Assembly: GCA_028554795.2 (NCBI GenBank)
Contig: CM068839.1
Span: 39,709,006 to 39,773,005 of the forward strand
Source: Sinohyriopsis cumingii
Lineage: Eukaryota > Mollusca > Bivalvia > Unionida > Unionidae
DNA: 64,000 nt
Direction of reading: 5' to 3'
Position 1 is the first letter of the stretch. Every line of letters starts with the position of its first letter. This document shows positions 1 to 64,000 of the stretch, in pieces. Below the pieces are notes generated by a model. That model was not told the origin of the DNA. It ran no database searches and saw nothing but the letters and a program-made list of their open reading frames with translations. A program made the translations under genes and the position numbers.

Positions 1-671
1 TGTTTTTGCATCCACTAAAGCTGAAAATAGTTATGCCTGGTGTCTCCTGTACCCAATAATGTACACATGGTAATCATCACAACTCGATTAAATACAGGTT
101 ACTGAGACCAGACTTGATTGATCCAAGCAACAACATTATGACCTTATTTGCATACACATGCACTAACTTAAAGCAGCATAGCAAAACAATTTGTCACTGA
201 CAGAATTTCCAACTATGAACCAAACAATCTGTTCTTCAATTCCCATCAGGGTGAACAACACATGATAAGTTTAAAACATAAACAAGCATGATCTACAAGA
301 CAATTTTTCAGTGTAATTTGGCTTGAAAGAGAATGCATGGAGCATGTTAACCGAATTGGATATAATCAAGTTTCCATTTAGAATTTACTTTGAACCACTG
401 ATGAGATGAAATGGGGTTCAAACTAATAAACCAAGTTTATGCTTGTATTAGTAGTTATGTGTTTTCTGTTTTCAAATAGTAATGGATGGATTGTGTGATT
501 TGGATGAAGCTCAGCAAAATATCACAGCACATCATAATGTATATTCAATGTCATGTCCTATTAGTATAGCTCTTATTTTCATTTATATTTCAAATGAATT
601 CACGGTAAGCATAAAAATTATGAGTGAGATGTTCAAATACATTATCTTTTTCGAGGAATTTACATGACGGG

Positions 672-1210
672 ACAATTGGTATGTATGGAACTTATGTTTT
701 GTGATAACTGACATGTGAGGAATATACATTGCGGCATTCAAGAAATTTACATTACATGATAATTGGTATGTATGGAAGTAACATTACATAATAAATGGCA
801 TATGAAGAATTTACATTACATGATAACTGGCAAGTGAGGAATTTACATTGTTTGATAAATTGCACGTGAGGAAGTTTGATAAATCGCATGTGAGGAATTT
901 ATATTACATGATAACTGGCATGTGAGGAATATACATTGTTTGATAACTGGCATGTGAGGAAATTACATTGTTTGATAACTTGCACATGAGTAATTTACGT
1001 TGATAAATCACATGTGAGGAATTGATATTGTTTGATAACTCACATGTGAGGAATTTACATTAAATGATAACTGGCATCTGAGGAATTTACAATGATAGCT
1101 CGCATGTGAGGAATTTACATTGACATTGTTTGATAACAAGCATGTGAGGAATTTACATTTGATGATTGGCATGAGAGGAAATGACGTTACATGATAAGTG
1201 GAAATAAACA
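672..1210. repeat. Degenerate ~32-bp minisatellite
   Basis: About 16 imperfect units built on catgtgaggaatttacat plus tgtttgataactgg, with many small indels. It is intronic in ANAPC5. No coding or regulatory role is visible. The rest of 1-1544 holds nothing recognised. Confidence 0.85.
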
Positions 1211-1544
1211 CTTACTTACTACATCTTTGCAAAATGCTCAGCCAATGGATTCTGAACTGCTGAAATACACATTTTTATTTTGGCAAGCTATCTGCTTTTT
1301 TTTTGAAACTGATTAAAAAAACTATCAATCAAGATTTTCTTTTCTTTTTTAAATGTTGCAAGGGTAAATAAATGACCCCTTAGATAACAGGTTGTATCAT
1401 TTGACATCTGTCAATTTAATAAAGTTCTGATTACACACTAATGAGTACAAATATATTTTATTCATATTAGTCGAAATTTGTATGCTATTCATTATAGTCT
1501 AAACCAACATGCTCTTAATGACTGACATTGCAAACTCTACTTAC

Positions 1545-1646
1545 TGCTTCAGCAATATCTGGTCTAGCCTTTAGAATGTCCATTATTCTTTCCTGTAGGA
1601 CTTGAGGGGACAGGGCCTCATTTTCATTATGTTGCAGTAACATGCC
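1545..1646 (-). CDS. ANAPC5: ANAPC5 coding exon (last one inside the window)
   Basis: A 102-bp phase-0 exon from acceptor TTATTCAG to donor GCA|GTAAGT. It encodes 34 residues ([20 protein letters not shown] through RPDIAEA), following the human order ASLLKNDETKALTPASLQKE..FNPDFAEA. The next expected block (HYLSYLNNLRV in human) is not found in 1-1544, so the following intron reaches beyond the window edge. Confidence 0.92.
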
Positions 1647-3694
1647 CTGAATAAGAAATCAACAAATACACGGCCCATGTGATCTGCCTTACATAAGTAA
1701 TGCTCATTGATATTCAATGATGCTCATAATTCATTTCATCCCAGATTTTGTCTTATGTGCCAAGTTTGATCAAAATTTTATAAGAAATATAGTCAACTGA
1801 GTAATAACAGCCCAGGTAATTAGATGCCTGAATGCTGCTCATAATTAACCTGGTCTGAGACGCTGCATTATATTGGGATACTAAGTCAGATCCAAATCTG
1901 AGAATACAGCCGATACATGTAAATCTGCCAGCCATAACAAGACCTCCACAGTAAGGTAGTAAATTTTTTAAGCAAATTAGCCCAGATTTAATTAAGGTGT
2001 AACAAAATATCATGTAATACTATTGTCAAGTTGGAAAACATGAGTTTTAAAAGTTCAGAAGGACAAATCAAGACTTGTTAATTAACTCCAGTTGTTTCAC
2101 AAACTGCAGTTCTAAACCCTATGGAGCTCAATGGATTCTTGTTATATCTCAACAGGACACAATCCGTGGTCTTTATTTCAATATCACATTGTTAAGGCAA
2201 TCATCTCATGATCTCTACAGTCGCAAGACACACCCAGATCAACATATGTCCAATAAACGTAATTGTTGCCCCTCCTCTTTTTCTCCACCCAAGAATCTAT
2301 TCCTTTTTATTCTTCTGTACTAGTAAAAGTTTTTATGAAGCTTCTTGCCCCTTGTATCTTGAACGGGTATTGTCCACAACATGATGTAATATGTTATATC
2401 CAAATTTGTGTTACAATGAATCACGCTAGGATTTATGTCCTAAACTTCAATTGTAAATCCTGGTAACATAATTTTGTTCAGCCTGCCAGGTTTATGACAT
2501 GGCATTGAGGGCTGTGCAAATCTGACTGATGTGTACACTCCTATCCAAATATATGTATATTCCACCATGAACAATGACAACAGCTGGATTTACATGTCCA
2601 TGACACGATTTCTAGGGTCCTGTATATCTCAGTGAAAGATTGAACATTTTTTGAGCTAATACCTGCATTATGTGATTACCCTATTCATCAGAGAGGTGAA
2701 ATTTGTTAGGTTGATATTTCTATCAAGTTGGACCATGGAGTAGTAAACATGATTCATGCCAGGGTATCAGCTAGAAAAAAGTTAAAGTTGTCCAGTAAAA
2801 GGATGATTCCACACAGTTACAACAATTTATTTTTAGATGGGTGGCATTTTAAAGCTGTCCAAAAGGAATCAGTAAGTATCTATGTATCTCAATCTGTTTT
2901 CAGTCAAAAAAATCCAAAAACATGGAAAGCTATCTAGGTGTTGACAGTATGGAGTCAAAGCTTGAACTAGCAATAATCCAATACATGTGAAGCCACCTAG
3001 CGGTGCGGAGAGTATGGAGCCAAAGCTTGAACTAGCAATAATCCTGTACATGTGAAGCCACCTAGCGGTGCGGAGAGTATGGAGCCAAAGCTTGAACTAG
3101 CAATAATCCTGTACATGTGAAGCCATCTAGTGGTGTGGAGAGTATGGAGTCAAGCTTAAACTTGTAACAATCCAATACATGGAAGACACCTAGTGGTGCT
3201 GACAGTATGGAGTTGAAACTTAAACTAATAATGATCCAGAAGCCACCTAGTGGTGTTGACAGTATGAAGTTAAAGCTCAAACTACTAATGATCAAGTATG
3301 TGGGATGCCACCTAGTGGTTCTGAGAGAAGGGAGTCAGAGCTTATCAAGTAGTGATCCAGTACATGGAAGCCACATAGTGGTGCTGACAGAATGGAGTTG
3401 AAGCTTATACTAGTAATGATCCAGTATGTGGGATGCCACCAAGTTGTATTGACAGTTTAGAGTGAAAGCTTATCTAGTAATGATCAAGTGCATGGAAGCC
3501 ACCTAGTGCTGCTGACAGTATGGAGTTGAAGCTTATCTAGTAATGATCCAGTACATGGAAGCCACCTAGTGCTGCTGACAGTATGGAGTTGAAGCTTATC
3601 TAATGATCCAGTGCATGGAAGCCACCTTGTGGTTGTGACAAAGGAGTTGACACTTAAACTAATAATGCTACAGTAAATGTAACCTGTATGATTG

Positions 3695-3787
<93 letters not shown>

Positions 3788-6700
3788 ACTGGAATGACTT
3801 CTGTATATTGCCAGATGGCCTGAAATAGCTCCATTTTGGGAAGGCTTCATTTGGGAGGAATAACGAGTTTAAGGTTACAGGCAGAACAAATCAAACATTA
3901 AAGGACAAAGTTATGTATATATGGCAGAAGGCAGACAATTCTTTAATATGATACACTCAACCTAAGAAAGGTGCATATAAATCCAATACGGTAAATATTC
4001 ACACCCATTTGGGTGATTAATACTGGGCAGCAGTTCACTAGAATATTTTATATCTGATTCAATAGTTGACTGATATATGATGCATGCAGCCAAGAAGTCA
4101 ATTAGGCACCATTTAATAATGTCTGATTAAGATCAGTGGATGAATTTCAGGTATATTTAAAATCATTTTGCAGGTATGTAAGTGAGTAATCTGAATAAAA
4201 CCATTTTATGAAAGTCTAATGCATATATTTCATAGGTAACTGACTAAAGTCTAATGCATGTATTTGATAGATAACTGACTAAAGTCGAAGGCATATATTT
4301 CATAGGTAATTGACTAAAGTCTAATGCATATATGTTATAGGCAATTGACTAAAGTCTAATGCATATATTTTATAGGTAACTGACTAAAGTCTAATGCATA
4401 TATTTCATAGGTAACTGACTAAAGTTGAAGGCATATATTTCATAGGTAATTGACTGAAGTCTAATGCATATATTTCATAGGTAATTAACTAAAGTCTAAT
4501 GCATATATTTCATAGGTAATTGACTGAAGTCTAATGCATATATTTCATAAGTAATTGACTAAAGTCTAATGCATGTATTTGATAGATAACTGACTAAAGT
4601 CGAAGGCATATATTTCATAGGTAATTGACTAAAGTCTAATGCATATATGTTATAGGCAATTGACTAAAGTCTAATGCATATATTTTATAGGTAACTGACT
4701 AAAGTCTAATGCATATATTTCATAGGTAACTGACTAAAGTCTAATGCATGTATTTGATAGATAACTGACTAAAGTCGAAGGCATATATTTCATAGGTAAT
4801 TGACTAAAGTCTAATGCATATATGTTATAGGCAATTGACTAAAGTCTAATGCATATATTTTATAGGTAACTGACTAAAGTCTAATGAATATATTTCATAG
4901 GTAACTGACTAAAGTTGAAGGCATATATTTCATAGGTAATTGACTGAAGTCTAATGCATATATTTCATAGGTAATTAACTAAAGTCTAATGCATATATTT
5001 CATAGGTAATTGACTGAAGTCTAATGCATATATTTCATAAGTAATTGACTAAAGTCTAATGCATATATTTCATAGGTAACTGACTAAAGTCTAATGCATA
5101 TATTTCATAAGTAATTGACTAAAGTCTAATGCATATATTTCATAGGTAATTGACTGAAGTCTAATGCATATATTTCATAGGTAATTGACTGAAGTCTAAT
5201 GCATATATTTCATAAGTAATTGACTAAAGTCTAATGCATATATTTCATAGGTAATTGACTGAAGTCTAATGCATATATTTCATAGGTAATTGACTAAAGT
5301 TAAGCTAAATGTAACTCTAGTACTGAAACACACATGTGACATGATATCAGTCTTGCCTACCTGTTGTGAAATGAAATGAACAAAATGCTTGACGTAAAAT
5401 AAGTCTTGCCTACCTGTTGAGCAATAAAATACTCAGCTTGCTTTTGGGAAAAGAATCCACTAGGATCTTGTGAAGATTTCCTGTTTACAAGTAAATAAGA
5501 CATACATAATTATACTTTAATAAAAATTTCTTTATCAAATTCACTCATTTATTTGACAGTAGAAGGTCTTCTAACAGACACATAATTTGACAAATTGATG
5601 TTTATCATATCTTTTATAATATCAGCTGTCTGCGTAAATTGTGTGTCTATTACACCACTCCCACAATAAATCATGCGCTGATAACTCGCAAACCTACTTA
5701 TAATGCGGGGTCAGGCGTGGATCCAATTTTTAAACCAGAAAATACCCAAAAATTGATCCCTATTTGTTGAACTTGAAGAAAATCAGAAAATCATGATCAA
5801 AAATGGTAATGGAAACTCTGATATATTGCTCGTTTTATTGTTGAAAACGGTAGATAGGACCTGAAAATTTTAATCAACATTATGAAATATCAACTTTAAA
5901 AAGAAGTCATAAAATTTGTTAGATTTTCTTTCCAAACAACATTCTTAGCACAAAGTAATTAACGATATTCAAGGAAATTTTATCAATGAACGCCTAGTGG
6001 AGGAAGTATTTTAATAAATAAATACCAATGAAATAATTAAAAAAATTATCAATTGAAATTTGTGTTTTAGTTCCTTTTAAGTGTAATCATAATAAATGCA
6101 ATGTGTCCTCATGTAACTAAATTTAAAATGTGTCAATCTACCATAACAGCTATGTCTGCAAGAATTTCTCTGACAACCTAATTAAGTGTCGACCTTGTTT
6201 TCATATCGAACTAGCGGAAGCATTTGTTGTATTCTGGCACTAAATAAAAAGAGGGCCTACTTTTCTATTATCAAGTTAATTGCATCTTTTGAATCAAATA
6301 AAGGAGGTGGAATAAACAAAAAAAATTAAAAGGTATACATATCCCACATTGTTAAGAACCAGCGGCCCTGGTTGTATGTTGGGTAACTTATTTTAGTTGA
6401 TCAATCAAACACTGTTATAAATGGTACTGTTTATGTAAACTAATTAAACTACCTTAAATTAACCTACACAATCATAACTGTGATTAAAGATAGCAAGGCA
6501 ACCAAGTAAAATGAGTACTTTGAAGAAAGAAAAAAAGCTTTGTTTCACGAATATGGACAATTGCGGGGAAAACGAGTTTCAGAGAATTCCTGAATTCACA
6601 TGTAGAGATATCCTCAAGGATGATAAGAAGTTTCAATGTTACTTGCAAAAGAAATCATGTTATCAACATTTTACTAATTGGACAATATAAAACTTGAGTT

Positions 6701-9700
6701 TTGACGTAGACAATCGTCTCACGAAATGTTGCATTCTTTTTATGTAAAAAGGAATCTTGTTTGGTAATGTCTCACCAGTTAGTCTGGTTCCCTGCTTGGT
6801 AGACTCGTTGTTTAGCAAAATAATATCAACATCACTCTGAGAAGCACACTAATGAACAACACAATAAGCTGTGATGTAATACATAAATGTTTTCTCATAC
6901 TGTGTTAGTTGTTGAAACCAACTGGAATCATGTTATCAATCTTTCAGATGTAGGACATTTTGAAAATAAAGTGCTTTATTGACAATTATTCTCTACACGA
7001 TTATAAAGCAAGGATTCAGTCATTAAACAGCCCAGTCCCTCCCCCCCACTCCACGGTTCTCTGGATGTCTATCAGATATTTTGAAGGTCCCTCGGTAACT
7101 TGCGCCCTTGCTTAATGTGTGTTCTGTTTTGGACCCCGATGTGCACGAGTTATTGAGGGAGAGGTGTAGCTGTATCTACAGTTATAGCATGGGTATGTAA
7201 AGAGTTTCCAAGTAATGATCCTCAGGCTAAGTCTCTGGGGTAGGGATAAACCCAAGGAGCAATGTCAGTTGGATGTATAAGCTTGTCTTTTCTTGCTAAG
7301 TAAGTATATATATATACAGATGCAGCAAGTGATTGTAAATAGTTTCTGTAATATGACCCAGGGTTTAAGTATTTGCTGGTGAGGAAAGATTTTAGGACAC
7401 CACCCTAGACTTAACAATTCAGTCACTGATCATGTAATTGGAGTCTAATAAAGGCATAATGTACAAATGGAGTTATTTGCAATTTATGTACAATCACAAA
7501 CACCCTCCAATACCACCCTATGTAGAATATTAAGTACCCAAAGTTTTTGGTACAATCTACATCCCTATGGCTACAATGAACACAAGTTCTATGTGCAAGC
7601 TCTTCCAGTGTAGAAGTTGAAAGACATTACACACATTAATATATATTTATATATGTATTAATAATATACATACATACTGTATCACAATATCTGTGCTTTT
7701 CTAAAAGCATGGTCATAATTAGTGGATATCAGTTCATAATGGAGCGAATTAGGATACCTTCAAGCTAACTGGTAATTAGTGCAATCAAATCAAGGCAGGT
7801 GACAATGTTCTGAATGTACATGTATGCTAACTGGTGTGTCTAACAACCAAGCCAACATCAGGGTCCAGCCAAATGCCTCACATCTATGAAAGAAGCATGG
7901 CAATATGGGCTCAAAGCACATTATTGATTTTGAAAGGATACATAGCTGCCAACCCCCAAGTATAAAAATACTGATTTTCATGAACAAACACCTTTTCTAA
8001 AACTTTAATGCATATGTAACTAATTACAAAATTTACAACCATCAGTAAAGTAGGACAATAATTTACTTAATTATTTCATGTAAAAGATGCATGTGTTGCA
8101 CTTTTGCACCTTCTGAATGGGCAACCTGTTCCATACGGGTGCCAATTCGGAAGGTGCAAGAATGCAACATAGTCACACTCAGACAGAGGCTGCTTATTGG
8201 GACTGGTTCCACAGATGTTTTTTTCCAATCATTATTGATTCAAACGCACCATCTTTCATTGATGATCAGAATTCTGTCTGATTTTCTTACTGAACTGTTT
8301 TTGTCTAGCACACAATTAATCCTTTGCAGTTTTACAGCCTGGAAAAAGTGTGCAAAATAAATCGCCAGCAACACTAGCTACTGAAAGAGGAAGGTTCATT
8401 TCTAAAAGAAATTTAGTGGAACAAACTTCTGATTGAATTACATCAAGGTTCTATCTGGTATTTATAAAAGTTTAAGTTCAGGCTGTGTTGTTGATGATGA
8501 AGCAGCAAGATGATGTTATTAGCTTTTCCATACTGTTTTATGACACGAGTCCTCTTTGCTGAATAGCAAAATCACAATTACACAATTTGCAAAATATAAA
8601 GTTTTTTCCTTTACTAGATAGTTTCACAAATAGAAACATGATGTCATAATTGTCCTTCCTGTCATGTTTTCTTTTCTTGGCTGGAGAACATTCTGCCTTC
8701 CTTTTTGACTTGACTAGAAGTTGAATATTAAGATGAGATAGAGTGATAATGGCATGTGCTTTGCACAATCCAATATGTGGTTAAAGACTGGCATAGTAGT
8801 CTTAATTTCAAAAGAACCAATCATATTTTATAACTCTATATCCCAACATACATGAAATATATTTACTCACAGAATGGAACCAGTGCCCATTAACAAAATA
8901 TTGCAAGGAAATTTTTAATTTAACTTTTATAAAAAAAAAACCAGATTTATTTAACAAGAAATATGTACACCCGTATTCAGGTCCAAAATAGGATACAAAT
9001 ATGGCAAAAAATGGGACACTTGGCAGCTATGCAGGATAATAGATGAACCCCTGTGTAGGAGGACCATCTAAACTGGTCAGTAAGGTAAGCTAATTTACCT
9101 CGACTGATTCCTCTATCTCACTCTGACATTAAACTTGACGATATTCACTGGTCTTAACAAATTTCCGTCTTCTGATCCCAAATCTCAGAAGTCAAATTGA
9201 AAATGTCATTTGATTTTGAGTCATCAGCTCATAGCTGTTATTCTTGGAGCAAACTAATGTTCAAGATTTCTTGTCTTATGCTGAATAAAGAGAAACACCT
9301 GTACAATATTTTGTATGAGACAAACTGACAGTAAAACTACATGGTCAAGATTTTGTATAGGTGTTTCTCTTTCTTATTATGTATGACTATATAGTTTGGT
9401 ATATTAAAACAGGAAAAGGATTATTTTATACTTATTGTATTTTTAACTTTCAACAATGTCTGTTTTTTAAACTCCTCATAACATTTTAAATGTAAAAATA
9501 TACCCATACAAATATGAAAGTTAATCTTTTTCAGATACTGTTAGACATCACAACTGGTGACTGATGTTGTTTGTCAATATGTCATTATTTCCTTATATTT
9601 TTATCCTTCAAAAACTTAGCAATAGCCTTTCTGCATCAAAGCATAGGCCTTTAGGGAACTTCTTTGAAAACTGGAAATGCCCTCAGTGACAAAGCGGTTT

Positions 9701-12700
9701 GCTTTTCCAGCATCTGTACGCCACTCATATATCAAAACTCTATTTCCTTCTTTCAAAACATTTTTCACCCAGGAAAATTTAATTTTCCATTTTTCCTTCA
9801 AGCTTCCAAAACCTCTGAAGATTTGCTCTCCTTCTCTTTAGAGCTGGTGATAGATGCCCTGCTAAAAGTAGAGGTGCTAATATTAGTTCTAAATTAAACT
9901 GACACAAACTTTGTGGGGTTTTTAGTCTGCGGGTCAGAAAAATCCTCACTGACAGGTTGTTTAAGAAAACGAGACAGAAGTGAAAAAAGTAACCTGTTTG
10001 CACCACTATGATTTAAGCTCAGAAATATTCACTGAATACAATGTCTGGTAAAGTTTTGATAAATGATACATTAATTAAACACCAGAGTATATAACATTTC
10101 ATCATTTGAAGCAAATTACTGCCAGTAAAACACAAAGTTTTTAAATTGACCTCCAACAACTGTCTTTGGGAGCTGCCATATTTTCACATTTTTGTCTAAT
10201 TCAGTATAATTTGATGTGCAATCAAACAAATGCTGATATTTGATCAGAAGTCATAACTGATTTGAATATTTTGAATGTTCAACAACTGAATCAAATAAAC
10301 TTGTTTAAAGTCTGTTAACTTAAATTTGAAACCTGCCTTTGCCAGCCACGTTATGTCCCACAGTTTACCGTAACTGATTATAATTTGATGAACAATCAAA
10401 AAAATGCCAACAATGAATCAGAAGTTTATGCATTCAAGTGTTTACCTCTTCTCTATCATAATCATCAAAGTTATTCTCAAAATGATTTAATCTTGACTCA
10501 ATTATGCATACCAAAGCGTGACATCAGTTATCTGTAAACTACATCTGGTTGATAGATTTTACATAGGTGCAATTTTATTGGCAGATAAAGTGAAAACAGC
10601 ATTCAAGCAAATGCCAATGACTGTCCCATATAGGTGGATAGTGCATGCTTAGAAGAAAATTAAGCCGATGCTGCAAAAAGGGTAATTAATAGTCCAAACC
10701 TATGAATTGTAGAAAAGCCCAGCCAGGAATTTTCATGTTATAGAAATGGACCAGACTTAAAATTCAAGTGTCAAAACCTGAAGGTATGCATCTACTGATA
10801 ACACCAAATTCAGTCCTGAGAACAGATGAAGTGCATCCATGGATCAAAATATAACCATAGGGGGATAACATGAAACTTACAATGAAAACTGAAGTCAGAA
10901 TATCTTGCCAGACAGTCGTCATCCTAGCTTGAACCTTCGGTGTGAGTTTGTGTGAAATGCATCCTGGTGAAGGAATTAAATAGGACTCGATATGGAGAAA
11001 GCATAGCTGCCAATTAGAACAGAACCAAAGATTTCTTATATCTAAGCTAGGAACATGTAATAAGAGACTAAAATGTTGGCACTACCTAACCCTGCGAATA
11101 AATGGCCTTTTATGCCATGATTGCTATTCTACCACCGACTTACATGCAACTTAAAATTGTACAAAACGCATCTATGACACCAAAATAACCAAAACAGCAG
11201 AAAAGCAAATCTGCCACTGAAAAATGAACCCAGGATCTTGTACAACTATTAGACACACATATGATAATATCAGACTAAAAGATTCACACTTTTTTGGCTG
11301 GTATGTAACTCCCACCACTACATTAGAAGAAAACAGAATTAAGCTATCTTTGTACATTGATATCTAATGGGTATGAAGGTTAATCTACCAGTCTGTACGA
11401 CGCAAAGCATCCATAGAATGTGCAAGTCCACTCTTGTTGAAACGGACCTCTGATAAGCTAAGGGCAGTGTCAGTCAGTGAGCCACCAAAAATGTTGCTTT
11501 CCTCAGGCACCTGGTCGTTTCGACCTTCATTGTAATAGTCTACAAACTTTGCATGTAGTTTGATAACCTGGCTGAATGTCAGCTTCTCAAAGGCCAGGAT
11601 CATGCGTCTGATAAACACACCTATAATGAATGGAACATCAAGAATGTATATCTTCAGGGTAAGTAATATATAGCAACAATGGTAAAAATCATTATGCCAA
11701 AAATACATACAAAATTTAACAAAATTTACAACAGAAGCATGATTACTTACTAAATGTTTATTGCACACAAATTTGAAGAAAAGGTTCCCCTGCTGCAGAG
11801 CCACCAATTTTCTTTGATACTGGATTTTAATTATATTGACTGTGAACACAGATTTCAAATTGAACTAAGTCCTTGAAATGAACACAAGTCTCTAAAACTG
11901 AACATTGTTCTTTGAAATTAAACATAAGTGTCTGACAAACAGCTAGATAGAATAGCCATAAAGGCCATCTTATGGAGGCTATCATCTATGGGGGACGCAA
12001 AGACAATATTAGCTTCAATATCAAATATGCAGTAAAATATCCAGGTCCATCTTATATTTGTTGATCGGCAAGCATATACTTTTAAAAAGCATCTCTCCAC
12101 AGTTTTAACTTTGTTGTCAGACACAACCACCCATAATTAATTCTCTAGTGTCAGAGAGCATAGTGAAGATCTCTTTCTTAAACTTTATATTTCTAATGAG
12201 TTTCTTGCATTTTTCAGCCACATGAAAGCCTAGCATAAACAGTGAGTAGGAAAATACCAGTCAGTGTGACATGTCATAAAAAATGACATAAGTTTGTCAT
12301 TTTGGTTATTATTTCTCCATCATTCTTCCGTATGAAAAGAATAGAAAAAAATGGGAAAAGAGAATGATAGGGCTATAGTTGGGGTAAAATCATTGCATGG
12401 CTTGTTAGTGACCTAGAATGCATGATACCAAGTCAGTAAAATACAACTGGGCTTGGCATAAGTGTATAATATTTGCTGGCAAATATAAGTTAATACAGAG
12501 TACAAGTCAAACTTGCACATTTTGAAAATGTTCCATCCTTCATCCATATATAGGTTAGCGCAGAGTATAAGATGAGGCCAGATAAATACCCCAAAATTTT
12601 GTCTTTTTTTTTTTTACTATAGTTCGTTCCATATCACATCACAATATTATCCTATCTGTAACTCCCTAAATTTTCAGGCTGACAACATTACATATAGCTA

Positions 12701-15700
12701 AAAGTACCCGATTCATTTCACACATCATATTTTAAATGAATTAGATACTTTTAGCTACATTTAATGAAGCTGACCTGAAGATTTATGGAATTACAGATAG
12801 CATAAAATGTGTCATGCTGTGTGTGGAATGAAAGAACAGTAACTTCTGGTTTCGTAAATATTAATGGTATCACTGTATGCTATTATGCTATTTCAATGAT
12901 TCTAAAATGTGTGAGTGTGTGTGTGTGCATGTGAGTATGTGATTTGGATATTTAATGTAGCTTTAAAAATTGTTCAGTCATATCACAGACATGTTGCATC
13001 ATTTCCCATCCAGTAACATTATCCTGACATAAGGCCAACCAGTCTTAACACTAACCTCTTAATGCTGAGCATCGGGTAAGGCAGATACAACTATTCTTTA
13101 ATAAGTTTTTGGCATGACTCAGCTGGGGTTTTGAACCCACGACCTCCTGCATCCATGGTGAATGCCCTATCCAACTACTTAGGCCACCAGAGAGGTCGAT
13201 GCTAAAATGCTTTTTCCACAGTTTTGTTTTACGAGAGAGAGGGAGTGAAGAATACGTACTCCATTGCATTATCCTTCCTGTGCCTCATGATCAGAATAAA
13301 ATATGTCCAGACATGAGCATGATTTCAGCCTTTCTTCATGTTATCTTGTACCTTATTGAACCCTGTTTAGGTGAAGCTTTTGTAACAGTGAGAAAATGGA
13401 AACTATTAAAATACATATTATACTTCTTCAATTTCAGAGTTTCAATATTCACAACATTTATATCCAACACTCCATTCAAGATAAATCATAGGAATGGCAT
13501 GTTAGCACGCTGTGTACATTTTTGTGTGCAAGTAAAATGACTTTTCCTTTCCAGCAAAAAAGATTATTCTTTATCACTGAGTGCCTGTAGTTAAGTGGCA
13601 TTTTGATTTTTAGTAATGCTAATTGTTGCTTTAATTTGCTCTAACAATTCTGTCAAAAAGTACAAAAGATAACACTGGTCGAGAAACTTAAATGACTAAT
13701 CACCTGACATTTCCTGGCATTACTCGGTACTGTATTCTCAATTCATTATGGGTAGCCTCATTTCCCTATTAGTTGCCTCATTAATTTGATCTGGTATGCC
13801 AAATCTTAAATCAAACAGGTTGTACCTGGAACAACTTGACCATAGCTGCACCATATTTAAGCCATTTTGTTCTTGGGACAATGTATATCATAAATAAAAC
13901 TAGAAGGAATCGTTTACTCGGCTGTATTAATTGATAATGGAATATAGTATTGCCATTGTACATGAATAACATCACAATCATCAGGTAACTAAACAATACA
14001 ATGGTCCTGAAACCCCCCTCTCTCTTTCATATCAGGACATATTTTATGTGATCCAGAGTTGAAAGAAGAAAAATATGATGAAGTACATGTCTTTGTCATG
14101 GTTATTCATTTGCTAATTTGTCTATTCTCATGTACATGTGTGTAATCAAATTTAAACAACATATATTACTAGTGCATACTGCTTTAGTACAAGCACATTG
14201 ATGTATGTAAATTTAATATTGACAATCATGTAAATATTTTACAATCTTTCTCAGTGTCGGGTCCTATATCCAATATTTTTTGTACATGATCTTTTTATCA
14301 AAATGATAACTATTTTTACACATACTTTTGAAGGATATTTTCTGCCTATGAAAAATTACATGACATAAGATGAAGCAATTTAGATGACATAATCCAAACA
14401 TGTCAGTTTGGAGTATAAGATAAAACCCGATTTTCTGGTAAAAAAAGGTATAGAGTTATAAGGCAGGCAAACACAGTATCAATCCATAACAGGTTCACCA
14501 ACAAACCATATTATAATAATAATTATGATCCCACTAAAAGAAAGCATTAAAAAAACAGAGGGATGATGTTACACCTAAGTACTGTTTACCTAAGACACTA
14601 AACTTGCTGATGCAAGGTTCTAAGAGTCCTTCTTGAATAAGAAGACATGACAAAGCTTGGAAAAAATCCTGGATCATTCGAATCCCCTCTTCATAGAAAT
14701 CGTGAAGTCTGAAAACATAAAAAGACAATTATATGTGCAGTCATCCTCCTTTCTTCAAACAAGACCTTTTCATTTAAAGTGTACCTTTTGGAAGCAATTT
14801 CCTTTTTGACCCCCCCCCCCCAAAAAAAACTGAAATGTAAATTCTTTGAAAGCAAAGTTTTAAAAGTAAATTATGTTTCTCTGAGAATACTTACCCAATC
14901 ACATTAAATTAGGAATATTAACCTTCTACCTCGCAAGTCCAGCCCTACTAAAAGATGAAAATTGTCTAATCCTGTCCATCTTTTACATAGACAAAGGTCA
15001 GTAATTCTTGCCCATTACCTCCCATTGAAACTACCATGTGTCATCAATTTTTAGTTGAGCAAGACATTAACATGGATGCTTGCATCGCAGTGTGTTTGGG
15101 AGGGTTTTTAAGTAATGTGATTGGGTAAAGTATTCTTGGAGAAATATAATTTACTTTAAAAATTAGCTTTCCCCATCGAATACGTTTCCCAATCACATTA
15201 TGTTAGAAGAATAAGTAATAGGAAAAGGGGATGCTAAACATCTGGCCTCTACCTCGGGTATCCTTCTGGAGATGAGAGGCTGGATTCCCCATATGAAAGA
15301 CAGCACATTCTCCTAAAGATACAAGCAACACAGCCTGAGATCCCTTGACCTGGGACACAGATATATGGCTGAGAGGATGAATTTTTAGATTTTTCACCTA
15401 CCAAAATTTTCACTGGCGAATCCAGTGAAGCTAACAGGCTGTGTTAATGAATCTAGCTGGGTCTAGTGGCCATCTGTGCTGCTGCCACCAGCCCTTCCCG
15501 ATCCAATGTTTGTCTCTGCAACGCTAAATCTCGGATGTAAAAACTCAAAGAAAGTTGACTCTGTATGTCAGCCAACAGCTTCTGTAATGTCTCAGATCGA
15601 AATGTTGCATTTAAAAGTGAGGTTTGCTGAAATGGCTATAATCTTGTGAGCTGTAATCGTCAAGAGGCAACTCTGATCTTGAAAGATCGCAGAGTATGAC

Positions 15701-18700
15701 AAACCTATAACCCACTTCATGTGTCTTGTTTTCCGGCCTTGACCAGAAGAAACAGATGTTTGAGCAAGCCACGACTTGTCTCAGGTAATGCTTGAAGGTG
15801 AAGAAAATGGATCTGCATGGCTACTGCTCTTGACTTATCTATGGAAGAAAAAGGGGATGAATGATGACTCGCTGGTTAACTACCGATGGCAACCAATTCT
15901 TGGCAATGAAGCCTGGTTGTGTATGGAGAACTACAGAACCATTCGATCTGCACTGAAAATAGTTTGGGTCAACTGAAAGGGCATGCAGCTGACTGAACCT
16001 GCATGCAAAAACTAAAGCTATCAGGAAGCAAATTCTTGTATGATAGGAACTTCATCAAACATGAGCAAAAGTTTCAAACTTGCTTGAGTTGAGCCAAGTA
16101 AGAACCCAGGACAAACCATTTTGGAAATAATGTTATGGATTTTGGTTGCTGACATGATGGCATATCACATTTCTGAGAGATCTTTATCATGCCCAGTGTC
16201 ATATTTGCCATGATGATGGAATGTGTCCATGATCATAGATCGATAGCTTTTGATAGTGATCAAAGTCAACTGTTTTTCGTCAAAGAGCCAGAGAAAGCAG
16301 TCAGCCGTTTGATGGGCTGAGGCACACAAAGGGACAATATGATGGGTTTGGCACCAGTCATTAAGGACACGCTACTTTCCCTCATAAGCCTTCAGAGTGG
16401 AGGGCTTTCTTGCTCTGGAGATTCTCTCACAACCGAAGGTTTGAATAATTTGAGTCGCAAAGCTGAACTGATAAGAGCCAAGCATGTAAAAGAAGATGGT
16501 CCAGGCAAGGATAGAACACCCTTGACCGTGGTTACATGAGGAGATTCAGATTGGTGGGGATCTTCCTAGTTAGATCTATTGCTAGATCGAGTAGATCGGT
16601 GACCCAGGACTTGTCCCACCAGAGAGTGGCGATCAGAATTATCTTGCAATTTTGACCCCATAACTTCTAAATTATTTTTGGCATGATGACAGGGGTAGGG
16701 TAGGTAAAGGCCCCAAACCCCTCTCAAATGATTGACAGTGCATCCACAGCCCAGGCTTCTTGGTCTGGAACAGGAGAGACGAAGGTGGGCAACATGCCTC
16801 CTGGAACTGGGTTGGGACCGGTACTGGGGTACATCATGATGGGAGAGACCTCTATCTTTAAGCCGCTGAGCATCCCTTTCGAATGGACAGGGGCTAAGAG
16901 GTCCAAAACGCCTGTGCATGGGGAAGTAACAAATTAGAGGGGTAGTTAATAAGCTGTCTGTAGTAATGGGAATCAGTCAGAAATTCATAACTGATAATCG
17001 GTTCCACTTAACCAACTGATAATCGATTATAATCGGTTACTAAGAGGAAATTTTAATTTTTGTTTGTTACTCAGTTATATATTTGATCAATAGTTCAAGA
17101 TGTTAGTAAATGTACAGGAGTAATCTCTTTTAATGACATGTATACTTTCACCTTATAATAATATTACATTTTTGTCTATTGTGTTGTGTGTTATTTTTGT
17201 TCTACATCTTTGTTAAATGAATGCAACTTTTTATGGCTGATAAGTCATATGCAACTGAAATACTGCTACAATCCCCCAAAATTCTTTCAGTCATATGTGA
17301 TGTGTCTATAATTTTAAGTGTAGAAGGACATGCTTTTCTTGTTTGTCATTGTTTACAAATACTGCAAATAATGTTGCATTTAAAACTGAAAAAAATCATC
17401 AAAATGTGTTTAAATTTATTAACTCAACTATTTAACAACTTTATCATGTAATAATGGCTATATGTTCCTAATTATGAAATTTTGCACCTATGAAATATCA
17501 TATGGTTTTATATTTGTAGTTGTGAAGGGAATTGATAAATTTCAGGTTAACTTTAGTGGCTGGGAGTTTTACTAACCTTTGTGCTTTGCATACAACTAAA
17601 AAGTAGTCTCCCTTTACACATAATTGATTATGGAGTTTCACAATCGATTATCTTATTGGTTCGCTCAACCAACTGATGATCAATTAAAATCGATAATCGG
17701 AACAACACTAGATGTCTGACTCAGAACATGTTCAATTCATCCTTCAAATATCAACAGAGACCCAAACAGAGTCATCCGCAAAGCAACCATAAGGTGCAGT
17801 TTAAGTGGTACCAACTACAGACATGCATCACAACAGATAACATCAAGATTGGCAGAAACCTTCAAGGTAGTGGCCTTAGTATGGTGAACTGCTAAGGACA
17901 CAAGTGATCCTAGCCATTGCCTCTCATACATGGCTATCGTTGGGTTCTCATCCAGCAATAAAGAAAAACACTTTAAGATTGTGCTTAATATAAAAAGCAT
18001 TAACATTGATCCTAATCAATGGTGTTGATGGATGGAGGGGTTCATGGGCATGCACAGATGATTAGGGATCACTGTGTTGAGTGTACGCTATGTTGTGTAT
18101 GCTGTTTATGAATTTTAGTGAAAAAATATGTTGTGCAATTTTGGTCATTACTAGTGCTAATATAATGTATTACGAAAAGATAAATAAGAGGAATTTTACA
18201 AAAAGCTACAGTAGTTCAGTTGGAAGTGTCCAATGGATTTTACATGGAGCTACAGTAGTTCAGTTGGAAGTGTCCAATGGATTTTATATGGAGCTACAGT
18301 AGTTCAGTTGGCAGTGTCCAATGGATTTTACATGGAGCTACAGTAGTTCAGTTGGTAGTGTCCAATGGATTTTACATGGAGCTACAGTAGTTCAGTTGGC
18401 AGTGTCCAATGGATTTTACATGGAGCTACAGTAGTTCAGTTGGTAGTGTCCAATGGATTTTACATGGAGCCATAGTAGTTCAGTTGGAAGTGTCCAATGG
18501 ATTTTACATGGAGCTACAGTAGTTCAGTTGGTAGTGTCCAATGGATTTTACATCGAGTCATAGTAGTTCAGTTGGAAGTGTCCAATGGATTTTACATGCA
18601 GCTACAGTAGTTCAGTTGGAAGTGTCCAATGGATTTTACATGCAGCCATAGTAGTTCAGTTGGAAGTGTCCAAAGGATTTTACATGGAGCTACAGTAGTT

Positions 18701-21700
18701 CAGTTGGTAGTGTCCAATGGATTTTACATGGAGCCATAGTAGTTCAGCTGGAAGTGTCCAATGGATTTTACATGGAACTACAGTAGTTCAGTTGGAAGTG
18801 TCCAATGGATTTTACATGGAGCTACAGTAGTTCAGATGGAAGTGTCCAATCGATTTTACATGGAGCCACAGTAGCTCAGATGGAAGTGTCCAATCGATTT
18901 TATATGGAGCCACAGTAGCTCAGTTGGAAGTGTCCAATGGATTTTATATGGAGCCACAGTAGCTCAGATGGAAGTGTTGAATGGATTTTACATGGAGCCA
19001 CAGTAGCTCAGATGGAAGTGTGCAATGGATTTTATATGGAGCCACAGTAGCTCAGTTGGAAGTGCCCAATGGATTTTACATGGAGCTACAGTAGTTCAGT
19101 TGGCAGTGTCCAATGGATTTTACATGGAACTACAGTAGTTCAGTTGGCAGCATTCAATGGATTTTATATGGAGCCACAGTAGCTCAGTTGGAAGTGCCCA
19201 ATGGATTTTACATGGAGCTACAGTAGTTCAGTTGGCAGTGTCCAATGGATTTTACATGGAACTACAGTAGTTCAGTTGGCAGCATTCAATGGATTTTATA
19301 TGGAGCCACAGTAGCTCAGTTGGAAGTGCCCAATGGATTTTACATGGAGCTACAGTAGTTCAGTTGGCAGTGTCCAATGGATTTTACATGGAACTACAGT
19401 AGTTCAGTTGGCAGCATCCAATGGATTTTATATGGAGCCACAGTAGCTCAGTTGGAAGTGCCCAATGGATTTTACATGGAGCTACAGTAGTTCAGTTGGC
19501 AGTGTCCAATGGATTTTACATGGAACTACAGTAGTTCAGTTGGCAGCATCCAATGGATTTTATATGGAGCCACAGTAGCTCAGTTGGAAGTGCCCAATGG
19601 ATTTTACATGGAGCTACAGTAGTTCAGTTGGCAGTGTCCAATGGATTTGACATGGAGCTACAGTAGTTCAGTTGGTAGTGTCCAATGGATTTTACACAGA
19701 GCCACAGTAGTTCAGTTGGAAGTGTTCAGTGGATTTTACACAGAGCCACAGTAGTTCAGTTGGCAGTGTCCAATGGATTTTACATGGAACCACAGTAGTT
19801 CAGTTGGAAGTGTCCAATGGATTTTACATGGAGCCACAGTAGTTCAGTTGGCAGTATCCAATGGATTTGACATGGAGCCACAGTAGTTCAGTTGGCAGTG
19901 TCCAATGGATTTTATATGGAGCCACAGTAGCTCAGTTGGAAGTGTCCAATGGATTTTAGATTTTACATGGAGCCACAGTAGTTAAGTTCGAAGTGTCCAA
20001 TGGATTTTACACAGAGCCACAGTAGTTCAGTTGGAAGTGTCCAATGGATTTTATATGGAGCCACAGTAGTTCAGATGGAAGTGTCCAATGGATTTTATAT
20101 AGAGCCACAGTAGCTCAGTTGGAAGTGTCCAATGGATTTTACATGGAGCCACAGTAGCTCAGATGGAAGTGTCCAATGGATTTTATATGGAGCCACAGTA
20201 GCTCAGATGGAAGTGTCCAATGGATTTTACATGGAGCCACAGTACCTCAGATGGAAGTGTCCAATGGATTTTATATGGAGCCACAGTAGCTCAGTTGGAA
20301 GTGTCCAATGATTTTACATGGAGCCACAGTAGCTCAGATGGAAGTGTCCAATGGATTTTACATGGAGCCACAGTAGTTCAGTTGGAAGTGTCCAACGGAT
20401 TTTACATGGAGCCACAGTAGCTCAGATGGAAGTGTCCAATGGATTTTATATGGAGCCACAGTAGCTCAGTTGGAAGTGTCCAATGGATTTTACATGGAGC
20501 CACAGTAGCTCAGATGGAAGTGTCCAATAGATTTTATATGGAGCCACAGTAGCTCAGATGGAAGTCCAAACGATTTTATATGGAGCCACTGTAGCTCAGT
20601 TGGAAGTGTCCAATGGATTTTACATGGAGCCACAGTAGCTCAGATGGAAGTGTCCAATCGATTTTACATGGAGCCACAGTAGTTCAGTTGGAAGTGTCCA
20701 ATGGATTTTAGATTTTACATGGAGCCACAGTAGTTCAGTTGGAAGTGTCCAATGGATTTTACACAGAGCCACAGTAGTTCAGTTGGAAGTGTCCAATGGA
20801 TTTTACACAGAGCCACAGTAGTTCAGTTGGAAGTGTGTCCAAGAGTAGCTGGTTCAATATCTGCCCATGCCTCCCCACAGAGTAACCTCGGGAAAGACAC
20901 TTAGCTCCCATTTCCTCAGCATAATATAGTCAATGATGTACTAAAAATGCTATTTAAACAAAATAACGACAATGGCCAAAGAGAATGAATGGTGGTTGTC
21001 ATTGTGGCATTGGAAATGGATCTTGGAAGTAAGTTTGAATGAAGGCATGACCAAAAAAATAGCACAGCTTGAAACCATAATCATCTGGTTCTGAAATGCT
21101 TTCTCCTGACTAATAATTATGGCAAATAGTACCTCCTGCTGACATGTCATACTAGGCTCTGTGTCTGTGTGTGTATGTATGTATGTATGCATGCATGCAT
21201 GTATGTATGTATATATATATATATTTTTTCTTCTTATGATTTTAAACTAATCATTAATGCATGGTGTATAAATGGCTTCAAGTGATCAAACTTCCCAAAC
21301 ATTTCTATGACAACTTCTGTAAAATTTCACCATTTTCAATGGGGTATCAGTTACATCAAAGGGTATCAGTTTTCTTTGATTCTGTGGTTGCCATACGTTG
21401 TGAATTTAAAAACACAACAAATAATTTTGCAAGCAGTTGGACCTCATCGAAAATCCATGAATCTGACTACTAACAAAAATGCCATTATTTAAAAAATCCC
21501 CCTTACTCATGGAAATAACTGAACTTCAATTTATTTATATTTGTCATAAATTCAAACATCAGCAAGATGAGATTTAATACTCATTGTATAAAATTTTCAG
21601 TACAATATTCCTTTGTTGTCAAGGTAACAAACCCTGGAAAGAGTGTTAAAAGCATTACTCCATGAGGTTTAAACATGCGTTGCAAAAACATTGCGTATTA

Positions 21701-22601
21701 TCTTAGGTTTTTTAACGTGAATGTGTACAGATGTGAATGTTATTGTTGATTCACAAAAAATCAACATTTACATATTTTAAAAACGACATAATTTGTGAAA
21801 CTGACAATGTCAAACTCAGGTTTTTTTCATTGATAAAGCAAAGTTTTTCCATGCTATCCTAGATCAAATTTTCAAAAGCAAACCACTGATTAATGTTAGA
21901 TACTTTATTTATGTCACCTAGATAATAATATTAAAACAGTGTTTAATTGGTCATGAGAAATGAGTTGAGTTCTTATGGTGGGTAGGATTTTCTTGCCTTT
22001 TAACTGTTATTTTACCAGGTACTAATTAATGAGATAATAAAAACATATCAAGTTTTTAAATTTATTGTAATACAAGAAACATTTTCAGAAACAGAGATCA
22101 AAACAAAAACAACAGATGATAAAGTTGTGACAGTGATACTTTTCATGTATAAATACAAGATGGCATATCACATTTATGATTCCATTGAAACTAAATGAAA
22201 AGAAATAAATAAAACAAATTTCACATACTGAAACTGATTTAATTGGTAGTTATTTCATACACTGCTGCCATTTTCATGGATTCAAATATCAACAAATATT
22301 ACTATTTACAATATACTGAGAATTTTCTAGGAAACAAATTGAACAAAATATTTTGTATTAAAATTGTGATCTGCATTATGTTTATTCAAATTTCCAGGCA
22401 CTAACCGTGAACCTCAATGGAATAATGGAGTGATATATTATGGCTCCATTTACCAGTTATGATAGCTGGGTTTTTTCATCTTCAATAAATATGGATCCAA
22501 TTCATTCGTTTGGCACTTTCTATGGAAAGAAAAAGGGATACACACCTGACTCCACGTCATGAACAGGTTCACAAGTTATGCAGGTGTGTTACCAAGGCAA
22601 A

Positions 22602-22662
<61 letters not shown>

Positions 22663-25600
22663 ATATTAAATACCAAATTGGCACAATATTCATGATTTTC
22701 TTCTTGTTACCATCTGAATTTTGCAATACAGTTGGGTTTTAAAAATCAAAATTCTGGTTGTCAGGTGGCAGAGTGAAAAACAATTTGACATACCTATCAC
22801 AGAATGTCTCATACAGTTGTATGTTCAAGTTGTCTTGGATTCTTACTGACAGTTCTTTCAATTTAAGATCTTGACTCTGAAAAAAAGACAAATCAAGCAA
22901 GTTCAGACTTAAGAAGAATAATTACACTAATTTAACATACAGTGGCATGCCGTTACACTAATTTAACATACAGTGGCATGCCGTTACACTAATTTAACAT
23001 ACAGTGGCATGCCGTTACACTAAATTAACATACAGCAAAATGCTGTTACACTGAATTAACATAGTGACATGCTGTTCAATAATATATATATATGTATATA
23101 ACCGACCAATTGGTTTTCTTTATGTGAGTAACTTCCTTTAACTGTATTCCATACCCCAAGTCCACAAAGTCTGGTCCATAGATGTAATGTTATTAAACAG
23201 AAACACTCTTAGTTTTTTAGGGACTCAACCTATGACCCTGGATCTAATAGGGTTCTTTCTTACCCAAGTACAATACAAACAGTGGTTGGTAACCAGAGAT
23301 GGTGAATAACTTAAATTCCTGTGCAGAAGCAAAACTGGCAACATAATGATAGATGAATGAATGGCCAATACACTTTGCATTATATCTAGTGTATTACAAA
23401 TTTAAATTTTGGGTGAATAAGATTTCTTTAATCCAACAATAAAAGAGAAATATCCTTCAGATCTTACCATTATCATAAAGCAGAAAAAAGGAATCACTTT
23501 GTCACAGTTTTACAAAAAAAAAACAAATGTTGTTGTTGTTCCTGTTGTAGGGTTTAATGCCATTTTTCAGCACACGATAGGCTGTACATGGCGGCCAGTA
23601 TTAATGGTGGAGGAAGAACCGGGAAAACCCTGGAAAGAACCACCGACCCATGAGAAGCTACTGGCAAGCTTTCTCACATGCCCACATTGGCTGAATCCGA
23701 GACTCGAACCCACGCAGAAAAAAGAAATGTAGTGCTGCCCATGATCACACTATTTCCCAGAATAATTGTTATGACATTTAATGTTTAAACATCTTGAAAG
23801 GCCCCAAAAGTCTTTCGCAGCTTTAATTTCTTTTTCTTCAGGGTGACTACAGTGCCAGGCTGCCAACTATGAAGAAATGATCCACACTGCTCACTTTTTT
23901 TTGTGAGGTATAAGGTATAATGTACCCATTATTGGCATAAAACTTAAATTCATGTATTCTCTACAAAGTCCAAAAGATCTGTCCACAAAAATAGGTTATC
24001 ACTGATTTCTTGAAAGTACTGAATCTATAAAATGATTTCCAATTTTGATGATTAATGTGAGTAAAAGGCAAACTCACAGTAACTGTAGAAAAGTTATCAT
24101 AAAGTTAAGCATCTCTGCTTCAATAAACATGATGACTAATGATGACTGGCTCCCTACAATTGAATGCAAACACATGTATATTTGCTGCTAGGATTCATCT
24201 TGAAGCTCACGTATCAAGACAAGAATAGTCAGTTTATGTCTATACAAGTGCAATGTTGGACTCAAAATGTGTGAGGAATCAACAAACTAAATTGGATGAA
24301 CTGATTGGAAAATAAGGGGAAGTGACTCTAATGTCAAATTTTGTAATGGCAAAATAAATTCATCAACAACTGTTATTTTTCTGGTTTTGCAAATCAAATA
24401 GAAATTAAATATACAACATATACTTTTTAAAAATATAAAAAGCTTTCAATATTAAATTGGAAATATTTCTTCAAAACTTTATTAACAGCAGTAAACAGCA
24501 ACCTCAAAAACAGGTGTTTCTAAACAAAAAGGTGACTTACACTCGTCAAAGGCAACTCCTCTCATTACATTGTTTCCTCACAGGACAATTTAGGATGGCC
24601 TCATGCCATACTCTTATTTCCACACAAGGATATATTTTACATTTTGCCAAGCCTTTTTATTTTCAAAAACTTGTCCTTTTGTTTGCTTACTAAATTCCTC
24701 TTTTCTTGTCTTCCAAAATACCTCAGTTTGTGTCTTCCAAAATGCCCCATTTCATGTCTTCTAAAATGCTTCATCTTGTGTCTTCCATGATGCCCCATTT
24801 CCTTTTCCTGTCTTCCAAAATGCCCCATTTCCTGTCTTCCAAAATGTTCATTTTCCCATCTTTCAAAATTCATCTTTTTGTGCCTTCCAAAAATGCCCCA
24901 TTTCAGGTCTTCCAAAATGTCCCATTCTGTGTCTTCATTGATTCCCCATTTTCTGTCTTCCAAAATGCCTCATTTCTTGTCTTCCAAAAATGCCCCATCT
25001 TGTGTCTTCCAAAATTCATCTTTTTGTGTCATTCAAAAATGCCAAATTTTGTCTTCCACAATGCCCCATTTCCTATCTTCCAAAATGCTTCATTTCTTGT
25101 CTTCCAAAATGTCCTATTACTTGTCTTCCAAAGTTACCTTTTTCCTGCCTTCCAAAATTCCACTTTTCCTATCTTCCTAACAAAAATGGTCACTGACATG
25201 CTTAATATAATTTCTGTGATCACAAGTGGCAGTGCCCAAAGCTCAGTTCATTACCAACACAGTGATGCATAAACAGTAACAAAGGAGTCTTTGTTTATTT
25301 GAACTGTTTGCAGCAGTGTGTCTACCCACAGTACCGCTTTTAATTTCCATTGGGCATAAAACGATTGCTTATATATTCTATTTATTTTCAATTTTTCTTA
25401 GGATCATGAGTAGCAATATGCACATGCCCAAAGCTTTACTTACACATTGTGTAGCAGGTCAATGCTAATATTTTCAAATGCAGTTGAGTACATATGATTA
25501 TAGGGATCATCTTTCCTAATATGAACTGTACTTGCAGCCAGATGGTATGGTCAATTTTTTTACATTCTAAAGGATATGCTTATTTTTCCAACTTCCATAT

Positions 25601-28600
25601 CCAAGATTTTACGATAATTAGCATGAGAAAAAATTACATTGAACCTGAGACAGTTATTCTCAGAAAATGTCTGACTGGTTTAGACTCTTGTCATTTAATT
25701 TTTTTTATAACATTCAAGTAGATTATGGCTCCAAAATGAAGCTAAAATCAAATAGGAACTCTCTATTGTCATTTAATTAATTATTTTATAACATTCAAGT
25801 AGATGAGGGTTGCCAAAATGAAGCTAAAATCGAATAGGAACTCTCTGTTGTTGTTTTTGCAGCAGAGTACATTCTCTAAAGGATGAGGGGCCCCAAGTGG
25901 CAAAGTGGTCTAAAGCACTCTCCTTTATGGATCACTGCCATCTCACCTCTGTCTGCGTGGGTTCGAGTCTCAGATTCGGCTAATGTGGGTATTTGAGAAA
26001 GCTTGCCAGTAGCTTCTCGTGGGTCGGTGGTTCTTTCTGGGGTTTTCCGGGGTTCTTCCTCCACCATTAATACTGGCCGCAATGTATAGCCTATTGTGTG
26101 CTGAAAAATGGCGTTAAACCCTACAACAACAACAACATAAAAAAGATGATCCTAAAGGACGACGTAAGTTTTAGGACATGAGAAAATTGTTAGGAGTCTG
26201 TGCTCTTAAAATAAGTAAAAGAAAAGAGGAAAAGCAACAAGCTTTGTAAAATTCAACAAATAAGTTATTTTAATAGAATACAAAGTGAAAATGAAAAGAA
26301 AAAAAGCTTATGGCATTGCAATTAAATAACAAAATAATCTAGAATTACAGACACAAGTCCTAATAATTTTAAAGTTCTGAATAAACTTGAGTATGCATCC
26401 AAATTAAGGTGTTGATGTGTCTGTGATAACCTGTATAATGCTGATGTGCTAACAATCTTTTGTTGCAAGACAGTACTATAATTCCAGGTTTTGAATTAAC
26501 TATAAATGACAGTGAATGTCTCTGTCCAAAAATATTATTTTTGTTAAGAGCACTCTGTATTTCCAGAGAATATTTACTTCAACAATCTGAAAAAATAAAT
26601 CCAGCCCAAATGAATAGCGGTCCAACAATAACACAAACTGATTCTGCTACATTTTAAGTACAAATTAATATTCTGTCCAGTAACAAGCTTATATAGTCTT
26701 GTACTTGACTTCATGTCACAATTAACGTTTAATTAAAAAAAACATTACCTAATGGAAAATAACCCTCTAGAAAGTTCTTAATGTTTACCAAAAAAATGTT
26801 AGCTATAATTAGCAGTATGATACTAAAATTATAATATATAACCTTGACAATGTCAGATACACCTGGTAAATTGTAGGGGAATCCCAGTAACCTAAGACAA
26901 GACCCAAATAAACATATTTACTTCTATTAATGATGATCCTGATAGCAAAAAAATGCCCCAAAAACATGCACATACAGAATATTTTAGTTATGTATTATCT
27001 GCTTACAAAATAAAATAAAAAAAATCAACAATTCAGGTCAAGTAGAAATTAACTTGACTTTGTACAAGGTTAGAAATTTAAATTTTAGAAAAGCAACAAA
27101 CAATACAAATTAAACATACATAACAAAATATTTTTTTTCATATCCCAAGATTTGTATGCATTTAAAATTTATAGCATTTTCAGTGTCCTAACACTTACAG
27201 ATGTAAAAAAAATGTAAAGACAAAATCGGTAAAATCACCATGTTACACACAGCAATGACCAGCTCTTGTTCATTTACTATGTCATTCAACTGTTATAAAC
27301 TACTATGATTGTTTTTATGTTATTATTTTGCATGTGCATATTTTCCAATTTATGCAACCTGAAATAAAATAAAGGTAAATAAAAACTTCAATACTTAACA
27401 GTGTGCTTAGAGCTGACTGGGTGACTTGTAATTTATATAGTGTTCTGAACAGTACTTATGAAGTGCCAATCATACTGTTATTTATATTCTTCTTTATTCC
27501 CAAAAATAATTGATGCAGATTTTGCTTTATTCATTGTTTTGACCAAATCTCATTCTTCCAAATCACACTGAAATAAGATGCCCATTTTATTTTATTATTT
27601 TGAAACACGTGTACAAGAGTTACTATTTTTCAATGATATAAGCGATCCAACAAAGTGAAGTAAATCAAATGAAAAGACTAACATCTTATACAAGGCACAT
27701 AACCAGCATTTGCATAACTTATCATCATCAATTTAGTTTATGTTTCAGCTTACTGTAATGCAAATTCATAACTTTCAAACACAGCATTCATTCCACCTTT
27801 TATCTTGGCCAGCTGGTTGTTTTGGAAATTTGGTTTTCTGACAGAAAGCCAGTAATTATTTCAACCATGAAACTGGCTTAGGAAAAGAGATTTTTGTCTG
27901 GCAGCAATATTGGCACCCATTTGTTCTACAACATTAATCCACACCAATTAGTTGTTGTGAAAAGTAAAGTGGGTTGAACAAGATGAGATGCCATGCATAA
28001 TAGCAGTACTAAATTATTTGGCCCCTAAAACTGATATTAGACTGATTAATTGTCATTCATTGTCAATCAATTAAAGTATGATCACTTACTCAGTTGAGTA
28101 GCACGATTACCGCAGCCAAGAACACAGGTACTTAATTATGGTAGCTTACATCAACTACATCTGAGTGTTTAAAGTATTACAATTATTTCAAAGCATTATT
28201 TCTGAAATTTTACTTTATTTTGCAGGTATTTTTAACATTTAGCACATTGGTGTCTATAATTTAAATCTAAGGGATATACTTCACTCAGTACAAGTGAAAA
28301 TCTTCAATGTACATGCAGTGATGCCATGATGTAAACTAAATGCAAGTGCTGAACCACGTGTTCATTGTTGTCAGACTGCGAGCATATTTTTAATGAGTTA
28401 GGTATTTACATTTTCAAAGCTAAATAAAAATGTAATTACTGGTGCATTGATACAATATTCTAACGCAATAATGCTTAAACAAACAACAATAAACTGAAAA
28501 CAAAAAGGATAGGTTACTATTGTAAATGTTTACAACAACCCGCTTATGTGCAACTCTTTTCACCGATCAAATTATTCATATTTGAACTGGGTAAAAATAA

Positions 28601-31600
28601 CAAGGATACAGAGGCAAATTAAATATATTTATTGACTTTTCAAACAAATTATATCAATTTATAACTTTTCTATGCAATAATTCATGATGATAGTCACTTA
28701 ACAACCAGTCATTTTTTATTTTTAAATGTTACAATCAAGAAAATACATTGATCAATGTTGAAGGTGTCCCAAGACATGAAACAATTGCTATAACTGTGTC
28801 GCAAAATTTATAGTCATAAAAAAAATTACTCTTGAACATAATTTAGGGTGTCCTACGGCTTATAGTGTCCCAAGACTTACAGTCGTTATGGGAGTGGCCG
28901 AGTGGTCTAAAGCGCTCTCCGTTATGGATCACTGCCATGTCACCTCTGTCTGCGTGGGTTCGAGTCTAGGATTCAGCCAATGTGGGTATGTGAGAAAGCT
29001 TGCCAGTAGCTTCTCGTGGGTCGGTGGTTCTTTCTGGGGTTTTCCCGGGTTCTTCCTCCACCATTAATACTGGCCGCCATGTATAGCCTATCGTGTGCTG
29101 AAAAATGGCGTTAAACCCTACAACAACAACAACAACAACAGTCATTATGGTACTCTAAAGGCTATTTATAGCATTCTTTTTCAAGGATACATCTAATGAA
29201 AAAGTAAACACACAGATAGTGCCCCTCAATAAATTAAATCATTGTTCATCCAAAGAAATTAAAGGATGCATGAAGAAAAAAATAACAAAATGTAAAGCCT
29301 AGTAATATTAAAAAATTTCTTACATATCACATTTACTTATTGTAATTAATGATTGTTATTTCTAAATAGTAAGATTTTAAATTTGTGCCTAACAATGAAT
29401 CTAAATTCCTTTCAAGGCATTACTCATACTGCCATATCTATCTTCAGCTATGGAAAGATGAAAACGATGTAAATTGATACTAAATATGACAGATTTTACT
29501 CCTCCAACCCATGAGTGGAATACATATGAAACACAGGATTTGTTTTAACTCTACTGGTCAACTACCTTCTGGATTTCATAATTTTACTATGATAATAATA
29601 AAAATAAGGGCACTTTATTTCAGCATGACTTGGTCTTGTTTTTAATAATAATAATAATTATAATAATAATAATAATCTAATAACAAGAAAACAGCAATTC
29701 ACATTTAAATCAGGTGTACTTTTGAGAATTATATACATGTTTAAAGTGTTCTTTTTTTAAAGGATAATTACCATGCACTTATTTGATTCTGGGAGAAACA
29801 CATAACATTTGAAGGTGAAATACTGGATATGGGGTCATTCACATATGACATCACAGTGAGGGGGTCAGGGGTCAAAATTTTGTGACAAAGTGTGACAAAG
29901 GGGAGGGAGGGGGTTTGAAGAAATGTGACATCACAACAAATATGCATGTGGAACACTTTTTAAAAATATAATGTCAGAACAAAAAAGAATTTTTGACCTG
30001 CATTCTCAGTCCATTTTTATCCACAATAGATAACAACTGTCTCGTGGTCGACTTACATTAATATTGTTAACTCAGATGAAATATTGGGTAATATTAACTG
30101 GTTTTAACTGGGTTTTTTAAAATTAAGTAATTCTTTTTTTAATATAATGTAATACACATTTTAAAAACAAAATGTAGACTAAATAAAATGTAGGCCTACT
30201 GGTGATTAAACTTAGATTTTAGAAAAGTAACACAGTAGGCTAACAAGTTATCACCATCTTGACAACAGTTAGATGAGACGAAAGACACACGAGTTTAGCA
30301 AGTTGAAAGATGGTGTAACTTTTATGCGAAAAAACAACAAATGTAATTAGTTGAGTAGCGTCAAGGCAGAGCTCTGTGTTGTGCTGGCATGCTACACACA
30401 TTAAATTGAATAAATATATCAAATGTTAGCTTTGTTTCTTTCTTTTCATTTAAAACGTTTTATTGACACCACTTAAGTGCTTGACTATAAACAGTCCTAC
30501 TATGTACTAGTCTTTGAATCTTGATGACATTTTTTAAAAATCAGTCTGAAAAAGACAGGATGAGGTAAGGATTGAGCCAGCATGCAGCACTAATAACATT
30601 TACGCTACTGAAACCATACAACATAAGGTGTCCTGTTATATTAATTTTAATTTTCATGACTTTTTGGCAGCCAATAGCAATGGATAAAATTAAATTATAT
30701 CAGTCTTTATTTAATGCTTATGTGCTAGCATATAATACAAAAGCCAAAAGGATGTGCCAGAAGAACTTATTATAAAGTGGATTAGTATCAAGAATGACAC
30801 AGATTTCTCTTAAAATTTAACCATATGTTGCAAGAGATCAAGGCAATCTCCGTTACGAGAAAAGGACCACTTCTTAACTTTTAGACAAAATAAGCACCAT
30901 CAGTTTTAAAAAAAAGTTTCTAAAATTTAGAGTTCAACGAACAACAGACCGATGTCTTGAATATCATTACTTCTGAAACACTACTCAAAGAAATGCTATA
31001 GTTCAATTACATTTGAAGTCACTGGATATTGTAATGCATGGTTATCATGAAAAAAGACAGTTTGAAGTCTACAGAAGTATCAAAACCTTAGATCAATTAA
31101 CAGAGCATTAAAAAAAGATGGCCTCAATAAAGGTTGAAGTGGACTATACCTTCGTCTACTTCCTAAGCATAGTTCATTGTCAAAAGGTGGGTGTCATGTA
31201 ACCACTGTCCCAGTAAAGTTAATCAGCGAGCAAAATGATTATCACACTAAACATATTGATGGCCAGTTTCACACAGCTACAAATAGACACATGGAAGAAC
31301 TGTCTTAAATGCTTGAACTGGATAAGGCTTGTTTTATCAGCCAGGATGATAAATGTTGCATCCCAACTGGTTTGGTCGCTGCCAATAAGCACAGACCACT
31401 GCTAATGTACACTGAGTATAAAATAAGCCTTCATGACCATGACTGGGTAGTTGCTGCCCAGCACAAGCTAATACTCTTGGTGTATACTGGCATTAAGATC
31501 CATCGCAATGGTCTTGGAAACAGAGATGCTGTTGGCGTTTTTGGCCCAAAGTTTATAGCCATCAAATCTGGAAAACACTCCACATCAATAGCACTCAGCC

Positions 31601-34600
31601 ATGGATCTGACTATTAAAAGTTGCTGTGTCAGACAGAGTTCAATACCATAATCAGGACTGGTATTGATAAATTGGTCAAGCCAATTCTCATGTTTACTGT
31701 TGATGGTGCACTGGATGAAAACCCATAGTATCAAAAGTCATTAAGGATGCCATCCACCATTTCATGAAACAAGATCTTAACTTGCTGCAACAAATGCTCC
31801 AGGATGAAGTGCTTTTAACAGAGTGGAGAGAAAGATGGCACCTTTGAGCAGGGAAGTGAGTGGATTAATATTACCTCATGACAAATATGGCAGCCATTTT
31901 GACGAACGAGGTAAGACAATTGACACTGAGCTAGAGAAGAAAAACTTTGAATTTGCCGGGAAAATGTTGGCTGAAATAAGGTCACACTTGACTGTAGACA
32001 ATTACCCAACCAATGCTGAGTATATGGATCCATTAAATTCAGAGCTCATGGAGCAAGACATATTGTGTAGAGATCAAAACTGGTGTGACACCCATGTCTG
32101 TTCAAGCCAATACTTGCCTAAGATTGTAAAGTTTGACGACAATATGCGCTGCTCAAAACTCATTCTTCAGCGTGAAAAAAAGACAGATATCTTTCTCCTC
32201 ATTTACCCATTGTTCAAACACGTGAAGGGCTTAAAGTTCCAGAATGAGCAACAGATGAAGCCTTGCACGAATTTCCATCCTTATTTGCAACTCAAAGTCT
32301 CAAAACAGAAGACATTCTACCTCTCAAAACAGAAGACATTTTACCTCGGTCATCAAACACATTTCAGACATTTCCCTACAATTTTTATTGCCCTTCAATG
32401 AATGAGATGCCATATGCACTTCAGCTCTCTGGTCATGCTGTGCAATCATTCAGTCCTTCACAAACAAATAGTAGTTGCATCGAAGTGCATCAGACCAGTA
32501 AGAGTCACTGCAACGCAAAATGATGGTCATACAAGCGAATGCGTGTGTGTGATTTACATTTTTAATGTAGCTTTAACAATTTTTCAGTCATATCGCTACG
32601 ATGTCTGCAGTTTATAGTGATATCTAGCACTGGGGCATCATGCTGCAGACATGTAGCATGATGTTCCACCCAGTCACATTATCCTGTCACCAGGCCGACC
32701 GGTCCTAACATTAACTTCTTAATGCTGAGTGCCAAGTGAGGTGGCTCTTAGTACCATTTTTGTAAGTCTTTGGTATGACTCGGCCGGTGATTGAACCCAC
32801 GATCTCCCGTATCTGAGGCAGATGCTCTAACCACTAGGCCACTGGAGCGGTCACTAGCAAATGCAGAGTGGAGAAAGTGTGGATTGGACTGAGGAGGAGG
32901 AGCTTGATTTGGATGGAATATCCCTCCCAAATAAACGACGTTAATCTAGAAATAAATGGATTTCTTGTTCATTCAATGGAGGAGCATCTTACTTTGCTTG
33001 GGATAATGATAGCTATGAAGAGATGTAATTCATTTACAAATACCTGAGATATTAAACCCTTAGAATTTTCGTGGATTTGTTTAAACTTTAATGTTAGTAA
33101 TAACTGAAGTGATCGATGTGTTCAATTTACATTTCATTTTGTTTTCTGTTTAAAATTAATTAACTTTTTTTTATAACTTTTAACAAGCCAAGCAGTCATT
33201 GTAAAAACCTGATTAAGTAAACACTATTTTACATGACAGATTGTTGTTTTGTCTGTATAGTTAACTGATTTACATTTCATTTACTTTTCAGTATTGCAAA
33301 AAATTGTGGAAAGAAAGGGGGGTTTAAGAGAGCTGTGATGTCACATAGAGGGAGGCCTGGGTTTTTGTGACAAAAATTCATTCAAGTGAACCCTGCTGTT
33401 CAAACTATGACACTGCAGGTGCAAAAAAAGTGTTATATGAAATAAAAGACTTACTAATTGGGTATCTTACCTGTAACAACTGTAAAATAGTTATCATGAA
33501 GTTACGCTTTTCCATTTCTGTAAATTTTACAACTGGCTCCCTCTCCTCCAATGCAAACATGTTCGGTGCAAGGTTTTCATCCTTCTTGATTATGGAGTAC
33601 TCATGTATAAGGACAAGAAGAGCCAGTTTGTGGGGTGTCACCTGCTCCTTCAAGGGTTTCTTGTTGGCAAGGCCAAATGTAAATAAGTCTGTCTGTGCAT
33701 CTGCTGCCATAATGATTTCCTATGAAAAAAATAAAATAAAACAAAAATGGTAATAGAGTAGCAAGTTTCTATTTAGTGCCATAGTTGTCTGTCTGTAAGG
33801 AATGTGTGAAAATCTACTTTGAATCCCTACCTGTTGATCATTCTTATGTAAACTGTATTCTTGTCAGAACTGCTATATGAACAGTTCCTCGTTATTATTA
33901 TACACATGCACTACTAAAAAATGTGTGGTGTGTGTGTTGATAGGAACACATAGATGAGAATCGTTGTTTCATGAGGGATTCATTACCGCCAAGTAGGTTA
34001 TATGAGCAAATGTAACTTGGGGTCTAAAAGGATGTTTGCAATATCAATATCTGAGCAATTTATAAATGGATGCTGCATCACAGCAATGGTACACTGTTAT
34101 ACACACGGTCTTGCTCCCAAAGCAAATGACCTACCACAATTCCAAGTCTAGGCTATATTAGAATCATGAAAAGGTCAACATAAGTGTAACAATCTTCATT
34201 GGCTTAAACTCCCACCTTACCCCACAACATAACTCCTTCAATGAAACAAGCTTCTACCCTACCCAACATCATACTTTTGCTGGTTTGAACTCTTACCTTA
34301 CCCCATCCCATCACTCCATTGCTGGTATGAACTCCCACCTTACCTCAAACATCATTCCTTTGCTAGTTTGAACTCCCACCTTATCCCACTGCTGTCACTC
34401 CTTCACTGGTTTGTAAAATTGCTCTTTATTTCCATCGCAGCTTGTGTTCCATTTCTTTATATCCAAATAAACTAAACTGCTTTAGTAAAAAAATTCTAAC
34501 TACATTCTAAATTTGGAACCGGCAAGGGGGTTGATAGGCATTAGAGGGGGGGGGGGTCTTTATATCTTTGGCTGTCCTAACATCTGATTATGGCTTCAAA

Positions 34601-37600
34601 CATGAAGGTAACTCAAAGATATTTAGTGCCACAACTCGAGAAAAGTGACAGTCAATTTTTCACTGCAGCTGTAATCTTTAACATGTGTTTTTACTGCAGG
34701 AAAGAAAAACTGTAGGCTAGAAATCACTATGAGTGATTTTCTTCAGTGATGTGTTGATCTCGTTGTCACCACTTTGATCGTGTCTGTTACGGCTAAACAA
34801 CTTTTAAATTATCAAATATTTTATTCACGCCCAGCAAGAAGCGTATCTTAATATACATGTCCCAAAGTCTATTTTGCAGCTATCAGCAGGGCATGGATGA
34901 ATCTGACAATTATTGACAAATAGGTCTCAATGACCTTAACCGTTGGTCAAAGTATGTAGTCTTCAACAAAACTCTGTGTGCATAAACCATTATTTACTCA
35001 TTAGACATACAATGACTATAACCTCCGACGTTTCAACCCCTGAATCTACAGATTTCTTTATTATCCCAAGTACAAGCTATCCACAAATTATGGTCAAGGA
35101 ACTTGCTCTACAACAATGGTTCTCCAACTTTTTGCAACCACGGCTCACTTCCAAGTATTCTATGGATATTTAATACATCACCTGCAGCAAGCCTGCACTC
35201 CACTGGAGCACCTATGTCCCTGAAAACTTACTCTGCAAAACAAACTTTTTACTGAGCCACAATTACAGACATTTTACCTTTTGACTCAAAATTGTTAAGC
35301 CTCTTCCATACTTTTAGATGATGCCCTGAGCAAACTTTGATCAAGGTATGTCATCTACAACTAAAATTATTCCAGAAACATTTTCCTTCTTTTAATCACA
35401 GTGACCTTGACAATTCCCTATTTAACCTCAATTCAATGACTTCTTCCTTTCCCAATGTAAGTCATCTGCAAACTCTGGTAAAGGCACATACTTAATAACT
35501 AACATTCTTTATAAAGAAGCTATTGATTTAATTCAGTCAGTGCCATTGACATTTGCACACCAAAGTTAATAGTTTTCTTCCTTAAACCATGCACAAAAAT
35601 CCAGAGTTTGGTCCTGGAAAGATGTGAAGAAATAATGTTATTGATAGGAAATAGTTTGTCATATTTGTTACCTTGACACTTTGACCTTCTGACTAAAACC
35701 GATAGGCCTCTTCCTTACTCTAAGCGCAAGTCACCTGTCAAATTTATTCAGACATGTAGAATTAATGTATTATGCAAAAAACACTTTTCTTCTTTTAGTC
35801 AAAATTTTTTATCCTCGAATTGACAGATCTCTACCTTAACACAAATGATCTACATTCACAAAGATTGATAATTGTAAATGGTGGAGAACTCAATAAATGA
35901 ATTTTGTAACAGATAATTTGACATGAAATTATAATACGCTTTATGGAGGGTATATAACAAGCAGTGTTTGAAAACTTGCTACAAATGTAGGCAAAAGAGA
36001 CAAAGCAAATGTAGACAGACCCACCAATAAAGTGACAAAATAATTGAAACTAAAGTAAAACATTTATTCTGCAGTGGCAAAAAATTAAATTTTGTCATCA
36101 GAAAACATATATATGTACCCCCTGTCCATTTGTATCTCTACTGGGACTGAGCCCTTTCCTCTAAAGTTTGCTTTTGTTTTTTTACTGGGTGGACTGCAAT
36201 ATCAGTATCTCTACATTTGAAATCATAGTAGAATATACAAACTGTCAAAATTTCAACTGTAAACAACATACCTGTTGATCACTAGCAGGTAAAACAAGAC
36301 CAAAACCCCTGCATACATTGAACATGCTGATTGGGCATATTTATTACATTTGGTTTACTTTTCAAGTTTCAGCCAATCACCGAGTAAAACAGTGTCTTCT
36401 CTTTAAATTTACTGGATAACTTACTTTGCCAGCACAGTCAAAACATTCAAAGTATGATCATAATCAATTGTAATAATTCTGCATCAAAGTCAGACATTAG
36501 CTGATATATTACACTAACATTTATATCTCTCTGGTTCTTTTTTAATTGCTTTTATTCCACTTACATTTTATTACTGTAGGGTGAGCATGTGATGAACATT
36601 TTCTACAGCAGCAATCTCTAGATTTCACCAGGCCAAAAATGGGAAACCAATAGCATAACCAATAACATGTAAAATCTGCATCTATCAATTGGTTAGTCAG
36701 AAACACCATTCACACAACAGCATCACCATTCACACGACAGCATCACTATTCACACAACAGTGTCACCATTCACACCTGATAGCTTCACATTGGCAAGGTA
36801 CATCATGGGAAAAAAGGTATGAAGATTATGTACTTTCAATAAGCAGGAGGGCAACAGTAATCTGCTATCTCAGGAGTACCTCAAGTGCAATACTGTTGCC
36901 ATCAGATCTATGGTTTATTAATAGAGGGTACCACAGAAAGAAATTCCAGTTGTTAGTTTGCAATTACACTTATGTCATGATGTCACAGAACTCTTTGCAG
37001 GTCAGTTGAAAATGTATATATATTCATCAGTGCTGATGAATTTTCATTCTTCATTCTTGTATGAAGAAAATGAATCCAAACTGCAGTGAGGTATGATTAC
37101 TTACACTCTTCACTTTCATTGATAGTCGCTATTTATTATATAATATACTCAGTTTTATGTTAACACTATTTCAGATTTGCAATGCTTGCGAGTTTTTTTA
37201 TATATAATATCAAACTTGTAGCAAAGGATGAAATGGAAAAGAAAAACAAATAGCATTTAGATCAATAAAGCATTTATAAGTATGTATCAATGGACATTCA
37301 TAGGGTTCTAAAGTGATGGGTTTTTATCAAACTTCTGCCATGGTTGGCTTAGTAAGAACTGTATCCTTGCTTTCTATGATGTTGCAGGTGCTATGGTATC
37401 ACGGTATTCAAAGTTTTCAGTATTTTCTTCATAACATCATCTACCATGTGCTTAGCTTATATACAATGGATAACCAAAAATTACTAATTCTGCATCACCA
37501 TTTGATTTTGGGAAAATGTTGGAACATCTGGAGTTGTTTAAACAGTCTCTTGTAGACATATACTTTCACGCACATTACCAGAGACAATCCCGGCCCCACC

Positions 37601-38234
37601 TCCCGTCACAGATGGTTATAGATTCATTGGTTTAAAAAAGGTTCTGTTGTTGGAGGGCACAGATCATTAAATGGCAGAATTAGGGCTATCGAAGTAGCAT
37701 CCGTTTTTCAAGTTGATTTACATATTGTGCATCATATACATTAGGACATGTATATGCCATGGTACAGATACTTTGTACGGTATTACCGCGAGATCAGAGT
37801 AACTCCCCTTGCAAAAAAATCCTGGAAACTACAACATAAATGGAGTCTGTTTATCGATAGCTTGCCGCAATAATCTGATTTAAACTAGAATTAAATGCAT
37901 TTTATTAAAGAACAAATAACAAAATAGGCATATACAATACACTGAAGGTAAGTTTCTTTATTTGCTTAATTGGCCAATCCCTTATTTTAAGACCCGCGAT
38001 ATCATGGGCTACCTCGAAATTTAGCAACTGTTGTGATCATGGCTACTTGCCTGATTCAGCTCCTCTTTTTACACAGCATTTATTTTCAAAGTTTATCAGT
38101 GAACCAATGCTATTCCTCTGTTAATTATTGGTTTTTAATATGTAGGGAAAAATTTACAAACTGTATCATACTTCATTGATTAAATACTTCACAATTTATA
38201 ACAACTTAACCGAAACCTTCAATTTTACCGCCAT
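1545..38234 (-). CDS. ANAPC5: ANAPC5 gene, 5' part (spliced; six coding exons plus one proposed first exon)
   Basis: This is the anaphase-promoting complex/cyclosome subunit 5, a scaffold protein of the nuclear ubiquitin ligase that drives exit from mitosis. Six minus-strand exons join in continuous phase (80 codons, then 27+2 nt, 1+117+1 nt, 2+228+2 nt, 1+66 nt, 102 nt). They give about 281 residues that follow the order of the family's N-terminal region. Landmarks are [12 protein letters not shown] (near human PYKIAVLVLLNEM), [19 protein letters not shown] (human FLRHMILAY..LSFSQVFKLY) and [14 protein letters not shown] (human PLSQKQAEFFLSQQ). All internal junctions are GT..AG. The human protein has about 755 residues, so the TPR-containing two thirds lie beyond position 1. 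Introns of 3.7 to 10.6 kb are full of repeats. Identification is from remembered family similarity and is strong; expression cannot be judged. Confidence 0.92.
1647..2929. other. ANAPC5 intron, nothing recognised
   Basis: AT-rich sequence with short chance reading frames on both strands. I see no splice-compatible conserved exon, RNA gene or named repeat. Confidence 0.5.
2930..3640. repeat. 60-65-bp minisatellite, about 11 units
   Basis: The units start around ccacctagtggtgctgacag, continue with tatggagttgaagctt, then a tagtaatgatccagtacatg-like part. The first three units are 65 bp apart (2992, 3057, 3122); later ones are 60-62 bp and more diverged. Intronic. Confidence 0.93.
3699..3785. 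repeat. (TA)n microsatellite
   Basis: An uninterrupted dinucleotide run of about 87 bases. It gives a meaningless Ile-Tyr repeat when translated on the minus strand. Confidence 0.98.
4211..5300. repeat. 35-bp satellite, about 31 units, with higher-order structure
   Basis: The unit is aaagtctaatgcatatattt followed by cataggtaattgact (35 bp). Variant units (tatttgatag, aaagtcgaaggc, tatgttataggc) recur in fixed order. The marker tatttgatag lies at 4261, 4576 and 4751, spacings of 315 and 175 bp, which are nine and five units. The array ends about 110 bp before an ANAPC5 exon. Confidence 0.95.
5414..5480 (-). CDS. ANAPC5: ANAPC5 coding exon ([14 protein letters not shown])
   Basis: A 67-bp exon between acceptor GTAAACAG and donor CAACAG|GTAGG. 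After the base that completes Trp it has 22 codons ending [14 protein letters not shown]. This is nearly the same as the human APC5 segment LSQKQAEFFLSQQ that opens the Apc5 domain. It lies just past the 35-bp satellite. Confidence 0.93.
5481..7935. other. ANAPC5 intron, nothing recognised
   Basis: AT-rich non-coding sequence with a short (TA)n at about 7305-7315. No conserved frame, tRNA or repeat boundary is seen. Confidence 0.5.
8094..8169. repeat. Compact inverted repeat (hairpin, ~30-bp arms, ~15-nt loop)
   Basis: Left arm tgttgcacttttgcacctt and right arm aaggtgcaagaatgcaaca pair through about 28 positions with a few mismatches or G-U pairs. The loop is ctgttccatacgg-like. The size resembles a microRNA precursor, but a small fold-back element is equally possible. 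Confidence 0.6.
8538..8768 (-). pseudogene. BED-like zinc-finger fragment
   Basis: The 76-codon frame contains AKKRKHD, then [17 protein letters not shown]. This resembles the F.FCK.C...FSI..GG core of BED fingers found at the N-terminus of hAT-type transposases and their domesticated relatives. The paired downstream histidines are not present in frame because a stop follows. It sits inside the element with inverted termini at 7936 and 9037. I read it as a decayed transposase piece; a chance match is possible. Confidence 0.35.
9285..9377. repeat. Inverted repeat with ~22-bp arms
   Basis: aaagagaaacacctgtacaa at 9287 pairs with ttgtataggtgtttctcttt near 9353, separated by about 45 nt. It could be a small fold-back element. 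No target duplication was identified. Confidence 0.55.
9378..11388. other. ANAPC5 intron, nothing firmly recognised
   Basis: AT-rich. Two overlapping minus-strand frames near 9605-10006 have no family I recognise. A diverged repeat of about 65 bp occurs at about 10195 and 10370 (shared ataatttgatg, gaacaatcaaa, aatcagaagt). No function is assigned. Confidence 0.4.
11389..11620 (-). CDS. ANAPC5: ANAPC5 coding exon ([20 protein letters not shown])
   Basis: This 232-bp exon has the best conserved APC5 block: FIRRMILAF, then [21 protein letters not shown] variable acidic and polar linker follows (residues near [12 protein letters not shown] and ALSLSEVRF). The acceptor is TTATAG and the donor is GACTG|GTAGAT. 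Two bases at each end complete Gly and Trp codons with the neighbouring exons. The linker length differs from vertebrates, as expected for this region. Confidence 0.93.
12651..12799. mobile_element. 149-bp fold-back element (MITE-like)
   Basis: Arms of about 66 bp (12651-12716 and 12734-12799) are inverse copies with roughly one mismatch in eight bases. The outer ends are ctatctgtaa and ttacagatag; the inner blocks are tagctaaaagta and tacttttagcta. The loop is 17 nt. A target duplication is not clear. Intronic in ANAPC5. Confidence 0.7.
12935..13198 (-). mobile_element. tRNA-derived SINE, family 2, copy 1
   Basis: Read on the minus strand it has a box-A-like TGGCCTAAGTAGTTGG and a box-B-like GTGGGTTCAAAACCCC, about 60 nt apart as in tRNA heads. 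A body follows with the inverse of cttaatgctgagcatcgggt and cagtaacattatcctgacat. The same parts in the same order occur at 32545-32852, which establishes a family. Confidence 0.8.
14590..14708 (-). CDS. ANAPC5: ANAPC5 coding exon ([16 protein letters not shown])
   Basis: The exon is 119 bp, from acceptor TTTTCAG to donor TTAG|GTAAAC. It begins with one base that completes an Arg codon, holds 39 full codons ([19 protein letters not shown] through ISKFSVL), and ends with the first base of a Gly codon. It corresponds to the family stretch around 'FFDDLSDSF' just before the conserved LFLRHMILAY block. Confidence 0.88.
14842..15176. mobile_element. Fold-back element with ~65-bp inverted arms
   Basis: The left arm (14842-14906, ending gaatacttacccaatcacat) is matched by the inverse right arm (15113-15176, starting taatgtgattgggtaaagta). 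They enclose about 205 bp of unrelated sequence. The terminus tttcccaatcacatta recurs in direct orientation at 15186, which suggests a neighbouring or nested second copy. It lies about 130 bp from an ANAPC5 exon. Confidence 0.6.
15177..16960. other. Higher-GC intronic segment, unrecognised, probably repeat-derived
   Basis: The base composition is visibly richer in G+C than flanking intron, and short frames occur on both strands (for example 16566-16919 and 16728-16937), none with a recognised domain. It starts with a copy of the neighbouring fold-back terminus, which hints at a decayed transposon. I cannot name it. Confidence 0.3.
16985..17705. repeat. Segment bounded by repeated aatcgat/accaactgat motifs
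   Basis: The motifs tgataatcggtt and accaactgataatcgattat near 16987-17035 recur as caatcgattatctt and accaactgatgatcaatt near 17640-17700. Between them is AT-rich sequence with a 76-codon frame of unknown meaning (17221-17451). It may be the ends of a decayed DNA element. Confidence 0.35.
18203..20840. repeat. 44-bp satellite built from a tRNA-like box-A head, about 60 units
   Basis: The unit reads agccacagtagctcagttgg, then aagtgtccaatggattttacatgg (44 bp). The part tagctcagttgg fits the RNA polymerase III box A / tRNA D-arm consensus. A three-unit (132 bp) higher-order repeat is marked by agtgcccaatgg at 19061, 19193, 19325, 19457 and 19589. The last unit runs into a SINE body with a box-B-like site, so the array looks like tandem amplification of a SINE 5' head. 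Intronic in ANAPC5. Confidence 0.93.
20815..20935 (+). mobile_element. SINE body continuous with the 44-bp satellite
   Basis: The final box A (tagttcagttgg) is followed about 32 nt later by a box-B-like tggttcaatatctg. A body with aacctcgggaaagacactta and ctcccatttcctcag follows. This part resembles a string common in invertebrate SINEs, as I remember them. No simple tail or target duplication was resolved. Confidence 0.6.
21161..21224. repeat. TG/TATG/TGCA/TA microsatellite
   Basis: A compound simple repeat (gtgtgtgtgtatgtatg, then atgcatgcatg, then tatatata). No gene is seen in the 20,936-22,603 interval around it. Confidence 0.95.
22604..22658. repeat. (TA)n microsatellite
   Basis: An uninterrupted dinucleotide tract of about 55 bases, about 135 bp from an ANAPC5 exon. 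Confidence 0.97.
22794..22876 (-). CDS. ANAPC5: ANAPC5 coding exon (LYETFCD)
   Basis: This 83-bp exon runs from a TTTTTTTCAG acceptor to a GATAG|GTATG donor. It encodes 27 residues plus two bases (start [18 protein letters not shown], end LYETFCD). Phase 0 entry and phase 2 exit match the neighbouring exons exactly. It is too short to stand alone as a reading frame and was found by following the phase from the first exon. Confidence 0.85.
22922..23060. repeat. 31-bp tandem repeat, about 4.5 units
   Basis: The unit is ttacactaatttaacatac followed by agtggcatgccg. The first three copies are identical and the later ones diverge. It lies just upstream (in gene sense) of the 83-bp ANAPC5 exon. 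Confidence 0.93.
23528..23717 (-). mobile_element. tRNA-derived SINE, family 1, 5'-truncated copy
   Basis: On the minus strand it starts within CTGCGTGGGTTCGAGTCTCG (box B) and lacks box A. It continues through the shared body (inverse of ccaccattaatactggccg) and ends in a (CAA)n-type tail at 23528. It matches the copies at 25886, 28891 and 47230. Confidence 0.9.
23738..24699. other. ANAPC5 intron, nothing recognised
   Basis: AT-rich sequence without a conserved frame, RNA gene or identifiable repeat. Confidence 0.45.
24700..25175. repeat. 24-bp minisatellite, about 20 units
   Basis: The unit is tgtcttccaaaatgccccat plus ttcc. Because 24 is a multiple of three, long frames stay open in several phases on both strands (repeating SSKMPHFL on plus, MGHFGRQE on minus). 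No start context, splice site or non-repeat domain supports a protein, so I call it non-coding. Confidence 0.93.
25682..25852. repeat. Tandem duplication of ~85 bp
   Basis: Two adjacent copies share ataacattcaagtagat, ccaaaatgaagctaaaatc and aataggaactctct. A SINE lies just downstream. Confidence 0.85.
25886..26140 (+). mobile_element. tRNA-derived SINE, family 1
   Basis: The tRNA head has box A tggcaaagtggtctaa and box B gtgggttcgagtct, with a leucine/serine-like long variable arm. The body includes agcttctcgtgggtcggtgg and taatactggccgcaatgtat, and ends aaaccctacaacaacaacaa. A probable target duplication is ctaaaggatg before and ctaaaggacg after (one mismatch). Confidence 0.93.
26141..28879. 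other. ANAPC5 intron, nothing recognised
   Basis: Very AT-rich sequence with poly-A/T runs. Many short frames are present, but no domain, RNA gene or repeat boundary is supported. Confidence 0.5.
28891..29140 (+). mobile_element. tRNA-derived SINE, family 1, best preserved copy
   Basis: Box A is tggccgagtggtctaaagcg and box B gcgtgggttcgagtct, as in leucine-type tRNAs. The body is as in the other copies, with tail ctacaacaacaacaacaaca. It is flanked by an 11-bp target duplication with one mismatch: agtcgttatgg (28881-28891) and agtcattatgg (29140-29150). Confidence 0.95.
29641..29676. repeat. (AAT)n microsatellite
   Basis: Imperfect ata/aat trinucleotide repeats. The surrounding 29,151-30,900 intron shows nothing else recognised, apart from a short G-rich palindromic patch with gacatcacagtgaggggg near 29,850. 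Confidence 0.9.
30925..32420 (+). pseudogene. Pseudogene of a repetitive uncharacterised animal protein family
   Basis: Pieces in several phases follow the order of a protein that I remember as widespread and uncharacterised in invertebrate genomes. They are [11 protein letters not shown] then [14 protein letters not shown] (about 31150-31225), [10 protein letters not shown] and [18 protein letters not shown] (31309-31617), [14 protein letters not shown], and [20 protein letters not shown] plus [17 protein letters not shown] (from 31823). Stops and frameshifts break it and there are no introns. It probably derives from a mobile or retrocopied sequence, and lies antisense within an ANAPC5 intron. 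The function of the family is unknown to me. Confidence 0.65.
32545..32852 (-). mobile_element. tRNA-derived SINE, family 2, copy 2
   Basis: The minus-strand box A TGGCCTAGTGGTTAGAGC and box B GTGGGTTCAATCACC are well preserved. The body matches the copy at 12935-13198 and includes a ~40-bp insertion (around gatatctagcactggggcat) absent there. Confidence 0.88.
33471..33719 (-). CDS. ANAPC5: ANAPC5 coding exon with internal ATG (N-terminal 80 residues)
   Basis: The ATG at 33710-33708 opens an 80-codon stretch that begins [18 protein letters not shown] and contains [12 protein letters not shown] and [16 protein letters not shown]. It ends in LQLLQ at a CAG|GTAAG donor (intron base 1 at 33470). 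A polypyrimidine tract and CATAG acceptor sit immediately upstream (exon base 1 at 33719), nine bases before the ATG and in frame with it. The position and sequence match the amino-terminal helical region of APC5. Confidence 0.9.
34195..34412. repeat. Degenerate ~47-50-bp repeat, 4-5 units
   Basis: The units combine ttgctggtttgaact, cccaccttacccca and catcactcct. It lies in the proposed first ANAPC5 intron. Confidence 0.85.
34930..35880. repeat. Old diverged repeat of ~150-190-bp modules
   Basis: Several loosely similar modules each carry a 'tgaccttgac / ttttgactc' part, a 'cctcttcctta' part and an 'aagtcatctgcaaa..gatcaagg' part (near 35290, 35440, 35700, 35830). I remember similar strings as common in mollusc genomes but cannot name the family. 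Confidence 0.45.
36703..36775. repeat. ~22-bp tandem repeat, 4 units
   Basis: The unit is caccattcacacaacagcat plus two bases. No gene is seen in 35,881-38,224 around it. Confidence 0.9.
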
Positions 38235-38260
38235 GTTATTTCCTTAACTTCCGGTTTGTC
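38225..38260 (-). promoter_or_regulatory. ANAPC5: Proposed ANAPC5 core promoter and mini first exon (ETS and YY1-like sites)
   Basis: On the minus strand an ETS-type site ACCGGAAGT (38255-38247) is followed by AACATGGCGG, close to the YY1 consensus, which often overlaps the start of housekeeping genes. The ATGGCG at 38234-38229 is followed directly by GTAAAA, a usable splice donor. The first downstream coding exon has a strong acceptor (T-rich tract then CATAG) ending at 33720. Joining the two keeps the reading frame and adds five codons (M-A-E-I-I) before the internal ATG at 33710. Human ANAPC5 also starts Met-Ala. This is inference: no transcript was seen, and translation could instead start at 33710. 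Confidence 0.5.
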
Positions 38261-38462
38261 CAAACTATTTCTGGCCACAGATCACCTACAATACACAAAA
38301 ATTAAACAATCAATTACATTTATTTATTTATACATTCCTCAAATTAATACCACTTTTTATACTGGACATTTATTGAAAATATGTCTGTTGGATATTGGAA
38401 GAAAACATAATTGTCATATGGTATTCCGGGATTAAAACGACTCGTATTGACGTTAGTATTTG

Positions 38463-38690
38463 CACAGGTGCTCGACGCGAGCTTGATGTTAAGAAAAAAA
38501 ACAATCATCTAAAGGAAAAACCCCGTTCTGACATAGGACCCTCTCTATCATAATATATTATGATAGAGGGGGACCTATATCAGAACGGATTATCGGGGTA
38601 ATCTAAGGTATTTTTGTCACTCTGTATGATTTTTTCCTTTAGATGATTGTTTTTTTTTTCTTAACATCAAGCTCGCGTCGAGCACCTGTG
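38463..38690. mobile_element. 228-bp fold-back MITE with 8-bp flanking repeats
   Basis: The outer arms of about 57 bp start cacaggtgctcgacgcgagc and end with the near-perfect inverse. The inner part folds again (ccgttctgacataggacc against ggacctatatcagaacgg, and a palindrome around tcataatatattatga). Flanks are agtatttg (38455-38462) and agtgtttg (38691-38698), an 8-bp duplication with one mismatch, as for hAT-type insertions. It lies about 200 bp upstream of the proposed ANAPC5 promoter. Confidence 0.8.
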
Positions 38691-38884
38691 AGTGTTTGTT
38701 GCCTTTGTAAATGCTTATTTATGAGTCTTTTTTAAAAATAAAAACAAACAAAAATTGTATTTACAATTTTGCGTTCATGACCTTTCCCTGTGATCATTCT
38801 TACATCTGTCCTTTTTAACAGACACACGAAATTAGATAAAAAGATATGCCTAGCCTGCTCATGTTTATGTCTAAGCGGATTGCT

Positions 38885-38913
38885 GAAATAAATAAATAAA
38901 TAAATAAATAAAT
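38885..38913. repeat. (AAAT)n microsatellite
   Basis: A simple tetranucleotide repeat directly before a short LINE 3' fragment. Confidence 0.95.
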
Positions 38914-38930
38914 GCTGTTATTGGGCTATG

Positions 38931-39038
38931 CTTGATTGTATTTTAACGGCGCACCAGCGCTGTTAGGCTATTTAGCGCCAAACAAAATGTTATATGTATA
39001 ATCTTTTAAAAATTATAAAAAGTCTCACATCGACCAGC
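38931..39038 (-). mobile_element. Extremely 5'-truncated LINE insertion (108 bp)
   Basis: It holds only the 3' terminal region of the local LINE family (ttaacggcgcaccagcgctg and tatttagcgccaaac), truncated at cgaccagc. It is flanked by an exact 12-bp duplication, tattgggctatg, at 38919-38930 and 39039-39050. Confidence 0.9.
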
Positions 39039-39655
39039 TATTGGGCTATGAAATTAGCGACTTTTACTGCTAATATTTAGTAACGATGAGTGGTATATCT
39101 TAATGATTTGCTTGTTGTTTTCTTTTTTGGAGGGGAGAGGGGTATGAAACTTATGTTTTTGTGAATTCGAAAGCAATATTTACGTTTGAATTTATCATGA
39201 ATGAAAACGAACGTACATAGTTTCAAAAGTGGGAAACCTTCTCAGAGTAACTAAGAAGGATGTCTGATCATCAGGCCCAAACTTTGGCCATATGACCCGT
39301 CACAAGTTAAAGGTTTAAATTGAGTAATCCGTTCGTAATCCATACATGAATATCTGATTAAGACTCAGCATTGATTGATTGATTGATTGTTTGTTTTTAA
39401 CGGCACATCAGCACTTTTAGGCTATTTAGCGCCAAACAAAGTGTTATTTGTATAATCTTTTAAAACTTATAAAAGGTCCTATATCGACCAGCGATATAAA
39501 AGAACAAATGGTTGAAATTAAAAACTGTAAGATGGTAACAGTGCAAAATAAAGCTTCCCGATCAACGGGAGATGTAAAAAAGATGAATAGGTATTAAAAT
39601 GGGACGGTATATATATATATATTGCATAAAACTGCACAAGGTGATAGCATAAAAG

Positions 39656-41635
39656 TCAGAGTTTAGAGTAAATATTTACAGCTTTCAAGAACTCTATAAT
39701 ACGAGTGATGTTTATATTATCAAAAAGTTCTTTCATGTCATGCACAATGTAATAACGATCGCGCGTAGGTTGTAAGTCAAAGCACTCTATCATAAAGTGC
39801 TTGACAGTGAATGGTTCATTGCAAGAAACGCACTCTGGTGGGTCTTCACCTTTTAGTATGTGGGTGTGGGTGATATAAGTATGACCAATTCGGATTCTTG
39901 CAATGACTACCTCCTCCCTACGAATGGTTCTGTAGGAAGGAGTCCATTCTCCTAGTGTTGGTTTGATTGCGTGAAGTTTGTTATTTACAGCATCATTCCA
40001 TGATGCCTGCCACTTCTGACGTAAGAACTTTCTGATACAGGTTTAAAATCAGTATATGGTATTTTAAAATCAGATGGTTTTTGAGAAAGGGCCATTTTAG
40101 CAGTGCGATCTGCTTTTTCGTTACCTTTAATACCAATGTGGCTAGGTAACCAACAGTATATTATATTGTGGGAGACACTCAGCTCGGTATTTTTTACGAG
40201 TATGTTTTTCAATAATGGGTTCTCCAGTTTTGTATTGTGTAGTGACTGGAGTACTGATAGCGAGTCGGAGAAGATGATACAGTTTAAAATACGGTTCTTT
40301 TCTATATGTTGCAGAGCAAGGTCTATTGCTCTGATTTCGGCTGTAAAAATTGATGCTCCATTTGGTAAGCGAACTTGCGTTGTGTGATTTCCACAAACAA
40401 AGGCTGCAGCAGCCTTTTTCTCATCCTTTGATCCATCAGTGTAAATTCTGGTGTAGTTTTTAAATTCGGTGAGGAGTTCATGGTAAGAGTTAAGGAAGAC
40501 AGAAGGGTTTGTTTCGGATTTTTTCCCATCGTGTAGCGTAAAACGTACTTTTGGTTGTTTAATTAGCCAGGGTGGTGTTTCGGAGATGGATGTTTTCTGA
40601 ATTTTAGAAAGATCTATATTTGTAGTGTCAAGGCTGGATGATATTCTAATGCTAAAGGAAGGTATGGCGTTTGGTTTGTTTTCGTATAAAGTTTTGTATT
40701 TGGGTTGAAAAACAGCCGAAAAAGCAGGATTCAGAGGGTTTGATTTTAATTTGAGAGCATACTGTGCGGAAAAGCATTTCTCTACGATGCGATAACGGTG
40801 GTTCATTCGCCTCAGCTTGAAGGCTTTCACACGGGGATGTTTTAAATGCTCCCAGAGCCAGTCTTATTCCCTGATGATGAATTGGATCAAGCATTTTAAG
40901 ATACGGTTTTCTGGCTGAACCATACACAACGCAACCATAGTCCAGTTTGGAGCGAATAAACGTTCTGTATAAATTTAGGATGACTTTTCTATCAGCACCC
41001 CAGTCAGTGTGCGCTACTACTTTAAGGAGGTTAAGTGCTTTTAAGCATTTAGCTTTTAAGTTCTTTAGGTGTGGAATAAAGGTCAGTTTTCTGTCAAAGA
41101 TTATACCTAAAAATTTTGTTTCCTCAACAACTGGAATAGGTGTTCCATCCAGCGTGAGGTTCGGTTCTTCGTGATGTTTTCGTAGTTGACAGAAATGCAT
41201 GCATACCGTTTTTGATTTCGAGAATTTGAAACCGTTTGCACTGGCCCAATTTTGAATTTTGTTTATATTTTGCTGCAGTTGTCTTTCAATTGTATGCATG
41301 TGCTTTGACCGATAACATATTAGAAAATCATCAACGTATAACGAGCAATCCACACCAGGAGTCAAACACTTGGTGATGCTATTAATTTTGATATTAAAGA
41401 GCGTCACAGATAAAATACTGCCCTGGGGCACACCCATCTCTTGCTCGTGCAGATCTGAGAGGGTAGAGCCCACTCATACTTTGAATTCTCTGTCGGAGAG
41501 GAAGTTGGATATGAAAGAGGGCAGACGGCCTTTTAGACCTAGATCGTTCAGGTCATTTAGTATCCCGTACTTCCATGTCGTGTCATAGGCCTTTTCTAAA
41601 TCAAAGAAAACCGCTACTAAATGTTCTTTCTTAAT
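39656..41635 (-). pseudogene. LINE ORF2, C-terminal part (RT palm, RNase H, zinc motif), copy A
   Basis: It continues the RT with FFDLEKAYDTTW, GVPQGSILSVTLF and the catalytic CSLYVDDFLICY. RNase H follows (IYTDGSKD, AEIRAIDLAL, FSDSLSVLQSL, LPSHIGIKGNEKAD), then the C-terminal C..C...H....C motif and IYSKL. Damage includes a CGA-to-TGA change just upstream of 41473, an extra A in gaaaagc near 40772, and a one-base loss near 40040 in the segment after RNase H. Confidence 0.92.
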
Positions 41636-42670
41636 TGCTGCAGCCTTTGTTTGTGGAAATCACACAACGCAAGTTCGCTTACCAAATGGAGCATCAATTT
41701 TTACAGCCGAAATCAGAGCAATAGACCTTGCTCTGCAACATATAGAAAAGAACCGTATTTTAAACAGTATCATCTTCTCCGACTCGCTATCAGAACTCCA
41801 GTCACTACACAATAGAAAACTGGAGAACCCATTATTGAAAAACATACTCGTCAAAAATACCGATCTGAGTGTCTCCCACAATATAATATACTGTTGGTTA
41901 CCTAGCCACATTGGTATTAAAGGTAACGAAAAAGCAAATCGCGCTGCTAAAATGGCCCTTTCTCAAGAACCATCTGATTTTAAAATACCATATACTGATT
42001 TTAAACCTTGTATCAGAAAGTTCTTACGTCAGAAGTGGCAGGCATCATGGAATGATGCTGTAAATAACAAACTTCATGCAATCAAACCAACTCTAGGAGA
42101 ATGGACTCCTTCCTACAGAACCATTCGTAGGGAGGAGGTAGTCATTGCAAGAATCCGAATTGGTCATACTTATATCACCCACACCCACATACTAAAAGGT
42201 GAAGACCCTCCAGAGTGCGTTTCTTGCAATGAACCATTCACTGTCAAGCACTTTATGATAGAGTGCTTTGACCTACAACCTACACGCGATCGTTATTACA
42301 TTGTGCATGACATGAAAGAACTTTTTGATAATATAAACATCACTCGTATTATCGAGTTCTTGAAAGCCGTAAATATTTACTCTAAACTCTGACTTTTATG
42401 CTATCACCTTGCGCAGTTTTATGCAATATATGTACCGTCCCATTTTAATACCTATTCATCTTTTTTACATCTCCCGTTGATCGGGAAGCTTTATTTTGCA
42501 CCGTTACCATCTTACCGTTTTTAATTTCAACCATTTGTTCTTTTATATCGCTGGTCGATATAGAACCTTTTATAAGTTTTAAAAGATTATACAAGTAACA
42601 CTTTGTTTGGCGCTAAATAGCCTAAAAGTGCTGATGCGCCGTTAAAAAACAAACAATCAATCAATCAATC
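41636..42670 (+). mobile_element. Inverted nested LINE copy (5'-truncated, 1035 bp)
   Basis: The copy begins inside the RNase H domain and ends in (CAAT)n at 42670, on the strand opposite to its host element. An exact 9-bp duplication tttcttaat flanks it (41627-41635 and 42671-42679). Removing insert and one duplicate restores ORF2 continuity, so it inserted into copy A after A was established. Confidence 0.96.
41641..42392 (+). pseudogene. LINE ORF2 C-terminal fragment in the nested copy
   Basis: This is the RNase H half without its start. It has AEIRAIDLAL, FSDSLSELQSL, WLPSHIGIKGNEKA and the terminal zinc-like motif CVSCNEPFTVKHFMIEC, ending IYSKL-stop. The frame is open from 41641 but there is no start or promoter. 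Confidence 0.9.
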
Positions 42671-44380
42671 TTTCTTAATAAATGCATCGCGAATGAATGT
42701 TTCTAGTCTAACCAGATGATCGTTGGTGCTGCGTCCATAACGAAAGCCACTTTGGAAAGGAGATATTAAATTGTTAGTTTCCAGGTACCATACAAGCCGA
42801 GAATTGATCATTCGTTCCATTGTTTTGCACACACAGCTTGTGAGTGCAATAGGTCGATAGTTGGTAGGATCTTCGCTATCTTTACCGGGTTTGGGAACTG
42901 GTATTACTGTTGCTTCTTTCCATAATTTAGGTAGGTTACCAGTAATCCATAAATCATTGAAGAGTTTCAAAAGAGATGTTAAAGATGATTCTGGAAGGTG
43001 TTTCAAAAACTGGTAATGTATTTCGTCAGGCCCAGCGGAAGTATCATGGGCCTTATCTAAAGCCTCCCTAAGCTCCGATAGTGAGAACAATTGATTATAA
43101 CTTTCCGAGTTGTTGGATGTGAATTTTAAACGTGACTTTTCTTTTTGAGTTTTAAGTTTTCGGAAGGCTTCTGAATAATTAGATGATGAGGAATTTTTCG
43201 AGAAACTGTCAGCAAGAATATTTGCAATGTCACGTTTTGAACTAAAGTTGTTATTGTTCAGTGACAGATGTCGGAGAGGGTTTTGTTTTCTCTTTCCGTT
43301 TATTTTGCGTATAGTGTCCCAGACTTTCTTAACAGAGGAACGAGAGTTTAAAGAAGAAACATATTTCTTCCATGATGATCTTTTACTTTCTTTGATTGTG
43401 CGGCGAGCTTTGGCCCGGACAATGCGATATATATTTAAGTTTTCGGGCGTCGGGTGATTATTGAATTTTTTTGATGCTTCTCGGCGTTGACGTATGGCTT
43501 CCTTACATTCCTTAGTGAGCCAAGGTTTTAGGGTTCTTTTCCAGTTTGTTGATGACTTGGGGATAGATTCTTCTGCAATGTCGGTTAAAATAGATGTAAA
43601 ATGCTGAATGGGATCGTTAACATTGAAAACTGTATCCTCATTCAGCCTAGTTTTACAGAGTGTTTCGAACTTGGCCCAGTCGGCCTTCTTTAAATTCCAT
43701 TGTGGAATTACTTCCTCAATTGTAGAGTTATGATTTACAAGGGAGATTGGGAAGTGATCGCTGCTGTGAAGGTCATCAACGACCTTCCATTGATAGTCCA
43801 AAAGCAGCGAAGGAGAACAAATTGTCAAATCGATGCATGTGTACGTACCCGTGCCTGGGTGTAAATATGTAGGTGTTTTGGTATTATATAGACACAGATC
43901 GTGTCTAGAAATAAAGTCTTCAACATTGTGACCTCTGTCATTTACATGATTTGATCCCCATAAAATGTTATGGGCATTAAAATCCCCGAGTAAAACAAAG
44001 GGTGCGGGAAGCTGTTGAACAAGATTATCGAGTTCGTTTGGTACTAGGTTAGTGTTTGGTGGTAAATACATAGAGCAAAATGTAATCACTCGATGTAGAG
44101 TGACGCTTACAGCAATGGCTTGCAAATTGGTGTTTAAATGAATGAAGTTATGAGGAGCTCTGTTGTTCACAATAACAGAAACTCCTCCTGATGCCCTATC
44201 AACATTTGGAGAGCAGGTGTTAAACAGGGAGTAGTTTTTAAAGGTGATGTTGTCCATATCTTTCAAGAATGTTTCTTGAAGGCATAGTACCGCAGGATCA
44301 TGTTCGTTTAAAAGCAGGAGGAGATCATTGTAATTTGCTTTAAGTCCTCGACAATTCCATTGTATGATAGTGTTTTTCAT
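42671..44380 (-). pseudogene. LINE ORF2, N-terminal part (AP-endonuclease and start of RT), copy A
   Basis: It starts MKNTIIQWNCRGLKANY. Apurinic-endonuclease motifs are visible: QWNCRGL, CLQETFL, GDFNAHNILWG and the SSDHFPI histidine motif near residue 210. This enzyme nicks the target DNA. A linker follows, then the first RT blocks VPKPGKDSEDPTNYRPIALT and LISPFQSGFRYGRSTNDHL. The frame is intact to the insertion point of an inverted LINE copy, where the protein is cut just before the conserved 'EHLVA' block. Confidence 0.93.
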
Positions 44381-44442
44381 TGTAAATTTAAATTAGAGAT
44401 TGTGGAGCTAGGTTAGACCTTTCGCAGAGGGAATTTGTTTGG

Positions 44443-45612
44443 TTATTTCTCTGGAGGAAGTACGGGGGTGAATTTTTTGTTTGTAGGTCTGGGGTTCCCT
44501 TGGGCGCATGGAGCAGATTCTTCTGCATCCATGCTCTCGATGTCTCCAAACCTGTTATAAAGTTTGATGGGGTCATCTGACCCCTTTTGTTGCTTGTTTC
44601 CATGAGATTTATTTTTGTATTTTGGTGATTTAGGTTGTTGGGTATTGCTGAATGTAGTTTGTGTAGATGCCGTGTTTCTCTGTGATTGGTAATGAGGGGT
44701 GTTTGAGCTTGGTGTTGAATCGGGTGCTTCTGTTTGTGTTTGAGCGTCCTTCGTTGTTTTAGGATTGCTCTTGACTACAGTGGAGAAGGATGGGCCAGGA
44801 TGGGCTGTTTTCGCCTGTACAAGTTTTCTGGCTTCTGGATAGGGAATATTATTTGTGTATTTTACCCTTTGAATTTCCTTCTCCTGTTTCCAGGTATCGC
44901 AATCCTTGGAATTTGCATGGTGCTCTTTTCCACAGTTGACACAATGCGGAGTTGCTCTACAATCAGCTTCCTGATGAGAATTTTCTCCGCATCGGCCACA
45001 TATTTGGGTTTTAGAGCAGCGGTCTTCGTGATGGCCGTATTTTTGACACTTATAACATCGAAGGGGGTTTGGAATGTAGATGTCAACCTTCACTTGCAAG
45101 AAGCCAACTTTGACCACTTTGGGTACAGTTGGCTTGTTGAAGGTGAGTACAATGGTGTTGGTGTCCTGCAGGTTATTATTATGTTTGATACGTATTCGAC
45201 GGACTGCAGTGACACCTTCACTTTTCATTCCTTCAATGATATCTGCGTCGGTGACTCCAGCCAAGTCACGACAGCGAATCACGCCTTTGGACGTATTGAG
45301 TGTGGTGTGAGCGAATGAGGTCACTGGAATATCGAAGAAAGTTTTTATTTTCTTGATATTGTCTGTCTGACCTCGTCGCTCACATTCCACGAGAAGGCAA
45401 CCCGATTTCATTTTTTTGACACTCTTTGGCGTACCAATCAAACCTGTAATTGTTTTCTCGATCACAAACGGAGAGAGTGAAGCAAGGGATTTTGCGGCAT
45501 CTTTAGATTGTATTACCATGAAGCGTGGAAATGAGTCCACACTACATGGTTCGTCGTCCGAATCAGATAAAGTTTTGGTACGTTTATTTTGATTTTTTTT
45601 GGAAATATCCAT
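44443..45612 (-). CDS. LINE ORF1 (gag-like nucleic-acid-binding protein), intact, copy A
   Basis: This 389-residue protein binds element RNA and serves as a nucleic acid chaperone in related LINEs. The N-terminal half is a probable RRM-like region (about residues 30-175, with FPRFMVIQSKD and GVIRCRDLAGV). Three CCHC zinc knuckles follow: CYKCQKYGHHEDRC (186-199), CGRCGENSHQEADC (205-218) and CVNCGKEHHANSKDC (224-238). The C-terminal tail from about 265 is low-complexity, rich in Thr, Ser, Gln and Lys. ORF2 begins 62 nt after the stop. It is the only undamaged reading frame of the family in the window. Confidence 0.95.
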   Translation of the reverse strand: MDISKKNQNKRTKTLSDSDDEPCSVDSFPRFMVIQSKDAAKSLASLSPFVIEKTITGLIGTPKSVKKMKSGCLLVECERRGQTDNIKKIKTFFDIPVTSFAHTTLNTSKGVIRCRDLAGVTDADIIEGMKSEGVTAVRRIRIKHNNNLQDTNTIVLTFNKPTVPKVVKVGFLQVKVDIYIPNPLRCYKCQKYGHHEDRCSKTQICGRCGENSHQEADCRATPHCVNCGKEHHANSKDCDTWKQEKEIQRVKYTNNIPYPEARKLVQAKTAHPGPSFSTVVKSNPKTTKDAQTQTEAPDSTPSSNTPHYQSQRNTASTQTTFSNTQQPKSPKYKNKSHGNKQQKGSDDPIKLYNRFGDIESMDAEESAPCAQGNPRPTNKKFTPVLPPEK

Positions 45613-46164
45613 TTTGGCTAGATTAAAAATTCAGCACCCGTGCTCCCCACCCACCAAGGAGCCCAACAAGGGGACACTTTTTAAGTGCCAGGGATACACA
45701 GATGCCATAGTCAGTTGATAAAATTACCTTTGATTGACGTTGAAGTCGCCAATTTCTAAGGTCGGTAAAATTATCCCCCGATTGACCCGTTAAGCCACCG
45801 CCTTCTAGAAAGTCTTCTAAGACTTGGAAAAGGGAAAGATAAAGGACTAGAATACAGGGGCAACGGTGGTATCAAGAGAGATACAAGGAGAAAGATAAAG
45901 GAGGTAAGAGAGTAAATAAAGACTTCCTAGGGCTCGGCGTGACCAGCCGATTTGTCGGAAGCGGGTCCATCCCGACCACCCGTCTAAGAGAAGTAGAGGC
46001 CAAGTAGTGTATTGCAGGGAAAGCCTCTGCTCAACTACCAGGATCCTTTCCTCCACCGACACGAGACGCAACCCACGGCAAACAGGTTGCCTCTACTTAG
46101 TCGCCTTTTACGACACGTAGCGAGGCACGTCGGGCCAATTCTACAACCCCGGACCCGCAGGGGG
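45613..46164 (-). promoter_or_regulatory. LINE 5' UTR with probable internal promoter
   Basis: The segment from the 5' terminus (sense CCCCCTGCGGGTCC) to the ORF1 start is nearly identical to 58677-59228. It includes ggcgactaagtagaggcaac and a stretch around gtgggtggggagcacgggtg shortly before ORF1. LINEs of this type transcribe from internal 5' promoters, so the promoter must lie here; the exact site is not visible. Confidence 0.6.
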
Positions 46165-46178
46165 ATTAAGACTCAGCA

Positions 46179-47229
46179 ACGCGCATGCATAGGTGTATGT
46201 GTCTGAGAAAAAGAGTCACTGTAAAGACCACACTTAGACTCCGGACGGTGAATATGGTATCATTAACATGTATCGGACATTGTAGTTTCTTTTATAAGTG
46301 CAAGTTCAACAAGAGAACTTGCAAAAATGAAGTCATTCTATGAAGAATATCATGGAATAAGCCACGTGAAGTAATGCTTTTTGTATCATTGTTTTACATG
46401 TATTTTAAAACAGATGTGGTGCAATTTTGCATTGATGCCACGCGGACTTCTTTATCAGCCTTAGTGGTCTTGAGTTGAATCCAGCTATTGGTGATCAAAT
46501 TATGACGCGTCCAGCCTTACTCATCCTGTTTTACTAACTTCGGCAACGCGTTAAAGCTTAAATGCAATTCACTGGCGCAACGTGCTTTAACTGTTTTCTC
46601 CATTATCGATATTAACCTACTATGCATATAAAAGGTTGATGATTTTTAGTGGTAGGTACAAAGCACACCCCTCGTCAGATTGTCGTGTCTTATGAGCAAG
46701 TTGAGGTATTGTAACATTGTTACTCGTGCTTATCTCGATATTGTACCTTAACCATCATTCTCGTAAGTACGCTAGACAAAATATATGCATTTTCTGACAA
46801 ATTCCAGACTTTTCCACATTGTGTCAGTCAGATGTAACATTGACAGGACAAGTATTCGCAGCTCTACCGTTTGTACCTCCCTACCAAATTTAAAGAAACA
46901 GAATGCATAAATCATATAAAAATGCATCAAATTTAATCATTTCATACATCAATTTATAATTTTTAACATGATTGTCGCCAGGGATCTTCCCCCAAAACGT
47001 TCAACTTGTTGGCATTTCAAATCAAACGGGAGTTTCTATGTTAACACGGTCGCCCTATTTGCATAGGCCAGTCTAGGTTTTCAAGAAACAATCGTGATCG
47101 TTAACAGCCTATGTCAATCTCAATATTTCTGAAACCAGAAAATGACAGTGAGCAGTCTGTCTGCTTGCTTACATCGGGGGTATCCGATTGCCTTGAAATG
47201 CTAACAAAGTGACAGTTTCTGGGAGCTCC
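46179..47229. other. Interval without recognised features
   Basis: It has mixed composition, short unrecognised frames, and no repeat matching others in the window. It separates the two LINE blocks. Confidence 0.5.
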
Positions 47230-47381
47230 TGTTGTTGTTGTCGGGTTTAACGCCATTTTTCAGCACACGATAGGCTATATACATGGCGGCCAGTATTAAT
47301 GGTGGAGGAAAACCCACCGAAACACGAAAAGCTTCTGGCAAGCTTTCTCACATACCCACATTGGCCGAATCCTAGACTCGC
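47230..47381 (-). mobile_element. tRNA-derived SINE, family 1, 5'-truncated copy
   Basis: The minus-strand body (inverse of catggcggccagtattaatg) runs from box-B remnant GAGTCTAGGATTCGG to a (CAA)n tail. It is flanked by the 11-bp duplication ggagctcctgt on both sides (near 47222 and 47382). Confidence 0.9.
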
Positions 47382-47696
47382 GGAGCTCCTGTCGACAGTC
47401 AAGTTAGATAATATATACTGATGAATGAAATGAATAAGTTTTATGCATTTTATATTCTTTATGCTTTTAGTTTTAAAATTGGTAGGGGTTCAAAACAAAC
47501 AGGAGGGTGTGCGAATACTATAAAAGACATTCTTATTGTAATAACCCTTATTTCTTCTTCATTACCGTACCATTATTAAATGTTTTTTTTTCGTAAAGTG
47601 ATGAGCGTATTTTAACTTCACCCTATTATGTTGTTAGTTATATCAGTTGGGTTTATAATACATTTTTATTTAAGTCTCTTGTGTTTATGACATTTA

Positions 47697-47908
47697 ATTG
47701 ATTGATTGATTGATCGAGTTTAACGGCGCATCAGCACTGTTAGGCTATTTAGCGCCAAACAAAATGTTATATGTATAATCTTTTAAAAATTATAAAAAGT
47801 TTCATATCGAGCAGCGATATAAAAAAAAAATAGTTGAAATTAAAACGGTAAGATGGTAACGGTGGAAAATAAAGCTTCCCGATCAACGGGGGATGTAAAT
47901 GTTGTATG
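47697..47908 (-). mobile_element. LINE array member B0 (3' fragment)
   Basis: Only about 200 bp of the LINE 3' UTR plus (CAAT)n tail. Its truncated 5' end abuts the tail of B1 directly. The left flank 47,382-47,696 holds nothing recognised. Confidence 0.93.
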
Positions 47909-49255
47909 ATTGATTGATTGATTTTATTTTTAACGGCGCATCAGCACTGTTAGGCTATTTAGCGCCAAACAAAATGTTATTTGTATAATCTTTTAAAAAA
48001 TTATAAAAGGTCCTACATCGACCAGCGATATAAAAGAAGAAATGGTTGAAATTAAAAACGGTAAGATGGTAACGGTGCAAAATAAATGTTCTATGTTAAT
48101 GAAAAAAGATGAAAATGTATTAAAATGGGACGGTATATATATTGCATAAAACTGCACAAGGTGATAGCATAAAAGTCAGAGTTTAGAGTAAATATTTACG
48201 GCTTTCAGGAACTCTATAATACGAGTGATGTTTATAGTATCAAAAAGTTCTTTCATGTCATGCACAATGTAATAACGATCGCGCGTAGATTGCAGGTCAA
48301 AGCACTCTATCACAAAGTGTTTGACAGTGAATGGTTCATTACAAGAAACGCACTCTGGTGGGTCTTCACCTTTTAGTATGTGGGAGTGGGTGATATGAGT
48401 ATGACCAATTCGGATTCTTGCAATGACTATCTCCTCCCTACGAATGGTTCTGTAGGAAGGAGTCCATTCTCCTAGAGTTGGCTTGATTGCGTGAAGTTTG
48501 TTATTTACAGCATAATTCCATGATGCCTGCCACTTCTGACGTAAGAACTTTCTGATACAAGGTTTGAAATCAGTATACGGTATTTTAAAATCAGATGGTT
48601 CTAAAGTAAGAGCCATTTTAGCAGCGCGATCAGCTTTTTCGTTACCTTTAATACCGATATGGCTAGGTAACCAGCAATATAATATCTCGTGGGAGACACT
48701 CATCTCGGTATTTTTGACGAGCATGTTTTTCAATAATGGATTCTCCAGTTTTCTATTATGTAGTGACTGAAGTACTGATAGTGAGTCAGAGAAGATAATA
48801 CTTTTTAAAATAGGTTTGTTTGTTATATGTCGCAGAGCAAGGTCTATTGCTCTGATTTCGGCTGAAAAAATTGATGTTCCATTTGGTAAGCGAACTTGCG
48901 TTGTGTGATTTCCACAAACAAAGGCTGCAGCAGCCTTTTCCTCATCCTTTGATCTGTCGGTATAAATTCTTGTATAGTTTTTAAATTCGGTGAGGAGTTC
49001 TTGATAACAGTTGTGGAAGACGGAAGGGTTTGTCTCAGATTTTTTTCCATCGTGTAGCGAAAAAAGTACTTTTGGTTGTTTAAGTTGCCAGGGTGGTGTT
49101 TCGGAGATGGACGTTTTATGAATTGTAGAAAGATCAATTTTTGTACTGTCAAGGCTGGATGGTATTCTAGTGCCAAAGGAATGTATGGCGTTTGGTTGAT
49201 TTTCGTATAAGGTTTTGTATTTGGGTTGAAAGACAGCCGAAAAAGCAGGATTCAG
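47909..49255 (-). mobile_element. LINE array member B1 (RNase H to 3' end)
   Basis: Truncated in ORF2 at ctgaatcctgc. It contains a broken RNase H region and an intact C-terminal frame (48176-48733) with WLPSHIGIKGNEKAD and CVSCNEPFTVKHFVIEC. It is joined without spacer to B0 and B2. Confidence 0.94.
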
Positions 49256-49884
49256 ATTGATTAATTGATTGATTTTTTAACGGCGCATCAGCACTGTTAG
49301 TCTATTTAGCGCCAAACAAAATGTAATTTGTATATTTTTTAAAAAATTATAAAGGTCCTATATACCAGCGATGTAAAAGAAGAATTGGTTGAAATTAAAA
49401 ACGGTAAGATGGTAACGGTGCAAAATAAAGCTTCCCGATCAACGGGAGATGTAAATGTTCTATGTTAATGAAAAACGATGAAACGGTATTAAAATGGGAC
49501 GGTATATATATTGCATAAAACTGCACAAGGTGATAGCATAAAAGAGTTTTGAGTAAATATTTACGGCTTTCAGGAACTCTATAATAAGAGTGATGTTTAT
49601 AGTATCAAAAAGTTCTTTCATGTCATGCACAATGTAATAACGATCGCGCGTAGGTTGCAGGTCAAAGCACTCTATCATAAAGTGTTTGACAGTGAATGGT
49701 TCATTGCAAGAAACGCACTCTGTTGGGTCTTCACGTTTTAGTATGTGGGTGTGGGTGATATAAGTATGACCAATTCGGATTCTTGCAATGACTACCTCCT
49801 CCCTACGCATGGCTCTGTAGGAAGGAGTCCATTCTGCTAGAGTTGGCTTGATGGCATGAAGTTTGTTATTCACGGCATCATTCC
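49256..49884 (-). mobile_element. LINE array member B2 (C-terminal ORF2 to 3' end)
   Basis: Truncated at tggaatgatg in ORF2. The frame 49460-49873 carries the zinc-like motif CVSCNEPFTVKHFMIEC. The terminal TGA of ORF2 is altered by a short deletion, so the frame runs on past IYSKL. Confidence 0.93.
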
Positions 49885-52800
49885 ATTGATTGATTGATTT
49901 TTAACGGCGCATCAGCACTGTTAGGCTATTTAGCGCCAAACAAAGTGTTATTTGTATAATCTTTTAAAACTTATAAAAGGTCCTATATCGACCAGCGATA
50001 TAAAAGAACAAATGGTTGAAATTAAAAACGGTAAGATGGTAACGGTGCAAAATAAAGCTTCCCGATCAACGGGAGATGTAAATAAGATGAATAGGTATTA
50101 AAATGGGACGGTATATATATTGCATAAAACTGCACAAGGTGATAGCATAAAAGCCAGAGTTTAGAGTAAATGTTTACGGTCTTCAGGAACTCAATAATAC
50201 GAGTATGTTTATAGTATCAGAAAGTTCTTTCATGTCATGCACAATGTAATAACGATCGCGCGTAGGTTGTAGGTCGAAGCACTCTATCATAAAGTGCTTG
50301 ACAGTGAATGGTTCATTGCAAGAAACGCACTCTGGTGGGTCTTCACCTTTTAGTATGTGTGTGTGGGTGATATAAGTATGACCAATTCGGATTCTTGCTA
50401 TGACTACCTCCTCCCTACGAAAGGTTCTGTAGGAAGGAGTCCATTCTCCTAGAGTTGGGTTGATTGCATGAAGTTTGTTATTCACGGCATCATTCCATGA
50501 TGCCTACCACTTCTGACGAAAGAACTTTCTGATGCAAGGTTTAAAATCAGTATATGGTATTTTAAAATCAGATGGTTCTTGAGTAAGGGCCATTTTAGCA
50601 GCGCGATCTGCTTTTTCGTTACCTTTAATACCAATGTGGCTAGGTAACCAACAGTATATTATATTGTGGGAGACACTCAGCTCGGTAGTTTTGACGAGTA
50701 TGTTTTTCAATAATGGGTTCTCCAGTTTTGTATTGTGTAGTGACTGGAGTACTGATAGCGAGTCGGAGAAGATGATACTGTTTAAAATATGGTTCTTTTC
50801 TATAAGTTGCAGAGCAAGGTCTATTGCTCTGATTTCGGCTGTAAAAATTGATGCTCCATTTGGTAAGCGATCTTGCGTTGTGAGGTTTCCACAAAGGCTG
50901 CAGCAGCCTTTTCCTCATCCTTTGATCCATTAGTGTAAATTCTGGTGTAGTTTTTAAATTCGGTGAGGAGTTCATGGTAAGAGTTGTGGAAGACAGAAGG
51001 GTTTGTTTCAGATTTTTTCCTATCGTGTATTGTAAAACGTACTTTTGGTTGTTTAATTAGCCAGGGTGGTGTTTCGGAGATGGACGTTTTCTGAATTTTA
51101 GAAAGATCTATATTTGTAGTGTCAAGGCTGGATGATATTCTAATGCCAAAAGAAGGTATGGCGTTTGGTTTATTTTCGTATAAAGTTTTGTATTTGGGTT
51201 GAAAAACAGCCGAAAAAGCAGGATTCAGAGGGTTTGATTTTAATTTGAGAGCATACTGTGCGGAAAGCATTTCTCTACGATGTGATAACGGTGGTTCATT
51301 CGCCTCAGCTAGGAGGCTTTCACACGGGGATGTTTTAAATGCTCCCAGAGCCAGTCTTATTCCCTGATGATGAATTGGATCAAGCATTTTAAGATATAAC
51401 TTTCGGGCTGAACCATACACAACGCAACCATAGTCTAGTTGGAGCGAATAAACGCTCTATATAAATTCAGGATGACTTTTCTATCAGCACCCCAGTCAGT
51501 GTGCGCTACCACTTTAAGTAGGTCAAGTGCTTTTAAGCATTTGGCTTTCAAGTTTTTTAGGTGTGGAATAAAAGTCAGTTTTCTGTCAAAGATAATACCC
51601 AAAAAGTTTGTTTCCTCAACAACTGGGATAAGTGTTCCGTCCAGCGTGAGTTTAGGTTCATCGTGCTGTCGTCGTAATTGACAGAAATGCATACATACCG
51701 TTTTTGATTTCGAGAATTTGAAACCGTTCGTACTAGCCCAATTTTGAATCTTGTTGATATTTTGCTGTAGTTGTCTTTCAATTGTATGCATGTGCTTTGA
51801 CCGATAACATATGAGAAAATCATCAACATATAGTGAGCAATCCACACCAGGAGTCAAACACTTGGTGATGCTATTAATTTTGATATTGAAAAGTGTCACA
51901 GATAAAATACTGCCCTGGGGCACACCCATCTCTTGCTCGTGCAAATCTGAGAGACTACAGCGCACTCGTACCTTGAATTCTCTGTCTGAGAGGAAGTTGG
52001 ATATGAAAGACGGCAGACGGCCTTTTAGACCTAGATCGTGCAGGCCTGTTAGTATCCCGTACTTCCATGTTGTATCATAGGCCTTTTCTAAATAAAAAAA
52101 ACCCGCTACTAAATGTTCTTTCTTGATAAATGCATCGCGAATGAATGTTTCTAGTCTAACCAGATGATCGTTGGTGCTGCGTCCATAACGAAAGCCACTT
52201 TGGAAAGGAGATATTAAATTGTTAGTTTCCAGGTACCATACAAGCCGAGAATTGATCATTCGTTCCATTGTTTTGCACACACAGCTTGTGAGTGCAATAG
52301 GTCGATAGTTGGTAGGATCTTCGCTATCTTTACCGGGTTTGGGAACTGGTATTACTGTTGCTTCTTTCCATAATTTAGGTAGGTTACCAGTAATCCATAA
52401 ATCATTGAAGAGTTTCAAAAGAGATGTTAAAGATGATTCTGGAAGATGTTTTAAAAACTGGTAATGTATTTTGTCAGGCCCAGCGGAAGTATCATGGGCC
52501 TTGTCTAAAGCCTCCATAAGTTCTGATAGTGAAAACAGCTGGTTGTAGCTTTCCTAGTTGTTGGATGTGAATTTTAAACGTGACTTTTCTTTATGAGTTT
52601 TCAATTTTTGGAAGGCTTCAGAATAATTAGATGATGACGAATTTTTAGAGAATGTATCAGCAAGAACGTTTGCTATGTCACGTTTTGAGCTAAGATTGTT
52701 ATTGTTCACTTTTAGATGTCGGAAAGAATTGTGTTTTCTCTTTCCGTTTATTTTGCGGATCGTGTCCCAAACTTTCTTAATTGAGGAACGAGACTTTAAA

Positions 52801-53503
52801 GAGGAAAGATATTTCATCCATGATGCTCGTTTACTTTCTTTGATTGTGCGGCGAGCTTTGGTCCGGAGAATACGATATTTACTTAAATTCTCGGGCGTCG
52901 GATGATTGTTAAATTTTTTTCAAGGCTTCTCGACGTTGCCGTATGGCTTCCTTACATTCCTTAGTGAGCCAAGGTTTTAGGGTTCCTTTACAGTTTGTTG
53001 ATGACTTGGGGATAGATTCTTCTGCAATGTCGGTTAAAATAGATGTAAAATGCTGAATGGGGTCGTTAACATTGAAAACTGTATCCTAATTCAGCCTGGT
53101 TTTACAGAGTGTTTCGAATTTGGCCCAGTCGGCCTTCTTTAAATTCCATTGTGGAATTACTTCCTCAATTGTAGAGTTATGATTTACAAGGGAGATTGGG
53201 AAGTGATCGCTGCTGTGAAGGTCATCAGCGACCTTCCATTCATAGTCCAAAAGCAGCGAAGGAGAACAAATTGTCAAATCGATGCATGTGTATGTACCCG
53301 TGCCTGGGTGTAAATATGTAGGTGTTTTGGTATTATATAGACACAGATCGTGTCTAGAAATAAAGTCTTCAACTTTGTGACCTCTGTCACTTACATGATT
53401 CGATCCCCATAAAATGTTATGGGCATTAAAATCCCCGAGTAAAACAAAGGGTGCGGGAAGCTGTTGAACAAGATTGTCGAGTTCGTTTGGTACTAGGTTA
53501 GTG
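49885..53503 (-). mobile_element. LINE array member B3 (3.6 kb, lacks ORF1)
   Basis: Truncated within the endonuclease domain at cactaacctagtacc. It retains the endonuclease C-part (53086-53277), linker (52554-52817), RT with YVDD (51435-52517) and RNase H (50183-51420). Several stops and frameshifts break it, including a 3-residue loss inside AAAAFVCGNH. The strand order is the same as B0-B4. Confidence 0.94.
51435..52517 (-). pseudogene. LINE reverse transcriptase fragment (B3)
   Basis: A 360-residue open stretch with VPKPGKDSEDPTNYRPIALT, FQSGFRYGRSTNDHL, GVPQGSILSVTLF and CSLYVDDFLICY. FFDLEKAYD is changed to FFYLEKAYD, which removes the first catalytic aspartate of the RT palm. It is cut at its C end by a one-base deletion (tagttggagcg for tagtttggagcg). 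Confidence 0.93.
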
Positions 53504-53776
53504 ATTGATTGATTGATTGATTTTTAACGGCGCATCAGCACTGTTAGGCCACCCAGCGCCAAACAAAGTGTTATTTGTATAATCTTTTAAAACTTATAAA
53601 AGGTCCCCCCTCGACCAGCGATACAAAAGAAGAAACAGTTGAAATTAAAAACGCTAAGATGGTAACGGTGGAAAATAAAGCTTCCCGATCAACGGGAGAT
53701 GTAAATAAGATGAATATGCACCAAAATGGGACAGCACACACACTGCATAAAACTGCACAAGGTGATAGCATAAAAG

Positions 53777-56700
53777 TCAGAGTTTAGAGTAAATATTTAC
53801 GGCTTTCAGGAACTCTATGATACGAGTGATGTTTATAGTATCAAAAAGTTCTTTCATGCCATGCACAATGTAATAACGATAGCGCGTAAGTTGTCGGTCG
53901 AAGCACTCTATCATAAAGTGCTTGACAGTGAATGGTTCATTGCAAGAAACGCACTCTGGTGGGTCTTCACCTTTTATTATGTGGGTGTGGGTGATATAAG
54001 TATGACCAATTCGGATTCTTGCAATGACTATCTCCTCCCTACGAATGGTTCTGTAGGAAGGAGTCCATTCTCCTAGAGTTGGGTTGATTGCATGAAGTTT
54101 GTTATTCACGGCATCATTCCATGATGCCTGCCACTTCTGACGAAAGAACCTTCTGATACAAGGTTTAAAATCAGTATATGGTATTTTAAAATCAGATGGT
54201 TCTTGAGTAAGGGCCATTTTAGCAGCGCGATCTGCTTTTTCGTTACCTTTAATACCAATGTGGCTAGGTAACCAACAGTATATTATATTGTGGGAGACAC
54301 TCAGCTCAGTATTTTTGACGAGTATGTTTTTCAATAATGGGTTCTTCAGTTTTCTATTGTGTAGTGACTGAAGTACTGATAGCGAGTCGGAGAAGATGAT
54401 ACTGTTTAAAATATGGTTCTTTTCTATATGTTGCAGCGCAAGGTCTATTGCTCTGATTTCGGCTGTAAAAATTGATGCTCCATTTGGTAAGCGAACTGGC
54501 GTTGTGTGATTTCCACAAACAAAGGCTGCAGCAGCCTTTTCCTCATCCTTTGATCCATCAGTGTAAATTCTGGTGTAGTTTTTAAATTCAGTGAGGAATT
54601 CATGGTAAGAATTGTGGAAGACAGAAGGGTTTGTTTCAGATTGTTTCCCATCGTGTAGTGTAAAAAGTACTTTTGGTTGTTTAAGTAGCCAGGGTGGTGT
54701 TTCGGAGATGGACGTTTTCTGAATTTTATTAAGATCTATATTTGTAGTGTCAAGGCTGGATGATATTTTTAATGCCAAAAGAAGGTATGGCGTTTGGTTT
54801 ATTTTCGTATAAAGTTTTGTATTTGGGTTGAAAAACATCCGAAAAAGCAGGATTCAGAGGGTTTGATTTTAATTTGAGAGCATACTGTGCGGAAAGCATT
54901 TCTCTACGATGTGATAACGGTGGTTCATTCGCCTCAGCTAGGAGGCTTTCACACGGGGATGTTTTAAATGCTCCCAGAGCCAGTCTTATTCCCTGATGAT
55001 GAATTGGATCAAGCATTTTAAGATATAACTTTCGGGCTGAACCATACACAACGCAACCATAGTCCAGTTTGGAGCGAATAAACGTTCTGTATAAATTTAG
55101 GATGACTTTTCTATCAGCACCCCAGTCAGTGTGCGCTACTACTTTAAGGAGGTTAAGTGCTTTTAAGCATTTAGCTTTTAAGTTCTTTAGGTGTGGAATA
55201 AAGGTCAGTTTTCTGTCAAAGATTATACCTAAAAATTTTGTTTCCTCAACAACTGGAATAGGTGTTCCATCCAGCGTGAGTTTCGGTTCATCGTGATGTT
55301 TTCGTAGTTGACAGAAATGCATGCATACCGTTTTTGATTTCGAGAATTTGAAACCGTTTGCACTGGCCCAATTTTGAATTTTGTTTATATTTTGCTGTTG
55401 TTGTCTTACAATTGTATGCATGTGCTTTGATCGATAACATATTAGAAAATCATCAACGTATAAGGAGCAATCCACACCAGGAGTCAAACACTTGGTGATG
55501 CTATTAATTTTGATGTTAAAGAGCGTCACAGATAAAATACTGCCCTGGGGCACATCCATCTCTTGTTCGTGCATATCTGAGAGGGTAGAGCCCACTCGTA
55601 CTTTGAATTCTCTGTCGGAGAGGAAGTTGGATATGAAAGAGGGCAGACGGCCTTTTAGACCTAGATCGTTCAGGTCATTTAGTATCCCGTACTTCCATGT
55701 CGTGTCATAGGCCTTTTCTAAATCAAAGAAAACCGCTACTAAATGTTCTTTCGTAATAAATGCATCGCGAATGAATGTTTCTAGTCTAACCAGATGATCG
55801 TTGGTGCTGCGTCCATAACGAAAGCCACTTTGGAAAGGAGATAATAAATTGTTAGTTTCCAAATACCAGACAAGCCGAGAATTGATCATTCGTTCCATTG
55901 TTTTGCACACACAGCTTGTGAGTGCAATTGGTCGATAGCTGTTGGGGTCTTGGCTATCTTTACCGGGTTTGGGGACTGGTATTACAGTTGCTTCTTTCCA
56001 GATTTTTGGTACATTACCAGTAATCCATAAATCATTGAAGAGTTTCAAAAGAGATGTTAAAGATGATTCTGGAAGGTGTTTTAAAAACTGGTAATGTATT
56101 TCGTCAGGCCCAGCGGATGTATCATGGGCCTTATCTAAAGCCTCCCTAAGCTTCGATAGTGAGAACAATTGATTATAACTTTCCGAGTTGTTGGATGCGA
56201 ATTTTAAACGTGACTTTTCTTTTTGAGTTTTAAGTTTTCGGAAGGCTTCAGAATAATTAGATGATGAGGAATTTTTTGAGAAACTGTCAGCAAGAATATT
56301 TGCAATGTCACGTTTTGAACTAAAGTTGTTATTGTTCAGTGTCAGATGTCGGAGAGGGTTTTGTTTTCTCTTTCCGTTTATTTTGCGTATAGTGTCCCAA
56401 ACTTTCTTAACAGAGGAACGAGAGTTTGAAGAGGAAACATATTTCTTCCATGATGCTCGTTTACTCTCTTTGATTGTGCGGCGAGCTTTGGCCCGGAGGA
56501 TACGATATTTACTTAAATTCTCGGCGTCGGATGATTGTTAAATTTTTTCAAGGCTTCTCGACGTTGCCGTATGGCTTCCTTACATTCCTTAGTGAGCCAA
56601 GGTTTGAGGGTTCTTTTCCAGTTTGTTGATGACTTGGGGATAGATTCTTCTGCAATGTCGGTTAAAATGGATGTAAAATGCTGAATGGGATCGTTAACAT

Positions 56701-57451
56701 TGAAAACTGTATCCTCATTCAGCCTAGTTTTACAGAGTATTTCGAACTTGGCCCAGTCGGCCTTCTTTAAATTCCATTGTGGAATTACTTCCTCAATTGT
56801 AGAGTTATGATTTACAAGGGAGATTGGGAAGTGATCGCTGCTGTGAAGGTCATCAGCGACCTTCCATTCATAGTCCAAAAGCAGCGAAGGAGAACAAATT
56901 GTCAGATCGATGCACGTGTATGTACCCGTGCCTGGGTGTAAATATGTAGGTGTTTTGGTATTATATAGACACAGATCGTGTCTAGAAATAAGGTCTTCAA
57001 CTTTGTGACCTCTGTCACATGATTCGATCCCCATAAAATGTTATGGGCATTAAAATCCCAGTGTAAAATAAATGGCTCGGGAAGCTTTTGAACAAGGTCG
57101 TCTAATTCGTTTGGTACTAGGTTAGTGTTTGGTGGTAAGTAAATAGAGAAAAATGTAACCACTCGATAGAGTGACGCTTACAGCAATGGCTTGTAAATTT
57201 GTGTTTAAAGGTATGACGCTATTAAGGGCTCTGTTGTTCACAATAACACAGACTCCTCCTGAGGCCCTGTCAACATTTTGAGAGTAGTTGTTAAACAGGG
57301 AGTAGTTTTTAAGTGTGATGTTATCTGTATTTTTCAAAAATGTTTCCTGAAGACATAGTACTGCAGGATCATGTTCATTTAAAAGCAGAAGAATAACATG
57401 GTAGTTGGTTTTAAGTCCTCTACAGTTCCATTGTAAAATGGTGTTCTTCAT
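53777..57451 (-). pseudogene. LINE ORF2, frameshifted (B4)
   Basis: The domain order is complete: endonuclease (QWNCRGL, CLQETFL, SSDHFPI), RT (FFDLEKAYDTTW, DVPQGSILSVTLF, CSLYVDDFLICY), RNase H (IYTDGSKDEEKAAAAF, FSDSLSVLQSL, LPSHIGIKGNEKAD) and terminal CVSCNEPFTVKHFMIEC, stop at 53777. A two-base loss near 57165 and further indels near 57,020, 56,520 and 54,770 break the frame. Confidence 0.93.
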
Positions 57452-57508
57452 TACAACTTTATATTGAAGATTCTGGAGCTAGGTTAGACCTTTCGGCAAT
57501 CTGTTTGG

Positions 57509-58673
57509 TTATTTATCTGGAGGAAGTACGGGGGTGTATTTTTTGTTGTTAGGTCTGGAGCTACCTTGAGTACATGGAGCAGATTCTTCTGCATCCATGT
57601 CTTCCAAGTCTCCAAACCTATTGTGCAGCTTTATGGGGTCATCAGACCCCTTTTGCTGCCTATTTGTTTGTGACTTTTTCTTGCTATTTGGTGATCTTGG
57701 TGGTGGAGTATTGTTGAGTGTTGTTTGTGTCGATGTAGAGTTTTTCTGGGGTTTGTAGTGCGGGATGATCGAGTCGGAATGGGATTCAGGTGGGTTTGTT
57801 TGAGTTTGAGCATCTTTCATTGCTTTTTGGCTGCTCTTCACTACAGTTGAGAAGGATGGGCCGGGGAGTGATCTAGCTTGAACAAGCTTCCTGGCCTCTG
57901 GATAGGGGATGTTGGACGTGTATTTAACCCTCTGGATTTCCTTCTCCTGTTTCCATGTGTCGCATTCCTTTGAACTAGCATGGTGTTCTTTGCCGCAGTT
58001 GACGCAATGCGGAGTGGCTTTGCACTGATTCCCAATGGGAGGGGTCGCCGCATCGGCCGCATATTTGACTTCTAGTGCATCTGTCTTCATGATGACCGTA
58101 TTTTTGACATTTGTAACATCGGAGGGGATTTGGTATGTATACCTCAACCTTAAGTTGTAGGAATCCAACCTTGACCACTTTAGGTACTGTTGGCTTATTA
58201 AAGGTGAGTATAATAGTGTTGGTGTCCTGCAGATTGTTGTTTCGTTTCATACGAATTCTGCGGACTGCAGTGACACCTTCATTTTTCATACCCTCGACGA
58301 TTTCTTTGTCGGCGACTCCTGCTAGGTCACGGCAACGAATGACGCCTTTTGATGTGTTAAGTGTAGAGTGGACGAAACAGCTTACTGAAATATCGTGAAA
58401 GGTCTTAATTTTTAGGATATTTTCAGTGTGTGCTTTGCGCTCACACTCTACAAGTAGGCCGCCTGATTTTAGCTTTTTTACACTTTTCGGCTTGCCGACT
58501 AATCCAAGTATAGTCTTTTCGACTATAAATGGCGATAGTGCAGCAAGTGGTTTAGCCTCGTCTTTAGATTGGATGACCATGAAGCGAGGAAAGGATTCCA
58601 CATTACATGGCTCATCATCCGACTCTGATCCAGTTTTGGTACGTTTGTGTTGGATTTTTTTTGAATTATCCAT
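57509..58673 (-). pseudogene. LINE ORF1, frameshifted (B4)
   Basis: It starts MDNSKKIQHKRTK. The RRM-like half and the first knuckle CYKCQKYGHHEDRC are intact. A small deletion in the second knuckle (after CGRCGDPSHWE) shifts the frame, and the rest (CVNCGKEHHASSKEC, Gln/Thr-rich tail) continues in another phase. It is clearly diverged from copy A. Confidence 0.92.
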
Positions 58674-59228
58674 GATGGCTTGAATAAAATTTCAGCACCC
58701 GTGCTCCCCACCCACGAAGGAGCCCAACAAGGAGACACTTTTCAAGTGCCAGGGATACACAGATGCCATACTCGGTTGATAAAATTACCTTTGATTGACC
58801 CTGAAGTCGCCAATTTCTAAGGTCGGTAAAATTACCTCCCCGATTGACCCGTTAAGCCACCGCCTTCTAGGAAGTCTTCTAAGACTTCGAAAAGGGAAAG
58901 ATAAAGGAATAGAATATAGGGGCAACGGTGGTATCAAGAGAGATACAAGGAGAAAGATAAAGGAGGTGAGAGTAAATAAAGACTTCCTAGGGCTCGGCGT
59001 GACCAGCCGATTTGTCGGAAGCGGGCCCATCCCGACCACCCGTCTAAGAGAAGTAGAGGCCAAAGTAGTGTATTGCAGGGAAAGCCTCTGCTCAACTACC
59101 AGGATCCTTTCCTCCTCCGACACGGGACGCAACCCACGGCAAACAGGTTGCCTCTACTTAGTCGTCTTTTACGACACGTAGCGAGGCACGTCGGGTCAAT
59201 TCTACAACCCAGGACCCGCAGGGGGATT

Positions 59229-59537
59229 CGCCTGTACAAGGTTTTTGGCTTCTGGATAGGGAATATTATTTGTGTATTTTACCCTCTGAATGTCCTTCTC
59301 CTGTTTCCAGGTATCGCAATCCTTAGAATTTGCGTGGTGCTCTTTTCCACAATTAACACAATGCGGAGTTACTTTACTATCAGATTCCTGATGAGCATTG
59401 TCTCCGCATCGGCCACATATTTGGCTCTTGGAGCAGCGGTCTTCGTGATGGCCGTATTTTTGACACTTATAACACCAAAGGGGGTTGGGAATGTAAACCT
59501 CTACCTTTACTTGCAAAAAGCCAACTTTTACCACTGT
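59229..59537 (-). mobile_element. LINE ORF1 internal fragment (B5)
   Basis: It encodes the knuckle region (CYKCQKYGHHEDRC, CGRCGDNAHQESDS, CVNCGKEHHANSKDC), closer to copy A than to B4. The second knuckle has lost its last Cys. It abuts the 5' end of B4 directly and ends against non-LINE sequence at about 59537. It may be the remains of the element that B4 entered. Confidence 0.9.
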
Positions 59538-59797
59538 TCTCGGCATTTGAACATGTGGACTACCGTGGAGTCATCAACTATAATTTCATCCATGATGTTC
59601 CGGCCGGACATACCGATGTATGTCCGATCCAAGTGGACAGTTGTCCACAGGACAGACACATGCCTATGGATAAGAATATATGTGGAGAGGCAAGGATGCG
59701 TAAAGAGAATATTAGTATATGGCCATGCAGTCAGGCGCAGCTTGAGAAGAAGAAGATCTCACAGATGCCCTCTATGTTAATACTAAGGGTATATTAA
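59538..59797 (+). other. Unidentified segment, upstream copy of a ~250-bp direct repeat, ends at a histone-type stem-loop
   Basis: Shares aacatgtggactaccgtgg, gatgttccggncggacatac and ggccatgcagtcaggcgcag with 59902-60150. Two plus-strand phases are open to stops at 59778-59780 (tail rich in Arg: RRSLRRRRSH) and 59795-59797. A stem-loop in plus orientation follows 12 nt after the second stop. The left end is cut by LINE sequence. I do not recognise the protein in any phase. Confidence 0.45.
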
Positions 59798-59809
59798 CAT
59801 AAAACCAAA

Positions 59810-59845
59810 GGCCCTTTTCAGGGCCACTCATAGGTCTCCAAAAGA
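59810..59845 (+). promoter_or_regulatory. Histone-type mRNA 3' stem-loop with downstream element (plus)
   Basis: ggcccttttcagggcc (59810-59825) has a perfect 6-bp stem and the TTTC loop of replication-dependent histone mRNAs, preceded by aaaccaaa and followed by act. The purine-rich ccaaaaga at 59838-59845 is placed like the U7-binding histone downstream element. Confidence 0.8.
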
Positions 59846-59901
59846 CCTTGACTTTCATTGCCTACCCCATTTTAAAAAATGAATGAATGAATTCCTTCAC
59901 C

Positions 59902-60150
59902 TGTTCTCGGCAATCCAACATGTGGACTACCGTGGAGTCATCAACTATCATTTCATCCATGATGTTCCGGACGGACATACCGATGTATGTGGACAGTTGT
60001 CCACAGGCCAGACACCAGCCTGTGGATAAGACGAATATATGTGGAGAGGTAAGGATGCCTAAAGAGAGTATTAGTATATGGCCATGCAGTCAGGCGCAGC
60101 TTGAGAAGAAGATCTCACAGATGCCCTCTATGTTAATACTAAGAGTAGTG
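59902..60150. repeat. Second copy of the ~250-bp direct repeat
   Basis: About 90% like 59538-59797 by eye. It has a 10-bp deletion after gatgtatgt and a 3-bp insertion in gataagacgaatat, so plus-strand phase differs between the copies. No stem-loop follows it. A minus-strand phase is open for about 70 codons and ends near 59863. Confidence 0.8.
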
Positions 60151-60160
60151 AAGGGGGCGA

Positions 60161-60400
60161 GATTAGCGACAATGGGAATTAGCATTAAAAACACCCCTAG
60201 GTAAGATTAGCGACAAGGGAAATTTAACATGGAGAAAAATCGTGGGTAAGATTAGCGACAAGGGAAATTAACATGGAGAAAAATCGTGGGGCGGTTCAGC
60301 GTCAAAGGAAATTAAACAGGGTGGGACTTTATAACGTCAAGGGAAATTGAACATGGGATTTAAAAATTTTTTTTTTTTAAAAAAAAAAAAATATAAAATA
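60161..60400. repeat. 44-45-bp tandem repeat followed by poly-T/poly-A
   Basis: gattagcgac recurs at 60161, 60205 and 60250, each followed by aagggaaatt-type and catggagaaaaatcgtgg blocks. Degenerate copies (cgtcaagggaaattgaacat) reach 60350. A run of T then A (60366-60400) follows. A related string (gacaatgggatttagcataa) occurs near 63690. Confidence 0.8.
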
Positions 60401-60450
60401 AAAAAAGGGGTAGGCAATTGAAAGGCTATCTCTTTTCGAGAAATATGGCT

Positions 60451-60466
60451 GGGCCTGAAAAGGGCC
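60451..60466 (-). promoter_or_regulatory. Histone-type 3' stem-loop of gene 60491-61078
   Basis: The minus strand reads AAAGGCCCTTTTCAGGCCC with one C-C mismatch in the stem. It lies 24 nt after the stop codon. Downstream CGAAAAGA (60438-60431) resembles the U7-binding element. The flank down to the GCCTACCCC motif matches the flank of the plus-strand stem-loop at 59810, in inverse orientation. Confidence 0.8.
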
Positions 60467-60490
60467 TTTGGGTTTCTTCTTCTTCTTCTT

Positions 60491-61078
60491 CTAACTCCTT
60501 AACTTCTTCCACCAAGTCCTCACTTTTTCCATTATTCCTTTCTTCTTCTTTTTCTCCTCTGGCATCCAGTCTGGATGGCCCAAGGCTCTAAACTTTTCCT
60601 GGACTTTCATCCAATTCTTATTTAGCCTCTCGAACTCTTTCTTTTTCTTTTGGTTTTCTTTTTCTTTCCTTTCTACAGTCCAAATGTCTTTTATTATCTT
60701 GACTTGTTCTCTCATCACTTTCCTCATCATCTCCTCTGCTTTCATCATTTGGTTTAAACCCCATTTCACATAGAACCACTCAGTCCACTCCAAAATATCT
60801 GTTAAAAAACACCTCACTTCAATAGCATAATCAAGGGCCTCTATCAGTTTACCTACTTTCACATAGTCAAGTTGTATGAAGCCTCTTAACTTTTTAACCT
60901 CCTCTTCAATCATGTCCCCAATCAGATCCCTGGCAAGTTTTGGACTCGTCACTTGACGTTTGACAAAGTCCTTAGTAACTTCATGCATCCACTCCTTCTC
61001 TAGCCTTTCCACCACATAGGCTGCATCTGTCATCCAGTACCAACTATCCTTTAGCTCATTAAATAGTTCAGTACTCAT
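60491..61078 (-). CDS. Unknown 195-residue basic coiled-coil protein with histone-type 3' end
   Basis: It starts MSTELFNELKDSWYWMTDA. The protein is predicted largely helical, with Lys/Glu-rich heptad-like stretches from about residue 115 and very basic runs near residues 143-148 and 176-180; it is rich in Trp and Met. It has no signal peptide, membrane segment or domain I know. The start is supported by a TATA-like box (CTATAAGA) about 55 nt upstream inside the shared promoter module. The stop lies 24 nt before a histone-type stem-loop. It shares a loose N-terminal pattern with the next two genes and may be a paralogue. The role is unknown; a structural or DNA-binding viral protein is one possibility. 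Confidence 0.75.
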   Translation of the reverse strand: MSTELFNELKDSWYWMTDAAYVVERLEKEWMHEVTKDFVKRQVTSPKLARDLIGDMIEEEVKKLRGFIQLDYVKVGKLIEALDYAIEVRCFLTDILEWTEWFYVKWGLNQMMKAEEMMRKVMREQVKIIKDIWTVERKEKENQKKKKEFERLNKNWMKVQEKFRALGHPDWMPEEKKKKKGIMEKVRTWWKKLRS

Positions 61079-61124
61079 TTTTCTTGGGTTATTCCGTAGA
61101 ATGGTTCCAAAGACGAACGTGATG

Positions 61125-61236
61125 GGTTCTTATAGTGAAAGTGCGGACGTGAAGGAAAACATCCCCCTAAAACATAAAATTGATCTTACCTAGATCATGG
61201 CCTAACAACTCGCGGACGTGAAGGAAAACATCCCCC
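61125..61236 (-). promoter_or_regulatory. Shared promoter module, two copies, gene 60491-61078
   Basis: Minus strand: GGGGATGTTTTCCTTCACGT continuing CCGC lies at 61166-61142 and again at 61235-61211. The proximal copy is followed by ACTTTCACTATAAGA with a TATA-like box. The spacer contains GATCTAGGTAAGATC, a short imperfect palindrome also present ahead of the next gene. Confidence 0.75.
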
Positions 61237-61468
61237 TACTTTCTCATTTCATATAATAAAACCAGAACTATACTCTCCACATATGCTAAGAAACAATAAA
61301 TAAACCCATAATCTACTATTCACACAAACATACCTGAGCTCTTACAAACACAAACACACAAACACATACCCTCACACTATCTTAAAAAAGAGTTAGTGTT
61401 TATATTCACACTACTCTACCTAAACACATTGGCAAATAGATCGTTATTTGTTTTCTAGAGTATTGGGT

Positions 61469-61484
61469 AGCCCTGAAAAGGGCT
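61469..61484 (-). promoter_or_regulatory. Histone-type 3' stem-loop of gene 61516-61890
   Basis: Minus strand AGCCCTTTTCAGGGCT has a perfect 6-bp stem and TTTC loop, preceded by AAAAAC and followed by ACCCA, as in histone mRNAs. It lies 31 nt after the stop. CTCTAGAAAACAAA downstream is in the position of the U7-binding element. Confidence 0.85.
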
Positions 61485-61515
61485 GTTTTTTTTTTTGAAC
61501 TTCATGGACACCTGG

Positions 61516-61890
61516 TTAATGGTGGCACCTTCCAGGCCTGGCGCCGCATACACATCTTATCCCCCAGTTACTTTTTACCTTTTGGGGGGAAAGAGCAGAG
61601 GCAGGATATGTGGCTTCAGAATCCCAATTTTCGGTTTCTGGGATTCTGAAATTTCTTCTTCTCTCCTTTTCCTCCTCCTCCTCTTCTTTGTATCTTCTCT
61701 CCTCCTCTTTGTATCTTCTTTCCTCTTCTTCTTTATATCTTCTCTCCTCCTCTTCTTTGTTTCTTCTTTCCTCCTCCTGTCTTATCCTTCCCTCCTCCAC
61801 AATGGCTTCCGCGGCCAGTTCATTTAATATGCGCCTGGCATATTCCAGATGCACATGAAGTTCCAACAGTTTCTCCAGTCTCGTGTTCAT
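61516..61890 (-). CDS. Unknown 124-residue Glu/Arg-repeat protein with histone-type 3' end
   Basis: It starts MNTRLEKLLELHVHLEYARR. Residues 1-35 form a probable amphipathic helix. Residues 36-80 are an imperfect YKEEEERR repeat, a single charged helix. The C-terminal part (from NFRIPETENW) ends with Cys/His (CVCGARPGRCHH). The N-terminus resembles that of the 62384-62755 product in spacing of Leu and Ala/Arg residues. The repeat could have grown by slippage. It has its own copy of the shared promoter module and a stem-loop 31 nt after the stop. The antisense strand is also open but lacks these signals. Confidence 0.65.
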   Translation of the reverse strand: MNTRLEKLLELHVHLEYARRILNELAAEAIVEEGRIRQEEERRNKEEEERRYKEEEERRYKEEERRYKEEEEEEKERRRNFRIPETENWDSEATYPASALSPQKVKSNWGIRCVCGARPGRCHH

Positions 61891-61939
61891 TTTTGGTGTT
61901 GATCAATCAACAAGGGTAGCTGGACTGCCGAACGAGTTT

Positions 61940-61980
61940 CAATATATAGTGAAAGCGCGGACGTGAAGGAAAACATCCCC
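61940..61980 (-). promoter_or_regulatory. Shared promoter module, gene 61516-61890
   Basis: Minus strand GGGGATGTTTTCCTTCACGT plus CCGCG (61980-61956), then CTTTCACTATATATTG with a TATA box about 55 nt before the ATG. A weaker partial copy (AGGTCCGCGCG) lies at about 62033-62023. Confidence 0.78.
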
Positions 61981-62338
61981 TAAAAACATAAAATTGATCT
62001 TACCTAGATCATGACCATAAAACAACGCGCGGACCTAAAAGAAACACTCACTCACTTTTTATGCTACCCATCACTATTTTAAAATTTTTTATAAATCACT
62101 TCAATAGACTATCCACATACGCAAAGCAATCCAATCTAACCCCAAATATACACCTCAAACACCAAAAAAGACATCATTTTAATCTACTATCCATACCAAC
62201 GTACTTAACCACTTACAAACACAAACACACAAACACATACCCTCACATTTTTTATAAAGGAGTTAGTGTTTATATTCACACTACTCTACCTACACACATT
62301 GGCAAATCGATCGTTATTTCTTTTCTAGAGTATTGGGT

Positions 62339-62354
62339 AGCCCTGAAAAGGGCT
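62339..62354 (-). promoter_or_regulatory. Histone-type 3' stem-loop of gene 62384-62755
   Basis: Identical to the stem-loop at 61469-61484 and followed by ACCCAATACTCTAGAAAAGA, with a purine-rich downstream element. It is 29 nt after the stop. About 150 bp of flank is nearly identical to the flank at 61345-61500, showing duplication of the unit. Confidence 0.85.
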
Positions 62355-62383
62355 GTTTTTTTGTTTTGCTATGGCATTCTTTT

Positions 62384-62755
62384 TTAGTTTCCAAGAATGC
62401 GGTGTCCTCTGAGGATAGACTTTCTGGCGATAGGTCTGCTTCTTCGGAAAGAGACGAAGAACTCTTTGGTGTCGATACGACAATCGACAATGCCTCTGTC
62501 AGCTTCAGGTTGTTGCTGCTGTTGCTGTTGCTGCTGTCTCTGAAGTCTGTACTTCTCTGTCCATTCTTCTTTCTCCCTGTTCATTTCTTCTCTGAAGAGC
62601 TCTTCTATCAGGTCTTCAGTGATTTTTAACATTCTCACATTCTCTATTTCTTCTGGCTTCGGTATCAGACTGTGTCTGACCCTATGCAAATTCACGTAGG
62701 CTTCGTTTAGCTTAGCTAGTTTGGAGCACATCTTCTTAGGAGGATGAGTCGACAA
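62384..62755 (-). CDS. Unknown 123-residue protein with poly-Gln and histone-type 3' end
   Basis: It starts MSTHPPKKMCSKLAKLNEAY. A helical N-terminal half (to about residue 72, with EDLIEELFREEMNREKEEW) is followed by a run of Gln (CAG/CAA slippage), then a basic C-terminus with RRSRPIARKS. No known domain is seen. The N-terminal pattern (helix, then an EE-rich helix) is shared loosely with its two neighbours, so I infer a small paralogous family. The promoter module lies 40-70 nt upstream and the stem-loop 29 nt downstream. Confidence 0.7.
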   Translation of the reverse strand: MSTHPPKKMCSKLAKLNEAYVNLHRVRHSLIPKPEEIENVRMLKITEDLIEELFREEMNREKEEWTEKYRLQRQQQQQQQQQPEADRGIVDCRIDTKEFFVSFRRSRPIARKSILRGHRILGN

Positions 62756-62786
62756 TGGATGGTTAGACTGGAAACAACCCCGGTTC

Positions 62787-62823
62787 TTAAAGTCAAAGCG
62801 CGGACGTGAAGGAAAACATCCCC
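62787..62823 (-). promoter_or_regulatory. Shared promoter module, gene 62384-62755
   Basis: Minus strand GGGGATGTTTTCCTTCACGT plus CCGCG (62823-62799), then CTTTGACTTTAAGAACC in the place of the TATA box. The core is exactly conserved with the other modules while sequences around it differ. Confidence 0.75.
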
Positions 62824-62951
62824 CACACGGTTTTCGAGCCGCAACGTTCAGTGAGTGTCATGAGAGGGATAGGAAGAAATCAAAGAGCATCAATCCAACA
62901 TTCTTATAGCTAAACAAAAGACAAAGGCATTTTTTTCAAAACACAACATTT

Positions 62952-62957
62952 TTTATT
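62952..62957 (-). promoter_or_regulatory. Polyadenylation signal AATAAA of the protease remnant
   Basis: Minus strand GAATAAAAAATG about 115 nt past the protease stop, in an AT-rich 3' region. No histone-type stem-loop is present here, so this gene appears to use ordinary polyadenylation, unlike its neighbours. Confidence 0.5.
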
Positions 62958-63072
62958 CAAAAATCACTTAACACTAAACAACAACTCTAACATTTTTTTA
63001 ACAATAATCCAACACTATAACATCAAACAATTTTTTTCAAATCACAAACATTTTTTTTTTTCAATTGACAAT

Positions 63073-63430
63073 CTACTTTAAACAGGGATAACAACGTTGT
63101 GAATGGAATTGTGATTTCCACTGTTGGAAATCATTAGGCCATTGATGGACACTACGTTTCCTAGCTTGAGACAAAAGATAATCATAATGGTCACAAAACC
63201 ATCGATCTACTTTCACATCGTTTCTAGCAGAAGAACGAGGATCAAAATGAGTCACTAAATGTTCTAAGGAATAGCCCAGGCTGCGATGATGCAGAAAATA
63301 CACACAGTACTGTCCACACACCAAGGAATCTGTGCCTTGCAATTTCACATTATTGAATCGGATGGTTTGAGCATTTCTTCTCATAAAGTCAATGATATCG
63401 TCTTCCAAAGGGGGCAATCCGTACGAATCG
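63073..63430 (-). pseudogene. Adenain-like cysteine protease, C-terminal part (Maverick/adintovirus type)
   Basis: The remnant has DSYGLPPLEDD, the spot where adenain-type enzymes have the acidic residue of the triad in an F(D/E)xxG context. It then has GTDSLVCGQYCVYFLHHR, the catalytic Cys motif. The last ~70 residues are basic and end CYPCLK. In adenoviruses, adintoviruses and Mavericks/Polintons this enzyme matures virion proteins. The upstream part, including the catalytic His region, is missing: a LINE tail abuts the sequence exactly before the acidic motif. It is non-functional as it stands. A cellular ULP1-type protease is less likely given the motif context. Confidence 0.72.
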
Positions 63431-63523
63431 ATTGATTGATTGATTGTTTGTTTTTTAACGGCGCATCAGCACTTTTAGGCTATTTAACGCCAAACAAAAT
63501 GTTACTTGTATAATCTTTTTAAG
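63431..63523 (-). mobile_element. Short LINE 3' fragment inserted in the protease gene
   Basis: The family 3' tail (attg)n and ttaacggcgcatcagcactt followed by tatttaacgccaaac, truncated after about 93 bp. No target duplication is seen, consistent with loss of neighbouring protease sequence on insertion. Confidence 0.92.
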
Positions 63524-63566
63524 ATGAAATTCTCGTACTCAGGTAGTTGATTTGAGAAGTATCCAT
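63524..63566 (-). pseudogene. Probable N-terminus of the interrupted protease
   Basis: An ATG at 63566-63564 opens MDTSQINYLSTRIS, directly on the far side of the LINE fragment. Its position and style (short helical start with Thr-Ser-Gln) fit the beginning of Maverick-type proteases as I remember them. The stretch between this and the acidic motif, expected to be several tens of residues, is absent. Confidence 0.4.
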
Positions 63567-63970
63567 GTTTACCTCTACAACGCACAAGTTTTACAATCAC
63601 CAATAATCAAAGGTAACAGGGCATCGCGTTAACTTGCTAATGAAAAGACAGGTCTAAGTTTTTATGAGTAGTAATAGGGGACAATATACGGACAATGGGA
63701 TTTAGCATAACAAGACCCCTTGGGACGATATATGGACAAGGAATATACTGACATAAGGTAGGGACTGTACACGGACAAGGGAAAGTTGGTAACAATATAG
63801 CAAGGGGCTGGCCGCAATTTAACAAACAGCAGGGAAAAAGCCTTGAATGCTTGCCGGGGCGGGACTGGCGGGACATAGAAATATATAACACTTACAACAC
63901 ATAGACATAGATTGATGAACATGAAACACATATATGGCAAAGAGAATAAATATCTTTTCGAGGCATATGA
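63567..63970. other. Intergenic segment with ggacaagg-type repeats
   Basis: Degenerate repeats of ggacaa, tatacggaca and agggaaa occur between 63670 and 63840. One string (gacaatgggatttagcat) matches 60170. Short minus-strand frames are not convincing. It separates the protease from a stem-loop that closes a gene lying beyond the window. Confidence 0.45.
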
Positions 63971-63972
63971 GT

Positions 63973-63988
63973 GGCCATGAAAAGGGCC
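63973..63988 (-). promoter_or_regulatory. Histone-type 3' stem-loop of a gene beyond the window edge
   Basis: Minus strand AAAAGGCCCTTTTCATGGCC has one mismatch in the stem, followed by ACTCATATGCCTCGAAAAGA with a U7-type purine element. It matches the flank of the 59810 stem-loop (ACTCATAGGTCTCCAAAAGA). The gene it ends would lie past 64000. Confidence 0.75.
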
Positions 63989-64000
63989 TTTTGGTTTTTC

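Follow-up and report, generated by a model that had tools for sequence, protein, structure and literature searches.

Histone-type 3' stem-loops behind short non-histone genes beside a putative pS273R/adenain-type protease fragment in Sinohyriopsis cumingii

Gene content of the region

The DNA analyzed here is a stretch of 64,000 nucleotides from the Sinohyriopsis cumingii genome (the window), near the end of which lie three short ORFs, a protease fragment and five stem-loops (A to E). The ORFs are all on the minus strand: a 195-aa ORF predicted to be all-helical (60491..61078), a Glu/Arg-rich, low-complexity 124-aa ORF (61516..61890) and a 115-aa ORF with a basic C-terminal tail (62384..62731). 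The first-pass annotation had placed histone-type loops 24-31 nt past the stops of three short non-histone ORFs, and this arrangement was confirmed, with loops B, C and D lying 24, 31 and 29 nt past the stops of the 195-, 124- and 115-aa ORFs, respectively. Database relatives were found for both ORFs searched: 7 homologues of the 195-aa protein (50-55% identity over 90-99% of the query) and 9 of the 115-aa protein (70-81% identity over 56-95%). No Pfam family exceeded the cut-off for the 195-aa or the 124-aa ORF, a MAP7 match of the latter (E = 0.0036) falling below it, and a fold search with the AlphaFold2 model of the 195-aa protein (pLDDT 80.0) yielded no BFVD or PDB match at E<=0.001. When four proteins were compared with PHROGs, the best match (115-aa ORF against a head-tail adaptor family, 48 residues, E = 0.0034) was judged compositional. 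Paralogy among the small genes was also rejected: the 195/115 score of 58 against a shuffle maximum of 56 (200 shuffles) is unconvincing for coil-rich proteins, the 124/115 and 195/124 pairs scored 62 and 45 against shuffle maxima of 66 and 63 (200 shuffles), and an equally unconvincing N-terminal likeness between the 124- and 115-aa proteins was matched by 40 of 1000 shuffles.

None of these proteins is a histone. A tblastn search of the window with H2A, H2B, H3 and H4 revealed only two H3 fragments (E = 0.24 and 0.77), and no Pfam histone domain was present among the ORFs scanned. A rearranged host histone cluster is therefore ruled out, since the window has no histone ORF detectable with the four core histones. 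With regard to polyadenylation signals, neither AATAAA nor ATTAAA occurs within 330 nt past the stop in two of the three small genes; in the third, the 115-aa gene, ATTAAA lies 200 nt past the stop.

The three small genes have a near-identical upstream motif in common, all four occurrences of which in the 64 kb precede these genes. Two copies, GGGATGTTTTCCTTCACGTCCGC, are found upstream of the 195-aa gene (61125..61236, minus strand), and the 124-aa and 115-aa genes carry the motif at 61939..61981 and 62782..62824 (both minus). TATA-like boxes (TATAA, TATATA and TTTAAG) are located at -56, -58 and -60 nt from the ATG of the 195-, 124- and 115-aa genes, respectively. The upstream region of the 115-aa gene could also be recognized before the ORF in two of its relatives (P0016 and P0023). 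We know of no histone promoter element that resembles this motif.

The fourth gene (63073..63435, minus) appears to encode a cysteine protease of the pS273R/adenain type, of which only the C-terminal part is present; the N-terminal part, which would carry the GTHW block, is missing. Seven homologues were found (62-90% identity over 39-99% of the query), and the profile of these relatives matched pS273R at E = 1e-4 and adenain, marginally, at E = 0.03-0.19, a range in which the same search also returned a chance match (geranylgeranyl pyrophosphate synthase, E = 0.14). Pfam Peptidase_C5 matched the full-length relatives only below cut-off and did not match the window fragment, whose structural model (pLDDT 37.7) was too poor for a fold search. 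The first-pass annotation had described a Maverick/adintovirus-type protease; this is supported by the pS273R match of the relatives, whereas the match to adenain is marginal and that to Peptidase_C5 falls short of the cut-off. Assignment of the fragment to the pS273R/adenain type is weak but plausible. Mavericks carry a protease of this type, and an adenain-type cysteine protease such as defines Mavericks and adintoviruses is weakly indicated here. The protease gene has AATAAA 115 nt past its stop and no histone loop, so the stem-loop signal would mark a gene class and not the entire element.

Histone-type stem-loops

All five stem-loops, on the strands originally reported for them, were recovered by the Rfam Histone3 model (RF00032, gathering score 34 bits). 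Loop A (59805..59850, plus strand; stem 59810-59825) scored 34.5 bits, above the gathering score, and has the perfect stem GGCCCT/TTTC/AGGGCC followed by CAAAAGA. The other four loops, all on the minus strand, scored below it: loop B (60426..60471; stem 60451-60466) reached 24.1 bits, with one pair broken and the purine element GAAAAGA; loop C (61444..61489; stem 61469-61484) 30.7 bits, with the perfect stem AGCCCT/TTTC/AGGGCT and GAAAACA; loop D (62314..62359; stem 62339-62354) 31.0 bits, with a perfect stem and GAAAAGA; and loop E (63948..63993; stem 63973-63988) 28.9 bits, with one broken pair and GAAAAGA. The covariance search that had been proposed as a check gave matches significant by E-value for all five loops (in order of falling score, 3.2e-6, 6.4e-5, 8e-5, 3.7e-4 and 0.024 over the whole window, computed over 4227 families and both strands), although four of the five remained under the gathering score. 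The five matches are packed into 4.2 kb, and no sixth match was obtained at E<=1 in the 64-kb window. The 6-bp stem originally assigned to every loop is intact in A, C and D, whereas B and E each have one non-standard pair. For loop A no clear ORF could be assigned, and the gene for loop E would sit past the window end.

Shuffle counts excluded chance hairpins. First, GSCCTTTTCAGGSC with at most one mismatch had 5 matches against 0.08 expected (100 shuffles, largest 2). Second, a strict SLBP-type hairpin rule, tolerating one broken pair, found 5 hairpins in 57001-64000 against a mean of 0.05 (300 shuffles, maximum 1) and 7 in the whole window against 0.425 (40 shuffles, maximum 2). The two further hairpins passing the rule (43987 and 53436, minus strand), each with one mismatch, had no Rfam score. 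When the RNA pieces were folded alone, the expected stem was formed in A (59810), C (61484) and D (62354), the B piece (60466) gave a 4-bp stem and the E piece (63988) preferred a different fold. In a pair-count test the score of the five loops was reached by 60 of 500 shuffles, five sequences being too few for this test.

Behind every stem, the purine core [CG]AAAA begins exactly 13 nt past the stem. The first-pass annotation had noted a GAAAAGA-like element at the position of the U7 target, and such an element is present at all five loops, spelled GAAAAGA at three of them and CAAAAGA and GAAAACA at one each. The element, CTNGAAAAGA, is a candidate pairing site for the 5' end of host U7 snRNA.

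The hairpins might also act as DNA, as recombination or replication sites between units, or as terminators on the opposite strand. Intergenic blocks repeated across units would suit such a role, as would T-runs following the C and D hairpins on the plus strand, where a weak match to the bacterial sRNA sbrA was found (E = 0.023 and 0.16, below gathering). However, the histone model is matched in a single orientation, by the TTTC loop together with an A-rich 5' flank, an ACC/ACTCA-like 3' flank and the spacing of the purine element, and at B, C and D this orientation is that of the ORF. A bacterial-type terminator was rejected because the other strand of A, B and E has no clean T-run and because, at B, C and D, such a terminator would not be on the strand of the ORFs. 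We therefore regard a DNA or terminator role as very improbable.

Loops C and D lie inside a 115-nt duplication that is 95% identical and are thus not independent of each other, and loops A, B and E have inverted-repeat blocks of 62-73 nt in common. Between the A/B/E and C/D groups, identity was 0.83 in the stem-loop and 0.80 in the next five bases, dropped to 0.28 in the spacer, rose to 0.71 in the purine element and was 0.30 in the ten bases beyond it. An additional similar stretch at 48-62 nt past the stem start (identity 0.54) suggested that common ancestry, and not constraint, could account for part of this pattern. The loops might be captured host histone 3' ends, inert and multiplied by duplication within an element whose transcripts end by poly(A). 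The repeat blocks of A, B and E, the recent duplication of C and D and the damage in two loops would agree with this, but no histone coding remnant was found, the loops are placed behind three stops with two conserved blocks, and two of these stops have no nearby AATAAA/ATTAAA. On balance, inert captured loops appear unlikely.

Origin of the region and proposed 3' end processing

We searched for the DNA of relatives. Against IMG/VR, the protease fragment, the 195-aa ORF and the 195-aa, protease and 115-aa alignments had pattern matches, none of which was confirmed by tblastn, and the same was true for the protease and 115-aa alignments against genome contigs. Two loop patterns had no match in viral contigs, and the one viral-contig match of a broader pattern was attributed to chance (21.3 bits; located within a phage-like ORF of 784 aa). 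Phage records had no match to 59200-64000 of the window. Among ORFs of at least 100 aa near the loops, no protein-primed PolB, retroviral-type integrase, double jelly-roll capsid or packaging ATPase was noticed, and no terminal repeat was identified in the part inside the window, which ends just past loop E. The right-hand part of the element would lie past 64 kb. On its left side, the region adjoins LINE copies. The putative virus identity is drawn from the single protease.

The small genes could instead be a non-viral orphan family, borne by the host or by a transposon and having histone-type ends, with the protease adjacent by chance or nested insertion. The link to viruses is a single protease, which is truncated and whose profile scores are modest, the protein families were not found in IMG/VR by pattern and tblastn, and the protein relatives could be host DNA. 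On the other hand, the protease and the small genes are on the same strand, with approximately 260 nt from the protease stop to the upstream motif of the next gene; the genes are compact and have no introns; and the relatives of all three families are alike in kind, on short contigs of mostly about 1-2 kb. A non-viral family is thus a possible explanation, but a rather doubtful one.

We favor, with a probability of about 0.58, the interpretation that a Maverick/adintovirus-like DNA virus integrated here, that its end, now partly decayed, makes up the 59.8-64 kb region and that its small genes, laid out like histone genes, use SLBP/U7-dependent 3' ends. Each small gene has the shared upstream motif, a TATA-like box, a short intronless ORF, the stem-loop and the U7-type purine element, the last two probably standing in for a poly(A) signal. 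Host SLBP would bind the loop and the host U7 snRNP would base-pair with the purine element; cleavage, a few nt past the loop, would be carried out by the host's histone cleavage complex. The product would be translatable mRNAs without poly(A), made largely during S phase, at a time when viral DNA could be copied. The sequence signals with their placement, the layout of the genes, the conservation of two of the proteins and a viral-type protease are what we observe; SLBP/U7 processing, S-phase expression, virus identity and any benefit are our inferences from sequence. More generally, we would give even odds to an animal DNA virus or virus-like transposon lineage in which a gene class under one promoter motif ends by the host SLBP/U7 pathway and the protease gene by poly(A).

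The original proposal was of an undescribed Maverick/adintovirus cargo gene set hijacking histone pre-mRNA processing. Its signals are real as sequence and rightly placed behind three ORFs, two of which have relatives, whereas the element class is suggested by the protease only, and the small genes, instead of being cargo, may belong to the element's ordinary gene set.

If true, this interpretation would provide a natural non-histone user of the SLBP/U7 pathway and a built-in switch by which a gene class would follow the host cell cycle, and would suggest a direct route by which viral genes could be coupled to S phase. Several unrelated genes of this kind in one virus-like element would show that the pathway is open to non-histone takeover, and would also explain why poly(A)-selected sequencing misses such transcripts.

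Comparison with known systems

Two reports name replication-dependent histone genes as the only ones known with hairpin-ended mRNAs lacking poly(A) (PMC1924863; PMC12775136). Compared with the histone gene layout given in PMC5011920, the small genes resemble metazoan replication-dependent histone genes in loop sequence and structure, the close purine element, the TATA-like box, the short intronless ORF, a stop-to-loop distance of tens of nt and, in two of the three, the lack of a near poly(A) signal. They differ in that their proteins are not histones and that stem base pair 1 is A-U in two loops. Histone-type 3' ends in Maverick, Polinton or adintovirus elements were not described in the titles and abstract openings searched. 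The part inside the window is unlike these elements in that PolB, integrase, capsid, ATPase and terminal repeats were not identified, but like them in that compact small genes lie next to a protease gene of the adenain/pS273R type, here in a nuclear genome. Finally, the protease differs from pS273R and adenain in its length (185 aa), low overall similarity and, in the window copy, lack of the N-terminal histidine block, whereas the GTHWVAVYF, EYFDSYG and VCGQYC blocks of the full-length relatives align with ASFV pS273R.

Histone-type stem-loops and their downstream element

A covariance scan of all 64 kb against 4227 Rfam families (cmscan) matched the histone 3' stem-loop (Histone3, RF00032) at the same five places and on the same strands as the first-pass annotation: loop A at 59805-59850 on the plus strand (34.5 bits), and loops B (60426-60471, 24.1 bits), C (61444-61489, 30.7 bits), D (62314-62359, 31.0 bits) and E (63948-63993, 28.9 bits) on the minus strand. 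Their E-values ranged from 3.2e-6 to 0.024, with no further Histone3 match at E<=1 across the whole 64 kb; however, only one of the five loops passed the family's gathering score (34 bits). A loose loop pattern gave five matches vs 0.08 expected, and a strict hairpin rule gave five vs 0.05 in the last 7 kb (300 shuffles) and seven vs 0.425 in the whole window (40 shuffles). The 6-bp stem claimed earlier was intact in three loops, whereas one pair each was broken in the stems of loops B and E, at 60466(-) and 63988(-). When folded in isolation, loops A, C and D adopted the expected stem, B a shortened stem and E a different fold. The first stem pair was G-C in three of the loops, the other two having A-U, and since C and D are recent duplicates, this change represents at most one event; the covariation score of the stem pairs was reached by 60 of 500 shuffles.

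The purine-rich element, which had been described as placed like the U7 target, proved to be constant in position: its [CG]AAAA core begins exactly 13 nt past the stem in all five loops. The loops form two groups, A/B/E and C/D, whose ungapped identity to each other was 0.57 over the 12 bases leading into the stem and 0.83 within the stem-loop itself; it was 0.80 for the next five bases and 0.28 for the following six, rising to 0.71 in the purine element and falling to 0.30 in the ten bases past it. Conservation peaking at two places, the loop and the purine element, is the pattern expected if SLBP and U7 each had a site of its own. A smaller third peak (0.54), on a TTGCC-like stretch 48-62 nt from the stem start, was followed by values of 0.18-0.27. 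At loops A and B (59832-59848 and 60430-60444), the purine element also makes up the loop of a further small hairpin, which is not seen at C and D.

Gene layout and small proteins

Three short minus-strand ORFs, of 195 aa (60491-61078), 124 aa (61516-61890) and 115 aa (62384-62731), lie directly ahead of loops B, C and D, respectively; their stop-to-stem distances are 24, 31 and 29 nt, within the 24-31 nt reported previously. Each has a TATA-like box 56-60 nt before its start, preceded by the near-identical motif GGGATGTTTTCCTTCACGTCCGC; the 25-nt upstream motif occurs four times in 64 kb (<=3 mismatches), always upstream of these genes and twice at the 195-aa gene. No AATAAA or ATTAAA was present within 330 nt after the stops of the 195- and 124-aa genes, and the 115-aa gene has ATTAAA 200 nt past its stop. 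The protease fragment upstream of the small genes (63073-63435) has AATAAA 115 nt past its stop and no histone loop behind it by cmscan. No clear ORF precedes loop A, and the gene that loop E belongs to would be located beyond the end of the window. A direct duplication flanks loop A (59534-59791 and 59901-60147; pieces 87-98% identical), its copies differing by an 11-nt insertion. Downstream of loop B there is a 44-nt tandem array (3.5 copies, 60160-60315); a motif related to it occurs downstream of loop E (63756-63784).

The 195-aa ORF had seven homologues (identity 50-55%, coverage 90-99% of its length) and the 115-aa ORF nine (70-81%, coverage 56-95%). In one of the latter, P0016, the open frame extends upstream, residues 1-66 aligning with window positions 62949-62752 (43%, E 1.9e-4) and residues 60-183 with 62776-62417 (71%); the alignment of another, P0023, begins at 62782, upstream of the ATG. 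Sequence upstream of the 115-aa ORF can thus be recognised in relatives. For the 195-aa ORF, an all-helical protein was predicted (pLDDT 80.0), with no structural match at E<=0.001 in BFVD or PDB, and none of the three small ORFs matched a Pfam family past the cut-off. The longest contigs of all seven relatives of the 195-aa ORF measured 828-1111 bp, similar to the loop-to-loop unit of 1018 bp in the window; they could reflect assemblies broken by shared repeats or genuinely small DNA units.

Protease and neighbouring repeats

The protease fragment had seven homologues (identity 62-90%, coverage 39-99%). A profile of six protease sequences matched Cysteine protease S273R (E 1e-4), a pair of chains named Protease (E 0.032) and adenain (1avp, E 0.19); because unrelated enzymes appeared from E 0.14 on, only the S273R match is convincing alone. 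We take S273R to be the African swine fever virus protein and the two Protease chains to be adenoviral. The relatives' blocks GTHWVAVYF, EYFDSYG and VCGQYC align with S273R, and the window copy begins past the first block. Pfam Peptidase_C5 matched two full-length relatives only below its cut-off (E 0.06-0.09) and gave no match in the window fragment. From a protease of such type in an animal genome, the element presumably belongs to the Mavericks or adintoviruses.

The fragment adjoins a repeat whose 31-nt core recurs at six places, at 39-50 kb, among LINE copies; the seven copies of this GCGCATCAGCACTTTTAGGCTATTTARCGCC-like repeat lie at 39403-49937 and 63461-63491. Possibly similar repeats are known from mollusc genomes. 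Several copies of a non-LTR retrotransposon, with zinc knuckles in ORF1 and endonuclease and reverse transcriptase domains in ORF2, fill 39985-59546, up to the viral-looking segment. Together with the histone-type signals, these retrotransposons point to an animal host.

Comparison with histone genes

Among the open-licence papers listed, no title or abstract opening reported histone stem-loop/SLBP ends in Mavericks, Polintons, adintoviruses, endogenous viruses or virus genomes, a silence that is weak evidence of absence. In histone mRNA processing, the loop is bound by SLBP and the downstream element is paired by U7 snRNP; cleavage occurs 3-6 nt past the hairpin in C. elegans, and in a similar way elsewhere (PMC1924863). 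U7 pairing and the cleavage complex are also described in PMC9756948. By analogy, SLBP would bind the loops of the window genes, U7 snRNP would pair with the purine element and cleavage would fall just past the hairpin. Judged from their histone-type layout, the three small genes would likely be expressed in S phase as non-poly(A) transcripts, and the loop may be conserved throughout this class of genes, a suggestion resting on one 4-kb stretch. Histone genes of Hydractinia are described as having TATA boxes, a stem-loop and a purine-rich element while lacking a poly(A) signal (PMC5011920), a layout also found in the window's three small genes.
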